A stretch of DNA of 64,000 bases, from contig SKCR01038873.1 of the NCBI GenBank assembly GCA_019454045.1, positions 1 through 64,000 of the forward strand, written 5' to 3'. This DNA is from Zanthoxylum bungeanum (taxonomy: Eukaryota > Streptophyta > Magnoliopsida > Sapindales > Rutaceae). Of the stretch, positions 1-64,000 are shown piece by piece; positions within the stretch are counted from its first letter, which is position 1, and every line of letters starts with the position of its first letter. The notes beneath the pieces were generated by a model that saw only the letters and a list, made by a program, of their open reading frames with translations, did not search any database and was not told where the DNA came from. The position numbers were made by a program, and so were the translations under genes.

Positions 1-1250
1 AAGTTGAACTCCTGAACTACATTTGGTTCAGTCGACCAAGGGACATTCCCCATGACTCTGTCGAGTCAAGTGGAACTCCTGAACCTACATTTGGTTTTTT
101 TCCGTTCAGTCGACAAAGGACATTCCCATGACTATTGTCTTGTCGAGTCAAGTTGAACTCTTGAACCTACCATTTGGTTCAGTCGACAAAAGGACATTCC
201 CCATGACTCTTGTCGAGTCAAGTTGAACTCCTGAACCTACATTGGTTCAGTCGACAAAAGGACATTCCCCATGACTCTTGTCGAGTCAAGTGGAACTCCT
301 GAACCTACATTTGGTTCAGTCGAACAAGGGATATTCCCATGACTCTTGTAAGTCAAGTGGAACTCTTGAACATACATTTGGTTCAGTCGACCAAGGGACA
401 TTCCCCATGACTCTTGTCGAGTCAGGTGTTGAACTCCTGAACTATATTCGGTTCCGTCGACCAAGGGACATTCCCATGACTCTTGTCGAGTCAAGTTGAA
501 CTCCTGAACCTACATTAGGTTCAGTCGACAAAGGGACATTCCCCATGACTCTTGTCGAGTCAAGTTGAACTCCTGAACTACATTTGGATTCAGTCGACAA
601 AGGGACATTCCCCATGACTCTTGTCGAGTCAAGTGGAACTCCTGAACCTACATTTGGTTCAGTCGACCAAGGGACATTCCCCATGACTCTTGTCAAGTCA
701 AGTGGAACTCCTGAACATAAATTTGGTTCAGTCGACCAATGGACATTCCCAATGACTCTTGTCGAGTCAGGTTGAACTCCTGAACCTATATTCGGTTCAG
801 TCGACCAAGGGACATTCCCCATGACTCTTGTCGAGTCAAAGTTGAACTCCTGAACCTACATTTGGTTCAGTCGACCAATGGACATTCCCATGACTCTTGT
901 AAAGTCAAGTGGAACTCCTGAACATACATTTGGTTTAGTCGACCAAGGGACATTCCCCATGACTCTTGTCGAGTCAGGTTGAACTCCTGAACCTATATTC
1001 GGTTCAGTCGACCAAGGAACATTCCCCATGACTCTTGTCGAGTCAAGTGGAACCCCTGAACCTACATTTGGATCAGTCGGCCAAGGGACATTTCCCATGA
1101 CTCTTGTCGAGTCAAGATGAACTCCTGCACCTACATTTGGTTCGGTCGACTAAGGGACTTTCCCCATGACTCTTGTCGAGTCAAGTGGAACTCCTAAACC
1201 TACATTCAGTTCAGTTGACCAGAGAATGTTCCTCATTACTTATGTCGAGT
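1..1250. repeat. 69-bp minisatellite array, about 18 copies
   Basis: Head-to-tail array with unit about 69 bp. The same landmark (TGGAACTCCTGAAC) recurs at 634, 703 and, as a variant, 772. Each unit contains a GTCGA core twice (GGTTCAGTCGACCAAGGGA and CTTGTCGAGTCAAG). Because 69 is divisible by 3, several units stay open in one frame and give repetitive 23-residue reading frames on both strands; I treat these as by-products of the period, not genes. Copies diverge by substitutions and 1-2 bp indels, and the array decays after about 1200. It continues past the left edge. It lies just upstream of a Tat-type LTR, the position where that lineage is known to carry variable 3' UTR tandem repeats. 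Confidence 0.93.
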
Positions 1251-1410
1251 CAATTGTATCCATGGATCTTCATATGATCAGACGACCAAGAACCGATTCC
1301 CATAAGTCAAGTCAAATCAGAAGGACTAAGACTTCATCTGCCCAGATGATACACGCGACATATTCCAAAAACCCACATTTTGCATATACTCTTATAAAAC
1401 CATTCGACAG
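1251..1410. other. Degenerate tail of the minisatellite / retrotransposon 3' UTR
   Basis: The repeat phase fades into unique sequence, although GACCAAG and GTCGAGTCAA fragments are still visible to about 1320. I see no gene. A purine stretch ending at about 1410 (GACAGAAGG) followed by TGATAC could be the polypurine tract and start of the following LTR, but the boundary is not certain. Confidence 0.4.
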
Positions 1411-2153
1411 AAGGTGATACATTCTTATCACGTGCTTTTTGTGATTAGTATCATTCGACAAACGTATATACTTTCTAAGACAAAACTTTTTGACTTAGAG
1501 AGTAAGAGACAAACTGTACGAACCAAAAATGGGCCAAGGATAAAACCATCTTTTTCCTTAAAAGCCCAAAATAGTGTGCAGGGCCCAAAATGGTATGCAA
1601 AACCCGAAGATAAAGGCCAGGCCCAAAAAGATTTATGTATTATTGTATTACAATTAAGTCATAAGCTTAAATACAAAAACCCCTAATTATATCAACTACC
1701 CTTCTTCTACTTTGCCCGACACAAACTTATTCCCACATGCCCAGACTTTTTATCAAATACACAAAGCACGTGGTGGGACTTACGCCAGCTGCCAATGATG
1801 ATAATCTTCATCTATAAATTGGAATGAAATTCGAGAGACAAGGCAGAGTTCAACTTCTTTCTTACAAGTCTCTGCTCTCTGACACTAGCTCTCTTAGAGT
1901 ACTCCATCTCCTTAAACACTTATCACCGCCCTCACGGCTACCAAAAGAATTTAAGGTAACATCAAACCTTGCTTTCACATTTTACATATTTACTGATCAT
2001 TTCATACTACTGACTTGGGCGTCGGAGTGTCCCTGGTACCTACCACACCGGTAGGCAGTCTACTCCCATTCATTCTTCTTTGTTTTGCAGGATTGTTAGT
2101 GCCCCTATTTCCAAATTCTGATGGTGGACCTCGGCCGAAATCCAGCATCCACA
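1411..2153 (+). mobile_element. Tat/Ogre-type Ty3/gypsy LTR remnant
   Basis: Contains a TATA-like CTATAAATT at 1812-1820, then a leader rich in CT. At about 2014-2045 it has the motif GACTTGGGCGTCGGAGTGTC, which I recognise as the conserved block near the 3' end of Tat/Ogre-lineage LTRs. The end near 2153 (CATCCACA) is a plausible LTR terminus. No primer-binding site follows, so this is probably a 3' LTR whose element body, including the minisatellite, lies to the left. Both boundaries are approximate and no TSD can be tested because the 5' end is outside the window. Confidence 0.55.
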
Positions 2154-2768
2154 TATAGTTATAGCCATTATAATTTTCTTATATATAACTTTCAAATTAT
2201 AATAATTGTACATAACAATTACTAGTATATAAATGTTTTATTACATACTTTGGACAATAGACATTGAAGATATCCATGCGTATTCAGACCTAAGAAAAAT
2301 ACAATCAGTAGCAGCATATTTGCAAAAGCATAAGCATTCTCAAAATATGAGTATATGACAGCTCAAGTCTCATTCACATGCAAAAAATAACTTTTTGATT
2401 TTCTTTGTAACAAATATTGCTATTTTTTTTTAAGACAATACAAATCCAAGATCATATATTTGATATATCTTTTCAAAATATTATAACAAAAGCTCTGAGA
2501 AGAACATAATATAAGCCTAATGGAAGCCGGAAATAGAAAACAGACAGCATAGCAGAAACATCATAGCAGGAATTCATTTTCCACAATTGAACCCAGGGAA
2601 AATAGAAAACAGCATAGCGAAGCCAGAAAGACAGAAACAGAAACAGAAGACTGAAGTCGATGTCTGAACAGAAGTCAGAAGTGAAGTGAAGAATGAAAAA
2701 TTGAAAATGCCTCACTGAAAAGCCTAATTGGTGTTAGGTTTAAGTTTCAAAACGACGTTGTCTTACAT
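2154..2768. other. AT-rich intergenic DNA, no gene seen
   Basis: Low-complexity AT-rich sequence with a purine-rich stretch at about 2580-2700 containing repeats of CAGAA and AGAAG. Short open frames here lack recognisable domains. Confidence 0.6.
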
Positions 2769-2794
2769 ATTCCAAAACGATGTCGTTTTGGAAT
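2769..2794. repeat. Perfect 26-bp palindrome with the AAACGA..TCGTTT motif
   Basis: Two 12-base arms, ATTCCAAAACGA and its exact reverse complement, flank a 2-base centre (TG at 2781-2782). A related half-site, AAACGACGTTGT, lies about 20 bases upstream. Could be a protein-binding site or a relic of a small inverted-repeat element. Confidence 0.8.
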
Positions 2795-2868
2795 TTCATA
2801 TTGTGGTGTAATAAAAAAATAGTTTTCTCTCATTTCATCTCTACACAACACTTCAAAGGGCTAAAAAA

Positions 2869-3095
2869 AATCGATGGGATTGGATCCGATCCAATCCAAC
2901 GAATCGATCCAACGTGATCCGATAGACAGATCCGATCCGATCCGATTATGCTCAATTGAGTTCATAATGTAAATTGGCACTCCCACGTTCATGTTCTTAA
3001 CATTTACATTAAGTAGGAGTGGACATCGGATTGGACCGGATCAGATCCGATTCGATCCGATAATTTACGTTATGAACTCATTTGAGCACGCAAGC
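2869..3095. repeat. GGATCCGATCC-rich inverted repeat
   Basis: A 27-base segment starting TGCTCAATTGAGTTC near 2948 returns in inverted form near 3064-3091 with two mismatches. Both arms lie beside short tandem GATCCGATCC blocks. The stretch GTAGGAGTGGACATCGGATT at about 3014 resembles ends of small non-autonomous DNA elements in plants. No TSD was found, so the class is open. Confidence 0.55.
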
Positions 3096-3554
3096 ACATG
3101 GGTGAGTTATAAATTTATGGAGAGTGATACTCATTAGAATGCTATTTTTCTAAATCAATAATATATAATCTTTTCATTAAATACTTTATATTTTCACTCT
3201 CACTCATGAGAGTATACAGGACTAGATAAAAAACAATCCACAAAATGAAGAGTTTATGGACTTTTTAATAATTTCCCATATATTTTAACCTGGTTAAGCT
3301 ATTATTTGAAAGTTTACCTACGCTAAAAATGAATAAAACTTGTGAATCGTAATGAAAATTAATTAATCTATTAATTATGCTAGGTCAAGAGTCCGCATAT
3401 TTTCATTCATCGAGTTCTTATAACCGAGTACAAGCACTTGGTTTCAAAAACTAGGAGACTAGTATTGAGGTTGGATAATACGACCCAACTAGTCGGGGAC
3501 AAAGCTCTTGTAAGTCAGTGGCTCAATTTTCTTCCCAATAATTAGTACTATGTA
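3096..3554. other. AT-rich intergenic DNA, nothing recognised
   Basis: No long open frame, no tandem repeat and no RNA gene recognised. Confidence 0.5.
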
Positions 3555-3563
3555 AATATAATA

Positions 3564-4321
3564 GGGTTATTTACATTTGACTACTAAAGTTATGATAAAA
3601 TAACAATTGGGTACTATGAATATTAACATATTACACTTTACTACTAAACTTATATAAAATTTAACATTTTACTACTTTTCCATCTAAACCGTTAGTTGAC
3701 CTTTAAAAAGATTGTTTTATCCTCAAAATAAAATAAAAGTAAAAATTACAATTATACCCTTTAAAAACATATCTAAATCTTATATATAACAATAAAAGAT
3801 ATGCAATCAACAATCACATTTATAAAAATACTTTAGTCTCTAAACTGTCCATAAAACCCAACAAAATAAATAATTTAATTTACCAAATTAATTTAATAAT
3901 TAACTTTCTCATAATATCCAAAATACTTTAAAGTATAACAATAAAAGAGATGTACTAAAAGAATCAGTAATTCTTTGTTCAATTATATTATTGGCAGTGG
4001 AATGGAATAATAAAAACAATGAGTAATCATATTGTCAATATATTTTTTAGTTTTTATTTTTGTTCTTCCTTTCGTAATGACAAAATCACCCTTAATTTTT
4101 TTAGAATATTTATAAATTATAATAATTTATGGGTTAAGACTCTTTTATCTTTACGATATCAGCATGATGTCATTGTCAACTGACGGTCAACTAACGGTTT
4201 GGATGGAAAAGTAGTAAAATGTTAAATTTTATATAAGTTAGTAGTAAAATGTAATATGTTAATATTCATAGTACCCAATTGTTATTTTATCATAACTTTA
4301 GTAGTAAAACGTAAATAACCC
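3564..4321. mobile_element. Non-autonomous Mutator-like MITE with long terminal inverted repeats
   Basis: The ends are inverted copies over about 137 bases: 3564-3701 and 4185-4321, beginning GGGTTATTTAC and differing at only a few positions. The element is flanked by a perfect 9-bp direct repeat AATATAATA (3555-3563 and 4322-4330). Long TIRs with a 9-bp TSD are typical of the Mutator/MULE superfamily. The 483-bp interior is AT-rich with no transposase frame, so the copy depends on an autonomous relative. It overlaps no gene. Confidence 0.92.
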
Positions 4322-4333
4322 AATATAATATTA

Positions 4334-4500
4334 AAAAAAAGGCTTTTAATGATGGTTGAAAAATAAAAGATGACGGTTTTCCAACCGTCATCTTAAGAGG
4401 CGTCATTAAAAATCATAACTTTTAATGATGGTTAAAAAACGATCATCGTTTAATACAAAATGATGATGGTTATTATACACAATCGTCATCTTTTTTTTTA
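4334..4500. repeat. Hairpin-rich segment with GATGACGGTT repeats
   Basis: A perfect stem-loop lies at 4367-4394: 12-base arms AAGATGACGGTT and its complement around a TTCC loop. Related GATGATGGTT and CATCATT fragments repeat on both strands to about 4490. Short alternating GACGGTT/AACCGTC motifs are typical of CACTA subterminal regions, but I see no CACTA terminus. Confidence 0.5.
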
Positions 4501-4990
4501 AAAAACATAAGATGGTGATTATTTGTAATAACTATTGATACACTCAAAAAGTGGTTATTTATTCCCAAATATAAGAGTGTCGAAGTAATAAAATAACATG
4601 GTAAGTCCGGGGTCGATTCATAGGGAATATATTTAGTAAAATAAAATAATAATTTAAGTAAAAAGAAAATGAATTGATTTAATTGGTGGACAATTTTTAA
4701 ATTGTGATGCAACAATAAATTAAAAATACTGGGGCTAGGAGATCCACTCTTAATATTTCAAATATAGAGAAATCTTGCTTTTTATAATATATAAATTTTC
4801 ATTATTACCCAGTTAATTTAAAGATGATTTGAAAGATCTCTATAATATTTCATCTAGGAGAAATTAAGATTGGATCTTGGAGTGAAGCTTGCTTGCATTG
4901 GAATCAAGATTGGATCTTGGAGTGAAGCTTACTAAACATTGGAAGTTCTCCAACAATTTCAACAAAGGAGAAGAAGATTGGATCTTTGTA
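4501..4990. other. AT-rich target region with a direct repeat
   Basis: A 25-base unit beginning AAGATTGGATCTTGGAG occurs at about 4866 and 4905, and a partial third copy (AAGATTGGATCTTTG) sits at about 4974. This is the left flank of the large Athila insertion; the interrupted sequence resumes at 55713. No gene seen. Confidence 0.6.
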
Positions 4991-4991
4991 T

Positions 4992-4996
4992 CAAGC
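4992..4996. repeat. Target-site duplication CAAGC, left copy
   Basis: Matches 55713-55717 exactly and borders LTR termini at both places, so 4997-55712 entered as one retrotransposon insertion. Confidence 0.88.
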
Positions 4997-6607
4997 TGAC
5001 CGGTGCGTAATCACACGCGTATAACGCAAGCGCATGTATCGTTCAAGTAATATAAAAGTATCGATCCCACGATGACTTAATACCTAAGCTATTAATTTAT
5101 GAAGCCAAATTTTTACAAGTATCTAATGGATTGGTTGTTTGATTGGATGGTGACTTAAAACAAGTAAATTAAACAGCGCGGAAGTAAATTAAAGGAAAAT
5201 TCGATATTATTAAACTATTCAGGGTTGTGAATTCTTCCAATATCTTTTAAAGATGAAGTGATTATCTCATATTTGTGTAATATATTGGTTTATTAACCTG
5301 GAACACGAAATTATGCAAAAGCCTATGTCGATGGTCAGATGCAAATACCCAATATAACTCAATTAAACATATGTCTATGTTAACCAAGTTACCTGAATTC
5401 ATTAAGATTAAGTTCCAATTGTGGTTACCCCCGCCCGACAGGTATATGTCTATCATATAAGGAAATCTATTAAAGGGTTATATATCCTCAAGGAAGATCA
5501 TAAGCTATTAAGTCTAAGGCTGAAACCTAAAATTCATTTGTCAAGTTTATTTTTAAGTTTACCAAATCAATCTTATTAATGGCCAGTTAACAAGAAGCAT
5601 TAAGCTTAAGACTTAATAAATAAACCTTTATATTACTCAAACTATAAAATAACCCCTTATAAACCGGTGATATTGGAATTCATCACAACCACATACAACG
5701 GGTTTAGTTACGACACATAATTAATGATAGTAAAAGCGTAAATAAAGGAAATGACATAAAGTAAATGCTGGAAATTAAATAAAGTAAATGCTGGAAATTA
5801 AATAAAGGAAAAGTAAAATAAAAGAAAATATTGGGGGGTTAGAGGATCCACTTTTATTACTTCTATTTAGATATCTCCCTTATTATAATATATTAACTTT
5901 GCGTGATATTACCAACCGACCATATAGGCGGTATCCTGATAAAGTCAAATTAATTAATTCCAACCGACCATACGGGCGGTATCCAATTTAGTCAGGTAAA
6001 AATCAATTTTATAATTAAGTCCAACCGACCATAAAGGCGGTATCCTCAACGCGTGCAATGTTGCGCATCGCAACGCACCGTTGATTTGCGCCATGTGACA
6101 CGCGGCTTCCGGAGATGATGACATGTGTACGCAGTTTCGTCGGCAGCTGAATTATTAGTGTCTTCAGCATGGGATGACGACACGTGTCCGGCGCACGTTA
6201 GAATGATTCGCTGTGATATTGACATGTGGCAGGCGCATTTTAGCAAATGACACGTGTCGATGATGATTTTTAGTAGCATGTGATGGTGACACGTGTCCCG
6301 CACACGTTAGCAAATTTGATATTATGGTGACACGTGTCCGGCACATTTTAACAAAAGCGCATGATAGCAGGTTTCTCTGATTTTGACACGTGTCCAACAC
6401 ACGTTAGATGTCGCGATGCCCAAATTATAATTTTGCCATTTTTGTCCGTTTTTCACTGTTTTGGCCCTTATTTGATTCCAGTGAGTCCTGAAACTTTATT
6501 TATCTACAAAATACCCAAAACACATCAAAATATTCACAAAATCCAAGAAACTATACAAAATATTAAGTCAAATGAGTGGGAAAAAATGATATATTTACCA
6601 CTCATCA
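4997..6607 (-). mobile_element. Athila-type 3' LTR, internally deleted
   Basis: Runs on the minus strand from TGATGAGTGG (ending at 6607) to ACCGGTCA (at 4997). It aligns along its length with 50996-53012 but lacks about 363 bp matching 52069-52431. The break lies in TATCCTCA near 6048. The lost part holds the TATA box and transcription-start region, so this LTR should have no core promoter. Three spaced copies of a CCAACCGACCATA..GGCGGTATCC block lie at about 5915, 5960 and 6021. Confidence 0.85.
6181..6394 (-). promoter_or_regulatory. Array of five CACGTGTC (G-box/ABRE-like) boxes in LTR U3
   Basis: CACGTGTC occurs at 6181, 6251, 6290, 6331 and 6387, spaced about 40-70 bp, within imperfect repeats of the type GTGACACGTGTCCGGCGCACGTTAG. 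The ACGTGTC core matches plant ABRE/G-box elements bound by bZIP and bHLH factors. The downstream TATA region is deleted in this copy; the intact arrangement is in the other LTR. Confidence 0.8.
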
Positions 6608-7896
6608 CACCCCAAAACCTAACATTTTGATAGTCCTCGAGCAAAACAACAAAATAAAATAACATAAACATCTTTAAAATAAAAATTAAAGTAAGCCACT
6701 TTCGTAGGGATCACAGTTGCATTTAGCTTATGCAACAAGCATTTAAACCCCTAGGTGTCCCTAGTGGACGAGTTGTAGTCTCGTGAGGGCTTACATCAAC
6801 GATACCCACAAATGTCAATATAAAACTAATGCACACAAAAGCACAAAGACAAGAGAAAAGAGAATAAACAAGTTAGTGACTAAACATGTGAAACTTCTTA
6901 TCCAAGTTAATAGTTGTTTTCTTTCTTTCTAAATTACCGAATAAGTAAATTCTCCGATTATCTTTACCATTCTTCATATACACAATCAACAAAATATTAA
7001 TCAAGTCATTGTGCCCACAATATTCATAAGTGTAGTTGAAAAGAGAGTAATATTTTTGTCCTAAAATTTTATCAAAATTCACACCTTTTTTTAGCGATGG
7101 AATATTTTTCTGAATTTTCTGATTTGTTTTTAATTTATATACAATATCTTCCATCCATGTAACGAGCTTTGGGCCAGTGACTCCCAAACCAGTTGGCTTT
7201 AGGGCACCAGGTGTTAAGACACCCCTAGGACTTACTTACTCAGATTTTCGATATAAATATATATTTTTACAACATCTTCAATCCATGTAGCGAGCTTTGG
7301 GCAAGTGACTCCCAAACCAGTTGGTTTTAGGGCACTAGATGTTAAAACACCCTTACGAACTTAATAACTCAGATCTCAGACATTTTTTTTATTCTATCGC
7401 AATGTTTTAGATGTTTCCTCTAATTAAACTAGAGCATTGAATATTAAAAAATTTTCAATTACAACTCATGTCCGTATGTTACCATATATGTTAATAATAA
7501 CTGTCAACTGAGTAAATGAAGATCCATTTTAATCAGTTTTATGGAGAATTCACAAATTAAATAATTCAAAAGGAAATAAACAAAAATTAACTTGTTACGA
7601 AATAGGTTGAGATACATCTCAGGAGTGGAAATTCCTTACACAGCTATCTCTCACCAATTTCACCCGATTAATCAAGTTAAAAACACAAAATATTTTTAAT
7701 TTTTTAATAAATTTTTTAATTTTTTTTGAATTTTTTGTAAATTTTTTAAAAAAATAACGCAATAAAAACAAGATACTAGTTAACTATTCCCCTCCCCCAA
7801 ATCTAAATGAGACATTGTCCCCAATGTCTTAAAAAGTAGAATAAGAGTTTAGAAAACAGTACCTGGTTAGCTGAAATTCTACATCTAAAATGAAAT
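6608..7896 (-). other. Athila 3' non-coding region and polypurine-like tract
   Basis: Read on the minus strand, GGTTTTGGGGTG directly precedes the LTR and is the likely plus-strand priming tract. Further in is a direct duplication: a segment beginning CATGTAACGAGCTTTGGGCC near 7156 recurs about 128 bp later near 7284. The same duplication is in the second copy (53013-54275). Open frames in this stretch are AT-rich and have no recognised domain. Confidence 0.65.
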
Positions 7897-8464
7897 CTAC
7901 AGGTTAAGATCCAGATTTATCCGACGCTTTTTACCACGATCATTATCAGACCAGTTTATCTTGGAAAGGATAGGGTCAATTTGTGGTTCAAAGGCTAAAA
8001 TTTGGTCTTTTAAATCTTGGGAAGTTCTGGCAGTGAATAGGAATTCCTTTATAGGTTTTGACACGAACCCATTTCTTCAGGCATCATCAAGAAACACACA
8101 AAGAAAATCATAAAATCCATCAGTATTAAATAGTTCAATCGATTTCTGGTGTATGTTCAAGTCCGCCCAAGATAGCACTGTAAAAATTTCCTCCATCGTA
8201 CCCGAGCCTCATGGCAAAGCAATAAAAGCATCAGCACGGTTAATCATTTCTACCAATCGCTCGGACATACCTGACACGATAAGTTCCTCTCCGTTTGATG
8301 GTCCTATAAGATTCGCCTCCGCCAAGGGTTTTGGGATGATTCCCAGAACTTGACTGCCTCCTTCCCAATTCTTGTGCTGCCGCTACGAACTCTGGTTTAG
8401 AACCAACACTAGTACCGAAAAACACACAAATATTTACAACTCATCTTCTTGAAGTGGCTTCCAT
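7897..8464 (-). pseudogene. LOG-like (cytokinin-activating phosphoribohydrolase) segment, left copy
   Basis: LOG enzymes hydrolyse cytokinin riboside 5'-monophosphates to active free bases in the cytosol. On the minus strand, an ATG at 8464 leads to a nucleotide-fold start (FGTSVGSKPEFVAAAQELG), then a gap of about 30 residues and a frame change, then IIPKPLA, a GMSERLVEM helix, a PGGxGT-like motif and a C-terminal region ending NLDLN. In this copy the first Gly codon of PGG is a stop (TGA) and the second Gly is followed by Ser, but the frame is open over the HQK..LFN stretch where the right copy is shifted. A TGA lies seven codons after the ATG. No introns interrupt the coding, unlike plant LOG genes, which have several. 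It lies between the cysteine-rich ORF and the LTR. Non-functional. Confidence 0.72.
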
Positions 8465-8636
8465 TTTTTATGTTTCTTTATCAAATCTGGATGCCTTCAA
8501 GAGTGCAATGATGAGTTGAATTTATAACACCTGAAAAAGGGTGAGTAATAATAGCACCAGTTCCTGCGAAATGATAATTATTAGCTAAACAATGAAATAT
8601 ATCGTGAAAGTCAAAAATTCTGGATCCTGTCGGAGA

Positions 8637-8702
8637 AAATAAAAGAAAATAACAAAAAAAATCACAATTATTAGTTAAAGACAAAAAGAAAATAATATTT
8701 AC
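8637..8702 (-). other. Possible 66-bp intron between the two accessory ORFs
   Basis: On the minus strand, CCT/GTAAAT starts it and TTTTCTCCGACAG/GATCC ends it, with a T-rich interior. The same donor and acceptor are kept in the other copy (55017-55082). At 66 bp it is near the lower limit for plant introns. It may instead be a T-rich spacer. Confidence 0.4.
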
Positions 8703-8868
8703 AGGAAGTGACGGCTTGAAAGACGTCTATGCGTCAGGGACAAGCTTCCCATCCAATTTTCTTATAAATGGGCAAACAATATCTTTTAAAGTCAGATTTC
8801 CGAGACTTAAATGTTGTTGTTCTTTTCAGAATTGTGTATATAACATGTGAATTGCATGGTGCACATAT
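8703..8868 (-). pseudogene. Cysteine-rich accessory ORF, C-terminal half
   Basis: Continues the reading frame of 33182-33585, from which it is separated by the 24.3-kb copia complex. Identity is shown by the uninterrupted second copy at 55083-55503, where both halves are contiguous. This half has no cysteine cluster; it is mixed charged/hydrophobic, with LTLKD-like and FIRKLDGKL-like stretches. A TAG replaces a codon near the end relative to the right copy. The first five bases (8864-8868) are the copia TSD CATAT. Confidence 0.75.
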
Positions 8869-10599
8869 TATTAGTGTTCCTAGAACATGCCAAGATCATC
8901 TAAGAGTGATTCGTGTGTGAATAAATCAAAGAGAGTTGCGAAAATACTCACATTGATCGGATTTAGGATTTCAAAAATTCTTTCTTTGTTTGATGTAATG
9001 GAAGCTCCAAGCCTTGTATTTTCATTCCAAACTCATGGATTAGTTTCCCTATCACCTTCATTTGTCTCTTTAATGTGCTAGCAATCAAGAATTTTGCAAC
9101 AAAATTCCTAAGAGAGAGCTCCATGGTCACGACAATGGAGAGAAATTGGAGAAGAGAGATGCTGTGAATAGTGACTTATTACAACTTCTAAAGTTGACCA
9201 CTTTAATATATTAAGTTGAGTGAAATAAAAGCAATCCAAGCTTTTCTCAACTAATAACAACTTCCATCAAGTGTCAAACATTTGATGTAAGTTGGTGGGC
9301 CCCACTTCAAATTCCAAATCTAAGTCGGACAATCCAACACGCAACTTCGCTCGGGCCCGGGTTCGTTTAATTCCGAATTAAACAAATTTTCCGTTGCGAC
9401 TTAATTAAATCTAATTTAATTAAATAATAATGTCTCGCAATATTATTACGTAAGTCGCTTACGAATTAATTCTAAATTAATTCGTTCGCTTGAATTAAAA
9501 TCCAATTTTAATTCCGCTTTGAAATCCAATTTCGACTAATATATCTAATATATTATTTTAGCCCAATTAAATAAATTAAATAGTAAAATCCAATTTAACT
9601 ATTAAATTTACTTTACCGATTAATTCCAAATTAATCGTGTTCTCTCTTCTCGACAAATTAAATAGTACCACGTTTATACCGATTTACAAGATATGGTTGG
9701 CTTCTAGCAAAGCACCATGCCTACCCAATTCTCCAGAAATATTCTTTAAAAGAATATATAATATTTGTCAGGCATAATATACATAGTATTGCGTATTACG
9801 TTCCAGTATCGGATGTCACATGCCAGGCCTGGGGCTGGAATTGTGTCTGCCCCGTACGAAGCGTATATCAGATCTCTGGTAACTAGTCACTATAATCGGA
9901 TAATCATGACCTAGTCATATTATCCCGATGACTGCAGTACTTTAGAGTACTAGTTTCATATCCTACGTGATCATCATCTCCATATGACTGAAGTGATACT
10001 TCCATCATGACATCACACCCAATACACTACGATTCTCAGTATACCCATAAGAGCCGTACACAAAACTTGTTAAAGCCCCGGACGATCAAAACCAAAGTAT
10101 ACTGATTGTCACAAGTATTAGCGATGCAAGTCTCAAGTTAAGACCAAATACACATACCCTGATTCGGATTCTCATAGACACATAGTCATACTACCAATGG
10201 GATTCTGCGAGGTTTATCCAGAGGGAAGTTGTCTCCGTACCATCAGTAAACAGAACCTCCTATTACACTTCCATCAGTATCCAATACCCAAATATATGAG
10301 AACTATGATGTTATGCTTCTATAACACGTACAAGTGTAATACTAGCCTATTCCACATTATCGATGTCCAGTCTCGATAATAGTATGACTATGGATATTTA
10401 ATGATTAAACCTTACGTGGATTAATATTGTCTCATATTCTATTAATCCGGTACTAATCATATGGACTTTTATCATTTATATATCCCGGTAATCCAATTAC
10501 AAATGATAAAAGAGCAATTTTCTTTGTCACATAGTTAATTTGTACAACAACACCATGTTCTGTACAAATAGTGATGCTATTGGTCATAATTGTCCAACA
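8869..10599 (-). mobile_element. Copia LTR A (3' LTR of internal unit 1)
   Basis: Plus-strand sequence runs from TATTAGTGTTCC (canonical TGTTAG with one change) to GTCCAACA. It is shorter than LTR C because about 200 bp near 9660 (the TTAATCCCAGATTAATT repeats) are missing. A stem-loop at 10466-10512, with perfect 12-base arms CTTTTATCATTT and its complement, is shared with LTR C and others. Confidence 0.85.
10466..10512. repeat. Conserved stem-loop in copia LTR U3
   Basis: Arms CTTTTATCATTT (10466-10477) and AAATGATAAAAG (10501-10512) are perfect complements around a 23-base loop. LTR C keeps the same structure at 26232-26278. Confidence 0.75.
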
Positions 10600-10612
10600 A
10601 TCTCCCACTTGG
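10600..10612 (-). other. Copia polypurine tract, unit 1
   Basis: On the minus strand CCAAGTGGGAGAT abuts the LTR start TGTTGG. Identical in position in unit 2 (26366) and in the forward fragment (46980-46994). Confidence 0.75.
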
Positions 10613-13323
10613 CCTATAGCCAATCCCTCAAGTGTTCTACACCTCAACTATGTACGGGTCGCTCAAACTTCTGCTGAGAAATAGTTTTCGTCAGCGGATT
10701 TGCAATGTTATCATCTGATGCGTTTTATTCGATCATCACATTGTCACGATGTATGATCTGACGAATCAGATGAAATAGTCGAAGTATATACTTGGATCGT
10801 TGATGAGACCGTGGTTCTTTAGCCTATGCTATAGGCTAGCTCAGCTGCTAACAGAACTACTCCTAATCTAATTAGGATTATATAGATCCAAAGTGCTTCT
10901 TTTGATGCCTCAGTTGCAGCAATATTTCGCTTTTATTGTTTAATCGATAACAGTATCTTGCTTGGAAGATTTCCAGCTCACTGTTCCATTGTTCAAACTA
11001 AATATGTACCCTTTTTGCGACTTAAAGTCATCTTTGTCGGGTTGGAAACTTGCAGCGGTGAACATAGTCACCTCAAGTTCTCATTTCCCATATTCCCAGA
11101 AATCATCCTTAGTTCATCCAAGATACTCAAAGATGTTCTTTACATCAATCCAGTGACCATCACCTGGATTGGCCTTATAACATCTACATATGCTCAAAGC
11201 ATATGAGACATCAGGTCACATATATTTTAAAAAACGTACGAGCTCTGGAGGGTTGTCAGCAGCTTTCTAGATCTATCCCAGTAGATCTTTATTCCTAGAA
11301 TAAAGCCTGCTTCTCCCAGGTATTCCATGGAGAATTTTAATGAAAGCCAAGCTTTTACCGATTATATTATGAGAATGTTATTGCTAAGAAACAATACATC
11401 ATCATCTTATAGGACATTCATTGTCAGTGTGCTCCCACTAACCTTCTTATATACACCAGAATCATCTTCATTTTGAATTAAATCATATACCATTATGATT
11501 ACATCAAAATACTGGTTCCAAGAACGCAATGTTTGCTTCAATCCATAAATGGATCGATTTAACTTGCAAACCTTGTTTGCATGTTTTGGCATGACAAAAC
11601 GATTAGGATGTTGTATACAAACATCCTCCAAAAGTTTTCCGTTAAGGAAAGCGATTTTGGCGTCCAGCTGTCATATTTCATAAATGAAATATGCAGTTAT
11701 AGCAAGCATTATCCGAATGTATTTAATCATGGCAACATGTGAAAATTTTTTTTCATAGTCGACACTATGTCTTTGACGATACCCTTTCTGTACAAGCCTA
11801 GCTGTGTACATTTGTATGTTTCCATCTATGTATGTCTTCTTTGAAGACTCATTTGTTACCAATAGGCACAATGCCTTCAGGTATGTCAACCAGTGTCCAG
11901 ATATGGTTGGTATACATGGAATCCATTTCGGACTTTATGGCACTTTGTGATATAGCGGAGTCGATACCTCGTATCACTTCCTCATACGTAGTCGGTTCAG
12001 TATCCTCAATAAGACTAATGTCTACATGAGGTGAGATCAGAAACCCATACCTCTTAGGTTATGTTATGATTCTCTCCGACCTACGTGGTTATTGTGTATT
12101 CGAAGATTATGGAACAGTCTCATCCCTGATGAACTGTTTGTTTTCCGTTAAGTATCGGTGCCATGAACAGTATTACTCTGATTTTCATCGAGTTTTACTT
12201 TCCTCCCACTTACCACTGCATTTAGGTATTCCTCTTAGGAAAACTGCATGGTGAGCAACAAATTTCTTTGTTCTCTTGTGAGTTATGGAATTAGTTTCCT
12301 TAGGATAACAAATTACATAATGGGCACTTATCCAATTTGGGTTGTAGTTTGGTATCATCCAAACATATGCCCATCATCCCCAAATCTTCAGGAATGAGAA
12401 ACCCGATTTCTTTCCTGTTCATATCTAATATGAAGTCTGTCTAACATATTTTCATAGAACCTTATTCAAAATAAGTATTACACTGTTTAATGCGTATCCC
12501 GTGAAGGAAATTGGTAGCTCAAAGCGACTCATCATTAACCTTACCATGTCCAACAAAGTTCGGTTTCTTTGTTTGGACACACCGTCAATTGAGGTGTTCC
12601 GGGAGGAGTCGATTGTGAAAGAATACTATACTCTTTCAAGTAATCTTGAAACTCATATGTTTAAGTATTTTACACTATGGTCCGACCGTAATGTTTTTAA
12701 TACTATTACCGGTCTGTTTTCTTACTTTGTGTCGAAACTCTTTGAATTACTCAAAAGTTCATGACTTGTGTTTCATAAGATACACATAACCGTAACGTGA
12801 TGCCACATCTGTAAAGGTTACGAAGTATTTATATCCACCTCTAGCCTAGCTAGACGTGGGCCCACTTACGTCACTATGAACGAGGGCTAACAGATCGGTG
12901 GCACTTGCAATTTTACCAAGTAAAATGTGTTTTAGGAACTTTGCCTAATAAACTAGATTCGTAGACATCATTTGAATCAAATCTGCCCTAGTATCCACTC
13001 TTCGAAAGTGTGGATATACGAGTTTTGTTAATGTGTCACAGACGACAATGCCACTAATAAGTCTCATATGATTTATTCAGTTTGAGCTTTTTGTTTGTCA
13101 TATTATATGTTTGAGATTTGTTTATATTTAAAATATAAGTACTTTTATTCACATCTAATGTGTATATCTCAATATCATCTTTATAAACAAAACATTTAGT
13201 GTTCATGAACATAAAGGTATACCCGCAATGTGTTAAACTAGATATAGAGAGAATGTTTCTAGTCAAACTAGGTACATTATAACAGTTTCCTAATTTAAGT
13301 ACATGCCCTGAGGGCAGTTCCAA
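10613..13323 (-). pseudogene. Copia pol remnant, unit 1 (pre-integrase, INT, RT, RNase H)
   Basis: Minus-strand order matches copia. 13323-13054 is a GAG-pre-integrase stretch (NCYNVPSLTRNILSISSL). About 12700-12300 holds integrase pieces, including a RNRTLLDMVR motif. 12030-11640 is the reverse-transcriptase start (SEMDSMYTN, IGNKWVFK). 11631-11407 has the KLNRSIYGLKQ block. About 10960-10620 is RNase H ending just before the polypurine tract. Frames change and stops interrupt every domain; I see no intact YVDD. Decayed. Confidence 0.8.
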
Positions 13324-13523
13324 AACTTAGGTCTCTACGGTTAAAACATCGACTTTCATCCCGTTTCCGACTCGCAGGTCGATCTCATCTGAAGCCAGTA
13401 TCCTGCTAATCACTAGATGCTACACATCAGTATATATGTATGGTCCATATCCATGATCAAAATCCAATTTTAAAACTGGTAGTGGACATATTTATAACAA
13501 ACTTACTTGAAGTAGGAGCCTTG

Positions 13524-14243
13524 CCCGTCTTCATTTCCTTCATGTCTGCCTTGTCCATACGGAAGTCACGCTTCCAATGACCCCGTTTGTCATAATTTAG
13601 GCAGACATATTAGGATATGTCTTTTTTCTTCCCAGAAGACTGTGACGATTTTTCCTTTGCCCATTTTTCTTCACACCCCCAGAAGTCTTCGGCCAAGCCT
13701 TGGCCTTCTAAGATGTCGAAGTAAGATGTGTCTGCGCTTCTTGCCCTTTTAGAAGCTCTGGCTCTGCTTCCTGGAGCATAGCCATTAACTCTCAAAGAGT
13801 TTTCTTTTGGTTCAAGATGAACCCGCCCCAGCTTTCGGGCAGAGACTATAAGATCAAATCTATGGAAGTCTCGACCTCGTAGGTAATGCCCAGCTAACCT
13901 TAGCTGTTCGATGTCAGCAATCATCTGCGACACCTAGTGCTCGATAGATGTACCCTGTAACATACGCGAGCGTAAGAGCTTCTTTTGTACTTTTAAGATC
14001 TAAGGTTAGATCTATAAAGATCCTTTAATTTCATCATCAATGTATAAGGATCCAATCCTTAGTTTGACGATGAAATTTAAGAGTCTTTGCGGCAAGCATA
14101 ACGGATTGAGCACTAAAGTTATCATCACGATGAGTTTTCCAAAGCTCATGCTCTACTATTTGCTCAACTCCGGGCTTAGGCACGAGAGGTCGCTCTATCA
14201 AATAGAGTAACTTCTCAACTCCCACGACTATCCTGAGATTCAT
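13524..14243 (-). pseudogene. Copia gag remnant, unit 1
   Basis: Minus-strand segments: N-terminal gag start with MNLRIVVGVEKLLYLIERPL at 14243, then a block at 13933-13610 (IEQLRLAGHYLRG), then the zinc knuckle near 13600-13560. The knuckle reads CLNYDKRGHWKRDF, so two of its four metal ligands are lost; the unit 2 copy keeps one of them (final Cys). A stop precedes the knuckle. The gag start is tandemly repeated upstream (see 14111-15668). Confidence 0.75.
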
Positions 14244-15668
14244 TTCCCAATATGAAAATTAATGTCGTAAAAGACATTTTTCACCTAGGATTACGTCCTT
14301 TTGACGCTAATCTTTCAAGTCATCTTGATTGCTATAGTCCAACTATCCAATCAACGATTTCGGGTACAATCTAATGTAATGATTACTATAGTCTAACTAT
14401 ATAATTAACTATAATTTGATTGGTTACTTTCAAATGTATTGATTACTATAATCCAATTATATAACCAACTATAAATGAAGTAGTTTTAATACAGTCCAAC
14501 TGTTAAATTAAAACAACAATTGAATATTAGTCTAACTAATATATATATATATAAATTATTAATGACGAAAAATGAAATGAGCGCGTATTGGCAAGTATTT
14601 AAACCAAATTCCAAATTTAATACTTGCCTCCCACTAAAGTTATCATCACGATGAGTCTTCCAAAGCTCATGCTCTACTATTTGCTCAACTCCGGGCTTAG
14701 GCCCGAGAGGTCGCTCTATTAAATAGAGTAACTTATCAACTCCCAGGACTATCCTGAGATTCATTTCCCAATATGAAAATTAATGCCGTAAAAGACATTT
14801 TTCACCTAGGATTATGTCCTTTTGACGCTAATCTTTCAAGTCATCTTGATTGCTATAGTCCAACTATCCAATCAACGATTTCGGGTACAATCTAATGTAA
14901 TGATTACTATAGTCTAACTATATAATTAACTATAATTTGATTGGTTACTTTCAAATGTATTGATTACTATAATCCAATTATATAACCAACTATAAATGAA
15001 GTAGTTTTAATATAGTCCAACTGTTAAATTAAACCAACAATTGAATATTAGTCTAAATATATATAAAAATTATTAATGACGAAAAATGAAATGAGCGCGT
15101 ATTGGCAAGTATTTAAACCAAATTGCAAATTTAATACTTGTCTCCCACTAAAGTTATCATCACGATGAGTCTTCCAAAGCTCATGCTCTTCTATTTGCTC
15201 AACTCCGGGCTTAGGCCCGAGAGGTCACTCTATCAAATAGAGTAACTTCTCAACTCCCAGGACTATCCTGAGATTCATTTCCCAATATGAAAATTAATGC
15301 TGTAAATGACATTTTTCACCTAGGATTATGTCCTTTTGACGCTAATCTTTCAAGTCATCTTGATTGCTATAGTCCAACTATCCAATCAATGATTTCGGGT
15401 ACAATCTATTGTAATGATTACTATAGTATAACTGTATAATTAACTATAATTTGATTGGTTACTTTCAAATGTATTGATTACTATAATCCAATTATATAAC
15501 CAACTATAAATGAAGTAGTTTTAATACAGTCCAACTGTTAAATTAAAACAACAATTGAATATTAGTCTAACTAATATATATATATATAAATTATTAATGA
15601 CGAAAAATGAAATAAGTGTGTATTGGCAAGTATTTAAACCAAATTGTAAATTTAATACTTGCCCCCCA
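14111..15668 (-). repeat. Three tandem copies of a 520-bp gag-start/leader segment
   Basis: CACTAAAGTTATCATCACGA recurs at 14111, 14632 and 15146, giving units of 521 and 514 bp; the third ends near 15668. Each unit carries the gag N-terminal frame and the AT-rich leader just upstream, with internal repeats of a CTATAGTCCAACTAT type. Unit 2 has only one copy (about 29870-30392), so the triplication is specific to unit 1. Confidence 0.88.
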
Positions 15669-17664
15669 CTATTTTTCGGCGAGCCTCTAACCCTCTGTGG
15701 AGTACTCGGGAAACCTAGTTTCCTAGTGGGCTAGGATCCCGTTAAATAACGCACAACCTTGACTTTGGCCAACAAGCTGTATGAAATTTAACTAGGTAGA
15801 TCTCTAAGATCAATTGGATCTCATCCAATTCCTAGATCCAGTAGGTGGACCTCCAAGTCCGAAACATATATCCAATATATGCCAATATATCCAATATATT
15901 CCCTAACCTTTTTCCTCTGAATCAACTAAGCCTTTGCTTTGGCTCAACAAGCTTAATGAAACCAGTTAAGCGTGACCCATTGACAGTGGGAAAACTTCGT
16001 AATCGAGGTCGATGAACAAGAAGTGACATTGACTTTGGCCAACAAATCACAACTTGCCCAAGACGTACGATATGGAACAAAGCTTTCTTGATTCAAACAC
16101 ATTTGCGATGGACAAAGGTCTTGACTTTGGCCAACAAACCAATGCCAATCTTGGATCTTGAGAGAGAATCACTCAATGTAAGGAAAAAAGCTTACTATAA
16201 TATGAGGGTTTTTGTCGCGATTTGGCAACCAATTTATTATCTTTAATTAGGTCTCATCATACACCCTTAAGCATGCATTCTAAAATCATAATAAGGCGCG
16301 AATAAAATAATAATGATATTCGGATGGATATATAACAAACTTTATTCCTAGAAAAAATCTCTCCATTTCCTCTCTCACTAGCATTATTTATACTTCTACC
16401 CAATTACATAATATTTCTAAAGAAACCTCATTTACATTGAGGGGAATTGGTGAGAAGATAAATACAATGAGATAAGGAGATAATTGGCTGGACACGCAGG
16501 TCCAATTTAATAAATTCTAAATTTATTACAATAATTTCCAGTATTGCCCTCACCCATCTAATATCTATCCGATATACATTATTCAAACAATACATCTAAG
16601 TATTCACACAAAGCATGTTATCAATCAATATAATCCAATAATTAATCTTTGATTAATGACCTTCCAATGTTCAAACAACGATTTGATTTGCGCGAGTCCA
16701 ACTCGTTTAAGAATAAGTACTCAAAGTAAGTATTCTTGAATTATATCGAACTACAATTTTAAATCCAATTTAAATTATATTCAATACTAATTCATATTTA
16801 ATTCCAAATTAAATAATTACACTTTTAATAGTGTCTTTTAGACTTGGATTCCAAATCCAAACTTCATGGGTCTCAAAGGCCCAATTAGTATCCAATACTA
16901 TTTAATTAAAGTCCAATGGGCTTTTAATTAATTCTTTAGGTGTGGGCTTTGGCCATTATGGATCAAACCCAAGATGCCAAGGCCCAATAAGGAATCACCC
17001 TTATGCCATAAAATCAATTTTGGCCCATTAGGCCCAATTAAATTTTTAAAGGCCCAATGTCATACTTTGGACTTTATGAAAATGGTTTTAGGTCCAATTG
17101 GATCCAACCCAATTGACCAAAACCAAACTTGGCCCAACCAAGCCCATTAAGTCCAATGACAACAATTAAATTAATACATTTTTTCAAATTACATATTAAT
17201 TCAATTCAAGTGTAATTAACATAATTAATCAACTAATCTAATGTTTCCAAAATACTAATTAATCTAATTAATTATGCCCTTCATTTCCAATTCATGTCCA
17301 ACACAAATTGAAGCAAAACAATTCATTCTACATGCTTCTAATGTTCACGGCAATATCAAGAAATAATATCCAATTTTGATTTCAATCAAATTAAATCAAC
17401 AATCAATATTCATTTCATGTTTTAAACATATCCAATAGGCTAAAATAAAAAAATCAACATGATACACTATTAGAGTAGCATTCGGCCAAGCATGAAGAAT
17501 TATGGAAATTTTGATCCAACCATTTTATCAATTCTATTGATGCACAAATCCTATTTATCATCATCAAAGCTCGACCAAACAACCAATTTGAAGAAATTAT
17601 GTTCTAAACACAAAAAACCCAAATAAAGTCCATAAACCCTAAATTTTCAATTCAAACTTAGATC
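15669..17664 (-). other. Copia unit 1 leader (5' untranslated region)
   Basis: Long non-coding leader. It contains four spaced copies of TGACTTTGGCCAACAA or close variants between about 15760 and 16130, each beside unique sequence, and an AATT-rich part at 16700-17300 with repeated GGCCCAA stretches. No gene seen. Confidence 0.65.
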
Positions 17665-17676
17665 GCTCTGATACCA
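17665..17676 (-). other. Copia primer-binding site, unit 1
   Basis: Minus strand TGGTATCAGAGC, the standard initiator tRNA-Met primer site, two bases from the end of LTR B. Confidence 0.9.
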
Positions 17677-17677
17677 T

Positions 17678-19440
17678 TGTTAGTGTACCTAGAACATGCC
17701 AAGACCGTCTAAGAGTTATTTGTGTGTGAATAAATCAAAGAGAGTTGCGGAAATACTCACATTGATCGGATTTAGGATTTCAAAATTTCATTCTTTGTTG
17801 GATGTAATGGAAGCTCCAAGCCTTGTATTTTCATTCCAAACTAATGGATTGATTTCCCTATCACCTTCATTTGTCTCTTTAATGTGCTAGCAATCAAGAA
17901 TTTTGCAACAAAATTCCTAAGAGAGAGCTCCATGGTCACGACAATAGAGAGAAATTGGAGAAGATAGATGATGTGAATAGTGACTTATTACAACTTCTAA
18001 AAGTTGACCACTTTAATATATTAAGTTGAGTGTTGGTTTTGGTTGAGTGAAATAAAAGCAATCCAAGCTTTTCTCAACTAATAACAACTTCCATCAAGTG
18101 TCAAACATTTGATGTAAGTTGGTGGGCCACACTTCAAATTCTAAATTTAAGTCGGAAAATCCAACACGCAACTTCGCTCGGGTCCGGGTTCGTTTAATTC
18201 CAAATTAAACGAATTTCCGTTGCGACTTAGTTAAATCAAATTTAATTAAATAATAATACCTCGCAATATTATTACGTAAGTCGCTTATGAATTAATTCTA
18301 AATTTATTCGTTCGCTTGAATTAAAATCCAAGTTTAATTCCGCTTTGAAATCCAATTTCGACTAATATATCTAATATATTATTTTAGCCCAATTAAATAA
18401 ATTAAATAGTAAAATCAAATTTAACTATTAAATTTACTTTACTGATTAATTCCAAATTAATCGCGTTCTCTCTTCTCGACGAATTTAATCACAGATAAAT
18501 TCTCGACGCAATTAATCACAGATTAATTCTCTCTCTAATAATTAATCCCAGATTAATTTTCTCTCTCATAATTAATCCCAATTAATTCTCTTCGAGTCAA
18601 ATCTCATCGGTGAATCTTTGGGAAGCGACCCAATAGATCCCTGGATATGTTGGCAGTAAATACGGTCATTGGACTATCCGAACACGTGCGTACCCGGTAC
18701 CACGTTTCTACCAATTTACAAGACATGGTTGGCTTCTAGCAAAGCACAGTGCCTACCAAATTCTCCAGATCTCTGCCCCGTACGAAGCATATATCAGATC
18801 TCTTGTAACTAGTCTCTATAATCGGATAATCATGACCTAGTCATATTATCCCTATGACTGCAGTACTTAAGAGTACTAGTTCCGTATCCTACGTGATCAT
18901 CATCTCCATATGACTGAAGTAATACTTTCATCTTGACATCACACCCAATACACTACGATTTTCAGTATACCCAGAAGAGGTGTACACAGAACCTGTTAAA
19001 GCCCCGGAGGATCAAAACCAAACTATACTGATTGTCGCAAGTATTAGCGATGCAAGTCTTAGGTTAAGACCAAATACACCTACCCTGATTCGAATTCCCA
19101 TAGACACATAGTCATACTACCAATGACATTCTGAGGGGTCTATCCAGATTGAAGCTGTCTCCGTACCATCGGTAAATAGAACCTCTTATTACACTTGCAT
19201 GAGTACCAATACCCAAATATATGAGAACTATGCCGTTATGCTCCATAACACGCACAAGTGTAATACTAGCCTATTCCACATTATCGATGTCCAGTCTCGA
19301 TAATACTACGATTATGGATATTTAATGATTAAACCTTACGTGGATTAATACTGTCTCATATTCTATTAATCTGGTACTAATCATATGGACTTTTATCATT
19401 TATATATCCCTGTAATCCAATTACAAATGATAAAAGAGCA
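17678..19440 (-). mobile_element. Copia LTR B (5' LTR of unit 1), outer end missing
   Basis: Starts TGTTAGTGTACC next to the primer site and matches LTR C along its length until about 19440 (GATAAAAGAGCA), where the last 90-100 bp including the terminal TGTTGGACAA are replaced by a forward LTR. The segment corresponding to the GTCAGGCGTAATATA block of LTR C is also deleted near 18768. Confidence 0.85.
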
Positions 19441-21446
19441 AAGGAGATCATGGTGTTGTTGTACAAATTAACTATGTGACAAAGGAGATTGCACTCTTAT
19501 CTTTATTGATTAGATCACCTAGATGTATAAATGATAGAAGGTCCTTATGATTTGTTCCTGGATTGAGAATGATATGAGACAGTATCAGTCCACGAATAAT
19601 AAATCATTAAATATCCCTAGTCATAGTATTATCGAGATTGAACATCGATAAATACGTAAAAGACTATTATTACACTTGTGCGCGTTGTGAGGGCACAACG
19701 ACATAGTTCTCATATATTTGGGTATAAGATACTCATGCAAGTGTAATAGGAGGTTGTGTTTTACCGATGGTACGGGAAACAGCTTCGCTCTGGATAGACC
19801 CCCTCGGAATTCCATTGGTAGTATGACTATGTGTTTATGGAAGTCCGAAATCAGGGTAGGTGTATTTGGTCTTAACCTGAGACTTGCACCGCTAATACTT
19901 ACGACAATCAATATACTTTGGTTTTGGTCGTCCAGGTCTTTAACCGGTTTCTGTATACGCCTCTTCTGGGTATATCGAGAATCGTTGTGTGTTGAGTGTG
20001 ATGTCAAGATGGAAGTGTCACTCCAGTCATATGGAGTTGATGATCGCGCAGAGATACATAACTGGTTCTCTAAAAAGGTTGCAACCGTCGGGATAATATG
20101 ACTTGGTCATGATTATCCGATATTAAAGAGACTAGTTGCTCGTCATCTGATATATGCTTCGTACAGGGCAGACACTGTACCAGCCCCAGGCCTGGCATGT
20201 GATCATCCGATACTGGATCGAAATACGTAATACTACGTATACTACACCTGATATAGATCCTATATTCCTGTAAGGATATTTCTGGAGAATTTGGTAGGCA
20301 TGGCGCTTTGCTAGAAGCCAACCTTGTCTTGTAAATCGGTATAAACGTAGTACTAGGTACTTACGTGTTCGGATAGTCCGACGACTGAATTTACTGCCAA
20401 CATATCCGGGGATCTCATGGGTCGCTTCCCGAAGATTCACCGATGACTTATGACTCGCACTTTTAATTAATCTGGGATTAATTAGATAAGAGAGAAAATT
20501 AATTTGGGATTAATTGCGGAGATATTTTATCTGGGATAAAATATCATTTAAAAGAGAAAATGATTAATTTGGAATTAATCGATAAAATTAATATATTCGA
20601 TATATTAAACGAAATTGGATTTCGACGCGGAATTAAAATTAGATTTTAATTCGGGTGAACGAGTTAATTTAGAATTAATTCGTTAGCGACGTGAATAGTG
20701 ATTTCGCTAGGCATAATCATTTAATTACGTCGCAACGGAAAATTCGTTAATTTGGAATTAGCGAACCCGAGCTCGGGATTGTTTGCGAGCGTATTCGCAT
20801 TTCGAATTCGAGTGCGGCACGCAAGTCAAATCAAGCGTCAAATCGCTAGTCACTTCAAGCATCAAATCACTTGTCACTTTGAGTGATGTGACTTGACAAC
20901 TTGATTGAATGATGTGAATAGTGATGGATTGGTTGTTGGTATTAATGTTTGTCTTTTTGAAAGCAAATAAATTGCTAAATTAATTTGGAAATTATTTAAG
21001 TGTATCATATACACTTTTAAGCAACCAACCATCTCTCTCTTCTTCACTTCTTCTCCCTCTCATTCTCGGCCTAAGAGCATTATTTTCTTTCTGTTTTCTG
21101 GTCTAAAACCGAGAGATAAGGAGAGAAATGGGAAGCCAAAGTCGCGATTTTGTCGTAAAATCGGGAGTGCTAGCACACTACGAAGTCATGCGAAGGTGAT
21201 AGGGAAGTCCACCCATGATCTTGGAATCGTTTGACGAAGTTTGGAGCTTGATTCTTGAAGCTTGAAGTCGAAATGGAGGAGATCAAAAACTACAGTTTGA
21301 CGTGAGCAGTAAGGAGGGTAGTGAAGATTTTTGTTACCTCGTGCGTCGCCTAACCAATCGATGTGAGTATTCCGTAACTTCCTCGTTGTATTCGCACTTA
21401 TTTTCAATGCTTGAAATGATCTTGGGATGCTTAGTATTTTTCAACA
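19441..21446 (+). mobile_element. Copia LTR E, forward, outer end missing
   Basis: Forward LTR of a related subfamily. It lacks the first about 40 bases (joined at 19441 to LTR B) and ends TTTTTCAACA at 21446, just before a primer site. It shares the GTACAACAACACCAT, GGACATCGATAA and CCAGCCCCAGGCCTGGCATG blocks with the minus-strand LTRs in inverted form. Confidence 0.82.
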
Positions 21447-21447
21447 A

Positions 21448-21460
21448 TGGTATCAAGAGC
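21448..21460 (+). other. Copia primer-binding site, forward unit
   Basis: TGGTATCAAGAGC, the tRNA-Met site with one inserted A. Confidence 0.75.
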
Positions 21461-24200
21461 AAGGTTAAGCATGAAAATATTTTAGGGCTTAAAATTGGGT
21501 AAAATGTTTGTGAGCATGATTTGAATGAATTGGATGTTTGAGTATTCTTAACACATGTTGAATTTAAGTTTGATTGTATCAATTTCATGAAATTGTGTTG
21601 GATCATTTTTTCCCCAAATCTTAGCTTGGCCGAGAATGATGCCCTATTTTGATGTCTTGGATTTTTTTTATTTTTGATCATTGGATGTGTTGGAAATCAA
21701 TTGGGAATATTGATTTAATGTTTAATTGGATTCAATTGGATTGGATTAAAATTGGACATGAAAATCACCTCATTGCCGAGACATATAATAGCATGTAAAT
21801 GGGTTTGATTTTTTGATAAAATGTTGGGCATGTTTTGTTGTTGATGAGCATGATTAAGTAGGCTAATTGATGTTTTAGAAATGTTAATTGGGTAATTAAT
21901 TGTGTATACACTTTAGGTTAATTAAATGTGAAATTAGATTTTTGTGTTTAATTAATTGGGCCTAATTTTGGAAATTGGACTTTTAAAGTTGTTATTGGGC
22001 TTATTGGGCTTGGTTGTACCAAGATGGGTTTAGAAAAATTGGTTGGATCCAATTGGACCCAAAACCGCTTCCTTAAAGCCCAAATGTGACTAATGGACCT
22101 TTAAAGTTTAATTGGGCCTAATGGGCCTAAATTGATTTCTGGGCTTATGGGGTAACTCCCGGATTGGACTTTGGTTATTGGGTTCGACCCGAGTTGACCA
22201 AAAGTCCACGCCTTAAAGAAATTAATTAAAAGCCCATTGGACTTTAATTAAATTGACGTTGGACGTTAATCGGACTTTGAGACCCGAAACGATTAAATTT
22301 GGAATTAAGTCGTAAAAGGTTTATTAATAAAGTGTAGTATTTAATTTGGAATTAAATAAACGAATTAGTGTTAAATACAAATTGAATTGGATTTAATTAT
22401 GTAGTTTAATTTAATTCGAGAATTCGTACCTTGAGTACTTATTCGCAAAACGAGTTTGACTCGCGCAAAATCAAATCGTTGTTTGAACATTGGATGATCA
22501 CTAATTATCAGATTAATTAATTTGATTAGATTGATTGATAACATGCTTGTGTGAATACATGGTTGCGATGCATGAATAATGTATATCGGATGGATATTAG
22601 ATGGGTGGGGCAATTTTAGAAATTGTTGTAATAAATTTGATTTATTAATTTGACCTGCGTGTCCAGCCTTATACCTCTATATTCTTTGTATTCTCTTCTC
22701 ACCTATTCCCCTCAATGTAAATGAGGTTTCTTTAGAAGTGTAGTGTAACGGGTAGAAGTAATACATGTGCTAGCGGGAGAGAGAAATGGAGAGATTTGAT
22801 CTAGGATCAATGTGTAAAGTATCCATCCGCATATCATTATTATTTTATTTATACGCGCTTTATTATGTGTTTAGAATGCATGTTTAAGGGTGTATGATGA
22901 TGAGACCTTAACAAAGATAATAAATTGGTTGAAAATTTGCACGCGAAAAACCCTCAAACAATATTAAGCATTTTTCCTTCCATTGAGTGATTCTTACTCA
23001 AGATCCAAGACTGGCATTGGCTTGTTGGCCAAAGTCAAGGCCTTTGTCCGTCGAGGATGTGTTTGAATCACGAGAGCTTTGTTCCATATCAGTGTCTTGT
23101 CCAAGTTGTGGTTTGTTGGCCAAAGTCAAGACCATTTCTTGTCCATCGACATTGATTATGAAGCTTTCCATGGTCAATGGGTCGCGCTTAACTGGGATCA
23201 CTAAGTTTGTTGTGCCAAAGCCAAGGCTTAGTTGATTCAGAGGAAAAAGGTTAGGTAATACATTGGATGTATTGGCATATATAAGATATATGTTTCGGAC
23301 TTGGATGTCCCCCTACTGGATCTAGGAATTGGATTGGATCAATTCGATCTTAGAGATCTACCTAGTTAATTATCATACAATTTGTTGGCCAAAGTCAAGA
23401 TTGTGTGATATTTAACGGGATCCTAGCCCGCTAGGAAACACGGTTTCCCCAGTATTCGACAGAGGGTTAGAGGCTCGCCGAAAAATAGTGGGAGGCAAGA
23501 ATGATTTGCAATATTCATTTAATTACTTGCCATACGCGCTCAAACAAATATCATTCGTCATATAAATTAAATGTTAGTTGGACTAATTTTTAAATGCTGT
23601 TTTTAATAAATAGTTGGACTATATTCAAACTATTCATTTATAGTTGATTTTATAATTGGATTATAGTAATCAATATAATTGATTTTAATCTATTAAATTA
23701 TAGTTGATTAAATAGTTGGACTATTGTAATCATTATAATAAATAGTACCTAAATCGTTGATTAAATAGTTGGATAATTAGAATCAAGATAGAAATTGAAA
23801 GATTGACATTTAAAACATAATCCTAGGGAAAATGTATTTAAATGGTTTAATTTTCAAATTGGGAATTAATTTTCAAGATGGTCCTGGAAACTAATAAGTT
23901 ACTTTATTTGATAAAATAACATATTAGGCCTAAGCCCGGAGTTAAGCAAATAGTCGAGCATAATCTTTGGAAGATTTATGTGATGATAACTTTAGTGCTT
24001 AATCCATTAAGCTTGTCGCAGTAGACTCCTTAATTTCTGAATCAGAACTAAGGATTAGATCCTTAAAGTATGATGATGAAATTGAAGGATCTTCATAGAT
24101 CTATACTTAGATTTTAGAAGTAATAAATTACAATTGATAACTCTGGGAGTTTAATGACTATTCTCAAGGAGATGAAGTCAAAGTTTGCAATTAGGCAAGT
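21461..24200 (+). mobile_element. Forward copia leader fragment, inverted relative to its neighbours
   Basis: Non-coding leader matching 14000-17660 in reverse orientation: GCCCAA-rich stretch near 22000-22200, TTGTTGGCCAAAGTCAAG repeats near 23020, 23110 and 23380, and the gag-start segment near 23900-24000 (TTAGGCCTAAGCCCGGAGTT). It breaks at about 24200 without reaching pol. Confidence 0.75.
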
Positions 24201-24411
24201 ATTAGGGTAGCATTCGGCCAAGCATGAAGAATTATTGAAATTTTGATCCAACCAATTTTCTAAATTATATTGATGCAAAAAACCTATTTATCATTATCAA
24301 AGCTCAACCAAACCACCAATTTGAAGAAATTATGTTCTAAACACAAAAAACCCCAAATAAAGTCCATAAACCCTAAATTTTCAAATCAAACTTAGATCGC
24401 TCTGATACCAT
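24201..24411 (-). mobile_element. Copia 5' leader stub with primer-binding site
   Basis: Matches the leader next to LTR B (for example GTAGCATTCGGCCAAGCATG at about 17476 and 24210). Minus strand TGGTATCAGAGC at 24399-24410 is the primer site for LTR C. Confidence 0.8.
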
Positions 24412-26365
24412 TGTTAGTGTTCCTAGAACATGCCAAGATCTTCTAAGAGTGATTTGTGTGTGAATAAATCAAAGAGAGTTGCGAAAATACTCACATTGAT
24501 CGGATTTAGGATTTCAAAAATTCATTCTTTATTGGATGTAATGGAAGCTCCAAGCCTTGTATTTTTATTCCAAACTCATGGATTGGTTTCCCTATCACCT
24601 TCATTTGTCTCTTTAATGTGCTAGCAATCAAGAATTTTGCAACAAAATTCCTAAGAGAGAGCTCCATGGTCACGGCAATGGAGAGAAATTGGAGAAGAGA
24701 GATGCTGTGAATAGTGACTTATTACAACTTTTAAAGTTGACCACTTTAATATATTAACTTGAGTGTTGGTTTTGGTTGAGTGAAATAAAAGCAATCCAAG
24801 CTTTTCTCAACTAATAACAACTTCCATCAAGTGTCAAACATTAGATGTAAGTTGGTGGGCCCCACTTCAAATTCCAAATTTAAGTCGGACAATCCAACAC
24901 GCAACTTCACTCGGGCCCGAGTTCGTTTAATTCCGAATTAAATTAATTTGTCGTTGCGACTTAATTAAATCCAATTTAATTAAATAATAATACCTCGCAT
25001 TATTATTACGTAAGTGGCTTACGAATTAATTCTAAATTAATTTGTTCGCTTGAATTAAAATCCAATTTTAATTCCGCTTTAAAATCCATTTTCGACTGAT
25101 ATATCTAATATATTATTTTATCCCAATTAAATAAATTAAATAGTAAAATCAAATTTAACTATTAAATTTACTTTATCGATTAATTCCAAATTAATCGCGT
25201 TCTCTCTTCTCGATGAATTTAATCCCAGATAAATTCTCGACGCAATTAATCCCATATTAATTCTTTCTCTAATAATTAATCCCATATTAATTTTCTCTCT
25301 CATAATTAATCCCATATTAATTCTGTTCGAGTCAAATCTCATCGGTGAATCTTTGGGAAGCGACCCAAGAGATCTCTGGATATGTTGGCAGTAAATACGG
25401 TCATCGGACTATCCGAACACGTGCGTATCCGGTAACTTGTTTCTATCGATTACAAGACATGGTTGGCTTCTAGCAAAGCACCGTGCCTACCCAATTCTCC
25501 AGAAATATTCTTTAAAGGAATATATAATTTTTGTTAGGCGTAATATATGTAGTATTGCGTATTACGTTCCAGTAACAGATGTCACATGCCAGGCCTGGGG
25601 CTGGAATTATGTCTGCCCCGTACGAAGCATATATCAGATCTCTGGTAACTAGTCTCTATAATCGGATAATCATGACCTAGTCATATTATCCCGATCACTG
25701 TAGTACTTAAGAGTACTAGTTCCGTATCCTACGTGATCATCATCTCCATATGACTAAAGTGATACTTCTATCATGACATCACACCCAATACACTATGATT
25801 CTCAGTATACCCAGAAGAGGCATACACAGAACCTGTTAAAGCCCCGGACGACCAAAACCAAAGTATATTTATTGTCGCAAGTATTAGCGATGCAAGTCTC
25901 AAGTTAAGACCAAATACACCTACCCTGATTCGAATTCCCATAGACACATAGTCATACTACCAATGGCATTCCGAGGGGTCTGTCCAGATTGAAGCTGTCT
26001 TCGTACCATCGGTAAAAAGAAACTCATATTACACTTGCATGAGTATCCAATACCCAAATATATGAGAACTATGTCGTTATACTTCCATAACACGCACAAG
26101 TGTAATACTAGCCTATTCTGTATTATCGATGTCCAGTCTCGATATTACTACGACTATGGATATTTAATGATTAAACCTTACGTGGATTAATAATGTCTCA
26201 TATCTTATTAATCTGGTACTAATCATATGGACTTTTATCATTTATATATCCCGGTAATCCAATTACAAATGATAAAAGAGCAATTTCCTTTGTCACATAG
26301 TTAATTTGTACAACAACACCATGTTCTATACAAATAGTGATGTTCTGGGTCATAATTGTCTAACA
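24412..26365 (-). mobile_element. Copia LTR C, complete, shared between two units
   Basis: 1954 bp from TGTTAGTGTTCC to GTCTAACA. Left side: primer-binding site; right side: polypurine tract (26366 onward). It is therefore both a 5' and a 3' LTR. Contains repeated TTAATCCCATATTAATT units near 25240-25320 and the 12-base-arm stem-loop at 26232-26278. Confidence 0.88.
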
Positions 26366-29110
26366 ATCTCCCTCTTGGCCTATAGCCAATCACTCAAGTG
26401 TCCTACACCTGAACTATGTACGGGTCGCTCAAATTTCTGCTGAGAAATAGTTTTCGTCAGTGGATTTGCAATGTTTTATTCGATCATCATATCGCCACGA
26501 TGTATGATCTGACGAATCAGAAGAAATTGTCGAAGTATAAACTTGGATCGTTGATGAGACCGCGATTCTTTAGCCTATGTTATAGCCTAGCTTAGCTACT
26601 AACAGAACGACTCTTAATCTAATTAGGATTATATAGATCCAAAGTGCTTCTTTTACTGCCTCAGCTGTAGCAATATTTTGATTTTATTGTTTAATCGGTA
26701 ACAGTATCTTGCTTGGAAGATTTCCAGCTCACTGTTCCGTTGTTAAAACTAAATATGTACCCTTATTGTGACTTAAAGTCGTGTTTGTCGGTATGGAAAC
26801 TTGCAGCGGTGAACCTAGTCACCTCAAGTTCTCATTTCCCCATATTCCCAGAAAGCATCCTTAGTTCGTCCAAGATACTCAAGGATGTTCTTTACATCAA
26901 TCCAGTGACCATCACCTGGATTGGCCTTATAGCGTCTACATATGCTCAAAGCATACGAGACATCAGGTCACATACATTTAAAAAACATACGAGCTCTGGG
27001 AGGGTTGTCAGCATCTTTCTAGATCTATCCCAGTATATCTTTATTCCTAGAATAAAGCCTGCTTCTCCAGGTATTCCATGGAGAATTTTAATGAAAGCCA
27101 TGTTTTTACCGATTATATTATGAGAATGTTATTGCTAAAAAGCAATACATCATCATCTTATAGGACATTCATTGTCAGTGCGCTCCCACTAACCTTCTTA
27201 TATACACAAGAATAATATTCGTTTTGAATTAAATCATATACCATTATGATTACATCAAAACGCTGGTTCCAAGAACGCAATGTTTGCTTCAATCCATAAA
27301 TGGATTGATTTAACTTGCAAACCTTGTTTGCATGTTTTGGCACGACAAAACCATCATAATGTTGCATACAAACATCCTCCAAAAGGTTTCCGTTAAGGAA
27401 AACGGTTTTGGCGTCCAGCTGTCATATTTCATAAATGAAATATGCAGTTATAGCAAGCATTATCCGAATGGATTTAATCAGGGTAACAAGTGAAAAAGTT
27501 TTGTCGTAGTCGACACTATGTCTTTGAAGATACCCTTTCTGTACAAGCCTAACTGTGTACATTTGTATGTTGCCATCCATGTATGTCTTCTTTGAAGACT
27601 CATTTGTTACCAATAGGCACAATGCCTTCAAGTATGTCAACCAGTGTCCAAACATGGTTGGTATACATGGAATCCATTTCGGACTTCATGGCACTTTGCC
27701 ATATAGCGGAGTCGATACCTCGTATCACTTCCTCATACGTAGTTGGTTCAGTATCCTCAATAAGACTAATGTCTACATGAGGTGAGATCAGAAACTCATA
27801 ACTCTTAGGTTGTGTTCTGATTCTCTCCGACCTACTCGGTTCTAGTATATTCGAAGATTGGGGAAAAATCTCATCCTTGATGAACTGTTCGTGTTCCGTT
27901 AAGGATCGGTGCCAGGAACAGTATTACTCTGATTTTTATCGAGTTTTACTTTCCTCCCATTTACCACTGCATTTATGTATTCCTCTTAGGAAAGCTGCAT
28001 GAAGAGCAACAAATTTCTTTGTTCTCTTGTGAGTTATGGAATTGGTTATCGAATTAGTTTCCTTAGGATAACCAATTACAAAATGGGCACTTATCCAATT
28101 TGGGTTGTAGTTTGGTATCATCCAAACATATGCCCATCATCCCCAAATCTTCAGGAATGAGAAACCCGGTTTCTTTCCTGTTCATATCTAATATGAAGTC
28201 TGTCTAACAGATTTTCATGGAACCTTATTCAAAATAAGTATTGCACTGTTTAATGTATCCCGTGAAGGAAATTGGTAGCTCAGAGCGACTCATCATTAAC
28301 CTTACCATGTCCAACAAAGTTCGGTTTCTTTGTTTGGACACACCGTCAATTGAGGTGTTCCGGGAGGAGTCGATTGTGAAAGAATACTATACTCTTTCAA
28401 GTAATCTTGAAACTCATATGTTTAAGTATTTTACACTATGGTCCGACCGTAAAGTTTTTAATACTTTTACCGGTCTGTTTTCTTACTTCGTGTCGAAACT
28501 CTTTGAATTACTCAAAAGTTCCTGACTTGTGTTTCATAAGATACACTTAACCGTAACACGATGCCACATCTGTAAATGTTACGAAGTATTTATATCCACC
28601 TCTAGCCTAGCTAGACATAGGCCCACTTACGTCACTATGAACGATGGCTATTAGATCGGTGGCACTTGCACTTTTACCAAGTAAAAGGTGTTTTAGGCAC
28701 TTTGCCTAATAAACTAGATTCGTAGACATCATTTGAATCAAATTCGTCCTAGTATCCACTCTTCGAAAGTGTGGATATAAGAGTTTTGTTAATGTGTCCC
28801 AGATGACAATGCCACTAATAAGTCTCATCTGATTTATTCAGTTTGAGCTTTTTGTTTGTTATTATATGTTTGAGATTTGTTTATATTCAAAATATAAGTA
28901 CTGTTATTTACATCTAATGTGTATATCTCAATATCATATTTATAAACAAAAAACTTAGGGTTCATGAACATAAAGGTATACCCGCAATGGGTTAAACTAC
29001 ATATAGAGATAATGTTTCTAGTCAAACTAGGTACATTATATCAGTTTCCTAATTTAAGTACATACCATGAGGGAAGTTCCAAAACTTATGTCTCTACGGT
29101 TAAAACAGCG
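26366..29110 (-). pseudogene. Copia pol remnant, unit 2
   Basis: Collinear with unit 1. Polypurine tract at 26366; RNase H relic to about 26700; RT pieces at 27158-27655, with KLNQSIYGLKQ and a YDKTFS block where copia has YDETFSPVA; integrase pieces near 27900-28500; pre-integrase block at 28834-29025. Stops and frameshifts throughout. Confidence 0.8.
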
Positions 29111-29269
29111 ACTCTCATCCCGTTTCTGACTCACAGGTCGATCTCATCTGAAGCCAGTATCCTGCTAATCAGCATATGTTGTACATCAGTATATATGTAT
29201 GTTCCATATCCAGTATCAAAATCCAATTTTAAAACTGGTAGTGGACATAATTATAACAAACTTACCTGA

Positions 29270-30002
29270 AGCCGGAGCCTTGCCCGTCTTCATTCCGTCA
29301 TGTTTGTCTTGTCCATACGGCAGTCACGCTTCCAGTGACCTCGTTTGCCATAATTTAGGCAGACATCTTGGGATATGTCATTTGTCTTCCCAGAAGATTG
29401 TGACGATTTTGCCTTTGACCTTTTTTCTTCAGACCCCCAGAAGTCTTTGGCCAAGCCTTGGCATTCTGAGATGTCGAAGTAAGATGCGACAACGCTTCTT
29501 ACCCTTTTAAAAACTCTGGCTCTGCTTTCTGGAGCATAGCCATTAACTCTCCAAGAGTTTTCTCTTGGTTCAAGATGAACCCGCCCCAGCTTTCGGGCAG
29601 AGACTATAAGATCAAATATATGGAAGTCTCGACCTCGTAGGTAATGCCCAGCTAACTTTAGTTGTTCAATGTCAGCAATCATCTGCGACATCTAGTGCTC
29701 GACATATGTACCCTCTGAGATACGCGAGCGTAAGAGCTTCTTTTATACTTTTAAGATATAAGGTTAGATATATAAAGATCCTTTAATTTCATCATCATTG
29801 TAAAAGGATCCAATCCTTAGTTCAGACGACGAAATTTAGGAGTCTTTGCGGCAAGCATAATGGATTGAGCACTAAAGTTATCATCACGATGAGTCTTCCA
29901 AAGCTCATGCTCTACTATTTTCTCAACTCCGGGCTTAGGCCCGAGAGGTCGCTCTATCAAATAGAGTAACTTCTCAACTCCCAGGACTATCCTGAGATTC
30001 AT
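29270..30002 (-). pseudogene. Copia gag remnant, unit 2
   Basis: Minus strand: gag start MNLRIVLGVEKLLYLIERPL at 30002; middle block 29691-29290 ending in a zinc knuckle reading CLNYGKRGHWKRDC. Only the second Cys is replaced (Tyr), so the knuckle is less decayed than in unit 1. The start lies on one copy of the 520-bp segment that is tripled in unit 1. The two gag blocks are separated by stops near 29700-29800. Confidence 0.78.
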
Positions 30003-31266
30003 TTCCCAATATGAAAATTAAAGTTGTAAAAGACATTTTTCACCTAGGATTATGTCCTTTTGACGCTAATCTTTCAAGTCATCTTGATTGCTATAGTCCA
30101 ACTATCCAATCAACGATTTCGGGTACAATCTAATGTAATGATTACTATAGTCTAACTATCTAATTAACTACAATTTTGATTGGTTACTTTCAAATGTATT
30201 GATTACTATAATCCAATTATATAACCAACTATAAATGAAGTAGTTTGAATACAGTCCAACTGTTAAATTAAAACAACAATTGAATATTAGTCTAACTAAT
30301 ATATATATAAATTATTAATGACGAAAAATGAAATGAGTGCGTATTGGTAAATATTTAAACGAAATTACAAATTTAATACTTGTCTCCCACTATTTTTCGG
30401 CGAGCCTCTAACCCTCTGTGGAGTACTCGGGAAACCTAGTTTCCTAGTGGGCTAGGATCCCGTTAAATAACACATAACCTTGACTTTGGCCAACAAGTTG
30501 TATGAAATTTAACCAGGTATATCTCTAAGATCAATTGAATCTCATCCAATTCCTAGATCCAGTAGGTGGACCTCCAAGTCCGAAACATGTATCCAATATA
30601 TGCCAATATATCCAATATATTCCCTAACATTTTTCCTCTGAATCAACTAAGCCTTGGCTTTGGCTCAACAAGCTTAATGAAACCAGTTAAACGTGACCCA
30701 TTGACAGTGGGAAAGCTTCGTAATCGAGGTCGATGAACAATAAGTGACCTTGACTTTGGCCAACAATCACAACTTGACCAAGACGTACGATATGGAACAA
30801 AGCTTTCGTGATTCAAACACATGCGCGATGGACAAAGGTCTTGACTTTGGCCAACAAACCAATGCCAATCTTGGATCTTGAGAGAGAATCAATCAATGGA
30901 AGGAAAAATGCTTAATATAATATGAGGGTTTCTGTCGCGATTTGGCAACCAATTTATTTTCTTTAATTAGGTCTCATCATAAACCCTTAAGCATGCATTC
31001 TAAAATCATAATAAGGCGCGAATAAAATAATAATGATATTCGTATGGATATATAACAAACTTTACTCATAGAACAAATCTCCCAATTTCCTCTCTCCCAC
31101 TAGCTCTATTTATACTTCTACCCAATTACATAATATTTCTAAAGAAACCCCATTTACATTGAGGGGAATTGGTGAGAAGAAAAATACAATGAGATAAGGA
31201 GATAATAGGCTAGACACACAGGTCTAATTTAATACATTCTAAATTTATTACAATAATTTCCAATGC
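30003..31266 (-). other. Copia unit 2 leader, truncated
   Basis: Same leader as 15660-16550 up to AATTTATTACAATAATTTCCA near 31260. It then jumps into the LTR: about 1.1 kb of leader, the primer site and the first about 60 bp of LTR D are deleted. Confidence 0.75.
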
Positions 31267-33176
31267 CAATAAAAGAGAGTTACGGAAATACTCACATTGA
31301 TCGTATTTAGGATTTCAAAAATTCATTCTTTGTTGGATGTAATGGAAGCTCCAAGCCTTGTATTTTCATTCCAAACTCATGGATTGGTTTCCCTATCAGC
31401 TTCATTTGTCTCTTTAATGTGCTAGCAATCAAGAATTTTGCAACAAAATTCCTAAGAGAGAGCTCCATGGTCACGGCAATGGAGAGAAATTGGAGAAGAG
31501 AGATGCTGTGAATAGTGACTTATTACAACTTCTAAAGATGACCACTTTAATATATTAAGTTGAGTGTTGGTTTTGGTTGAGTGAAATAAAAGCAATCCAA
31601 GCTTTTCTCAACTAATAACAGATCCATCAAGTTTCAAACATTTGATGTAAGTTGGTGGGCCCCACTTCAAATTCCAAATTTAAGTCAGACAATCCAACAC
31701 GCAACTTCGCTCGGACCCGGTTCGTTTAATTCCGAATTAAACGAATTTACAGTTGGGACTTAATTAAATCCAATTTAATTAAATAGTAATGCCTCGCAAT
31801 ATTATTACGTAAGTCGATTACGAATTAATTCTAAATTAATTTGTTCGCTTGAATTAAAATCTAATTTTAACTCCTCTTTAAAATCTAATTTTAATTCCGC
31901 TTTGAAATCCAATTTCGACTAATATATCTAATATATTATTTTAGCCCAATTGAATAAATTAAATAATAAAATCAAATTTAACAATTAAATTTACTTTACC
32001 GATTAATTTTAAATTAATCGCGTTCTCTCTTCTCGAGGAATTTAATCCCAGATAAATTTTTGATGCAATTAATCTCAGATTAATTCTTTCTCTAATAATT
32101 AATCCCAGATTAATTTTCTCTCTCATAATTAATCTCAGATTAATTCTGTTCGAGTCAAATCTCATCGGTGAATCTTTGGAAGCGACCCAAGAGATCCATG
32201 GATATGTTGGTAGTAAATACGATCATCGAACTATCCGAACACGTGCGTACCCGGTACCACATTTCTACCGATTTACAAGACATGGTTGGCTTCTAGCAAA
32301 GCATCGTGCCTACCCAATTCTCCAGAAATATTCTTTAAAGGAATATATAATCTTTGTCAGGAGTAGTATACGTAGTATTACGTATTACGTTCCAGTATCG
32401 GATGTCACATGCCACGTCTGGGGCTGGAATTATGTCTGCCCCGTACGAAGCATATATCAGATCTTTGGTAACTAGTCTCTATAATCGAATAATCATGACC
32501 TAGTCATATTATCCCGATGACTGCAGTACTTAAGAGTACTAGTTTCGTATCCTACGTGATCATCATCTCCATATGACTAAAGTGATACTTCCATCTTGAC
32601 ATCACACCCAATACACTACGATTCTCAGTATACCCAGAAGAGGCATACACAGAACCTGTTAAAGCCCTGGATGATCAAAACCAAAGTATATTTATTGTCG
32701 CAAGTATTAGCGATGCAAGTCTCAGGTTAAGACCAAATACACCTACCCTGATTCGAATTCTCATAGACACATAGGCATACTACCAATGGCATTCCGAGGG
32801 GTCTATCCAGATTGAAGCTGTCTCCATACCATCGGTAAACAGAACCTCTTATTACACTTGCAAGAGTATCCAATACCCAAATATATGAGAACTATGTCGT
32901 TATGCTTCCATAACACGCACAAGTGTAATACTAGCATATTCTGCATTATCGATGTCCAGTCTCGATAATACTAGGACTATGGATAACCTTACGTGGATTA
33001 ATACTGTCTCATATTTTATTAATCTGGTACTAATCATATGGACTTTTATCATTTATATATCCCGGTAATCCAATTACAAATGATAAAAGAGCAATTTCAT
33101 TTGTCACATAGTTAATTTATACAACAACACCATGTTCTGTACAAATAGTGATGCTATGAGTCATAATTGTCCAACA
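31267..33176 (-). mobile_element. Copia LTR D (outermost 5' LTR), inner end deleted
   Basis: Begins at AAAAGAGAGTTACGG, inside the LTR, and runs to the intact outer end TCATAATTGTCCAACA at 33176. Followed by TSD CATAT at 33177-33181, which matches 8864-8868. Confidence 0.87.
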
Positions 33177-33181
33177 CATAT

Positions 33182-33585
33182 CCACTGGAATGTTTCTTAA
33201 GAGTCTTAGATCTGTCATCCAAAGACTCCTTACTCAAGCCATCCCTAATGAATTTGATTTTATCTTCACGGTTGTCAGACATCATTCCTAAAGAACGACA
33301 ACGAGTATTACATGTCATACGAGCACATTTATAGCAAACACCAATTCTTTTAGCTCTTCTCTTTTTAGCATAGGTGCTTCTTCCTAAACCAGGTATATAC
33401 GAAACAAAAGAGTCAGAGGACTCACCTGCCAATCGGACCCGTGCTTCAATAATCCAACGAATTCCATTAGGAATGCCTTTCATCATCAGTAATCTCATCC
33501 GTTCCAAGCGAGCTTTGTAGACTTTCATCAAAGTGTTTTGAGGGAGAGAAGGAAATTGCTTGTGAAGATTTGTGAGAACTTCCAT
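33182..33585 (-). pseudogene. Cysteine-rich accessory ORF of the Athila element, N-terminal half
   Basis: Starts at an ATG ending at 33585 and is open for about 135 codons until cut by copia. Residues 74-80 are KKRRAKR. Cysteines follow at 84, 87, 92 and 96 (C-x2-C-x4-C-x3-C), then an acidic/basic helix-like stretch. A basic patch, a compact Cys cluster and this size resemble the cysteine-rich nucleic-acid-binding proteins of carlaviruses and relatives, several of which suppress RNA silencing. That is my family-level recognition, not a search result. It lies downstream of the integrase end, the env-like ORF position in Athila. A T-rich tract ending TTGTGTAG just upstream could be a splice acceptor. 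The C-terminal half is at 8703-8868; an unsplit but 5'-truncated copy is at 55083-55503. Confidence 0.65.
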
Positions 33586-33700
33586 AATGAAATGTGACTT
33601 TACCTACACAAATTAAACACACAAGAATAAAAAACAATAAATCACAATATATACATAAATTACATGGGTTGCCTCCCAGCTAGCACTAAGTTTAAAGTCG
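33586..33700 (-). other. Athila spacer after integrase
   Basis: Minus strand contains GTGCTAGCTGGGAGGCAACC, a block I recognise just after the integrase frame in Athila-type elements. A related block occurs in the forward element near 62790. Confidence 0.6.
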
Positions 33701-34076
33701 TCAGGTAGACATGACTGCCCGAACATTAGGCTGGATCTGAAAGTGTGACACTTTTTTTTCGCTCAAATGATTCTCCCCAGTAGTGCTTGACACGCTTGTT
33801 TTTAACCTTGAATATTTTGTTGGAGTTGGGATCATGTAACTCAATGGTTTATCTGGTAAAACTTTGGTGATTAAGAATGGACCTGACCACCGTGATTTTG
33901 GCTTCCATGGAAAGAGTTTCAACATTGATTTGTTTAACAATATCCTCTGTCATGGTTCTAGTTGTATGCGTACTAACTTCTCATCATGTCTCTTTTTGGC
34001 ATTTTCTTTATACAGTTTGGCATTCTCAAAAGGCTGTATGTGAAATTCCTCCAATTCATTGAGCTGGTGGAACTGT
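33701..34076 (-). pseudogene. Athila integrase C-terminal fragment
   Basis: Minus strand: QLNELEEFHIQPFENAKLY, then about 40 residues later LKLFPWKPKSRWSGPFLI, then FQIQPNVRAVMST. This is the end of a Ty3/gypsy integrase (the KSRWSGPF block). Everything upstream in pol (RT, RNase H, integrase zinc finger and DDE core) is missing: protease ends at about 34082 and this fragment starts within six bases. A stop and a frame change occur between the two blocks (near 33950). Confidence 0.82.
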
Positions 34077-34081
34077 TTCTC

Positions 34082-34738
34082 TTATGTTGCTTGTAGTGCA
34101 AGAATAGGCTTTTTCAGTGTGCAATACACTTTATCTTCAAGCTCCACAGACAGTTGACATGCTTTAAGTTTGTCAGTAGAACTTTGTATTGCATTGGAGT
34201 CTTGGATGGTACTATATATCACATCAAGTCTGAAATATTCCTCCTTCTTTTCGTCATCCGGGAAATTCATGGCTTTGAAAATATTGAATGTTACTTCTTG
34301 GTCTTGTACCCTCATGGTTAGTTCTCCTTTTTGTGCATCAATAATGGTTTGACCTGTAGCCAAGAATGGTCTCCCAATGATGATCGACAAGTCTTATTCT
34401 TCCTCCATATCAAGGACAATAAAATCTGCTGGGAAAATAAATTTGTCAACCTTGACCAGCACATTCTCAACTACACCTTTCGGAAATACGAGCGTTCTAT
34501 TAGCAAGTTGCAGAGAGACTGAGGTGGGCATTATTTCTCCAATCTGCAATTTCCTGAAAATAGAAAAATGCATCAAGTTAACACTTCCACTTAGATCACA
34601 CAAAACCCTGCCGAAGTTATGCTCTCCTATGATGCAAGGAATGGTGACACTGCCAGGATCTTTCAACTTTGGGGGAAGCTTCCTCTGGATGATAGCACTA
34701 CATTCTTCTGTCAATGCTACTGTTTCGTAATCTCCCAA
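34082..34738 (-). pseudogene. Athila retropepsin-like protease domain
   Basis: Aspartic protease that would process the gag-pol polyprotein. 34738-34394 and 34390-34082 form one frame split by a TAA at about 34391-34393 after VLDMEEE. The active-site stretch reads VLCDLSGSVNLM, whereas the family has DLGAS, so the catalytic loop is altered. The flap region (LQLANRTLVFPKGVVENVLV) and the IIGRPFLATG block are well kept. It follows gag in the usual order, after about 300 bp of broken sequence. It is joined to the integrase C-terminus by deletion. Confidence 0.84.
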
Positions 34739-35039
34739 TCTTCACTTTCATGAAAGAATGTCTTTCATGAATTTGACATAGCTAGGCATTTGTTCCAAAC
34801 TTATGCAAATGGAATGTTGATATGCAGTTTTTTGAAGATCTTCAGGAATCGAGAAAATTGTTTGTCTAGTTTGTTTTTCTGGAGACGTTGTGGAAAAAGT
34901 TAAGGTAGAGTGATTCTTTCTTAATCTTTTTCCTTTACTTCTTTTTCCTCCATCTATGGAACTGCTTCGCTTCTTTCTTTTAGAACTTCTTCAATTGATG
35001 CCTTGATTTCAACATCTTTGTTGATTTCTATACCGCTTT
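34739..35039 (-). pseudogene. Degraded gag-protease linker
   Basis: Broken frames with many Lys/Glu codons, in the place of the charged gag-protease linker. No domain recognised. Confidence 0.45.
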
Positions 35040-35926
35040 TTAAAATGATGGCATGATATTGCTCCTTCCCCATGTTCCTTGGATTTGGTTCTGAGTTGCT
35101 GGGAAGATTTCTCGATGTCTGTAACTCTGAGCATTGGCCAGTTGTCCAATTTGATTTTCCAGTGCTTTAATAGACGCAGATTGGCTTTGAATCATAGCAT
35201 CATATTTTTTTAACTGGGCCATCACTTCCGCTATTCTTGGTTCATTTTCATGCTACTGGCTTTGCTGTTGGAATCCTGGTGGTGGATTGTTCCTTTGTCC
35301 TGAATTGTTGCTCCATGCGAAATTGGGATGATTCCCCCACCCTGGGTTATAGGTAATGGAATATGGAGTGTTCCCCTCTCTGTTGAAATTGTTGACGTAA
35401 TTCACCGTTTCTTTATGTTGGTTTGTCTCTGGTGCTCCTCCATATGGTGAACTTGTGGATCCAATATTGCCTTGCATGCTAAGAGTTTCCATGAATTTGT
35501 ATATCTGATCCAGCTTGGCGTTTACTGCTGTGTTGGCTCCAACTTCATAAATTCCAGCAATTCGTTGGATCATGCTCTTTTCTGTTGGCCACAAGGAATT
35601 GTTGTTGGCCATTTCTTCAATTAAGTCCCAGACTTGATCTTCTCCTTTTGCCATTAAAGCTCCTCCAGCCGCAACATCAAGTGTGGCTCTCATTATTCCA
35701 GAAAGTCCATTATAGAATGTTTGTAGCCACTTTGCAATCTCATGGTGAGGACATTTCCGGAGTAAATCTTTGTACCTTTCCCAAGCTTCGCAGAGGGATT
35801 CTGAGTCATGTTGCACAAAAGATGTGATGTCATTTCTCAGCTTTGCAGTTCTGGTTGGTGGAAAGTACTTTGCAAGGAATTTTGTGGCAAGAGTGTTCCA
35901 AGTTGTGATGGAATCTGCTAGTAGTG
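35040..35926 (-). pseudogene. Athila gag, C-terminal part
   Basis: Retrotransposon gag (Retrotrans_gag type) that would form the particle. 35926-35253 runs open for more than 220 codons from LLADSITTWNTLATKFLAKY through ESLCEAWERYKDLLRKCPHH to a Gln/Asn/Pro-rich tail. A stop at about 35250 separates it from 35225-35040, which has QLKKYDAMIQSQSASIKALE, a predicted coiled coil, followed by QIGQLA. The N-terminal part is at 50449-50864; both sides of copia element 2 carry the TSD AATGT, and removing one copy of it together with the element brings the two gag halves into one frame. Confidence 0.87.
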
Positions 35927-35931
35927 AATGT

Positions 35932-38249
35932 TGTTGGAAATGGTGATCGAGCACCATTCACTTTTTGTATGAATATGTATTATTTATGCAATGTAATATT
36001 TTCTTTATCATGATTATTTATTTATTTATATGGTAATTTCTTACTTTTATTTATATATTATAAATCTAAGTGTTAGATTACTCTAAGATTTAGAGATTTC
36101 GAGTTTCACTCGGAACCTTATATGAAATTAGTAAAGACCCGAGAGTTATAATATATGGTGATATAGTTGCAAGAGTTGCAAATGGTGTTGAGAAATATCA
36201 CGCATTCTCTCGAATATAAATTATTCCTGGTCTAGATCTATTGACATGGGCCGGTCATTATATTGGTAAGACTAGTGCATTGCCTATATATGTAATGGAC
36301 ATATGGTTTGTCTCAACAAACTATGAACTTAGCGGAAGTTCGTATAGAAATGCGGATATTCGTTAGTGGAATGAATATCGAACAAACTCATAGAAGATGA
36401 CTAATAGATATTCCATATAACTGTCAATAGTTATCTTTTCGAGTTGAGTAGTTATTGTGGTCCTTTGACTTGAGACACCACAGAGATCTTGTGAGTGATC
36501 CACTATGTCTGATACCATGCATGTCAGAAACCTTTTATGGTCTAACCTCTGGATGACTGTTAGGTATATACCGATGCTAATGAAGATCGGTGTGTGTTAA
36601 TATGAGGATTCGTCAGTCCATATGGTTGGATTTTATTTCCATAAATTTTCAGTGTATATTCCAGAAATCTTTCGGCCGAAAGTTCGTTGAAGAAATTGTT
36701 TCTTTAACATTATAAATAATATTGAAAAAGAGTTTTCCATATATTATTTATTAATGGAATATAATTATGAAAATTTATTTTATATTGAGTAGATAAGGCT
36801 TTGACAGTAAAACTATAACCTTACTCAATTGGAGACGGTTATGACGAAAGGACTATACATTAACGTTTTAACCTCAACTTGTATGGTTCAGCGTGTAGTG
36901 TTGTTTTTAGCCATGATTTGTAGGTGGGAATGGCTTCATTGGGTTTAAGGATTAAATTATTTGATCCGATAATTCATGAGATGAATTAATTTAATCGAAT
37001 TAATTAATTTTATATCAAAAGTTGATATAAGTTTATTGTATAATAGATGTAAATTTGATTTACATAAAATTAGTAATTAATTAGTGAATTAATTTAATTG
37101 TTAAATTAATATACAAAATTAATTACTTAGTTTATACAAATAAAGATATTAATTATTTAAGGTAATTATAGTTAAAGTAATTGAATGGTTTTTTGTTAAA
37201 GTAACTAAAATCATTTAATTACAATTAAGTTACCTTGGTTGGTGAGATAATTTTATTTTAACTTTGGTTAAGTTAATTTTTGAAATATGTGGTGTAGGGA
37301 AAAGATTCCCTTGAACCATGGTTTAATTAATTGGTTTTGTTTTGTTTTTCTTTATTTTAATTTATAAAAAAAAAAAAAAAAAAAAATTCTTTCTCCACTT
37401 ACTTCACTCAATGCTTCTGCCGAGAAAAGAGAAAAGGAAATAAAACAAAAAAAATTCTTTTCACCTCCACCCCTCTGTTTTGCTCTCTGCCGAACAAGAA
37501 AAGCTGATTTTTTTTTCTTTTGGCTCTACAAATTCAATCCTTATTCTCACCAAAAAATTACCCAATATATTATCAAGTATATGGAATTAATCCTAAAGTG
37601 TTAGAGATTAATTTGTGTGCTTGAAATGAAAATTTTTCTAGGGTTTAAGAGTTAAACTTTAGGGAAGTTTTGTTTCCATTCTTGAGTGATCAAACCACCT
37701 TTTGGTCACCGAGATTTGTTCTTCAAGTAACTTGATTTGGTGGAGGTAGAAGAAGATCAAAGAGCTTGGTAGATTTGGGGCTTACATGCAAAGCTTCACA
37801 AATTTGAAAGGATTAAAAGCTATTGTAGGTAAATTTATTTTGTAAATTTATTGATTGGGTTGTTGTTGACTTGTTGTTGGAAAAATTATTTATGGAATTA
37901 TTGGATAATTAAAGTGTATGAAAATTAATGTATGGATGATATATTGATTTTATATGCTTGGTTTATATTTGACAATTGTTGGAAAATATTTTGATGCTTG
38001 GATTAATTTTATTAAGTGTTGATAAAATTGTTAAAATGTGTTTAGAATATTTATTTAAGCTTATGGAAATTATATTGATGTGTGGAAAAATTAATATATG
38101 ATGATATATGAATTTTAATGCATTTGAATAATTTACGCTTATGAAGTAAATATTTTAATACACATTTTAGGGTATTGCCGAAAAAATTTACTCGGGATTT
38201 GATCCCGTGCGCGTTCCGCTGCACCTCGGCATATCCGTTCCTCCTAACA
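35932..38249 (+). mobile_element. Copia element 2 5' LTR
   Basis: 2318 bp from TGTTGGAAATGG to CTCCTAACA. Contains a poly-A run near 37365-37386. Compared with the 3' LTR it has a block (36491-36851) that the 3' LTR has lost at the composite insert, and it lacks about 140 bp present at 48989-49127. Confidence 0.92.
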
Positions 38250-38252
38250 AAG

Positions 38253-38264
38253 TGGTATCAGAGC
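38253..38264 (+). other. Copia element 2 primer-binding site
   Basis: TGGTATCAGAGC, perfect initiator tRNA-Met site, three bases after the LTR end. Confidence 0.93.
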
Positions 38265-38510
38265 GATACATGCTAATAATTGTTCATGTCCTTTACCATT
38301 TTTCCTTGATTGTATAAAATGCCCATGCATACATGTAATTGTTGATTATATGTTTAGGCATTTTTTTTATATACATGCATACATTTAAATATTTGTATGT
38401 GTTTGAGCATGTAAAATCTCTACACTAGATCTTAGTGTCATTAATTTTGTATGAAAATATGACATGGTCCGGCTTTTCTATACGTGTTAGTTAAACCATT
38501 ATGATTATTC

Positions 38511-38805
38511 CCAATATTGCTAAAGCGTGAAGGATTGGTTATCATGTTTTGTTCTAATCCGGTTAAGCATGAGATGAGTCAAATTTGAGAGAAATTATTA
38601 TCCAATATTGCTAAAGCGTGAGGATAGTATTAGTATCCTACTTTTGACGATAGACAAGTTGATCTAAAAATTGAATTATCCAATATTGCTAAAGCGTGAG
38701 GATAAGATTCGATTTAGGACCGAATGTAAGAGTTGCATGAGATGCAATTGACAATAGTTGTCTACCTCTCGAATTTACAATGGTCAATATTACTAAAGCG
38801 TGAGA
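38511..38805 (+). repeat. Four spaced leader repeats CCAATATTGCTAAAGCGTGA
   Basis: Copies at 38511, about 38602, about 38680 and about 38784 (the last reads TCAATATTACTAAAGCGTGA), 80-105 bp apart, each in a longer imperfect unit. They lie in the untranslated leader between primer site and gag, where packaging or dimerisation signals are expected; that role is a guess. Confidence 0.8.
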
Positions 38806-38983
38806 CTTTTGTGAGATTTAAGAGTTCAATTTCCGTATTCTTGTTTGTAGAGATTATAAAGAATATGTAAGACAATGCGAGGGCACTTTATAGATAAAGT
38901 AATTTCATACTCTATTTAGTGTTTTTATCATGGTATATAAATATTATTATCCGTTTAATTTTGTTTTATCTTGTGTAGACAGA

Positions 38984-39855
38984 ATGTCTGTTTCTAACCC
39001 GCTTTCGCGTATACTTGATACGCATAGGCTCCAAGGTGCTGTTAATTATAATGTTTGGCTCATGAATCTCTGAATTCTCTGTCAAGCGGAGCAACTTGAA
39101 TATGTTCTAGATCGCCCAATGCCCGCAAGGGTTTCAGATGATGCTTTAGATGAGGAACGTGAGACGTTCAAAAGATGGAAGGATGATGATCGGAAAGTCC
39201 GGTCATACATCTTGGGATCTATGGTGCCGGAACTACAGAGGATGTATATGATGATGCCTGATTTCGGATCCATCTTGTTGCATATGAAGGAACTATTCAG
39301 TGATTGACCACAAGTAGAGATGCATAGGGTGGCTATCGAGCTTTTTCATACTTTCCTCCCAGAGGGAAAAGCTGTTAGCCCATATGTGATGAAGCTAATA
39401 GACTATATCGAAGAGCTCGAAAGGATGGATATTCCTATTGACAACCGCCTCGGGAATAGTGTGATTCTCGCATCTCATCCTAAGTCTTTCAAAGACTTTA
39501 CTGTTAACTTTAACATGCATAAGATGCTTCCCACCTATTCTGAGCTGCACAATATGTTGTTGACAGCTCAAGATGACATGAATAAGAATAGTTCTGCTTT
39601 CATGGTCACTGGTGCTTCTTCCTCTGAACCTTCTCAGGCTTCTCAAAAGCCGGTTGGGAAGAAACATAAAAAGAAAAAGAAATTTGCAGGTAAAGGTCCT
39701 AAGGTTGCTTCTGCAGGGGTTTCTAAGCCAAATGTGAAGAAAAATGTTGCAAAAGGAAAATGTTTCCAATGCGGCATACTTGGACACTAGAAACACAATT
39801 GTCCAAAGTATTTAGCTTCTTTGAAGAAAGCTCCCTCAGGTATTTGTTTTCCTAT
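38984..39855 (+). pseudogene. Copia element 2 gag
   Basis: ATG at 38984 (MSVSNPLSRILDTHRLQGAV) with the usual copia start. Blocks: 39119-39304 and 39320-39790, the second with LPTYSELHNMLLTAQ, then a Lys-rich tail and zinc knuckle CFQCGILGH-stop-KHNC, where a TAG sits on the position normally occupied by Trp/Tyr. Other stops: TGA at about 39071 and about 39304. All are single-codon lesions; the frame is otherwise kept. Confidence 0.88.
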
Positions 39856-40525
39856 TATTGACATTACACTTGCTTTTGATTCTAGTTCGACTTAGGTGTT
39901 AGACACCGCTTTTCCTTCTCATATTTGCAATTCGTTGCAGGATCTGGGGGAAACTAGAAGATTAAAGCCGGGAGAGATCTAGCTGCGAGTAGTGAATGGA
40001 GATTCTATACAAGTAGAAGCAGTAGGAATTTTGTTTTTGAAACTCTATGATGAATGTAATATTAAACTTAATAACTGTTATTTTGTGTCGTCTATGATAC
40101 GACAAATCATCTCACTTCATGTACTTGACAGCGAAGGATTTCATGTAAATATTAAAGATGGTCTTTTGGATTTATATGATAATATGAATGTTTTGCTTGT
40201 TTCATGTCCCATGGTTGATGGTCATTATATTCTAACAAAAAGTCATGAAGTCTTTAATATAGAGAAATCTAAAAGGAAAAGATCGGATGAAGTAAATAGC
40301 ATAGAACTCTGGCATATGAGATTAGGTCATATAGGCATAAAACGCCTAACCAAACTAGTTAAGGATGGTTTGATATCGGATCTAACCATAGAACCTTTAC
40401 CAGTTTGTGAATATTGTATTCAAGGTAAAATGACCAAATCATCATTTAGGGGTGTTGGACACCGTGCTATTGATTTATTGGAACTTGTGCATTCCGATGT
40501 ATGTGGTCCAATAAATCATGATGCC
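39856..40525 (+). pseudogene. Copia element 2 protease and integrase N-terminus
   Basis: Protease site reads VLDTAFPSHICN with a TAG just before it; the family has DTG, so the third residue is changed. Downstream, 39992-40525 is open: a pre-integrase block, then the integrase zinc finger WHMRLGHIG...CEYCIQGK (His-His-Cys-Cys) and HSDVCGPI, the first catalytic Asp. The frame then meets the solo LTR. Confidence 0.87.
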
Positions 40526-42606
40526 TGATGAGCGGAAAATATATCAATATTTACCACCCCTTTTACTTAATATTTTGTTTAGTTTCTCAGGTTTGATAAA
40601 CGTTTTGATGTGTTTTAGTTTATTTTACAGATAAAATAATATTGGGACCCAATGAAATCATTAAGGACGAAATGTGGAATAAGGGCAAAAATTGGACTTG
40701 ACATATTAATTTTGGAGATTGGAAACTTGAAAGGGCGTTTCAACGCAGTGCAGTTTTGGAAATTTCAGTTTTGCACATCTGTCGTATTTTGGGCATAACG
40801 TTTTACTCTGATATCGGATTGAGCTGATTCAAGTTCCAGAAATTGATGAACCATCCAGAAGTGTGTTGTGTGTAATTATTAAGGTCATTTTTAAAGCAAA
40901 AAAATAAATTAATAAATAAATAATAAAAATTATCAAATCAACATCAAATATGATAAGCAATTAGTGGAGCAATTAATAATGGATTTGGTGGAGTAATTAG
41001 TGGAGCAATTAGTGGAGCAATTAATAATGGATTTGGTGGATGATTTGATGGAGGCAAAATTTTGCCTATAAATACCAAGCCATTTCATTTGTAAATTCAT
41101 ACTTTCTTCTAATGAATTCCTTAAGAATACTAAGAAGATTGTATCTTGTTTATTTATTTACAGCTTTCAGTAATTAATTTCCGCTTTCGCAATTTCTTTT
41201 CTTTACTTTTCAGTTTTTACTTTCCGCAATTTACTTTTACGCACAGTACTTTTCTTTCTTTAATTTTCAGTTTTTACTTTTCAGTAATGAGGAGGTAACT
41301 TCCCTTTGCTGGGGTAAAAGGTAAAACTTTTATTATTAATATTTAGATTAATCTCCCTTAATTATAATATATAAACTAGTTAAAACCCGACTTAACTAGG
41401 ATACCGCCATATTGGTCGGTTGGTAATTATTTAAATTGGTTTTAACCTGACTAAACTGGATACCGCCTGATTGGTCGGTTGGTAATTAATTATTAATTTG
41501 ACTTACTCTGGATACCGCCTATATGGCTGGTTGGTAATTATCATGCAAAGTTAATATATTATATTAAGGGAGATATTTAAAATAGAAGTAATAAAAATGG
41601 ATCATTTTACCTCAACATTTTCTTTTATTGTACTTTTACTTTATTTACTTTTCAGCAATTTACTTTCAGCATTTCCTTTTCAGCAATTTACTTTCAGCAA
41701 TTTACTTTCAGCATTTACTTTTCAGTAATTTACTTTCAGCATTTACTTTTCAGCATTTAATTTTCAGTATTTAATTTCAGCATTTACTTTCCGTCATTTA
41801 CTTTTCAGCAATTTACTTTTTAGCATTTTACTTTATATCTTTTATTTTATTTAAGTTTTTACTAGCCCTAGTTATGTGTCGTAACTAAGTTAGTTATCTG
41901 GGGTTGTGATGAATTCTAATAACACCGGTTTATAAGAGGTTATTTTATAGTTTGGGCAATTTAAAGGTTTACTTATTAAGTCTTAAGCTTAATGCTTCTT
42001 GTTGTCTGATCAACAATAAGATTGATGTGGTAAATCTAAAATAAACTTGACAAAGGAATTTTAGGTTTCAGCCTTAGACTTAATAGCCCACGATCTTCCT
42101 TAAGGATATATAACCCTTTAATAGATTTCCTTATAGGATAGACATATACCTGTCGAGCGGGGGTAGCTATAATTGGAACTTAAACTTAATGAATCCAGAT
42201 AATTTGGTTGACATAGACATATGGTTCAATTGGGTTAAACTGGGTATTTGCGTCTGACCATCGACATAGGCTTTTGCATAATTTAGTGTTCCAGGTTAGT
42301 AAACTAATTTATTACACAAACATGAAATAACCACTTCATCTTTTAAAAGATATTAGAAAGATTCACAACCCTAGATAGTTTTTATTTATGAATTTTCTTA
42401 AACCTACTTTTGTGCAATTTTATTTACTTGTTTTTAAATTTAGAATCATCACCATTTCAAATCAATCAATCAACCAGTTAGATACTAGTAATCATTTGAC
42501 CTCATAAAATTAATATATTAGGTATTAAGTCCTCGTGGGATCGATATTTTTATACTACTTGAACGATACGTGCGCTTGCGTTATACGTGTGTGTTTACAC
42601 CAGTCA
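40526..42606 (+). mobile_element. Solo Athila-type LTR in copia integrase
   Basis: Starts TGATGAGCGG and ends ACACCAGTCA, the same termini as the big Athila LTRs but in forward orientation; no internal sequence. Flanks read ATGCC (40521-40525) and CTGCT (42607-42611), which match at three of five bases, a decayed TSD. TATA box CTATAAATA at 41066-41074. U3 differs from the 51-53 kb LTR: instead of CACGTGTC boxes it has AATTAGTGGAGCAATTA repeats at about 40960-41035. A TTACTTTTCAGCATT tandem block lies at 41630-41830. Confidence 0.87.
41066..41074 (+). promoter_or_regulatory. TATA box of the solo LTR
   Basis: GCCTATAAATACC; the aligned position on the minus strand of the complete Athila LTR is 52399-52408. 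Confidence 0.65.
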
Positions 42607-43163
42607 CTGCTATGGGTAGGTTTCAATACTTTGTAACTTTTATCGATGATTTGTAACGATATGGTTATGTGTTTCTTATGAAACATAAATCAGAAACTTT
42701 TGAAAAGTTCAAAGAATATCGATTTGAAGTAGAAAAACAAATCGGAAAACTCTTGAAATGCCTTCGATCAGATCGTGGCGGTGAGTACATGAGCAGTGAG
42801 TTCTTGAGTTATTTAAAAGAGAATGGGATTCTCGCTCAGTATGCTCCTCCAGGCACTCCTTAACACAATGGTGTTTCGGAGAAGAGGAATCGAACTTTAT
42901 TACATATGGTTCGATCAATGATGAGTTTTACTGATCTACCTATATACTTGTGGGGCCATGCTCTAGACACTGCTGTTCATCTTCTAAATAAAGTTCCATC
43001 GAAAGCTGTTCCGACCACTCCGTATGAGTTATGGACTGGAAGGAAACCGAGTCTTAAGTATGTTAAGATTTGAGGTTGTCCTGCTAATGTAAGAGTTGCA
43101 CAACGGGATAAACTTGCACCTAGAGGGTACAAGTATCGATTCATTGGATATCCTAAAAGTTCC
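42607..43163 (+). pseudogene. Copia element 2 integrase core, C-terminal part
   Basis: Resumes as RFQYFVTFIDD; second catalytic Asp in CLRSDRGGEYMS near 42770; then PGTP-stop-HNGVSEKRNRTL with a TAA before HNG. GRKPSLKYVKI-stop-GCPANV near 43060 carries a TGA. An intact DDE triad could be read only across these stops. Confidence 0.87.
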
Positions 43164-44893
43164 ATGGGATATCAGTTCTATGATCCCGAGAACCGAAATG
43201 TGTTCGTTGCTCGAAATGCAACTTTCTTAGAAACACAATTTGTGTTAGAAAATGCAGATCATAGAATGATTGATCTTGATGAATTCAATCAAAGTAACAT
43301 TGAATCGATGATAGAACCAGAAGTTCAGAAAGATGAGATACCTTTGACACAACCACCTCGTAGGTCACAAAGGATATCGAGACCCCATATCAGGTACAGG
43401 ACGACATCTGACGATGCCCTAAATGTTTTCTTAATCGAAGAAAAGAATCATTTGACCTACAGAGAGGCGATGTTAGACATCGATGCGGAGAAATGGCTGG
43501 AAGCTATGAAATCCGAGATTGCCTCAATGCATGATAATCAAGTCTGGGACTTGGTTCCGCTTCCCAACGAAATTGTTCATATCGGTTGTAAATGGATTTA
43601 TAAGAGGAAGCGGGGGCCCGATGGAAAGGTTGAAACCTTTAAGACTCGACTAGTAGCAAAATGATATACTCAGAAATCTTGTATTGATTATGAGGAAACC
43701 TTTTCTCCTGTAGCCATGCTTAAATCAATCAGGATTTTATTAGTTATTGCCGCATATTATGATTATGAAATTTGGCAGATGGATGTGAAAACAGCTTTTC
43801 TGAATGGAAATCTTGAGGAAGATATCCATATGGAACAACCTGAGGAATTATGTGTCTATAAAAAAGGCTAGTGGGAGCATGGTAGTCTTCTTAGTGCTTT
43901 ATGTTGATGATATACTTATTATCGGAAACGATATAGGTATGTTACAATCTGTCAAAGCTTATCTAATAAGAATTTCTCCATGAAGGATTTGGGAGAGGCC
44001 TCTTATATACTAGGTATAAATCTTTATAGAGATATAGCAAGGAGGTTGATAGGACTCTCTCAGTCCAAGTACATTGATTTGATCCTAGAAATGTACAATT
44101 TTGTTGATTGTAAGACAATCAATGTACCTTTTAAATATGATATTCATCTGTCTAAGAAAATGTGTCCTAAGACAGATGATGAAAGAGCTAAAATGGTTAG
44201 CCAACCTTATGCTTCCGCTGTAGGTTGCATAATGCCATAATGTATGCCATGTTATGTACTAGACGTGATATCAACATGGCTGTAAGTGTTACAAGTCGTT
44301 ATCAGTCTGACCCGGGTCAGGACCATTGGATGGCTGTGAAATATATCCTGAAATACCTTAAGGGTACAAAGGATAAGTTTCTCATTTATGGAGAAAATGA
44401 CTTACAATTGAGAGGTTACACGGATTCAGATTTTCAATCTGATCCAGATGATAGAAAGTCTATATCTGGGTTTGTGTTTTCTCTCAACGGCGGTGCCATT
44501 AGTTGGAAGAGCACTAAGCAGGGTTCGACTGCCGATTCCACCACCAAGGCAGAATACATTGCATCTTCAGAAGCCGCAAAGGAAGCTGTCTGGATCAAAA
44601 AGTTTGTTACGGAGTTTGGAGTAGTCTCATCTATAGTAGATCATATTTCATTATTATGTGACAACAATGGTACGATAGCTCATGCCAAGGAACCTCGCAC
44701 TCATCAGAAATCTAATCATGTGGAACGAAAGTATCACATAATTAGAGAAATTTTGGATAGAGGTGACATTATAGTTTGTAAAGTACTAACTGAAGAAAAT
44801 GTAGCGGACCCACTGACTAAAGCCTTAACTCCCAAGTTGTTTGAAAAGCACGTGGAGTCTATGGGTATTAGATACCATCGTGAATGGCACTAG
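43164..44893 (+). pseudogene. Copia element 2 reverse transcriptase and RNase H
   Basis: 43164-43664 covers the linker and RT start (EAMKSEIASMHDNQVW, GCKWIYKRK); a TGA follows LVAK. RT continues to WQMDVKTAFLNGNLEEDIHM near 43835. A deletion of about 50 codons then joins this to CVYKK and shifts the frame; YVDD is still readable at 43900-43911 in another frame. 43980-44240 is the RT thumb region. 44225-44893 is RNase H: GYTDSDFQSDPDD, AISWKSTKQ, TKAEYIASSEAAKEAVW, LLCDNN, ending at TAG 44891. RNase H is intact across its length. Confidence 0.9.
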
Positions 44894-44896
44894 ATC

Positions 44897-44905
44897 AAGT
44901 GGGAG
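44897..44905 (+). other. Copia element 2 polypurine tract
   Basis: AAGTGGGAG immediately before LTR start TGTTGGAAAT. Confidence 0.85.
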
Positions 44906-45466
44906 TGTTGGAAATGATGATCGAGCACTATTCACTTTTTGTATGAATATTTATTATTTATGCAATGTAATATTTTCTTTATCATGATTATTTATTTATT
45001 TGTATGGTAATTTCTTACTTTTATTTATATATTGTAAATCTAAGTGTTAGATTACTCTAAAAGTTAGAGATTTCGAGTTTCACTCGGAACCTTATATGAA
45101 ATTAGTAAAGGCCCGAGAGTTATAATATATGGTGATATAGTTGCAAAAGTTGCAAATGGTGTTGAGAAATATCACGCATTCTCTCGAATATAAATTATTC
45201 CTGGTCAAGATCTATTGACATGGGTCGGTCATTATATTGGTAAGACTAGTGCATTGTCTATATATGTAATGGACATATGGTTTGTCTCAACAGACTATGA
45301 ACTTAGTGGAAGTTCGTATAGAAATGCGGATATTCATTAGTGGAATGAATATCGAACAAACTCATAGAAGATGACTAATATATATTCCATATAACTGTTA
45401 ATAGTTATCTTTTCGAGTTGAGTAATTATTGTGGTCCTTTGACTTGAGACACCACGGTGATCTTAT
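44906..45466 (+). mobile_element. Copia element 2 3' LTR, first part
   Basis: Matches 35932-36490 closely up to GGTGATCTT, then breaks at the composite insert. Confidence 0.9.
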
Positions 45467-46446
45467 TGTTGGTTTCTATTAAGGTCCCAAGATCAATTAT
45501 AAGCATGAATCAAGTGCGAATACATATCGAAGAAGTTGCGGAATACTCACATCGATCGGTTGAGCGACGCGGAGACGAACAAAATCAACTTTCTGCCCAT
45601 CTTCACTATCACGGCAGTAGCAGTCCATGCTCACTGTTTTGGCCTTCGTTTGGTTCCTTCATCAAGTTTCAAGCTTCGTCGAATGGTTCCCGGCTCATGG
45701 GTGGACTTCCCTATCACCTCCGCATGTCTCGTAAGTGTGCTAGCACTTGAGATTTTTCCATAAAATCCCACTCTTGCTTCCCTCACTGCTCACGTTTTTT
45801 TGACAGAAAAACAGTGAACAAAATGCCTCCATGGGCGTGTAGAAGAGGAGAAGAAGGAGAGAGAAGGAGAGAAGTTGTGTATTGAATTAATTTGATTTCC
45901 AAAATCAAATAAAAACATATACCAAATTTGTGTAAAGGCTTTCAAAAAGTCAACATAATTTTTGGCTCCAAAATAGCATTAAATGCTAGCCATCAACTTC
46001 CATCAATCAATCAAATCAAGTGACAAGTTGTCACATCACTCAAATTGACTAATGATTTGACGCTTGATGCGACTAGCGATTTGACGCTTGATTTGACTTG
46101 CGTGCCGCACTCGAATTCGAAATGCGAATGCGTTCGCAAATAATCTCGGGCTCGGGTTCGCTAATTCCAAATTAACGAATTTTCCGTTGCGTCGTAATTA
46201 AATGATTACGCCTAGCGAAATCACTATTCACATCGCTAACGAATTAATTCTAAATTAATTCGTTCGCCCGAATTAAAATCTAATTTTAATTTCGCGTCGA
46301 AATCCAATTTCGTTTAATATATCAAATATATTAATTAATCGATTAATTCCAAATTAATCGATATCTCTCTTCCAATTTTGTTTAATATATCAAATGAGTA
46401 TTCACATGTTTCATTGCTTAAATAATCTTGGGACATCTTAGAAATC

Positions 46447-46975
46447 CTAAAGTATCTTAGACAAACTAAGGATGCTTTCTTAATCTATGGCGATGGAGAA
46501 CTTGAGGTAACTGGGTATACCGATGCAAGTTTCCAAACCGATAAAGACGACTGTAAGTCGCAATCCTGGTACATATTTTGTTTGAATAATGGAGCAGTAA
46601 GCTGGAAATCTTCAAAGCAAGAGACTGTTGCCGATTCAACAACAGAAGCGAAGTACATTGCTGCACCTGAAGCAGCAAAAGATGCAGTTTGGATCCGTAA
46701 ATTCCGAGTAGTTCCGTTAGCAGCTGAGTTCGTTCCATTGTATTGTGACAATAATGGGGCTATAGCGCAGGCTAAGGAACCGCGGTCTCATCAACGATCC
46801 AAGCATTTTCTTTGACATTTCCATTTGATTCGTGAAATCATACATCGTGGCGATGTGAAGTTCGAGAAGGTCGCATCAGAGGACAACATTGTAGATCCAC
46901 TGACGAAAGTTATTCCTCAGTAAAAATTTAAGCGACATGTACATAGTTCAGGTGTTAGATGCTTGAGTGACTGGC
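46447..46975 (+). pseudogene. Copia RNase H fragment
   Basis: Reads FLIYGDGELEVTGYTDASFQ, then AVSWKSSKQETVADSTTEAK and LYCDNNGAIAQAKEPRSHQ; the block before that (KFRVVPLAAEF) is shortened. After SKHF the next codon is TGA. The tail KFERHVH..GVR..DWL is visible but broken before the tract CCAAGTGGGAGAT. It lacks everything upstream of RNase H and belongs to the same copia family as units 1 and 2. Confidence 0.85.
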
Positions 46976-46994
46976 TATAGGCCAAGTGGGAGAT

Positions 46995-48903
46995 TGTTGG
47001 ACAATTATGACCCATAGCGTCACTATTTGTAAAAGACATTGTGGTTTTTGTACAAATTAACTATGTGACAATGAAATTGCATTTTATCATTTTGTAATTT
47101 GATTACTTAAATATATAAATGATAAAATTCCTTATGATTAGTTCCGGATTATAAGATATGAGACAGTATCAATCCATAACGGTTTAATCATTAAATATCC
47201 CTAGTCGTAGTATTATCGAGATTGGACATCGATAATGCGGAATAGACTAGTATTGCACTTGTGCGTGTTATGGAAGCGTAACAACATAGTTCTCATATAT
47301 TTAAGTATTGGATACTTATGCAAGTGTGATATGAGGTTGTGTTTACCGATGGTACGAAAACAGCTTCGCTCTGGATAGACCCAGTGGAATCCCATTGGTA
47401 GTATGACTATGTGTCTATGGGAATCCGCATCAGGGTGGTGTATTTGGTCTTAACCTGAGACTTGCATCGCTAGTACTTGCGACAATCAATACGCTTTGGT
47501 TTTGGTCGTCCATGACTTTAACAGGTTCTGTGTACGCCTCTTATGGGTTTATTGAGAATCGTAGTGTATTGGGTGTGATGTTAAGACGGAAGTATCACTT
47601 CAGTCGTATGGAGATGATGATCACGCAGGGATACAGAACTGCTACTCTAATGGGTTGCAAACATCGGGATAATATGACATGGTCATGATTATCCGATTAA
47701 ATAGACTAGTTGCTTGTGATCCGATATATGCTTCGTACGGGGCAGACACTATTCCAGCCCCAGGCCTTGCATGTGACATCTGATACTAGATCGCAATACG
47801 CAATACTACGTATACTACGCCTGACATAGATTATATATTCCTTTAAGAATATGGAGAATTGGGTAGGCACGGTGCTTTGCTAGATGCCAACCATGTCTCG
47901 TAAATCGGTAAAAAATTTAGTACGAGGTATGTACGTGTTCGGATAGTCCGACAACCGGATTTACTACCAACATATACAGGGATCTCATGGGTCGCTTCCC
48001 GAAGATTCACCGATGACGTATGATTCGAACATAATTAATCTGGGATTAATTACGGAGATATTTTATTTAGGATAAAATACTATTTGAAGAGAGAGAACGA
48101 TTAATTTGGAATTAATCGATAAAATAATATATTCGATATATTAAACGAAATTAGATTTCGACGCGGAATTAAAATTGGATTTTAATTCGGGCTAACGAAT
48201 TAATTTGGAATTAATTCGCGAGCGATGTGAATAGTAATTTTGCTAGGCATAATTGTTTAATTAAATTTGATTTAATTACGTCGCAACGGAAAATTCGTTA
48301 ATTCGGAATTAGCGAACCCGAGCCCGGGAGTGTTTGCGGGCCCACTCGGATTTTGAATTAAGTGGGGCCCACAAGTCACATCACATGTCACATCATTTGT
48401 CTTTCTCATCACTTTTTGGTGATGGTATTAGGTGAAGTGGGTGATGATGTGTAGATGACTTGTAAAACACATTTTCTAAAGTTGAAAGACTAATACCAAC
48501 TTTGGTATATCTTTAATTTTGATTTTGGAAATCTATTACACAAGTCATTCACACTTCTTCTCTCTCTCCCTCACGGCAAAGTGCAGATTTTCTCTCCCAT
48601 TTGGCTTGGCCGAATTCATCAAGAGCAAAGGAAGAATTGTTGCATTTTTTCTAAGTGCTAGCACACATCAAGGAATCATATAAGGTGATAGGGAAACCAA
48701 TCCTTGAGCTTGGAATCAACAACAAAGCTTGGAGCTTGGATTTCATCTTCAAAGAGGAGCTTGGCTGAAACTTCAAGGGAGCAAAGTTTCGTATTTGACG
48801 CATCCAACATCCGATCAAAGTGAGTATTATTCCGCAAATTCTTCTTTGAGTATTCACATGTTTCATTGCTTAAATGATCTTGGGACATCTTAGAAATCCA
48901 ACA
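46995..48903 (+). mobile_element. Copia LTR, forward, complete (1909 bp)
   Basis: TGTTGGACAATTATGACCCA to AAATCCAACA. Related to LTRs A-E but a distinct subfamily; shares CGTACGGGGCAGACA (47735) and CCAGCCCCAGGCC. Confidence 0.85.
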
Positions 48904-50443
48904 ACTATACATTAAAGTTTTAACCTCAACTTGTATGGTTCAGCGTGTCGTGTTGTTTTTAGCCATGATTTGTAGGTGGGAAGGGCTTCTTGAATATGTA
49001 TGCAAGTATATGAGATATATATGTATATATATAAGTAACAACTGAACGTGAGCCTAGAGAGTTCCACTATATTAAGTTTACTCGTTGAGCACTAGGGCGA
49101 CTTTCGTCAAATGTTGACAAAGTATTTTGGGTTTAAGGATTAAATTATTTGATCCGATAATTCATGAGATGAATTAATTTAATTGAATTAATTAATTTTA
49201 TATCAAAAGTTGATATAAGTTTATTGTATAATAGATGTAAATTTGATTTACATAAAATTAGTAATTAATTAGTGAATTAATTTAATTGTTAAATTAATAT
49301 ACAAAATTAATTACTTAGTTTATACAAATAAAGGTATTAATTATTTAAGGTAATTATAGTTAAAGTAATTGAATGGTTTTTGTTAAAGTAACTAAAATCA
49401 TTTAATTGCAATTTAGTTACCTTGGTTGGTGAGATAATTTTATTTTAACTTGGTTAAGTTAATTTTTGAAATATGTGGTGTAGGGAAAATATTCTCTTGA
49501 ACCGTGGTTTAATTAATTGGTTTTGTTTTGTTTTTCTTTATTTTAATTTATAAAAACAAAAAAACAAAAAACAAAAAAATTCTTTCTCCACTTACTTCAC
49601 TCACTGCCTCTGCCGAGAAAAGAGAAAAGGAAATAAACAAAAAAAAAAAAATCTTTTCACCTCCACCCCTCTGTTTTGCTCTCTGCCGAATAAGAAAAGC
49701 TGAATTTTTTTTTGCTTTTGGCTCTACAAATTCAATTCTTATTCTCACCAAAAAATTACCCAATATATTATCAAGTATATGGAATTAATCCTAAAGTGTT
49801 AGAGATTAATTTGTGTGCTTGAAATGAAAATTTTTCTAGGGTTTAAGAGTTAAACTTTAGTGAAGTTTTGTTTCCATTCTTGAGTGATCAAACCACCTTT
49901 TGGTCACCAAGATTTGTTCTTCAAGTAACTTGATTTGGTGGAGGTAGAAGAATATCAAAGAGCTTGGTGGATTTGGGGCTTACATGCAAAGCTTCACAAA
50001 TTGGAAAGGATTAAAAGTTATTGTAGGTAAATTTATTGATTGGGTTGTTGTTGTTGGAAAAATTATTTATGGAATTATTGGATAATTGAAAGCATGTATG
50101 TGAGGAATTTTCTAAGCATTAAAGTGTATGGATGATATATTGATTTTATATGCTTGGTTTATATTTGATAATTGTTGGAAAATATTTTGATGCTTGGATT
50201 AATTTTATCAAGTCTTGATAAAATTGTTAAAATGTGTTTAGAATATTTATTAAGTTTATGGAAATTATATTGATGTATGGAAAAATTATATATGATGATA
50301 TATGAATTTAATGCATTGGAATAATTTAAGCTTATGGAAGTAAATATTTTAACACACATTTTAGGGTATTACCGAAAAAAATTGCTCGGGATTTGATTCT
50401 GTGCGCGTTCCGCTGCACCTCGGCATATCCGTTCCTTCTAACA
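48904..50443 (+). mobile_element. Copia element 2 3' LTR, second part
   Basis: Resumes ACTATACATTAAAG and runs to CTTCTAACA. About 140 bp near 48989-49127 are absent from the 5' LTR. Confidence 0.9.
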
Positions 50444-50448
50444 AATGT

Positions 50449-50864
50449 AGCCAAGCCTTAGCTCTGTCTTTCAAAGAATATGGAAAAACACGCAGTCTCA
50501 TTGCTTCTTCAGCCGCTCGGTTGTAATTGAAAGTGCCGCAAACTTCCAGGAAGTTGCTGATGTGGGCATTAGGATCTTCAGTTGTATTCCCCTCGAACTG
50601 AACTGACTGCTGTATCATCTGGATGCATGTTTTGATGTCACACGCATTTACTGGTATGAGAGGAAGTACAATACAAGAAATGAAGCTGTCAACCACCGAA
50701 ATAGTTCTGTCTTGAATGGGAATTGGTGGTGCAACCTCCAAAGGTTCAGGTTCCATGTTGATTAGTGCTTTTTGGCCTTCTCGCCTTTCCTTTCTCAACT
50801 TTCTGATTGTTCTTTCAATTTCAGGGTCAAGCGGACGGATTTCAAAGCTTCTGGTTCCTCTCAT
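50449..50864 (-). pseudogene. Athila gag, N-terminal part
   Basis: ATG at 50864 (MRGTRSFEIRPLDPEIERTI). Frame open to EEAMRLRVFPYSLKDRAKAW, where the copia insertion and TSD AATGT (50444-50448) interrupt it. The start was chosen because the preceding codons are hydrophobic leader sequence in the untranslated region, although the frame is open further upstream. It is the left-most gag block of Athila-type Retrotrans_gag proteins; the rest is at 35040-35926. Confidence 0.87.
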
Positions 50865-50971
50865 GTAGTGACTGAGAACTTGAAACACAAGAAAATAAAA
50901 CAATAAGTAAAAAGAAATTAGATACAAATAACGGTATCTAACCCCAAAATTAATAGTGAAAGATAAATAAG

Positions 50972-50989
50972 TCCCCGACAATGGCGCCA
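50972..50989 (-). other. Athila primer-binding site (tRNA-Asp type)
   Basis: Minus strand TGGCGCCATTGTCGGGGA, two mismatches from the TGGCGCCGTTGCCGGGGA form seen at 59574, complementary to tRNA-Asp. Seven bases from the LTR end. Confidence 0.85.
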
Positions 50990-52398
50990 AAAACTTGACC
51001 GGTTCATAATCACACGCGTATAACGCAAGCGCACGTATCGTTCAAGTAGTAGAAAAGTATCGATACTACGAGGACTTAATACCTAAGCTATTAATTTATG
51101 AAGCCAAATTTTTACAAGTATTTAATGGATTGGTTGTTTGATTGGATGGTGACTTAAAACAAGTAAATTAAACAGCGCGAAAGTAAATTAAATGAAAATT
51201 CGATATTATTAAACTATCCAGGGTTGTGAATTCTTCCAATATCTTTTAAAGATGAAGTGGTTATCTCATGTTTGTGTAATATATTGGTTTATTAACCTGG
51301 AACACGAAATTATGCAAAAGCATATGTCGATGGTCAGATGCAAATACCTAGTATAACCCAAACATATGTCTATGTTAACCAAGTTACCTGAATTCATAAA
51401 GATTAAGTTCCAATTGTGGCTAACCCCGCCCGACAGGTATATGTCTATCCTGTAAGGAAATATATTAAAGGGTTATATATCATCAAGGAAGATCGTAGGC
51501 TATTAAGTCTAAGGCTGAAACCTAAAATTCCTTTGTCAAGTTTATTTTAAGTTTACCAAATCAATCTTATTAATGGCGAGTTAACAAGAAGCATTAAGCT
51601 TAAAACTTAATAAATAAACCTTTATATTACTCAAACTATAAAATAACCCCTTATAAACCGGTGATATTGGAATTCATCACAACCCCTGACAACGGGTTTA
51701 GTTACGACTCATATTTAATGCTAGTAAAAGCTTAAATAAAGGAGATGACATAAAGTAAATGCTGAAAATTAAATAAAGTAAATGCTGGAAGTAAACGTTG
51801 AAAAGTAAATGCTGGAAATTAAATAAAGGAAAAGTAAAATAAAAGAAAATATTAGGGTTAGAGGATCCACTTTTATTACTTCTATTTAGATATCTCCCTT
51901 ATTATAATATATTAACTTTGCGTGATATTACCAACCAACCATATACGCGGTATCCTGATTTAAGTCTAATTAATTAATTCCAACCGACCATACAGGCGGT
52001 ATCTAGTTTAGTCAGGTAAAAACCAATTTTATAATTAAGTCCAACCGACTATAAAAGCGGTATCCTCATTAAGTCAGGTTTTAAATAGTTTATATATTAT
52101 AATTAAGGGAGATTAATCTAAATATTAGTAATAAAATCTTTACCTTTCACCCCAGCAGGGGGAGTTACCTCCTCATTACTGAAAAGTAAAAACTGAAAAA
52201 TAAAGAAAGGAAAGTACTATTGCGTAAAAGTAAATAAAATTAAATATAGAAAGTAAAGACTGAAAAGTAAATAAAGGAAAGTGCTAATGGCGAAAATTAA
52301 ATACTGAAAGCTGTAAATTAATAAACAAGATACAATCTTCTTAGTATTCTTAAGGAATTCCTTAGAATAAGTATGAGTTTACAACTGAAATCGGCATG

Positions 52399-52408
52399 AA
52401 TTTATAGG
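52399..52408 (-). promoter_or_regulatory. TATA box of the Athila LTR
   Basis: Minus strand GCCTATAAATTC, about 70 bp downstream of the last CACGTG box; deleted from the left LTR. Confidence 0.65.
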
Positions 52409-52474
52409 CATCCAAGGGACTAGCGCGCGCGACGCGTGCAACGTTACGTGTCACGACACGCCGTTGATTTGTGC

Positions 52475-52720
52475 CACGTGGCACGCGGCTTTCAGAGATG
52501 ATGACACGTGTACGCGTTTCGTCGGTAGCTGAATTATTAGTGTCGGCAGTATGGGATGATGACACGTGTCTAGCACACGTTAGCATGATTCGCCATGATA
52601 TTGACATGTGGCATGCGTATTTTAGCAAATGACACGTGTCGATAATGATTTTCGACAGCATGTGATGGTGACACGTGTCCGGCGCACGTTAGCAGATTTG
52701 ATATTATGGTGACACGTGTC
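52475..52720 (-). promoter_or_regulatory. G-box/ABRE array in complete LTR U3
   Basis: CACGTGGC at 52475, CACGTGTA at 52505, and CACGTGTC at 52563, 52633, 52672 and 52713, all within 250 bp upstream (minus strand) of the TATA box. Near copies with one change occur at about 52613 and 52767. Most lie in repeat units of about 40-70 bp. Confidence 0.82.
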
Positions 52721-53012
52721 CGGCGTATTTTAACAAAAGCGCATGATTGCAGGTTTCTCTGATTTTGACATGTGTCCAGCGCACGTTAGAGGTTGCGATG
52801 CAGAGGTGCTGCGCGTCGCGACACCCAAATTATAATTTTGCCTTTTTTGTCCGTTTTTCAATGTTTTGGCCCTTATTTGATTCCAATGAGTCTTGAAACT
52901 TTATTTATCTACAAAATACCCAAAACACATCAAAATATTCACAAAACCCAAGAAACTATACAAAATATTAAGTCAAATTAGTGGGAAATAGTGATATATT
53001 TACCACTCATCA

Positions 53013-54275
53013 CACCCCTAAACCTAACATTTTGATAGTCCTCGAGAAAAACAATAAAATAAAATAACATAAACATCTTTAAAATAAAAATTAAACTAAG
53101 CCACTTTCGTAGGGATCACGATTGTATTTAGCTTATGCAACAAGCCTTTAAACCCCTAGGTGTCCCTAGTGGACGAGTTGTAGTCTCGTGAGAGCTTACA
53201 ACAACGATACCTACAAACGTCAATATAAAACTAATGGACAGAAAAGAAAAAATACAAGAGAAAAAAATAAACAAGTTAGTGACTAAACAGGTGAAACTTC
53301 TTATCCAAGTTAATATTTATTTTCTTTCTTTCTAAATTACCGAATAAGTAAATTCTCCGATTATCTTTACCATTCTTCATATACACAATCAACAAAATAT
53401 TAATCAAGTCATTGTGCCCACAATATTCATAAGTGTAGTTGAAAAGAGAGTAATATTTGTGTCCTAAAATTTTATCAGAATTCACACTTTTTTTAGCGAT
53501 GGAATATTTTTCTGATTTTTCTGATTTTTTTTTAATTTATATACAATATCTTACATCCATGTAACGAGCTTTGGGCCAGTGACTCCCAAACCAGTTGGCC
53601 AGGTGTTCAGACACCCCTAGGACTTAACTATTCAGATTTCCGATATAAATATATTTTTTTACAACATCTTCAATCTATGTAGCGAGCTTTGGGCCAGTGA
53701 ATCCCAAACCAGTTGGTTTTAGGGCACTAGGTGTTAAAACACCCATACGGACTTAATAACTCAGATCTCATATGTTTTTTTTTTATTCCATCATTTTTTT
53801 AGATGTTTCCTCCAATTAAACTATAGCACTGAATATTACAAACTTTTCAATTACAACTCATGTTCGTATGTTACCATGCATGTTGATAATACCTGTCAAC
53901 TGAGCATATGAAGATCCATTTTAATCAGTTTTATGGAGAATTCACAATTTAAATAATTCAAAAGGAAGTAAACAAAAATTAACTTGTTACGAAATAGGTT
54001 GAGATACGTCTCAGGAGTGGAAATTCATTACACAGCTATCTCTCACCAATTTCACCCGATTAATCAAGTTAAAAACACAAAAACACAATATTTTTTAATT
54101 TTTTTATAAATTTTTTAATTTTTTGAAAAAAAATAACTCAATAAAAACAAGATACTAGTCAACTATTCCCCTCCCCCAAACCTAAAAGAGACATTGTCCC
54201 CAATGTCTTAAAAAGTAGAAGAAGAGTTTAGAAAACAGTACATGGTTAGCTGAAATTCTACATCTAAAATGAAAG
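53013..54275 (-). other. Second copy of the Athila 3' non-coding region
   Basis: Closely matches 6608-7896, including the polypurine-like GGTTTAGGGGTG next to the LTR and the duplicated AACGAGCTTTGGGCCAGTGA block (about 53567 and 53683). No gene seen. Confidence 0.7.
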
Positions 54276-54844
54276 CTACATGTTAAGATCCAGATTTATC
54301 CGACTCTTTTTACCACGATTCTTATCGGACCAGTTTATCTTGGAAAGGATATGGTCAATTTGTGGTTCAAAGGCTAAAAGTTGGTCAATTAAATCTTGGG
54401 TAGTTCTTGCTGTGAATAGGAGTTCTTTTACAGGTTTTGACACGAACCCATTTCTCCGGGCATCATCAAGAAACACACAAAGAAAATCATAAAATCCATC
54501 AGCATTAAATAGTCCAATCGGTTTTCTGGTGTATGTTCAAGTCTGCCCAAGATAGCACTGTAAAAATTTCCTCCACCGTACCCAAGCCTCCTGGCAAAGC
54601 AATAAAAGCATCAGCACGATTAATCATTTCTACCAGTCGCTCGGACATACCTGGCACGATAAGTTCCTCTCCATTTGATGGTCCTATAAGATTCGCCTTC
54701 GCCAAGGGTTTTGGAATGATTTCCAGAACTTGACTGCCTCCTTCTCAATTCTTGTGCTGCCGCTACGAACTCTGGTTTAGAACCAACACTAGTACCGCAA
54801 AACATACAAATATTTACAACTCATCTTCTTGAAGTGGCTTCCAT
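54276..54844 (-). pseudogene. LOG-like segment, right copy
   Basis: Same layout as 7897-8464. From ATG at 54844: a TGA at codon 8, FCGTSVGSKPEFVAAAQEL, loss of about 30 residues (including the first glycine-rich nucleotide loop) with frame change, then IIPKPLAKANLIGPSNGEEL, GMSERLVEM, and an intact PGGLGTVEEIFTVLSWADL. A one-base insertion in the HQK-A-run (near 54529) shifts the frame before LFNADGFYDFLCVFLDDARR and the tail to TAG at 54276. The canonical LOG catalytic Arg (in SER) and Glu (in GTVEE) are present, but the neighbouring Lys of the usual RK pair is Leu. Intronless. Lies between the cysteine-rich ORF and the LTR. Confidence 0.75.
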
Positions 54845-55016
54845 TTTTTATGTTTCTTTTTCAAATCTGGATGCCTTCAAGAGTGAAATGATAAGTTGAA
54901 TTTATAACACCTGAAAAAGGGTGAGTAATAATAGCACTAGTTCCTGCGAAATGACAATTAATAGCTAAACAGTGAAATATATCGTGAAAGTCAAAAAGTT
55001 TGGATCCTGTCGGAAA

Positions 55017-55082
55017 AAATAAAAGAAAATAACAAAAAAAATCACAATTATTAGTTAAAGACAAAAGGAAAATAATATTTAC
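55017..55082 (-). other. Possible 66-bp intron, right copy
   Basis: Same GTAAAT donor and GACAG acceptor as 8637-8702. Confidence 0.4.
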
Positions 55083-55503
55083 AGGAAGTAACGGCTTGAA
55101 TGATGTATATACGTCAGGGACAAGCTTCCCATCCAATTTTCTTATAAATTGGCAAACAAGGTCTTTTAAAGTCAGATTCCCGAGACTTAAATGTTGTTGT
55201 TCTTTTCGGAATTGTGTATATAACATGTGAATTTCATGATGCACATATCCACTGGAATGTGTCTCAAGAGTCTTAGATATGTCATCCAAAGACTTCTTAC
55301 TCAAGCCATCCTTAATGAATTTGATTTTATCTTCACAGTTATCAGACACCATTCCTAAAGAACGACAACGAGTATTACGTGTCATACGAGCACATTTATA
55401 GCAAACACTCATTCTTTTAGCTCTTCTCTTTTTAGCATAGGTGCTTCTTCGTAAACCAGATAGATACGAAACAAAAGAGTCAGAGGACTCACCTGCCAAT
55501 CAG
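55083..55503 (-). pseudogene. Cysteine-rich accessory ORF, 5'-truncated but uninterrupted copy
   Basis: Open from 55499 through the basic patch KKRRAKR, the four-Cys cluster (C-Y-K-C-A-R-M-T-R then N-T-R-C; the third Cys is Arg here), and the C-terminal half that elsewhere is split off at 8703-8868. The first about 50 codons are replaced by an LTR stump at 55505. Proves that 33182-33585 and 8703-8868 were one gene. Confidence 0.7.
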
Positions 55504-55504
55504 A

Positions 55505-55712
55505 GGTGATGCGCGTCGCGATGCCCAAATTACAATTTTGCCATTTTTTTCCATTTTTCATTATTTTGGCCCTGATTTAATTCCAGTGAGTCCTAAAACT
55601 TTTTTTATCTACAAAATACCCAAAACACATCAAAATATTCACAAAACCCAAGAAACTATACAAAATATTAAGTCAAATGAGTGGGAAATAGTGATATATT
55701 TACCACTAATCA
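55505..55712 (-). mobile_element. Athila LTR stump (outermost 5' LTR)
   Basis: Minus strand TGATTAGTGGTAAATA to ATCACCTCTG; matches 52796-53012. The rest of this LTR and its unit's primer site, gag and pol are deleted, joining the LTR to the cysteine-rich ORF. TSD CAAGC follows at 55713-55717. Confidence 0.85.
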
Positions 55713-56449
55713 CAAGCTTACTAAGTAATGTTTGATCTTCTCTTGAGTTATGTTCTTCTCTTGAATAGGCCGACCTATCCCCATGAGCCTCTGACTCTTT
55801 GACTATGATCATCACTACTAATCTCATTTCCATCACAAACTCATGCGTATGGACTATTTCCCCAACTTAATAACATGAAATGCAACTTAATACTCATAAG
55901 TATGTAGTTAATAGCAATATACTTATAACTTTGTCATGGACACTTTAACTTATTTTACACACACAATCACTGTTATACACAATGTTTGATATATGACTTT
56001 ATTTTGACTCTAACTAAACTGTATCTCGGACTCGACATTGTAGACCCAAACACTCTAGTGACTGCCATCAGTATCCATCATCTCGAGCTTGTCCTCCTGG
56101 TATACCTACAAAACAGAAATACTGGGAGTGGGGGGTTAGATTATTTGAACGACCTAGTGAGTGGACAGTTGAAAACATAAACATAAATACTTTATGAAAA
56201 ATTCATTTTTTTTCCGAGATCAAAATCATTACGAGGAAATCTGATCTTTTTTGAAAACTCTTTCGTATCTGAAAGCCAATCCATTTCTGTGAAAATTTTC
56301 TGGAAACTATTTCTTTCTATAAAACTCTTTCTTAAAACCATTTTGCTGAAAGTCTTTCATAAAACTTCTCTTTCAAAACTCTTTTATAAAACTATTGTAT
56401 CTATAGATCATATATCTGAAAATTTGTGGAAACCCTGAAGCATGAGGGC

Positions 56450-56720
56450 GTTACGTATCGCCGTCCCCCCATACGCCTAGAAACTCTGTGGAAAACCTGA
56501 CGCATGTGGGCGTTACGTATCACCATCCCCACATACGCCTAACTAATGGTCTTAGAGTGTTACGTATCGTCGTCCCCCAAGCCACTTAACTAGAGTCAGA
56601 AGTGTTGATCCATACTATCATCCTGATCTTGAATCTAGGGTCTATGGGAGTTACGTATCGCCGTCCTCCTAGCCCTGAAATCTAGGATCTAGGGGCGTTA
56701 CGTATCGCTGTCCCCCTAGT
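56450..56720. repeat. Spaced GGCGTTACGTATCGCCGTCC repeats
   Basis: The GTTACGTATC core recurs at about 56450, 56509, 56559, 56651 and 56699, always followed by a C-rich run and a CCTAG-like block. Irregular 50-92 bp spacing. Confidence 0.75.
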
Positions 56721-57219
56721 CATGCTCTACATGGGCACATGTTATATCCGTCAATTCCATAGGTCACATCTGAGGTGGGCTTTTCCTCTGCCTCCAAAAA
56801 TCATAAGAATTATGCTTTTAAAATCAAATCTTTCTGAAACCTGCTCATTCATCATATATCTGAAAATCAATTTGGCTAACATCCTAATGCGTTTAAAAGT
56901 AAGTCTTAAATCAAAATCAATATAGTAAATATCAACTTAAAAAAAGAAAGGTCCATTCACAGATTTGGAATCTGGCTGGCAATACTTCCCTTCGTCAAAG
57001 AAAATTATGGTTCTTAATTGATAAACTTAATTAGAATATAAGTCATGGAATAAGCTTTGGAACTATACTAAGTTTCTCAATTCAACTAGTTATGATCACT
57101 TCATCACATATTATGCTTTTGATATGACATAATGCGTGTATATGCTTCGATACGAAACCCCTAGGGTAGCCTCTAACACCTAAGATGAAATTGGAATGGC
57201 TAAATATGAATCTGAGAAA

Positions 57220-57420
57220 ATGTCATGTGTCGTGATGCCAGACGTTGCGTGTCGCGACGCCCACTGGACATACCTGAGGCAGGGAGCCTCTACTTGTTAC
57301 ATGTCGCGACGCCAGGTGCTCCGCGTCGCGACACCCACATGTCCAGACCTGAGGTAGAAAGCCTCTACTGGTTACACATCGTAATGCTGGGTGTTGATCG
57401 TCGCGGTACTAGCCCGATTT
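57220..57420. repeat. About 105-bp tandem duplication with GTCGCGACGCC
   Basis: Block containing TGTCGCGACGCC, ACCTGAGGCAG and GAGCCTCTACT repeated at about 57245 and 57303-57400, with GTGTTGATCGTCGCGG as a partial third copy. Confidence 0.6.
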
Positions 57421-58461
57421 CGGGGCCAACATCAACTCTTCAATGATAATGCCCAAGTAATCCCCACCATCATACTAACACCTTTTCATAGGCAGTTTTC
57501 TAAAATTCAATATCAATACACAAGAACCAAATTCCATTCCCCGACCACTTTTATACCATTCGATTAAGGCATGCATATTAGGGCCTTAGAAGTTTCAACA
57601 CTAATCAAGTTTATCTCATAAAAAATACCGTTTCAAGCATGTTTCATCATTAATTTTCATCAAAGAGAACAAAACTCACTCTCTAAAAATGGCGACATAC
57701 TCGGCCACCCTTCCTCACAAGGAAAACTTGGGAATTTACACATAAGGCTTCATTTCATGCCTACACTATCATGAATTGCTTAAATATGTATGCTAACAAC
57801 ACTTTTGAAGCTAACATGCAAAAATATATTTTTAGGATTCTTCTAGTTCGAAATTTAGGGAAAAGGATTCTTGCCATAACCTCAAGATTAGAGGAAGGAA
57901 GAAGAAAATAAGCTTACTTGCATAAAGAGGAGTTGAAATCATCAATCTTTCCTTCACCTATTGGCATGAGAAAATGAAAAATTTTGGGATTATTTTTAGT
58001 CCAAGAATCGTGCCTTCAAGTATCAAGGAAGATGGTGAATAATGTTTGCTATTTATAGTGCATATAGCTAATTTTTGTTTGGCACGAGTGGTTAGGATAG
58101 TGCCACCTCACCTAATTCTAGATCATCCTCGAAATTACTATAGTAGTTACGGAAATCACGCATTTTGACTTGTTTCTGATTTGAATTTGGAAAAATATCC
58201 AACGTAGAAGTTACAGATCTCGGTCGTATCTTTCCATCGATATAAAATTCATAAAAATCAAATATTGTATGAAATAGTTATGGCCTAAATACTAAGAGTT
58301 GTCCAGAATAAAGCGTAAAGTAAACTTCATATTGGGACTGCAAGGAATTTGTCGAATGTACAAAAAGTAATTTCATGAGTACATACATGCTTGAACATGA
58401 TTTATACCATGTATTATACCACCTTTAACATAATGGTCATCAGAATTATTGGGGTGTTATA

Positions 58462-58755
58462 TTCTCCCCCCCCCCCCCCCCACTAAATAGGATTCGTCCT
58501 CGAATCCCCTTTAGGATTGAGGTTCTAGAATTTTTCTAGGCTTGGAGTTCTTTGACACTGAATATCCTACCACAAGTCACATGATTAACACGCTAATTTC
58601 TAAACCACCAACTTTCAACATACTATATCCTCATAGCCAACTCGGCTTCATCAACTATCTCACACTACTTCTCGACGATCTTTCATACTTAATAACTAAG
58701 ATTTCTGCCAAGCTGATAGTTTACCATTTGGCTAGCAAACATACATACTCTTCGT
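58462..58755 (-). other. Polypurine tract and flank of the Tekay/Del-like element
   Basis: C16 run (58466-58481), then GGATTCGTCCTCGAATCC, a block I recognise beside Tekay 3' LTRs. The open frame here has no recognised domain. Confidence 0.5.
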
Positions 58756-58760
58756 CTTAT

Positions 58761-59567
58761 TGATGAGCGAAAAATATATCAATATTTGCCGTCCCTTTAA
58801 CTTAATATTTTCTATAATATCTCGATTTTTGTGAATGTTTTGATGTGTTTTTATTTATTTTGCAGATATAAATAACATCGGGACTGAATGAAATCAACTC
58901 GGGACTAAAATGATAAAATATGAATAAATTAAGGGCAAATTTGGAATTTCAAAGAGCATCGTGACGTGTGATACCTTGCCGTCGCAACACGCCATGAAGC
59001 TATGAAGAAATCAAGTATAACAATATCACGTCGCGATTCAGATTTACCCCAAATCATTTTTAATTTTTTTTCCAAATGGTGCGGTTCGGGTCGGGTTACG
59101 GTTTTACCTGAAACCTTGATCACCCCTACTGTCGGGCGTGTGTAGCCATAATTGGAACTTGACCTTAGTGAATTCGGGTTTCTTAGTTAACATAGGAATA
59201 TAGTTAATTAAGTCATTTTGAATATTTGTAGTCGACCATCGAAATAGGCTTTTGCATATCTTAGTGTTCCAGGTTAACAAACTGATATATTGCATATGTA
59301 TAAGAGAATCAATTCATCTTTATAATAAGATTGGGCGGATTCATAACCCTAGATGATTTCCTTTTATTAATTTCATTTTATATTTTTTTATTAGTTTAGT
59401 TAAATCCATCTTCAACCAACAAACAATCACTTCCAACCCCAATTAGATACTTGTAAATAAGTAGCTTCAATAATTAACAACGTGAGAAAAAAGTCATCGT
59501 GGGATCGATATTTTTATACTGCTTGTGTGATACGTGCGCTTGCGTAAAGTGTGTTTACCGCAGATCA
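58761..59567 (+). mobile_element. Athila-type 5' LTR, shortened, forward
   Basis: TGATGAGCGA to CGCAGATCA, then the primer site. At 807 bp it is less than half the length of the complete LTR; the TATA and R region is missing near 59120. The same terminal motif order as other Athila LTRs supports the call. Confidence 0.8.
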
Positions 59568-59573
59568 AGGTTT

Positions 59574-59591
59574 TGGCGCCGTTGCCGGGGA
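59574..59591 (+). other. Athila primer-binding site (tRNA-Asp)
   Basis: TGGCGCCGTTGCCGGGGA, perfect 18-base tRNA-Asp site. Confidence 0.92.
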
Positions 59592-59703
59592 CTTATTTTT
59601 ATTGCATTATTAGTTTTGAGGCTATATACTTTACTTGTATCTAATTTTCTTTATTTTTTATCTTTCATTTTTATTTGTTTATTTTATTTCAGGTGGTTGA
59701 AAT

Positions 59704-59989
59704 AATGGATCACTATTGGGTCGATGGAAGCATTTAGAGCTTTAAGAGGTGATGATAAACCCTATATCAGGGAAACACAATCTGATTTTCTAAGGCCTGT
59801 TGTCCAGCCCAACAACTATCAATGGATGTCAGATATTAACAGCACAACAATTGCTCAAACCTTTCAGAACACGAAGATAAGATGTGAAATATGTGATGGT
59901 AACCACCCGAGCAATCAATGCACATGCAACTATAATTTTGGGTGGCAAAATCATCAGAATCCTTCATGGAACAACAATTAAGAACCAAC
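59704..59989 (+). pseudogene. Athila-type gag remnant, N-terminal part
   Basis: An ATG at 59704 (MDHYW) is followed by a frame change to 59724-59981, which runs MEAFRALRGDDKPYIRETQS to FGWQNHQNPSWNNN. It carries a knuckle-like CEICDGNHPSNQC and ends at a stop four bases before the solo LTR TSD. Most gag core is missing. Confidence 0.7.
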
Positions 59990-61778
59990 TGTAGGACACA
60001 AAAATCGACGACGTTGTTCTAGGCTCGCGGCCTAGTTGGGAGCATGGAATAGTTCGTGGAGGAATTAAACCGGAGAAATAACATGGAGTCGCCACCCAGT
60101 GTGAACTGAGACAAAGATTTAAGGCCGCACTCACCTCTCGCAAGGGAATACCTCAAACCGTTGGGTTCGGAATGGTCCCTTACTTATGTCACTTGTGATG
60201 ATATGATTTGTGCAATAAACTAACCAAATCTATTCAACATTCATGTTCAAGGGTAATCTACGTCTAGTATGCATTCATCAAAATAACTCCTAATCTAAGT
60301 TTGCATGCTCGAAAACAAGTCTTTAAACGGCAAACACGCAATATCACACAATGAGCACATTGAGCCATTAAACCAAAATAAACAAATAACTATTTAAACA
60401 TAATCATAAACTAAACAAAATACCATGCATAAAATAACATAATCATGCTTGAAAATAAATAACTAAATAATCTGCGAACTACATCATGCTCAAACACAAG
60501 TTTGGATGAGACGAAATACGTGTCTCTTAAGTGGTACGTGGCGTTGTATCATGAGTACAAACTGCACTACCGTCCATTCGGATTCGGCTACGAAATTTAC
60601 GTCCGGGTTTCCATCCTATATACCACAAAAGGGAACACATATTCCGCTCATCTAACAATCACATCATGCCTCAAACGACTCTCATGCGATAATATTTTAA
60701 AATAAATAAAATAAACGAAAGATAATAAATAAAAAGGTGCCCTCAGGTCTAACCTCTTTTGTCGTCTCACGAAAGGGTGTTACACGGCCGTTGGAAGGGT
60801 GAATGATCCGCAACTCTTTTGGTTCACCAACTCAACGTCTTTCCTCGCTGTTTTACTGTTTGGGCTGCTGTTTTTGGTTAATTTAGGCTACTGTTTTTGG
60901 GTTAATTAGGGGACTGTTTTGGGTTAATTCGGGGACTGTTCTGGGTTTGTTTTTGTGTGTTGATGAGAGGTCTGATTTGGCTATTTATTTCGGCTTAGGG
61001 GGATGTAGTGCGATGGCTTTGTGCGTGAGGGTGTGGTTGTGTGCTGCTGATTACGTGAGTGTAATGTGAGTGTGTGCTGTTTGAGTGATGATTTGCGTGG
61101 GTGATATGTGAGTGTGTGTTGTTTGAGTGATGATTTGCGTGAAGTTGGCAATTTGGTCGATGTGGGACATGCTAGTTGAAGGGCTGTTGTTGGTCCGTGA
61201 AGGGGCGAGTCAAGGGCAATGTGTGGGCTGATTGGTTGAATGGTGTGCGTAGTGGGCATGGAGGCAGGCTGTGAAGTGTGTGCGTGAGAAGGCTTCGTGA
61301 CAAGTAGAGGGGCAGGGCGTTGAAGGTTCAAGTGTGCGCTGAGTGAACGTGAGGGTGATAGTGGCAGGTTCGTGCGTGGCAAAGGGCGTTTAGGCGTGAG
61401 TGGGTGAAGGGCAGGTGGCTGAGCAACGTGTGAAGCAGGCTTAGGGACGTGTGGGCAAGCAAGCCTGATGCGTGAGCAGGTTACGTGAATTTAGGCTGAG
61501 GACGTGTTGAACGTGAATGGTTTTAATTTAATTGGTTTTAATTTAATTTGTGACATGCATTTTAAATGTTTTAATTATTTTGAATTGGGCTTGGTGTGTT
61601 TAAAAACAGAGGTCCAACAAGCGAACCCGAAGCGAAACAAGCGAGTTAAATCTGACAAAATGCTAATTTCCAACTTTACCCTTCCAACGTCCGTTTCCCG
61701 CGGCTTTCACAACTAAAGAGGTAATGTCTCCATACGAGACTCATCATCGGGCTTATATGCAAAAATGCAGTGTCTACA
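59990..61778. mobile_element. Solo LTR, 1789 bp, TSD CCAAC
   Basis: Ends are inverted TGTAGGACAC / GTGTCTACA. Perfect TSD CCAAC (59985-59989 and 61779-61783). No internal sequence. Contains TGGAGTCGCCACC and a GTTTTGGGTTAATTAGGGGACT triplet at 60868-60945, plus a duplicated GTTTGAGTGATGATTTGCGTG unit at about 61080 and 61120. Superfamily not assigned. Confidence 0.85.
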
Positions 61779-62100
61779 CCAACATATCTCACTGAATCAT
61801 ATTATCCTTCTTATCCACCATCAACCAATGATTTTCCTTAAGAACCAGAACCATCAACGGAAGAACACTTGATTGACATGCTCGAGACACGAGAAGAATG
61901 GTTGGCTGACATGCTCAAGAAACGGGAAGCTAAATTTGATGCAATCTTTCAGAGTCAAATATCAACTTTATAGAGAATGACATATCAATTGAGACAATTA
62001 ACTGATAACCAGAGCTACATACCTCAAGGAGCATTAAAAGATGACACTGAAGAAGCCTTCGAAAGCCAATAGTTTTATAATGACACCTTAATATGAAGAG
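61779..62100 (+). pseudogene. Athila-type gag remnant, C-terminal part
   Basis: Resumes as YLTESYYPSYPPSTNDF, with stops, then EEHLIDMLETREEWLADMLK, a charged coiled-coil-like stretch, and YQLRQLTDNQ. The minus-strand element has its coiled-coil at the same place after the Gln/Asn/Pro-rich tail. Interrupted by several stops. Confidence 0.65.
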
Positions 62101-62741
62101 AGGCTGAACAATATCAAGAGTCAGAGGTACCAGTTCAGGAGCCCGGACATGTAGAATATCAAATTGATCTAGATCATTGTCTGGTCACTGAATGCATCTA
62201 TGGGGAGAAACAAGTAGAAGAGGAGCTCGTACTATCCACACCAACAAATGAAGATGAAGGCTTACGAATAGACATATCAATTGATGCCAGTCATGATGCA
62301 TTGACCCTGCATTCTCAAATTGATACTCTTGGAGCATATATTGCATAAATGTCTGATAAAGAGCTAAATGTAGAAATTAAAAAATACATCTACAGAGAAG
62401 TTGAAGAACAAGGTGAGAGGCAGGAGCAAGTGTGTGAGCATGTTGAAAATATTGTCACACCAGAGGAAACATCAGAACATTGGGGGGTAAACATCATGAA
62501 CATCGCCCATAAGCATGAAAAAATGGCACTCCCATTCAAAGTCAAGCATCATACGAGACCTCCTGATATATTTTCGTTTCTTTCACGAACCACTGGAGCT
62601 ACAAGGTTTAATAAGGTGGCACGGGCAATAAGTCAAATAAAATTGTTTTGGCCACATCATTTTTGGAAAAGGCGCTGGAAGAGCAACACACATGGCATTG
62701 TCCTTTCTAGGACGTCTAAAACCACATTGAAGCCTCCTTGA
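62101..62741 (+). pseudogene. Acidic frame and unrecognised 130-codon ORF
   Basis: 62101-62347 is an acidic frame ending TAA at about 62346; 62349-62741 is open for 130 codons (MSDKELNVEIKKYIYREVEE, then a basic C-terminus rich in Trp/Arg/Lys). No domain recognised. It occupies the place of the pol polyprotein, directly before the post-integrase block, so RT, RNase H and integrase are missing here too. Could be a chimeric filler or a degenerate linker. Confidence 0.4.
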
Positions 62742-62960
62742 AGGATAATCTTCAGTCATGTCTGGCTGAAGACGTTAAATTTAGCACTAGCAGAGAGGCA
62801 ACCCTCGTAAAATTATTTTTATTTTTATTTTTATTCAATTTTAAAATTTTAATTTTGATTGCATGATTTAATTTTATGTGTTATTTTTTGAAGGCAAAAG
62901 AACAAACAGAGCATCTAAAGAAGAACAAGTTAATCTACCAGTGAAGACGAGACCACTAAA
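62742..62960 (+). other. Athila post-integrase block and spacer
   Basis: TTTAGCACTAGCAGAGAGGCAACC near 62780-62805 matches the post-integrase block near 33680 of the minus-strand element. Followed by TTTTA-rich sequence. Confidence 0.55.
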
Positions 62961-62989
62961 GTGATGTTATGGGTCATAATTGTCCAACA
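62961..62989 (-). mobile_element. Copia LTR start stub
   Basis: Minus strand TGTTGGACAATTATGACCCA, followed by TAACATCAC, the first about 29 bases of the 46995-type LTR. The rest is absent. Confidence 0.55.
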
Positions 62990-64000
62990 TCACGGGCCAA
63001 TGGATTTAACAGATTGCTAATTCCATATTGAATACCTATGCTCTGTACGCAGAACTGACGGATCTTATCTTGATACGCACATGATATCGTGAGGATCAGT
63101 CCACACCCAACGAACAGGCGGAGGTCTGATCTAAATAAATCAGTGACGTGACTGCCATCAAAGTAAGGAGGATACCTCATACATCCATAATGGTATCTCA
63201 AGTCAAATGATCATTATGCTCACTTGATCCGAGAAGATTCTTATTAACGTTGGTGTACCATATATTAGGAAAAATTTGGTGAGTCATTCAGTGTTTATCT
63301 AATATAAACACCTACACATCTATACGAGTCTCCCCAAACATGGTTCATTGGGATAAACCATCGGACCAAGTCTCGATATACGACGTGTACTGGTCTCAGC
63401 GGATTTTACTAACCGACCCGTGTTAGTAAATCTTAACTAGTAATTTTATTTGATAATATACTTTTAGTAGTGACACTTTCCAATGTCAATTACAAACTGC
63501 TTTGTAATTATGCACTACATTATATATTATCGGGTCTTTGTCTAATATATACATATCACTAAATCATATTTAGTTTCAATCTAATCGTAATTAGATCGGT
63601 ATATATAAAAGCAAGAAGTACTACCATAAATAAGTAATATTATGGAAAAATGAATTGTTCGTATTCATGAATTGAACATAAATACGATCCGGATTGGCAC
63701 TCCGAGAACCAACCCCAACATATAGCCTGTATGTTCCCCTTCGCAGTGCACCGTTATAAATAATACTTAGGATGACTTGAAACGGATTTGTTGAGGTATA
63801 ACGTAAGACGGCCAAGAAAACTAAGTATACAGTATTGTTGAGACCGGAACAACACTTGACAAAGCAAGACTATGGGGATAACTGAAAGGGGGATATCCTA
63901 GAGTGCAACCAGGAAATGAGAATAAATTAGTGTAAAAAATGGATAATCAGATTTATACTAGCAACGAAAGTAAAAGTACAAAAAGAAGCATGAACATTAA
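62990..64000. other. Unclassified repeat-like DNA at the right edge
   Basis: No gene recognised. Perfect stem-loop at 63488-63509 (AATTACAAA-CTGC-TTTGTAATT), similar in style to the U3 stem-loop of the copia LTRs, so this may be part of another copia LTR in reverse. Runs off the window. Confidence 0.35.

What the first reader, a model, noticed from the sequence alone, without database searches (positions are those of the whole stretch)
33182..33585. Small basic cysteine-rich ORF in the env position of the Athila element
Seen: KKRRAKR patch followed by Cys at 84, 87, 92 and 96 in a frame of about 190 codons once the copia insertion is disregarded; a second copy is at 55083-55503. Known: carlaviruses and relatives encode small basic cysteine-rich nucleic-acid-binding proteins, some of which suppress RNA silencing. 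Inference: the retroelement lineage may carry a virus-like or convergent protein that would help it resist host silencing.
Basis: partly seen in the sequence, partly recalled or inferred. Interest (0 to 1): 0.92.

Follow-up and report, generated by a model that had tools for sequence, protein, structure and literature searches.

The report
Retrotransposon gene resembling virus silencing suppressor
An abundant plant jumping gene carries, where an envelope gene would sit, a conserved protein related to a small RNA-binding protein of plant viruses, next to a hormone-activating enzyme of plant type, so jumping genes may use virus-type tools on their host.

Summary
A minus-strand frame (ATG at 33585) encodes a basic four-cysteine protein matching two Pfam families of viral proteins, Viral_NABP (5.8e-7) and Carla_C4 (1.8e-6). 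It lies directly after integrase in a Ty3/gypsy element with Athila-type features. The own genome holds at least 150 scored copies; 104 of 150 are stop-free over the ~136 codons matched. Relatives, 65 of 120 listed being 180-184 aa, include Populus, Acer, Xanthoceras, Rhamnella and Orobanche proteins. In 38 of 41 loci an intronless LOG (cytokinin-activating enzyme) frame or remnant follows; 37 of 41 have integrase upstream. Variants shared by six or more copies show constraint on the viral-type gene (0.26) and LOG (0.18), as on gag and integrase, unlike most wrong-frame and non-coding controls. LOG-like domains in gypsy elements are published; I found no paper on the viral-type gene. Silencing suppression is plausible from viral relatives but untested; no viral sequence could be set beside it and the direction of transfer is open. 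Most likely it is a retroelement accessory protein that binds nucleic acid and counters host silencing or reprograms host cells.

The parts
33157..33585 (-). NABP-like frame of element A: ATG at 33585; element sequence to about 33175, then foreign codons of the insertion
8730..8867 (-). C-terminal piece (aa 137-182) of an NABP gene, in register with the break at about 33175
8869..33174 (.). nested insertions between the two pieces; ATATG at both borders
7900..8467 (-). LOG-like remnant, frameshifted
33729..34165 (-). C-terminal integrase remnant directly upstream of NABP
34082..34741 (-). protease-like remnant (read by eye; no Pfam match)
35247..35930 (-). gag remnant (Retrotrans_gag 1.1e-15)
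55113..55499 (-). second NABP copy, aa 53-181
54279..54847 (-). LOG-like remnant of the second copy, in three pieces; Lysine_decarbox 1.9e-19 and 1.5e-6 for two of them
50991..53012 (-). LTR of about 2.0 kb (start TG at 53012; exact end not determined); its start recurs on both sides of coding regions in related loci
50972..50989 (-). primer binding site TGGCGCCATTGTCGGGGA, tRNA-Asp-like (tRNA end recalled)
50424..50924 (-). start of gag following that LTR
4997..6610 (-). LTR stretch (approximate) behind the 8.9-7.9 kb NABP/LOG remnants

Best explanation
An Athila-type Ty3/gypsy element has the order LTR - primer site - gag - protease - RT - RNase H - integrase - NABP - LOG - LTR, all in one sense. 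NABP (about 182 aa, pI about 9.8) is a homologue of the nucleic-acid-binding cysteine-rich proteins of carlaviruses and their relatives, with an added N-terminal helical part and C-terminal block, and is kept as an accessory gene of the element. SHOWN: profile homology, position, copy number, spread over several eudicot orders, purifying selection, the constant LOG partner in this genome. INFERRED: the basic patch and four cysteines (probably a zinc site) bind RNA, and the protein protects element transcripts from small-RNA silencing, as several viral relatives do; the LOG enzyme raises active cytokinin locally, favouring dividing or meristematic cells in which new copies can be inherited.
For: Pfam Viral_NABP 5.8e-7 and Carla_C4 1.8e-6; 25 of 28 family members match each. 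Own genome: 150 scored matches, 104 of 150 stop-free over about 136 codons, 62 of 150 stop-free within an open frame of at least 184 codons (hand counts). Constant neighbours: integrase upstream 37 of 41 loci, 89-144 nt; LOG downstream 38 of 41, 187-267 nt. gag, RT, RNase H and integrase domains, LTR and primer site. The nonsynonymous/synonymous ratio falls from variants seen in one or more copies to those in six or more: NABP 0.61 to 0.26, LOG 0.63 to 0.18, INT 0.63 to 0.25, GAG 0.54 to 0.19, RT 0.38 to 0.06. Cys pattern in 72 of 79, basic run in 75 of 79, 49 of 79 exactly 182 aa. Named rows tend to cluster by plant order. LOG: Lysine_decarbox 7.2e-35, Arabidopsis At2g37210 structure 2a33 6.7e-52. 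Viral relatives suppress silencing (passages).
Against: No silencing assay. Cysteine spacing C-x2-C-x4-C-x3-C differs from C-x2-C-x9-C-x4-C reported for potato virus H. Structure models are weak (pLDDT 62.8 and 68.7) and no BFVD match is significant (best E 0.81 and 0.33). No viral protein could be put beside it: two viral-contig scans confirmed none, and no listed protein hit bore a virus name (most rows are unnamed, lists capped at 120). NABP loci were chosen by NABP similarity, which favours intact NABP frames. Beside them only 3 of 33 well-covered LOG copies are stop-free (24 of 41 NABP). Intervals at six copies are wide (NABP 0.11-0.54, GAG 0.04-0.54, RT 0-0.34). Expression was not shown. 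NABP-LOG synteny was shown in this genome only.
Confidence: 0.55

Rival explanations
1. The protein is a nuclear regulator rather than a silencing suppressor: like chrysanthemum virus B p12 it enters the nucleus, binds DNA and drives cell growth; together with LOG it forms a growth-promoting pair that widens the pool of dividing cells in which the element spreads.
For: Strong basic patch and pI about 9.8; pairing with a cytokinin-activating enzyme gene in 38 of 41 loci, both under purifying selection; p12 is a transcription factor causing hyperplasia (PMC12172455, passages; PMC3689765, passages).
Against: No target or localisation data; p12 is a single viral case; LOG and NABP may be independent gains; most LOG copies beside NABP are broken.
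Confidence: 0.2
2. It is a nucleic-acid chaperone or nucleocapsid-like helper of the element, acting on its own RNA in particle assembly or reverse transcription, without any role in host defence.
For: Basic patch plus four-cysteine motif and constant place behind integrase.
Against: Gag has this role in related elements (general knowledge); homology is to virus accessory proteins, and no zinc-knuckle family matched any of 28 members at E<=0.001.
Confidence: 0.2
3. Retroelement-to-virus direction: flexiviruses took their small cysteine-rich protein from this plant retroelement lineage, not the reverse. (Compatible with the explanations above; it concerns origin only.)
For: The retroelement protein is longer, with conserved blocks outside the viral match, and its named members tend to cluster by plant order in rosids and Lamiales.
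Against: No tree with viral sequences was possible; nothing here polarises the transfer.
Confidence: 0.25
4. A degenerate env gene or chance frame.
For: It sits in the env position.
Against: Pfam matches, selection, and no transmembrane-like stretch in 77 of 79 members (19-residue hydropathy under 1.6).
Confidence: 0.02

Closest known systems
Carlavirus and other flexivirus cysteine-rich / nucleic-acid-binding proteins (Pfam Carla_C4 PF01623, Viral_NABP PF05515)
   Same: Basic patch directly followed by a four-cysteine motif; significant profile matches
   Different: Encoded in a chromosomal LTR retrotransposon; about 182 aa with extra N- and C-terminal conserved parts; shorter cysteine spacing than in potato virus H
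Athila-lineage Ty3/gypsy elements with 3' extra ORFs
   Same: Order of domains, one RNase H by the space available, tRNA-Asp-like primer site, extra gene after integrase
   Different: The extra genes are a viral-type NABP plus LOG, not the transmembrane env-like or Athila ORF-1 proteins described for the lineage (PMC6317226, section and passages; PMC11728184, passages)
YgdH/LOG domain in gypsy elements of Citrus and Populus (PMC9289625, section 12 read; it cites Steinbauerova 2011, not seen)
   Same: A LOG-family domain inside gypsy elements
   Different: That section does not mention an NABP or a pairing; figures and supplement were not seen
Orchid gypsy elements with an AlkB RNA demethylase (PMC9289625, sections 3 and 12 and passages)
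   Same: Stable capture of a foreign RNA-acting domain by a plant gypsy element; AlkB domains also occur in flexiviruses (its discussion)
   Different: Different protein and host range; that one was tested in vitro

Membership tests
Carla_C4 / Viral_NABP protein family | profile score above the curated gathering score | tested here: met
   30.1 against 23 bits and 28.3 against 20.9 bits; second copy 24.4 and 23.4
[quoted passage not shown]
   basic run 75 of 79, four-Cys motif 72 of 79; zinc binding itself not tested
Carla_C4 / Viral_NABP protein family | cysteine spacing C-x2-C-x9-C-x4-C as reported for potato virus H | tested here: not met
   spacing here is C-x2-C-x4-C-x3-C; how far spacing varies among viruses was not tested, so this bars 'carlavirus CRP', not homology
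Carlavirus cysteine-rich protein (as a viral gene) | 3'-proximal ORF of an RNA virus genome | tested here: not met
   lies between integrase (37 of 41 loci) and LOG (38 of 41) of an LTR element
Viral silencing suppressor | suppresses RNA silencing | not testable with these tools
   needs a plant assay
Athila lineage | gag, RT, RNase H and integrase domains, no chromodomain | tested here: met
   no chromodomain family among the matches of the L031 integrase frame at E<=0.01
Athila lineage | single RNase H, no archaeal-type second one (that marks Tat, PMC6317226) | tested here: inconclusive
   about 150 nt between the RNase H and integrase frames in L031 leave little room; no aRH profile was run
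Athila lineage | position in an RT or integrase tree | not tested
   no named reference sequences at hand
LOG cytokinin riboside 5'-monophosphate phosphoribohydrolase | Lysine_decarbox profile and PGGxGTxxE motif | tested here: met
   7.2e-35; 2a33 6.7e-52 with PGGLGTMEE in the alignment; the motif as a LOG hallmark is recalled
LOG cytokinin riboside 5'-monophosphate phosphoribohydrolase | enzyme activity | not testable with these tools
   needs a biochemical assay

The most novel reading that the evidence does not exclude
A plant retrotransposon lineage older than the split of rosids and lamiids carries a two-gene host-manipulation cassette: a flexivirus-type silencing suppressor or transcription regulator and a captured cytokinin-activating enzyme. 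It would be the plant counterpart of a retrovirus that carries both an immune antagonist and a growth gene, and either the recipient or the source of a virulence gene of RNA viruses.
Probability: 0.3. Interest if true: 0.95.

Novelty: new variant of a known kind. Interest (0 to 1): 0.84.

Why it matters
How plant retrotransposons outlast RNA silencing is an open question, and a viral-type accessory protein kept under selection in an abundant element gives a named, testable candidate. It also links the gene pools of RNA viruses and retrotransposons, and pairs the protein with a hormone enzyme, so that a growth or meristem role becomes testable. At under 250 codons both frames fall below the cut-off for extra ORFs used in a large survey (PMC6317226, passage), which may be why the first went unnoticed.

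Tried and rejected
Chance frame or env remnant: rejected. Unrelated host gene: no cellular family matched at E<=0.001 in 28 members. A short core query meant to bring up virus-sized proteins returned, among the 120 shown of 393, only rows with PF01623 at 55% identity or more, which look like fragments of the same family; none bore a virus name. Structure search: no significant match. Shared contig lengths as evidence of NABP-LOG pairing elsewhere (one coincidence, 4511 bases, P0043 and P0224): too weak to use. Literature: the listings (capped at 8-20 rows, no result) showed no title or abstract on a Carla_C4/NABP gene in a retrotransposon; Steinbauerova 2011 was not seen (a guessed identifier was not held), nor any supplement.

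Full report
Observation. The frame lies on the minus strand, ATG at 33585, stop-to-stop 33603-33154. Both window copies match Pfam Viral_NABP (5.8e-7 and 3.4e-5) and Carla_C4 (1.8e-6 and 6.1e-5), all above gathering score. Element similarity ends near 33175 and resumes at 8867, with ATATG at both borders: a nest of insertions of about 24 kb splits element A.

The family. 264 proteins at E<=10 were found with the frame (120 listed; every listed row carries PF01623). Of the 120 listed, 65 are 180-184 aa long and 103 have the C-x2-C-x4-C-x3-C motif. Named sources: Xanthoceras, Acer, Populus, Rhamnella, Orobanche, Parasponia and Striga (one Parasponia entry is named 'Viral nucleic acid binding'). 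Most listed proteins come from unnamed contigs. In a tree of 117 rows, 16 of them in five groups (four plant orders, assigned from general knowledge, and the window's own), the labels need 5 changes (minimum 4; shuffled mean 9.2): relatives tend to cluster by plant order, with Lamiales and Rosales each needing two changes (quick tree, 44 of 114 inner branches poorly supported). This fits long vertical descent in eudicots; horizontal transfer is not excluded.

The own genome. G000 has 3.96 Gb. Of 40,107 first-look candidates 150 were scored, at 83-90% identity apart from the window's own frame; 104 of 150 have no stop in the matched part of about 136 codons, 46 have one or more; 62 of 150 are stop-free and in an open frame of at least 184 codons (hand counts). 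Scored copies are the best ones, so these shares are biased upwards, and candidates are not confirmed copies.

The element. Of 50 loci, nine were dropped as duplicates; 21 of the remaining 41 reach only 1.5 kb to each side, and the other 20 (about 10 kb) were chosen for a long stop-free NABP frame. Matches to integrase were found in 39 of 41, to RT/RNase H in 28, to gag in 16, mostly broken by stops (one search shows frames of 20 loci; domains). Integrase lies upstream on the same strand within 0.8 kb in 37 of 41 and LOG downstream within 1.2 kb in 38; of the three without LOG, one (L001) is the window's own split copy. LTR-like direct repeats before gag and after LOG were seen in five of the 20 longer loci; the other 15 end too early or were not resolved. 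The window shows an LTR of about 2.0 kb followed by TGGCGCCATTGTCGGGGA, which I recognise from memory as an Athila-type tRNA-Asp primer site. The short gap between RNase H and integrase frames in L031 speaks for one RNase H, as in Athila and unlike Tat (PMC6317226, section 13 and passages). No RT tree was made.

LOG. The frame behind NABP in L049 (217 aa from its ATG, no intron) matches Lysine_decarbox at 7.2e-35 and the Arabidopsis At2g37210 structure 2a33 at 6.7e-52. In G000 150 of 70,089 candidates were scored, 66 of 150 stop-free over about 217 codons (hand count); beside the 41 NABP loci, however, only 3 of 33 well-covered LOG copies are stop-free. Protein relatives include clusters with many members in Xanthoceras and Reevesia and several clusters in Populus. 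In a tree of 85 rows (84 picked from the 120 listed, and L049) the window's LOG lies in a clade of 32 unnamed rows (support 95), apart from the named Populus, Xanthoceras, Reevesia and Diplodiscus rows.

Selection. For variants carried by at least one, three and six copies, the ratio of nonsynonymous to synonymous types per opportunity was NABP 0.61, 0.41, 0.26; LOG 0.63, 0.33, 0.18; INT 0.63, 0.30, 0.25; GAG 0.54, 0.27, 0.19; RT 0.38, 0.13, 0.06 (kappa 2; kappa 4 gives slightly higher values and the same trend). Copies used: NABP 41, LOG 38, INT 26, RT 16, GAG 16. Controls: NABP in wrong frames 0.57 and 4.5 at six copies (the latter on two synonymous types), LOG 1.04 and 1.79; the non-coding stretch behind LOG 0.60, 0.88 and 1.16; LTR values at six copies rest on no more than five variants (0.36, none, 0.24) and say nothing, and at three copies they are 0.72-0.81. 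So controls also drift somewhat below 1, but less than the true frames. Variants in few copies are closer to neutral, as expected for dead copies; shared variants, which arose in copies that multiplied, are constrained. NABP loci were picked by NABP similarity, which biases NABP itself; LOG was not picked directly and shows the same. Intervals are wide at six copies (NABP 0.11-0.54, LOG 0.09-0.31).

Mechanism. A small basic protein with a probable zinc site, related to viral proteins that bind nucleic acids, most likely acts on RNA. Relatives suppress silencing in potato viruses M and H (PMC3689765, passages) and in garlic viruses X and B (PMC12389679, and PMC10335701, passages), but garlic virus D's, confined to the nucleus, lacks this activity by the discussion of PMC10335701, and chrysanthemum virus B p12 is a weak suppressor or none and a transcription factor causing hyperplasia (PMC12172455; PMC3689765). 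The steady LOG partner makes a growth role worth equal testing.

Structure. Models with 28 and 79 sequences reach pLDDT 62.8 and 68.7; the first 50-odd residues are helical with the best confidence. No BFVD match was significant; the first-ranked entries were red clover vein mosaic virus nucleic acid binding protein (E 0.81) and a fig latent virus 1 'RNA silencing suppressor' (E 0.33), followed by unrelated proteins at similar scores. This is a hint, not evidence of a shared fold.

What is known. LOG-type (YgdH) domains in gypsy elements of Citrus and Populus are in print (PMC9289625, sections 3 and 12 read). That survey of 121 genomes reports 15 frequent extra domains; the section read names some of them, none an NABP, and the phrase 'nucleic acid binding' does not occur in the text; its figures and supplement were not seen. 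The large survey of 2019 counted only extra frames of 250 codons or more. The listings of my full-text searches showed no paper on this gene in a retrotransposon; subscription papers are mostly not held. Captured genes in plant gypsy elements are a known kind; a conserved flexivirus-type NABP paired with LOG is, as far as I could see, a new variant.

Noticed in passing
P0183, P0200, P0205, P0211, P0237 and Populus rows such as P0165: LOG-family proteins, some annotated LOGL10, occur in clusters with many members in Xanthoceras and Reevesia and in several clusters in Populus; some may be retrotransposon copies annotated as host genes. They lie outside the clade of the window's LOG, so separate captures are possible.
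   Followed up: partly
window 53012-50424 and 6610-4997, minus strand: Behind each NABP-LOG remnant an LTR is followed at once by a leader stretch in the same sense (primer site and gag start seen at 51.0-50.4 kb), as in tandem elements sharing an LTR.
   Followed up: partly
window 104-1253: Minisatellite of 69-base units, 16.7 copies, which keeps a long open minus-strand frame at 442-855.
   Followed up: no
window about 33660-33715 and 62753-62804: A short stretch of the integrase-NABP spacer (L031 6901-6952) recurs at about 88% identity in opposite orientation elsewhere in the window.
   Followed up: no
alignments A2 and A4, C-terminal half: Conserved blocks NREDKIxFIKDGLSKE (outside the Carla_C4 match, mostly inside the Viral_NABP match of the window frame) and DPVCQFxRKLDGK (outside both, missing from the window frame); the second may mark a retroelement-specific function.
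   Followed up: no
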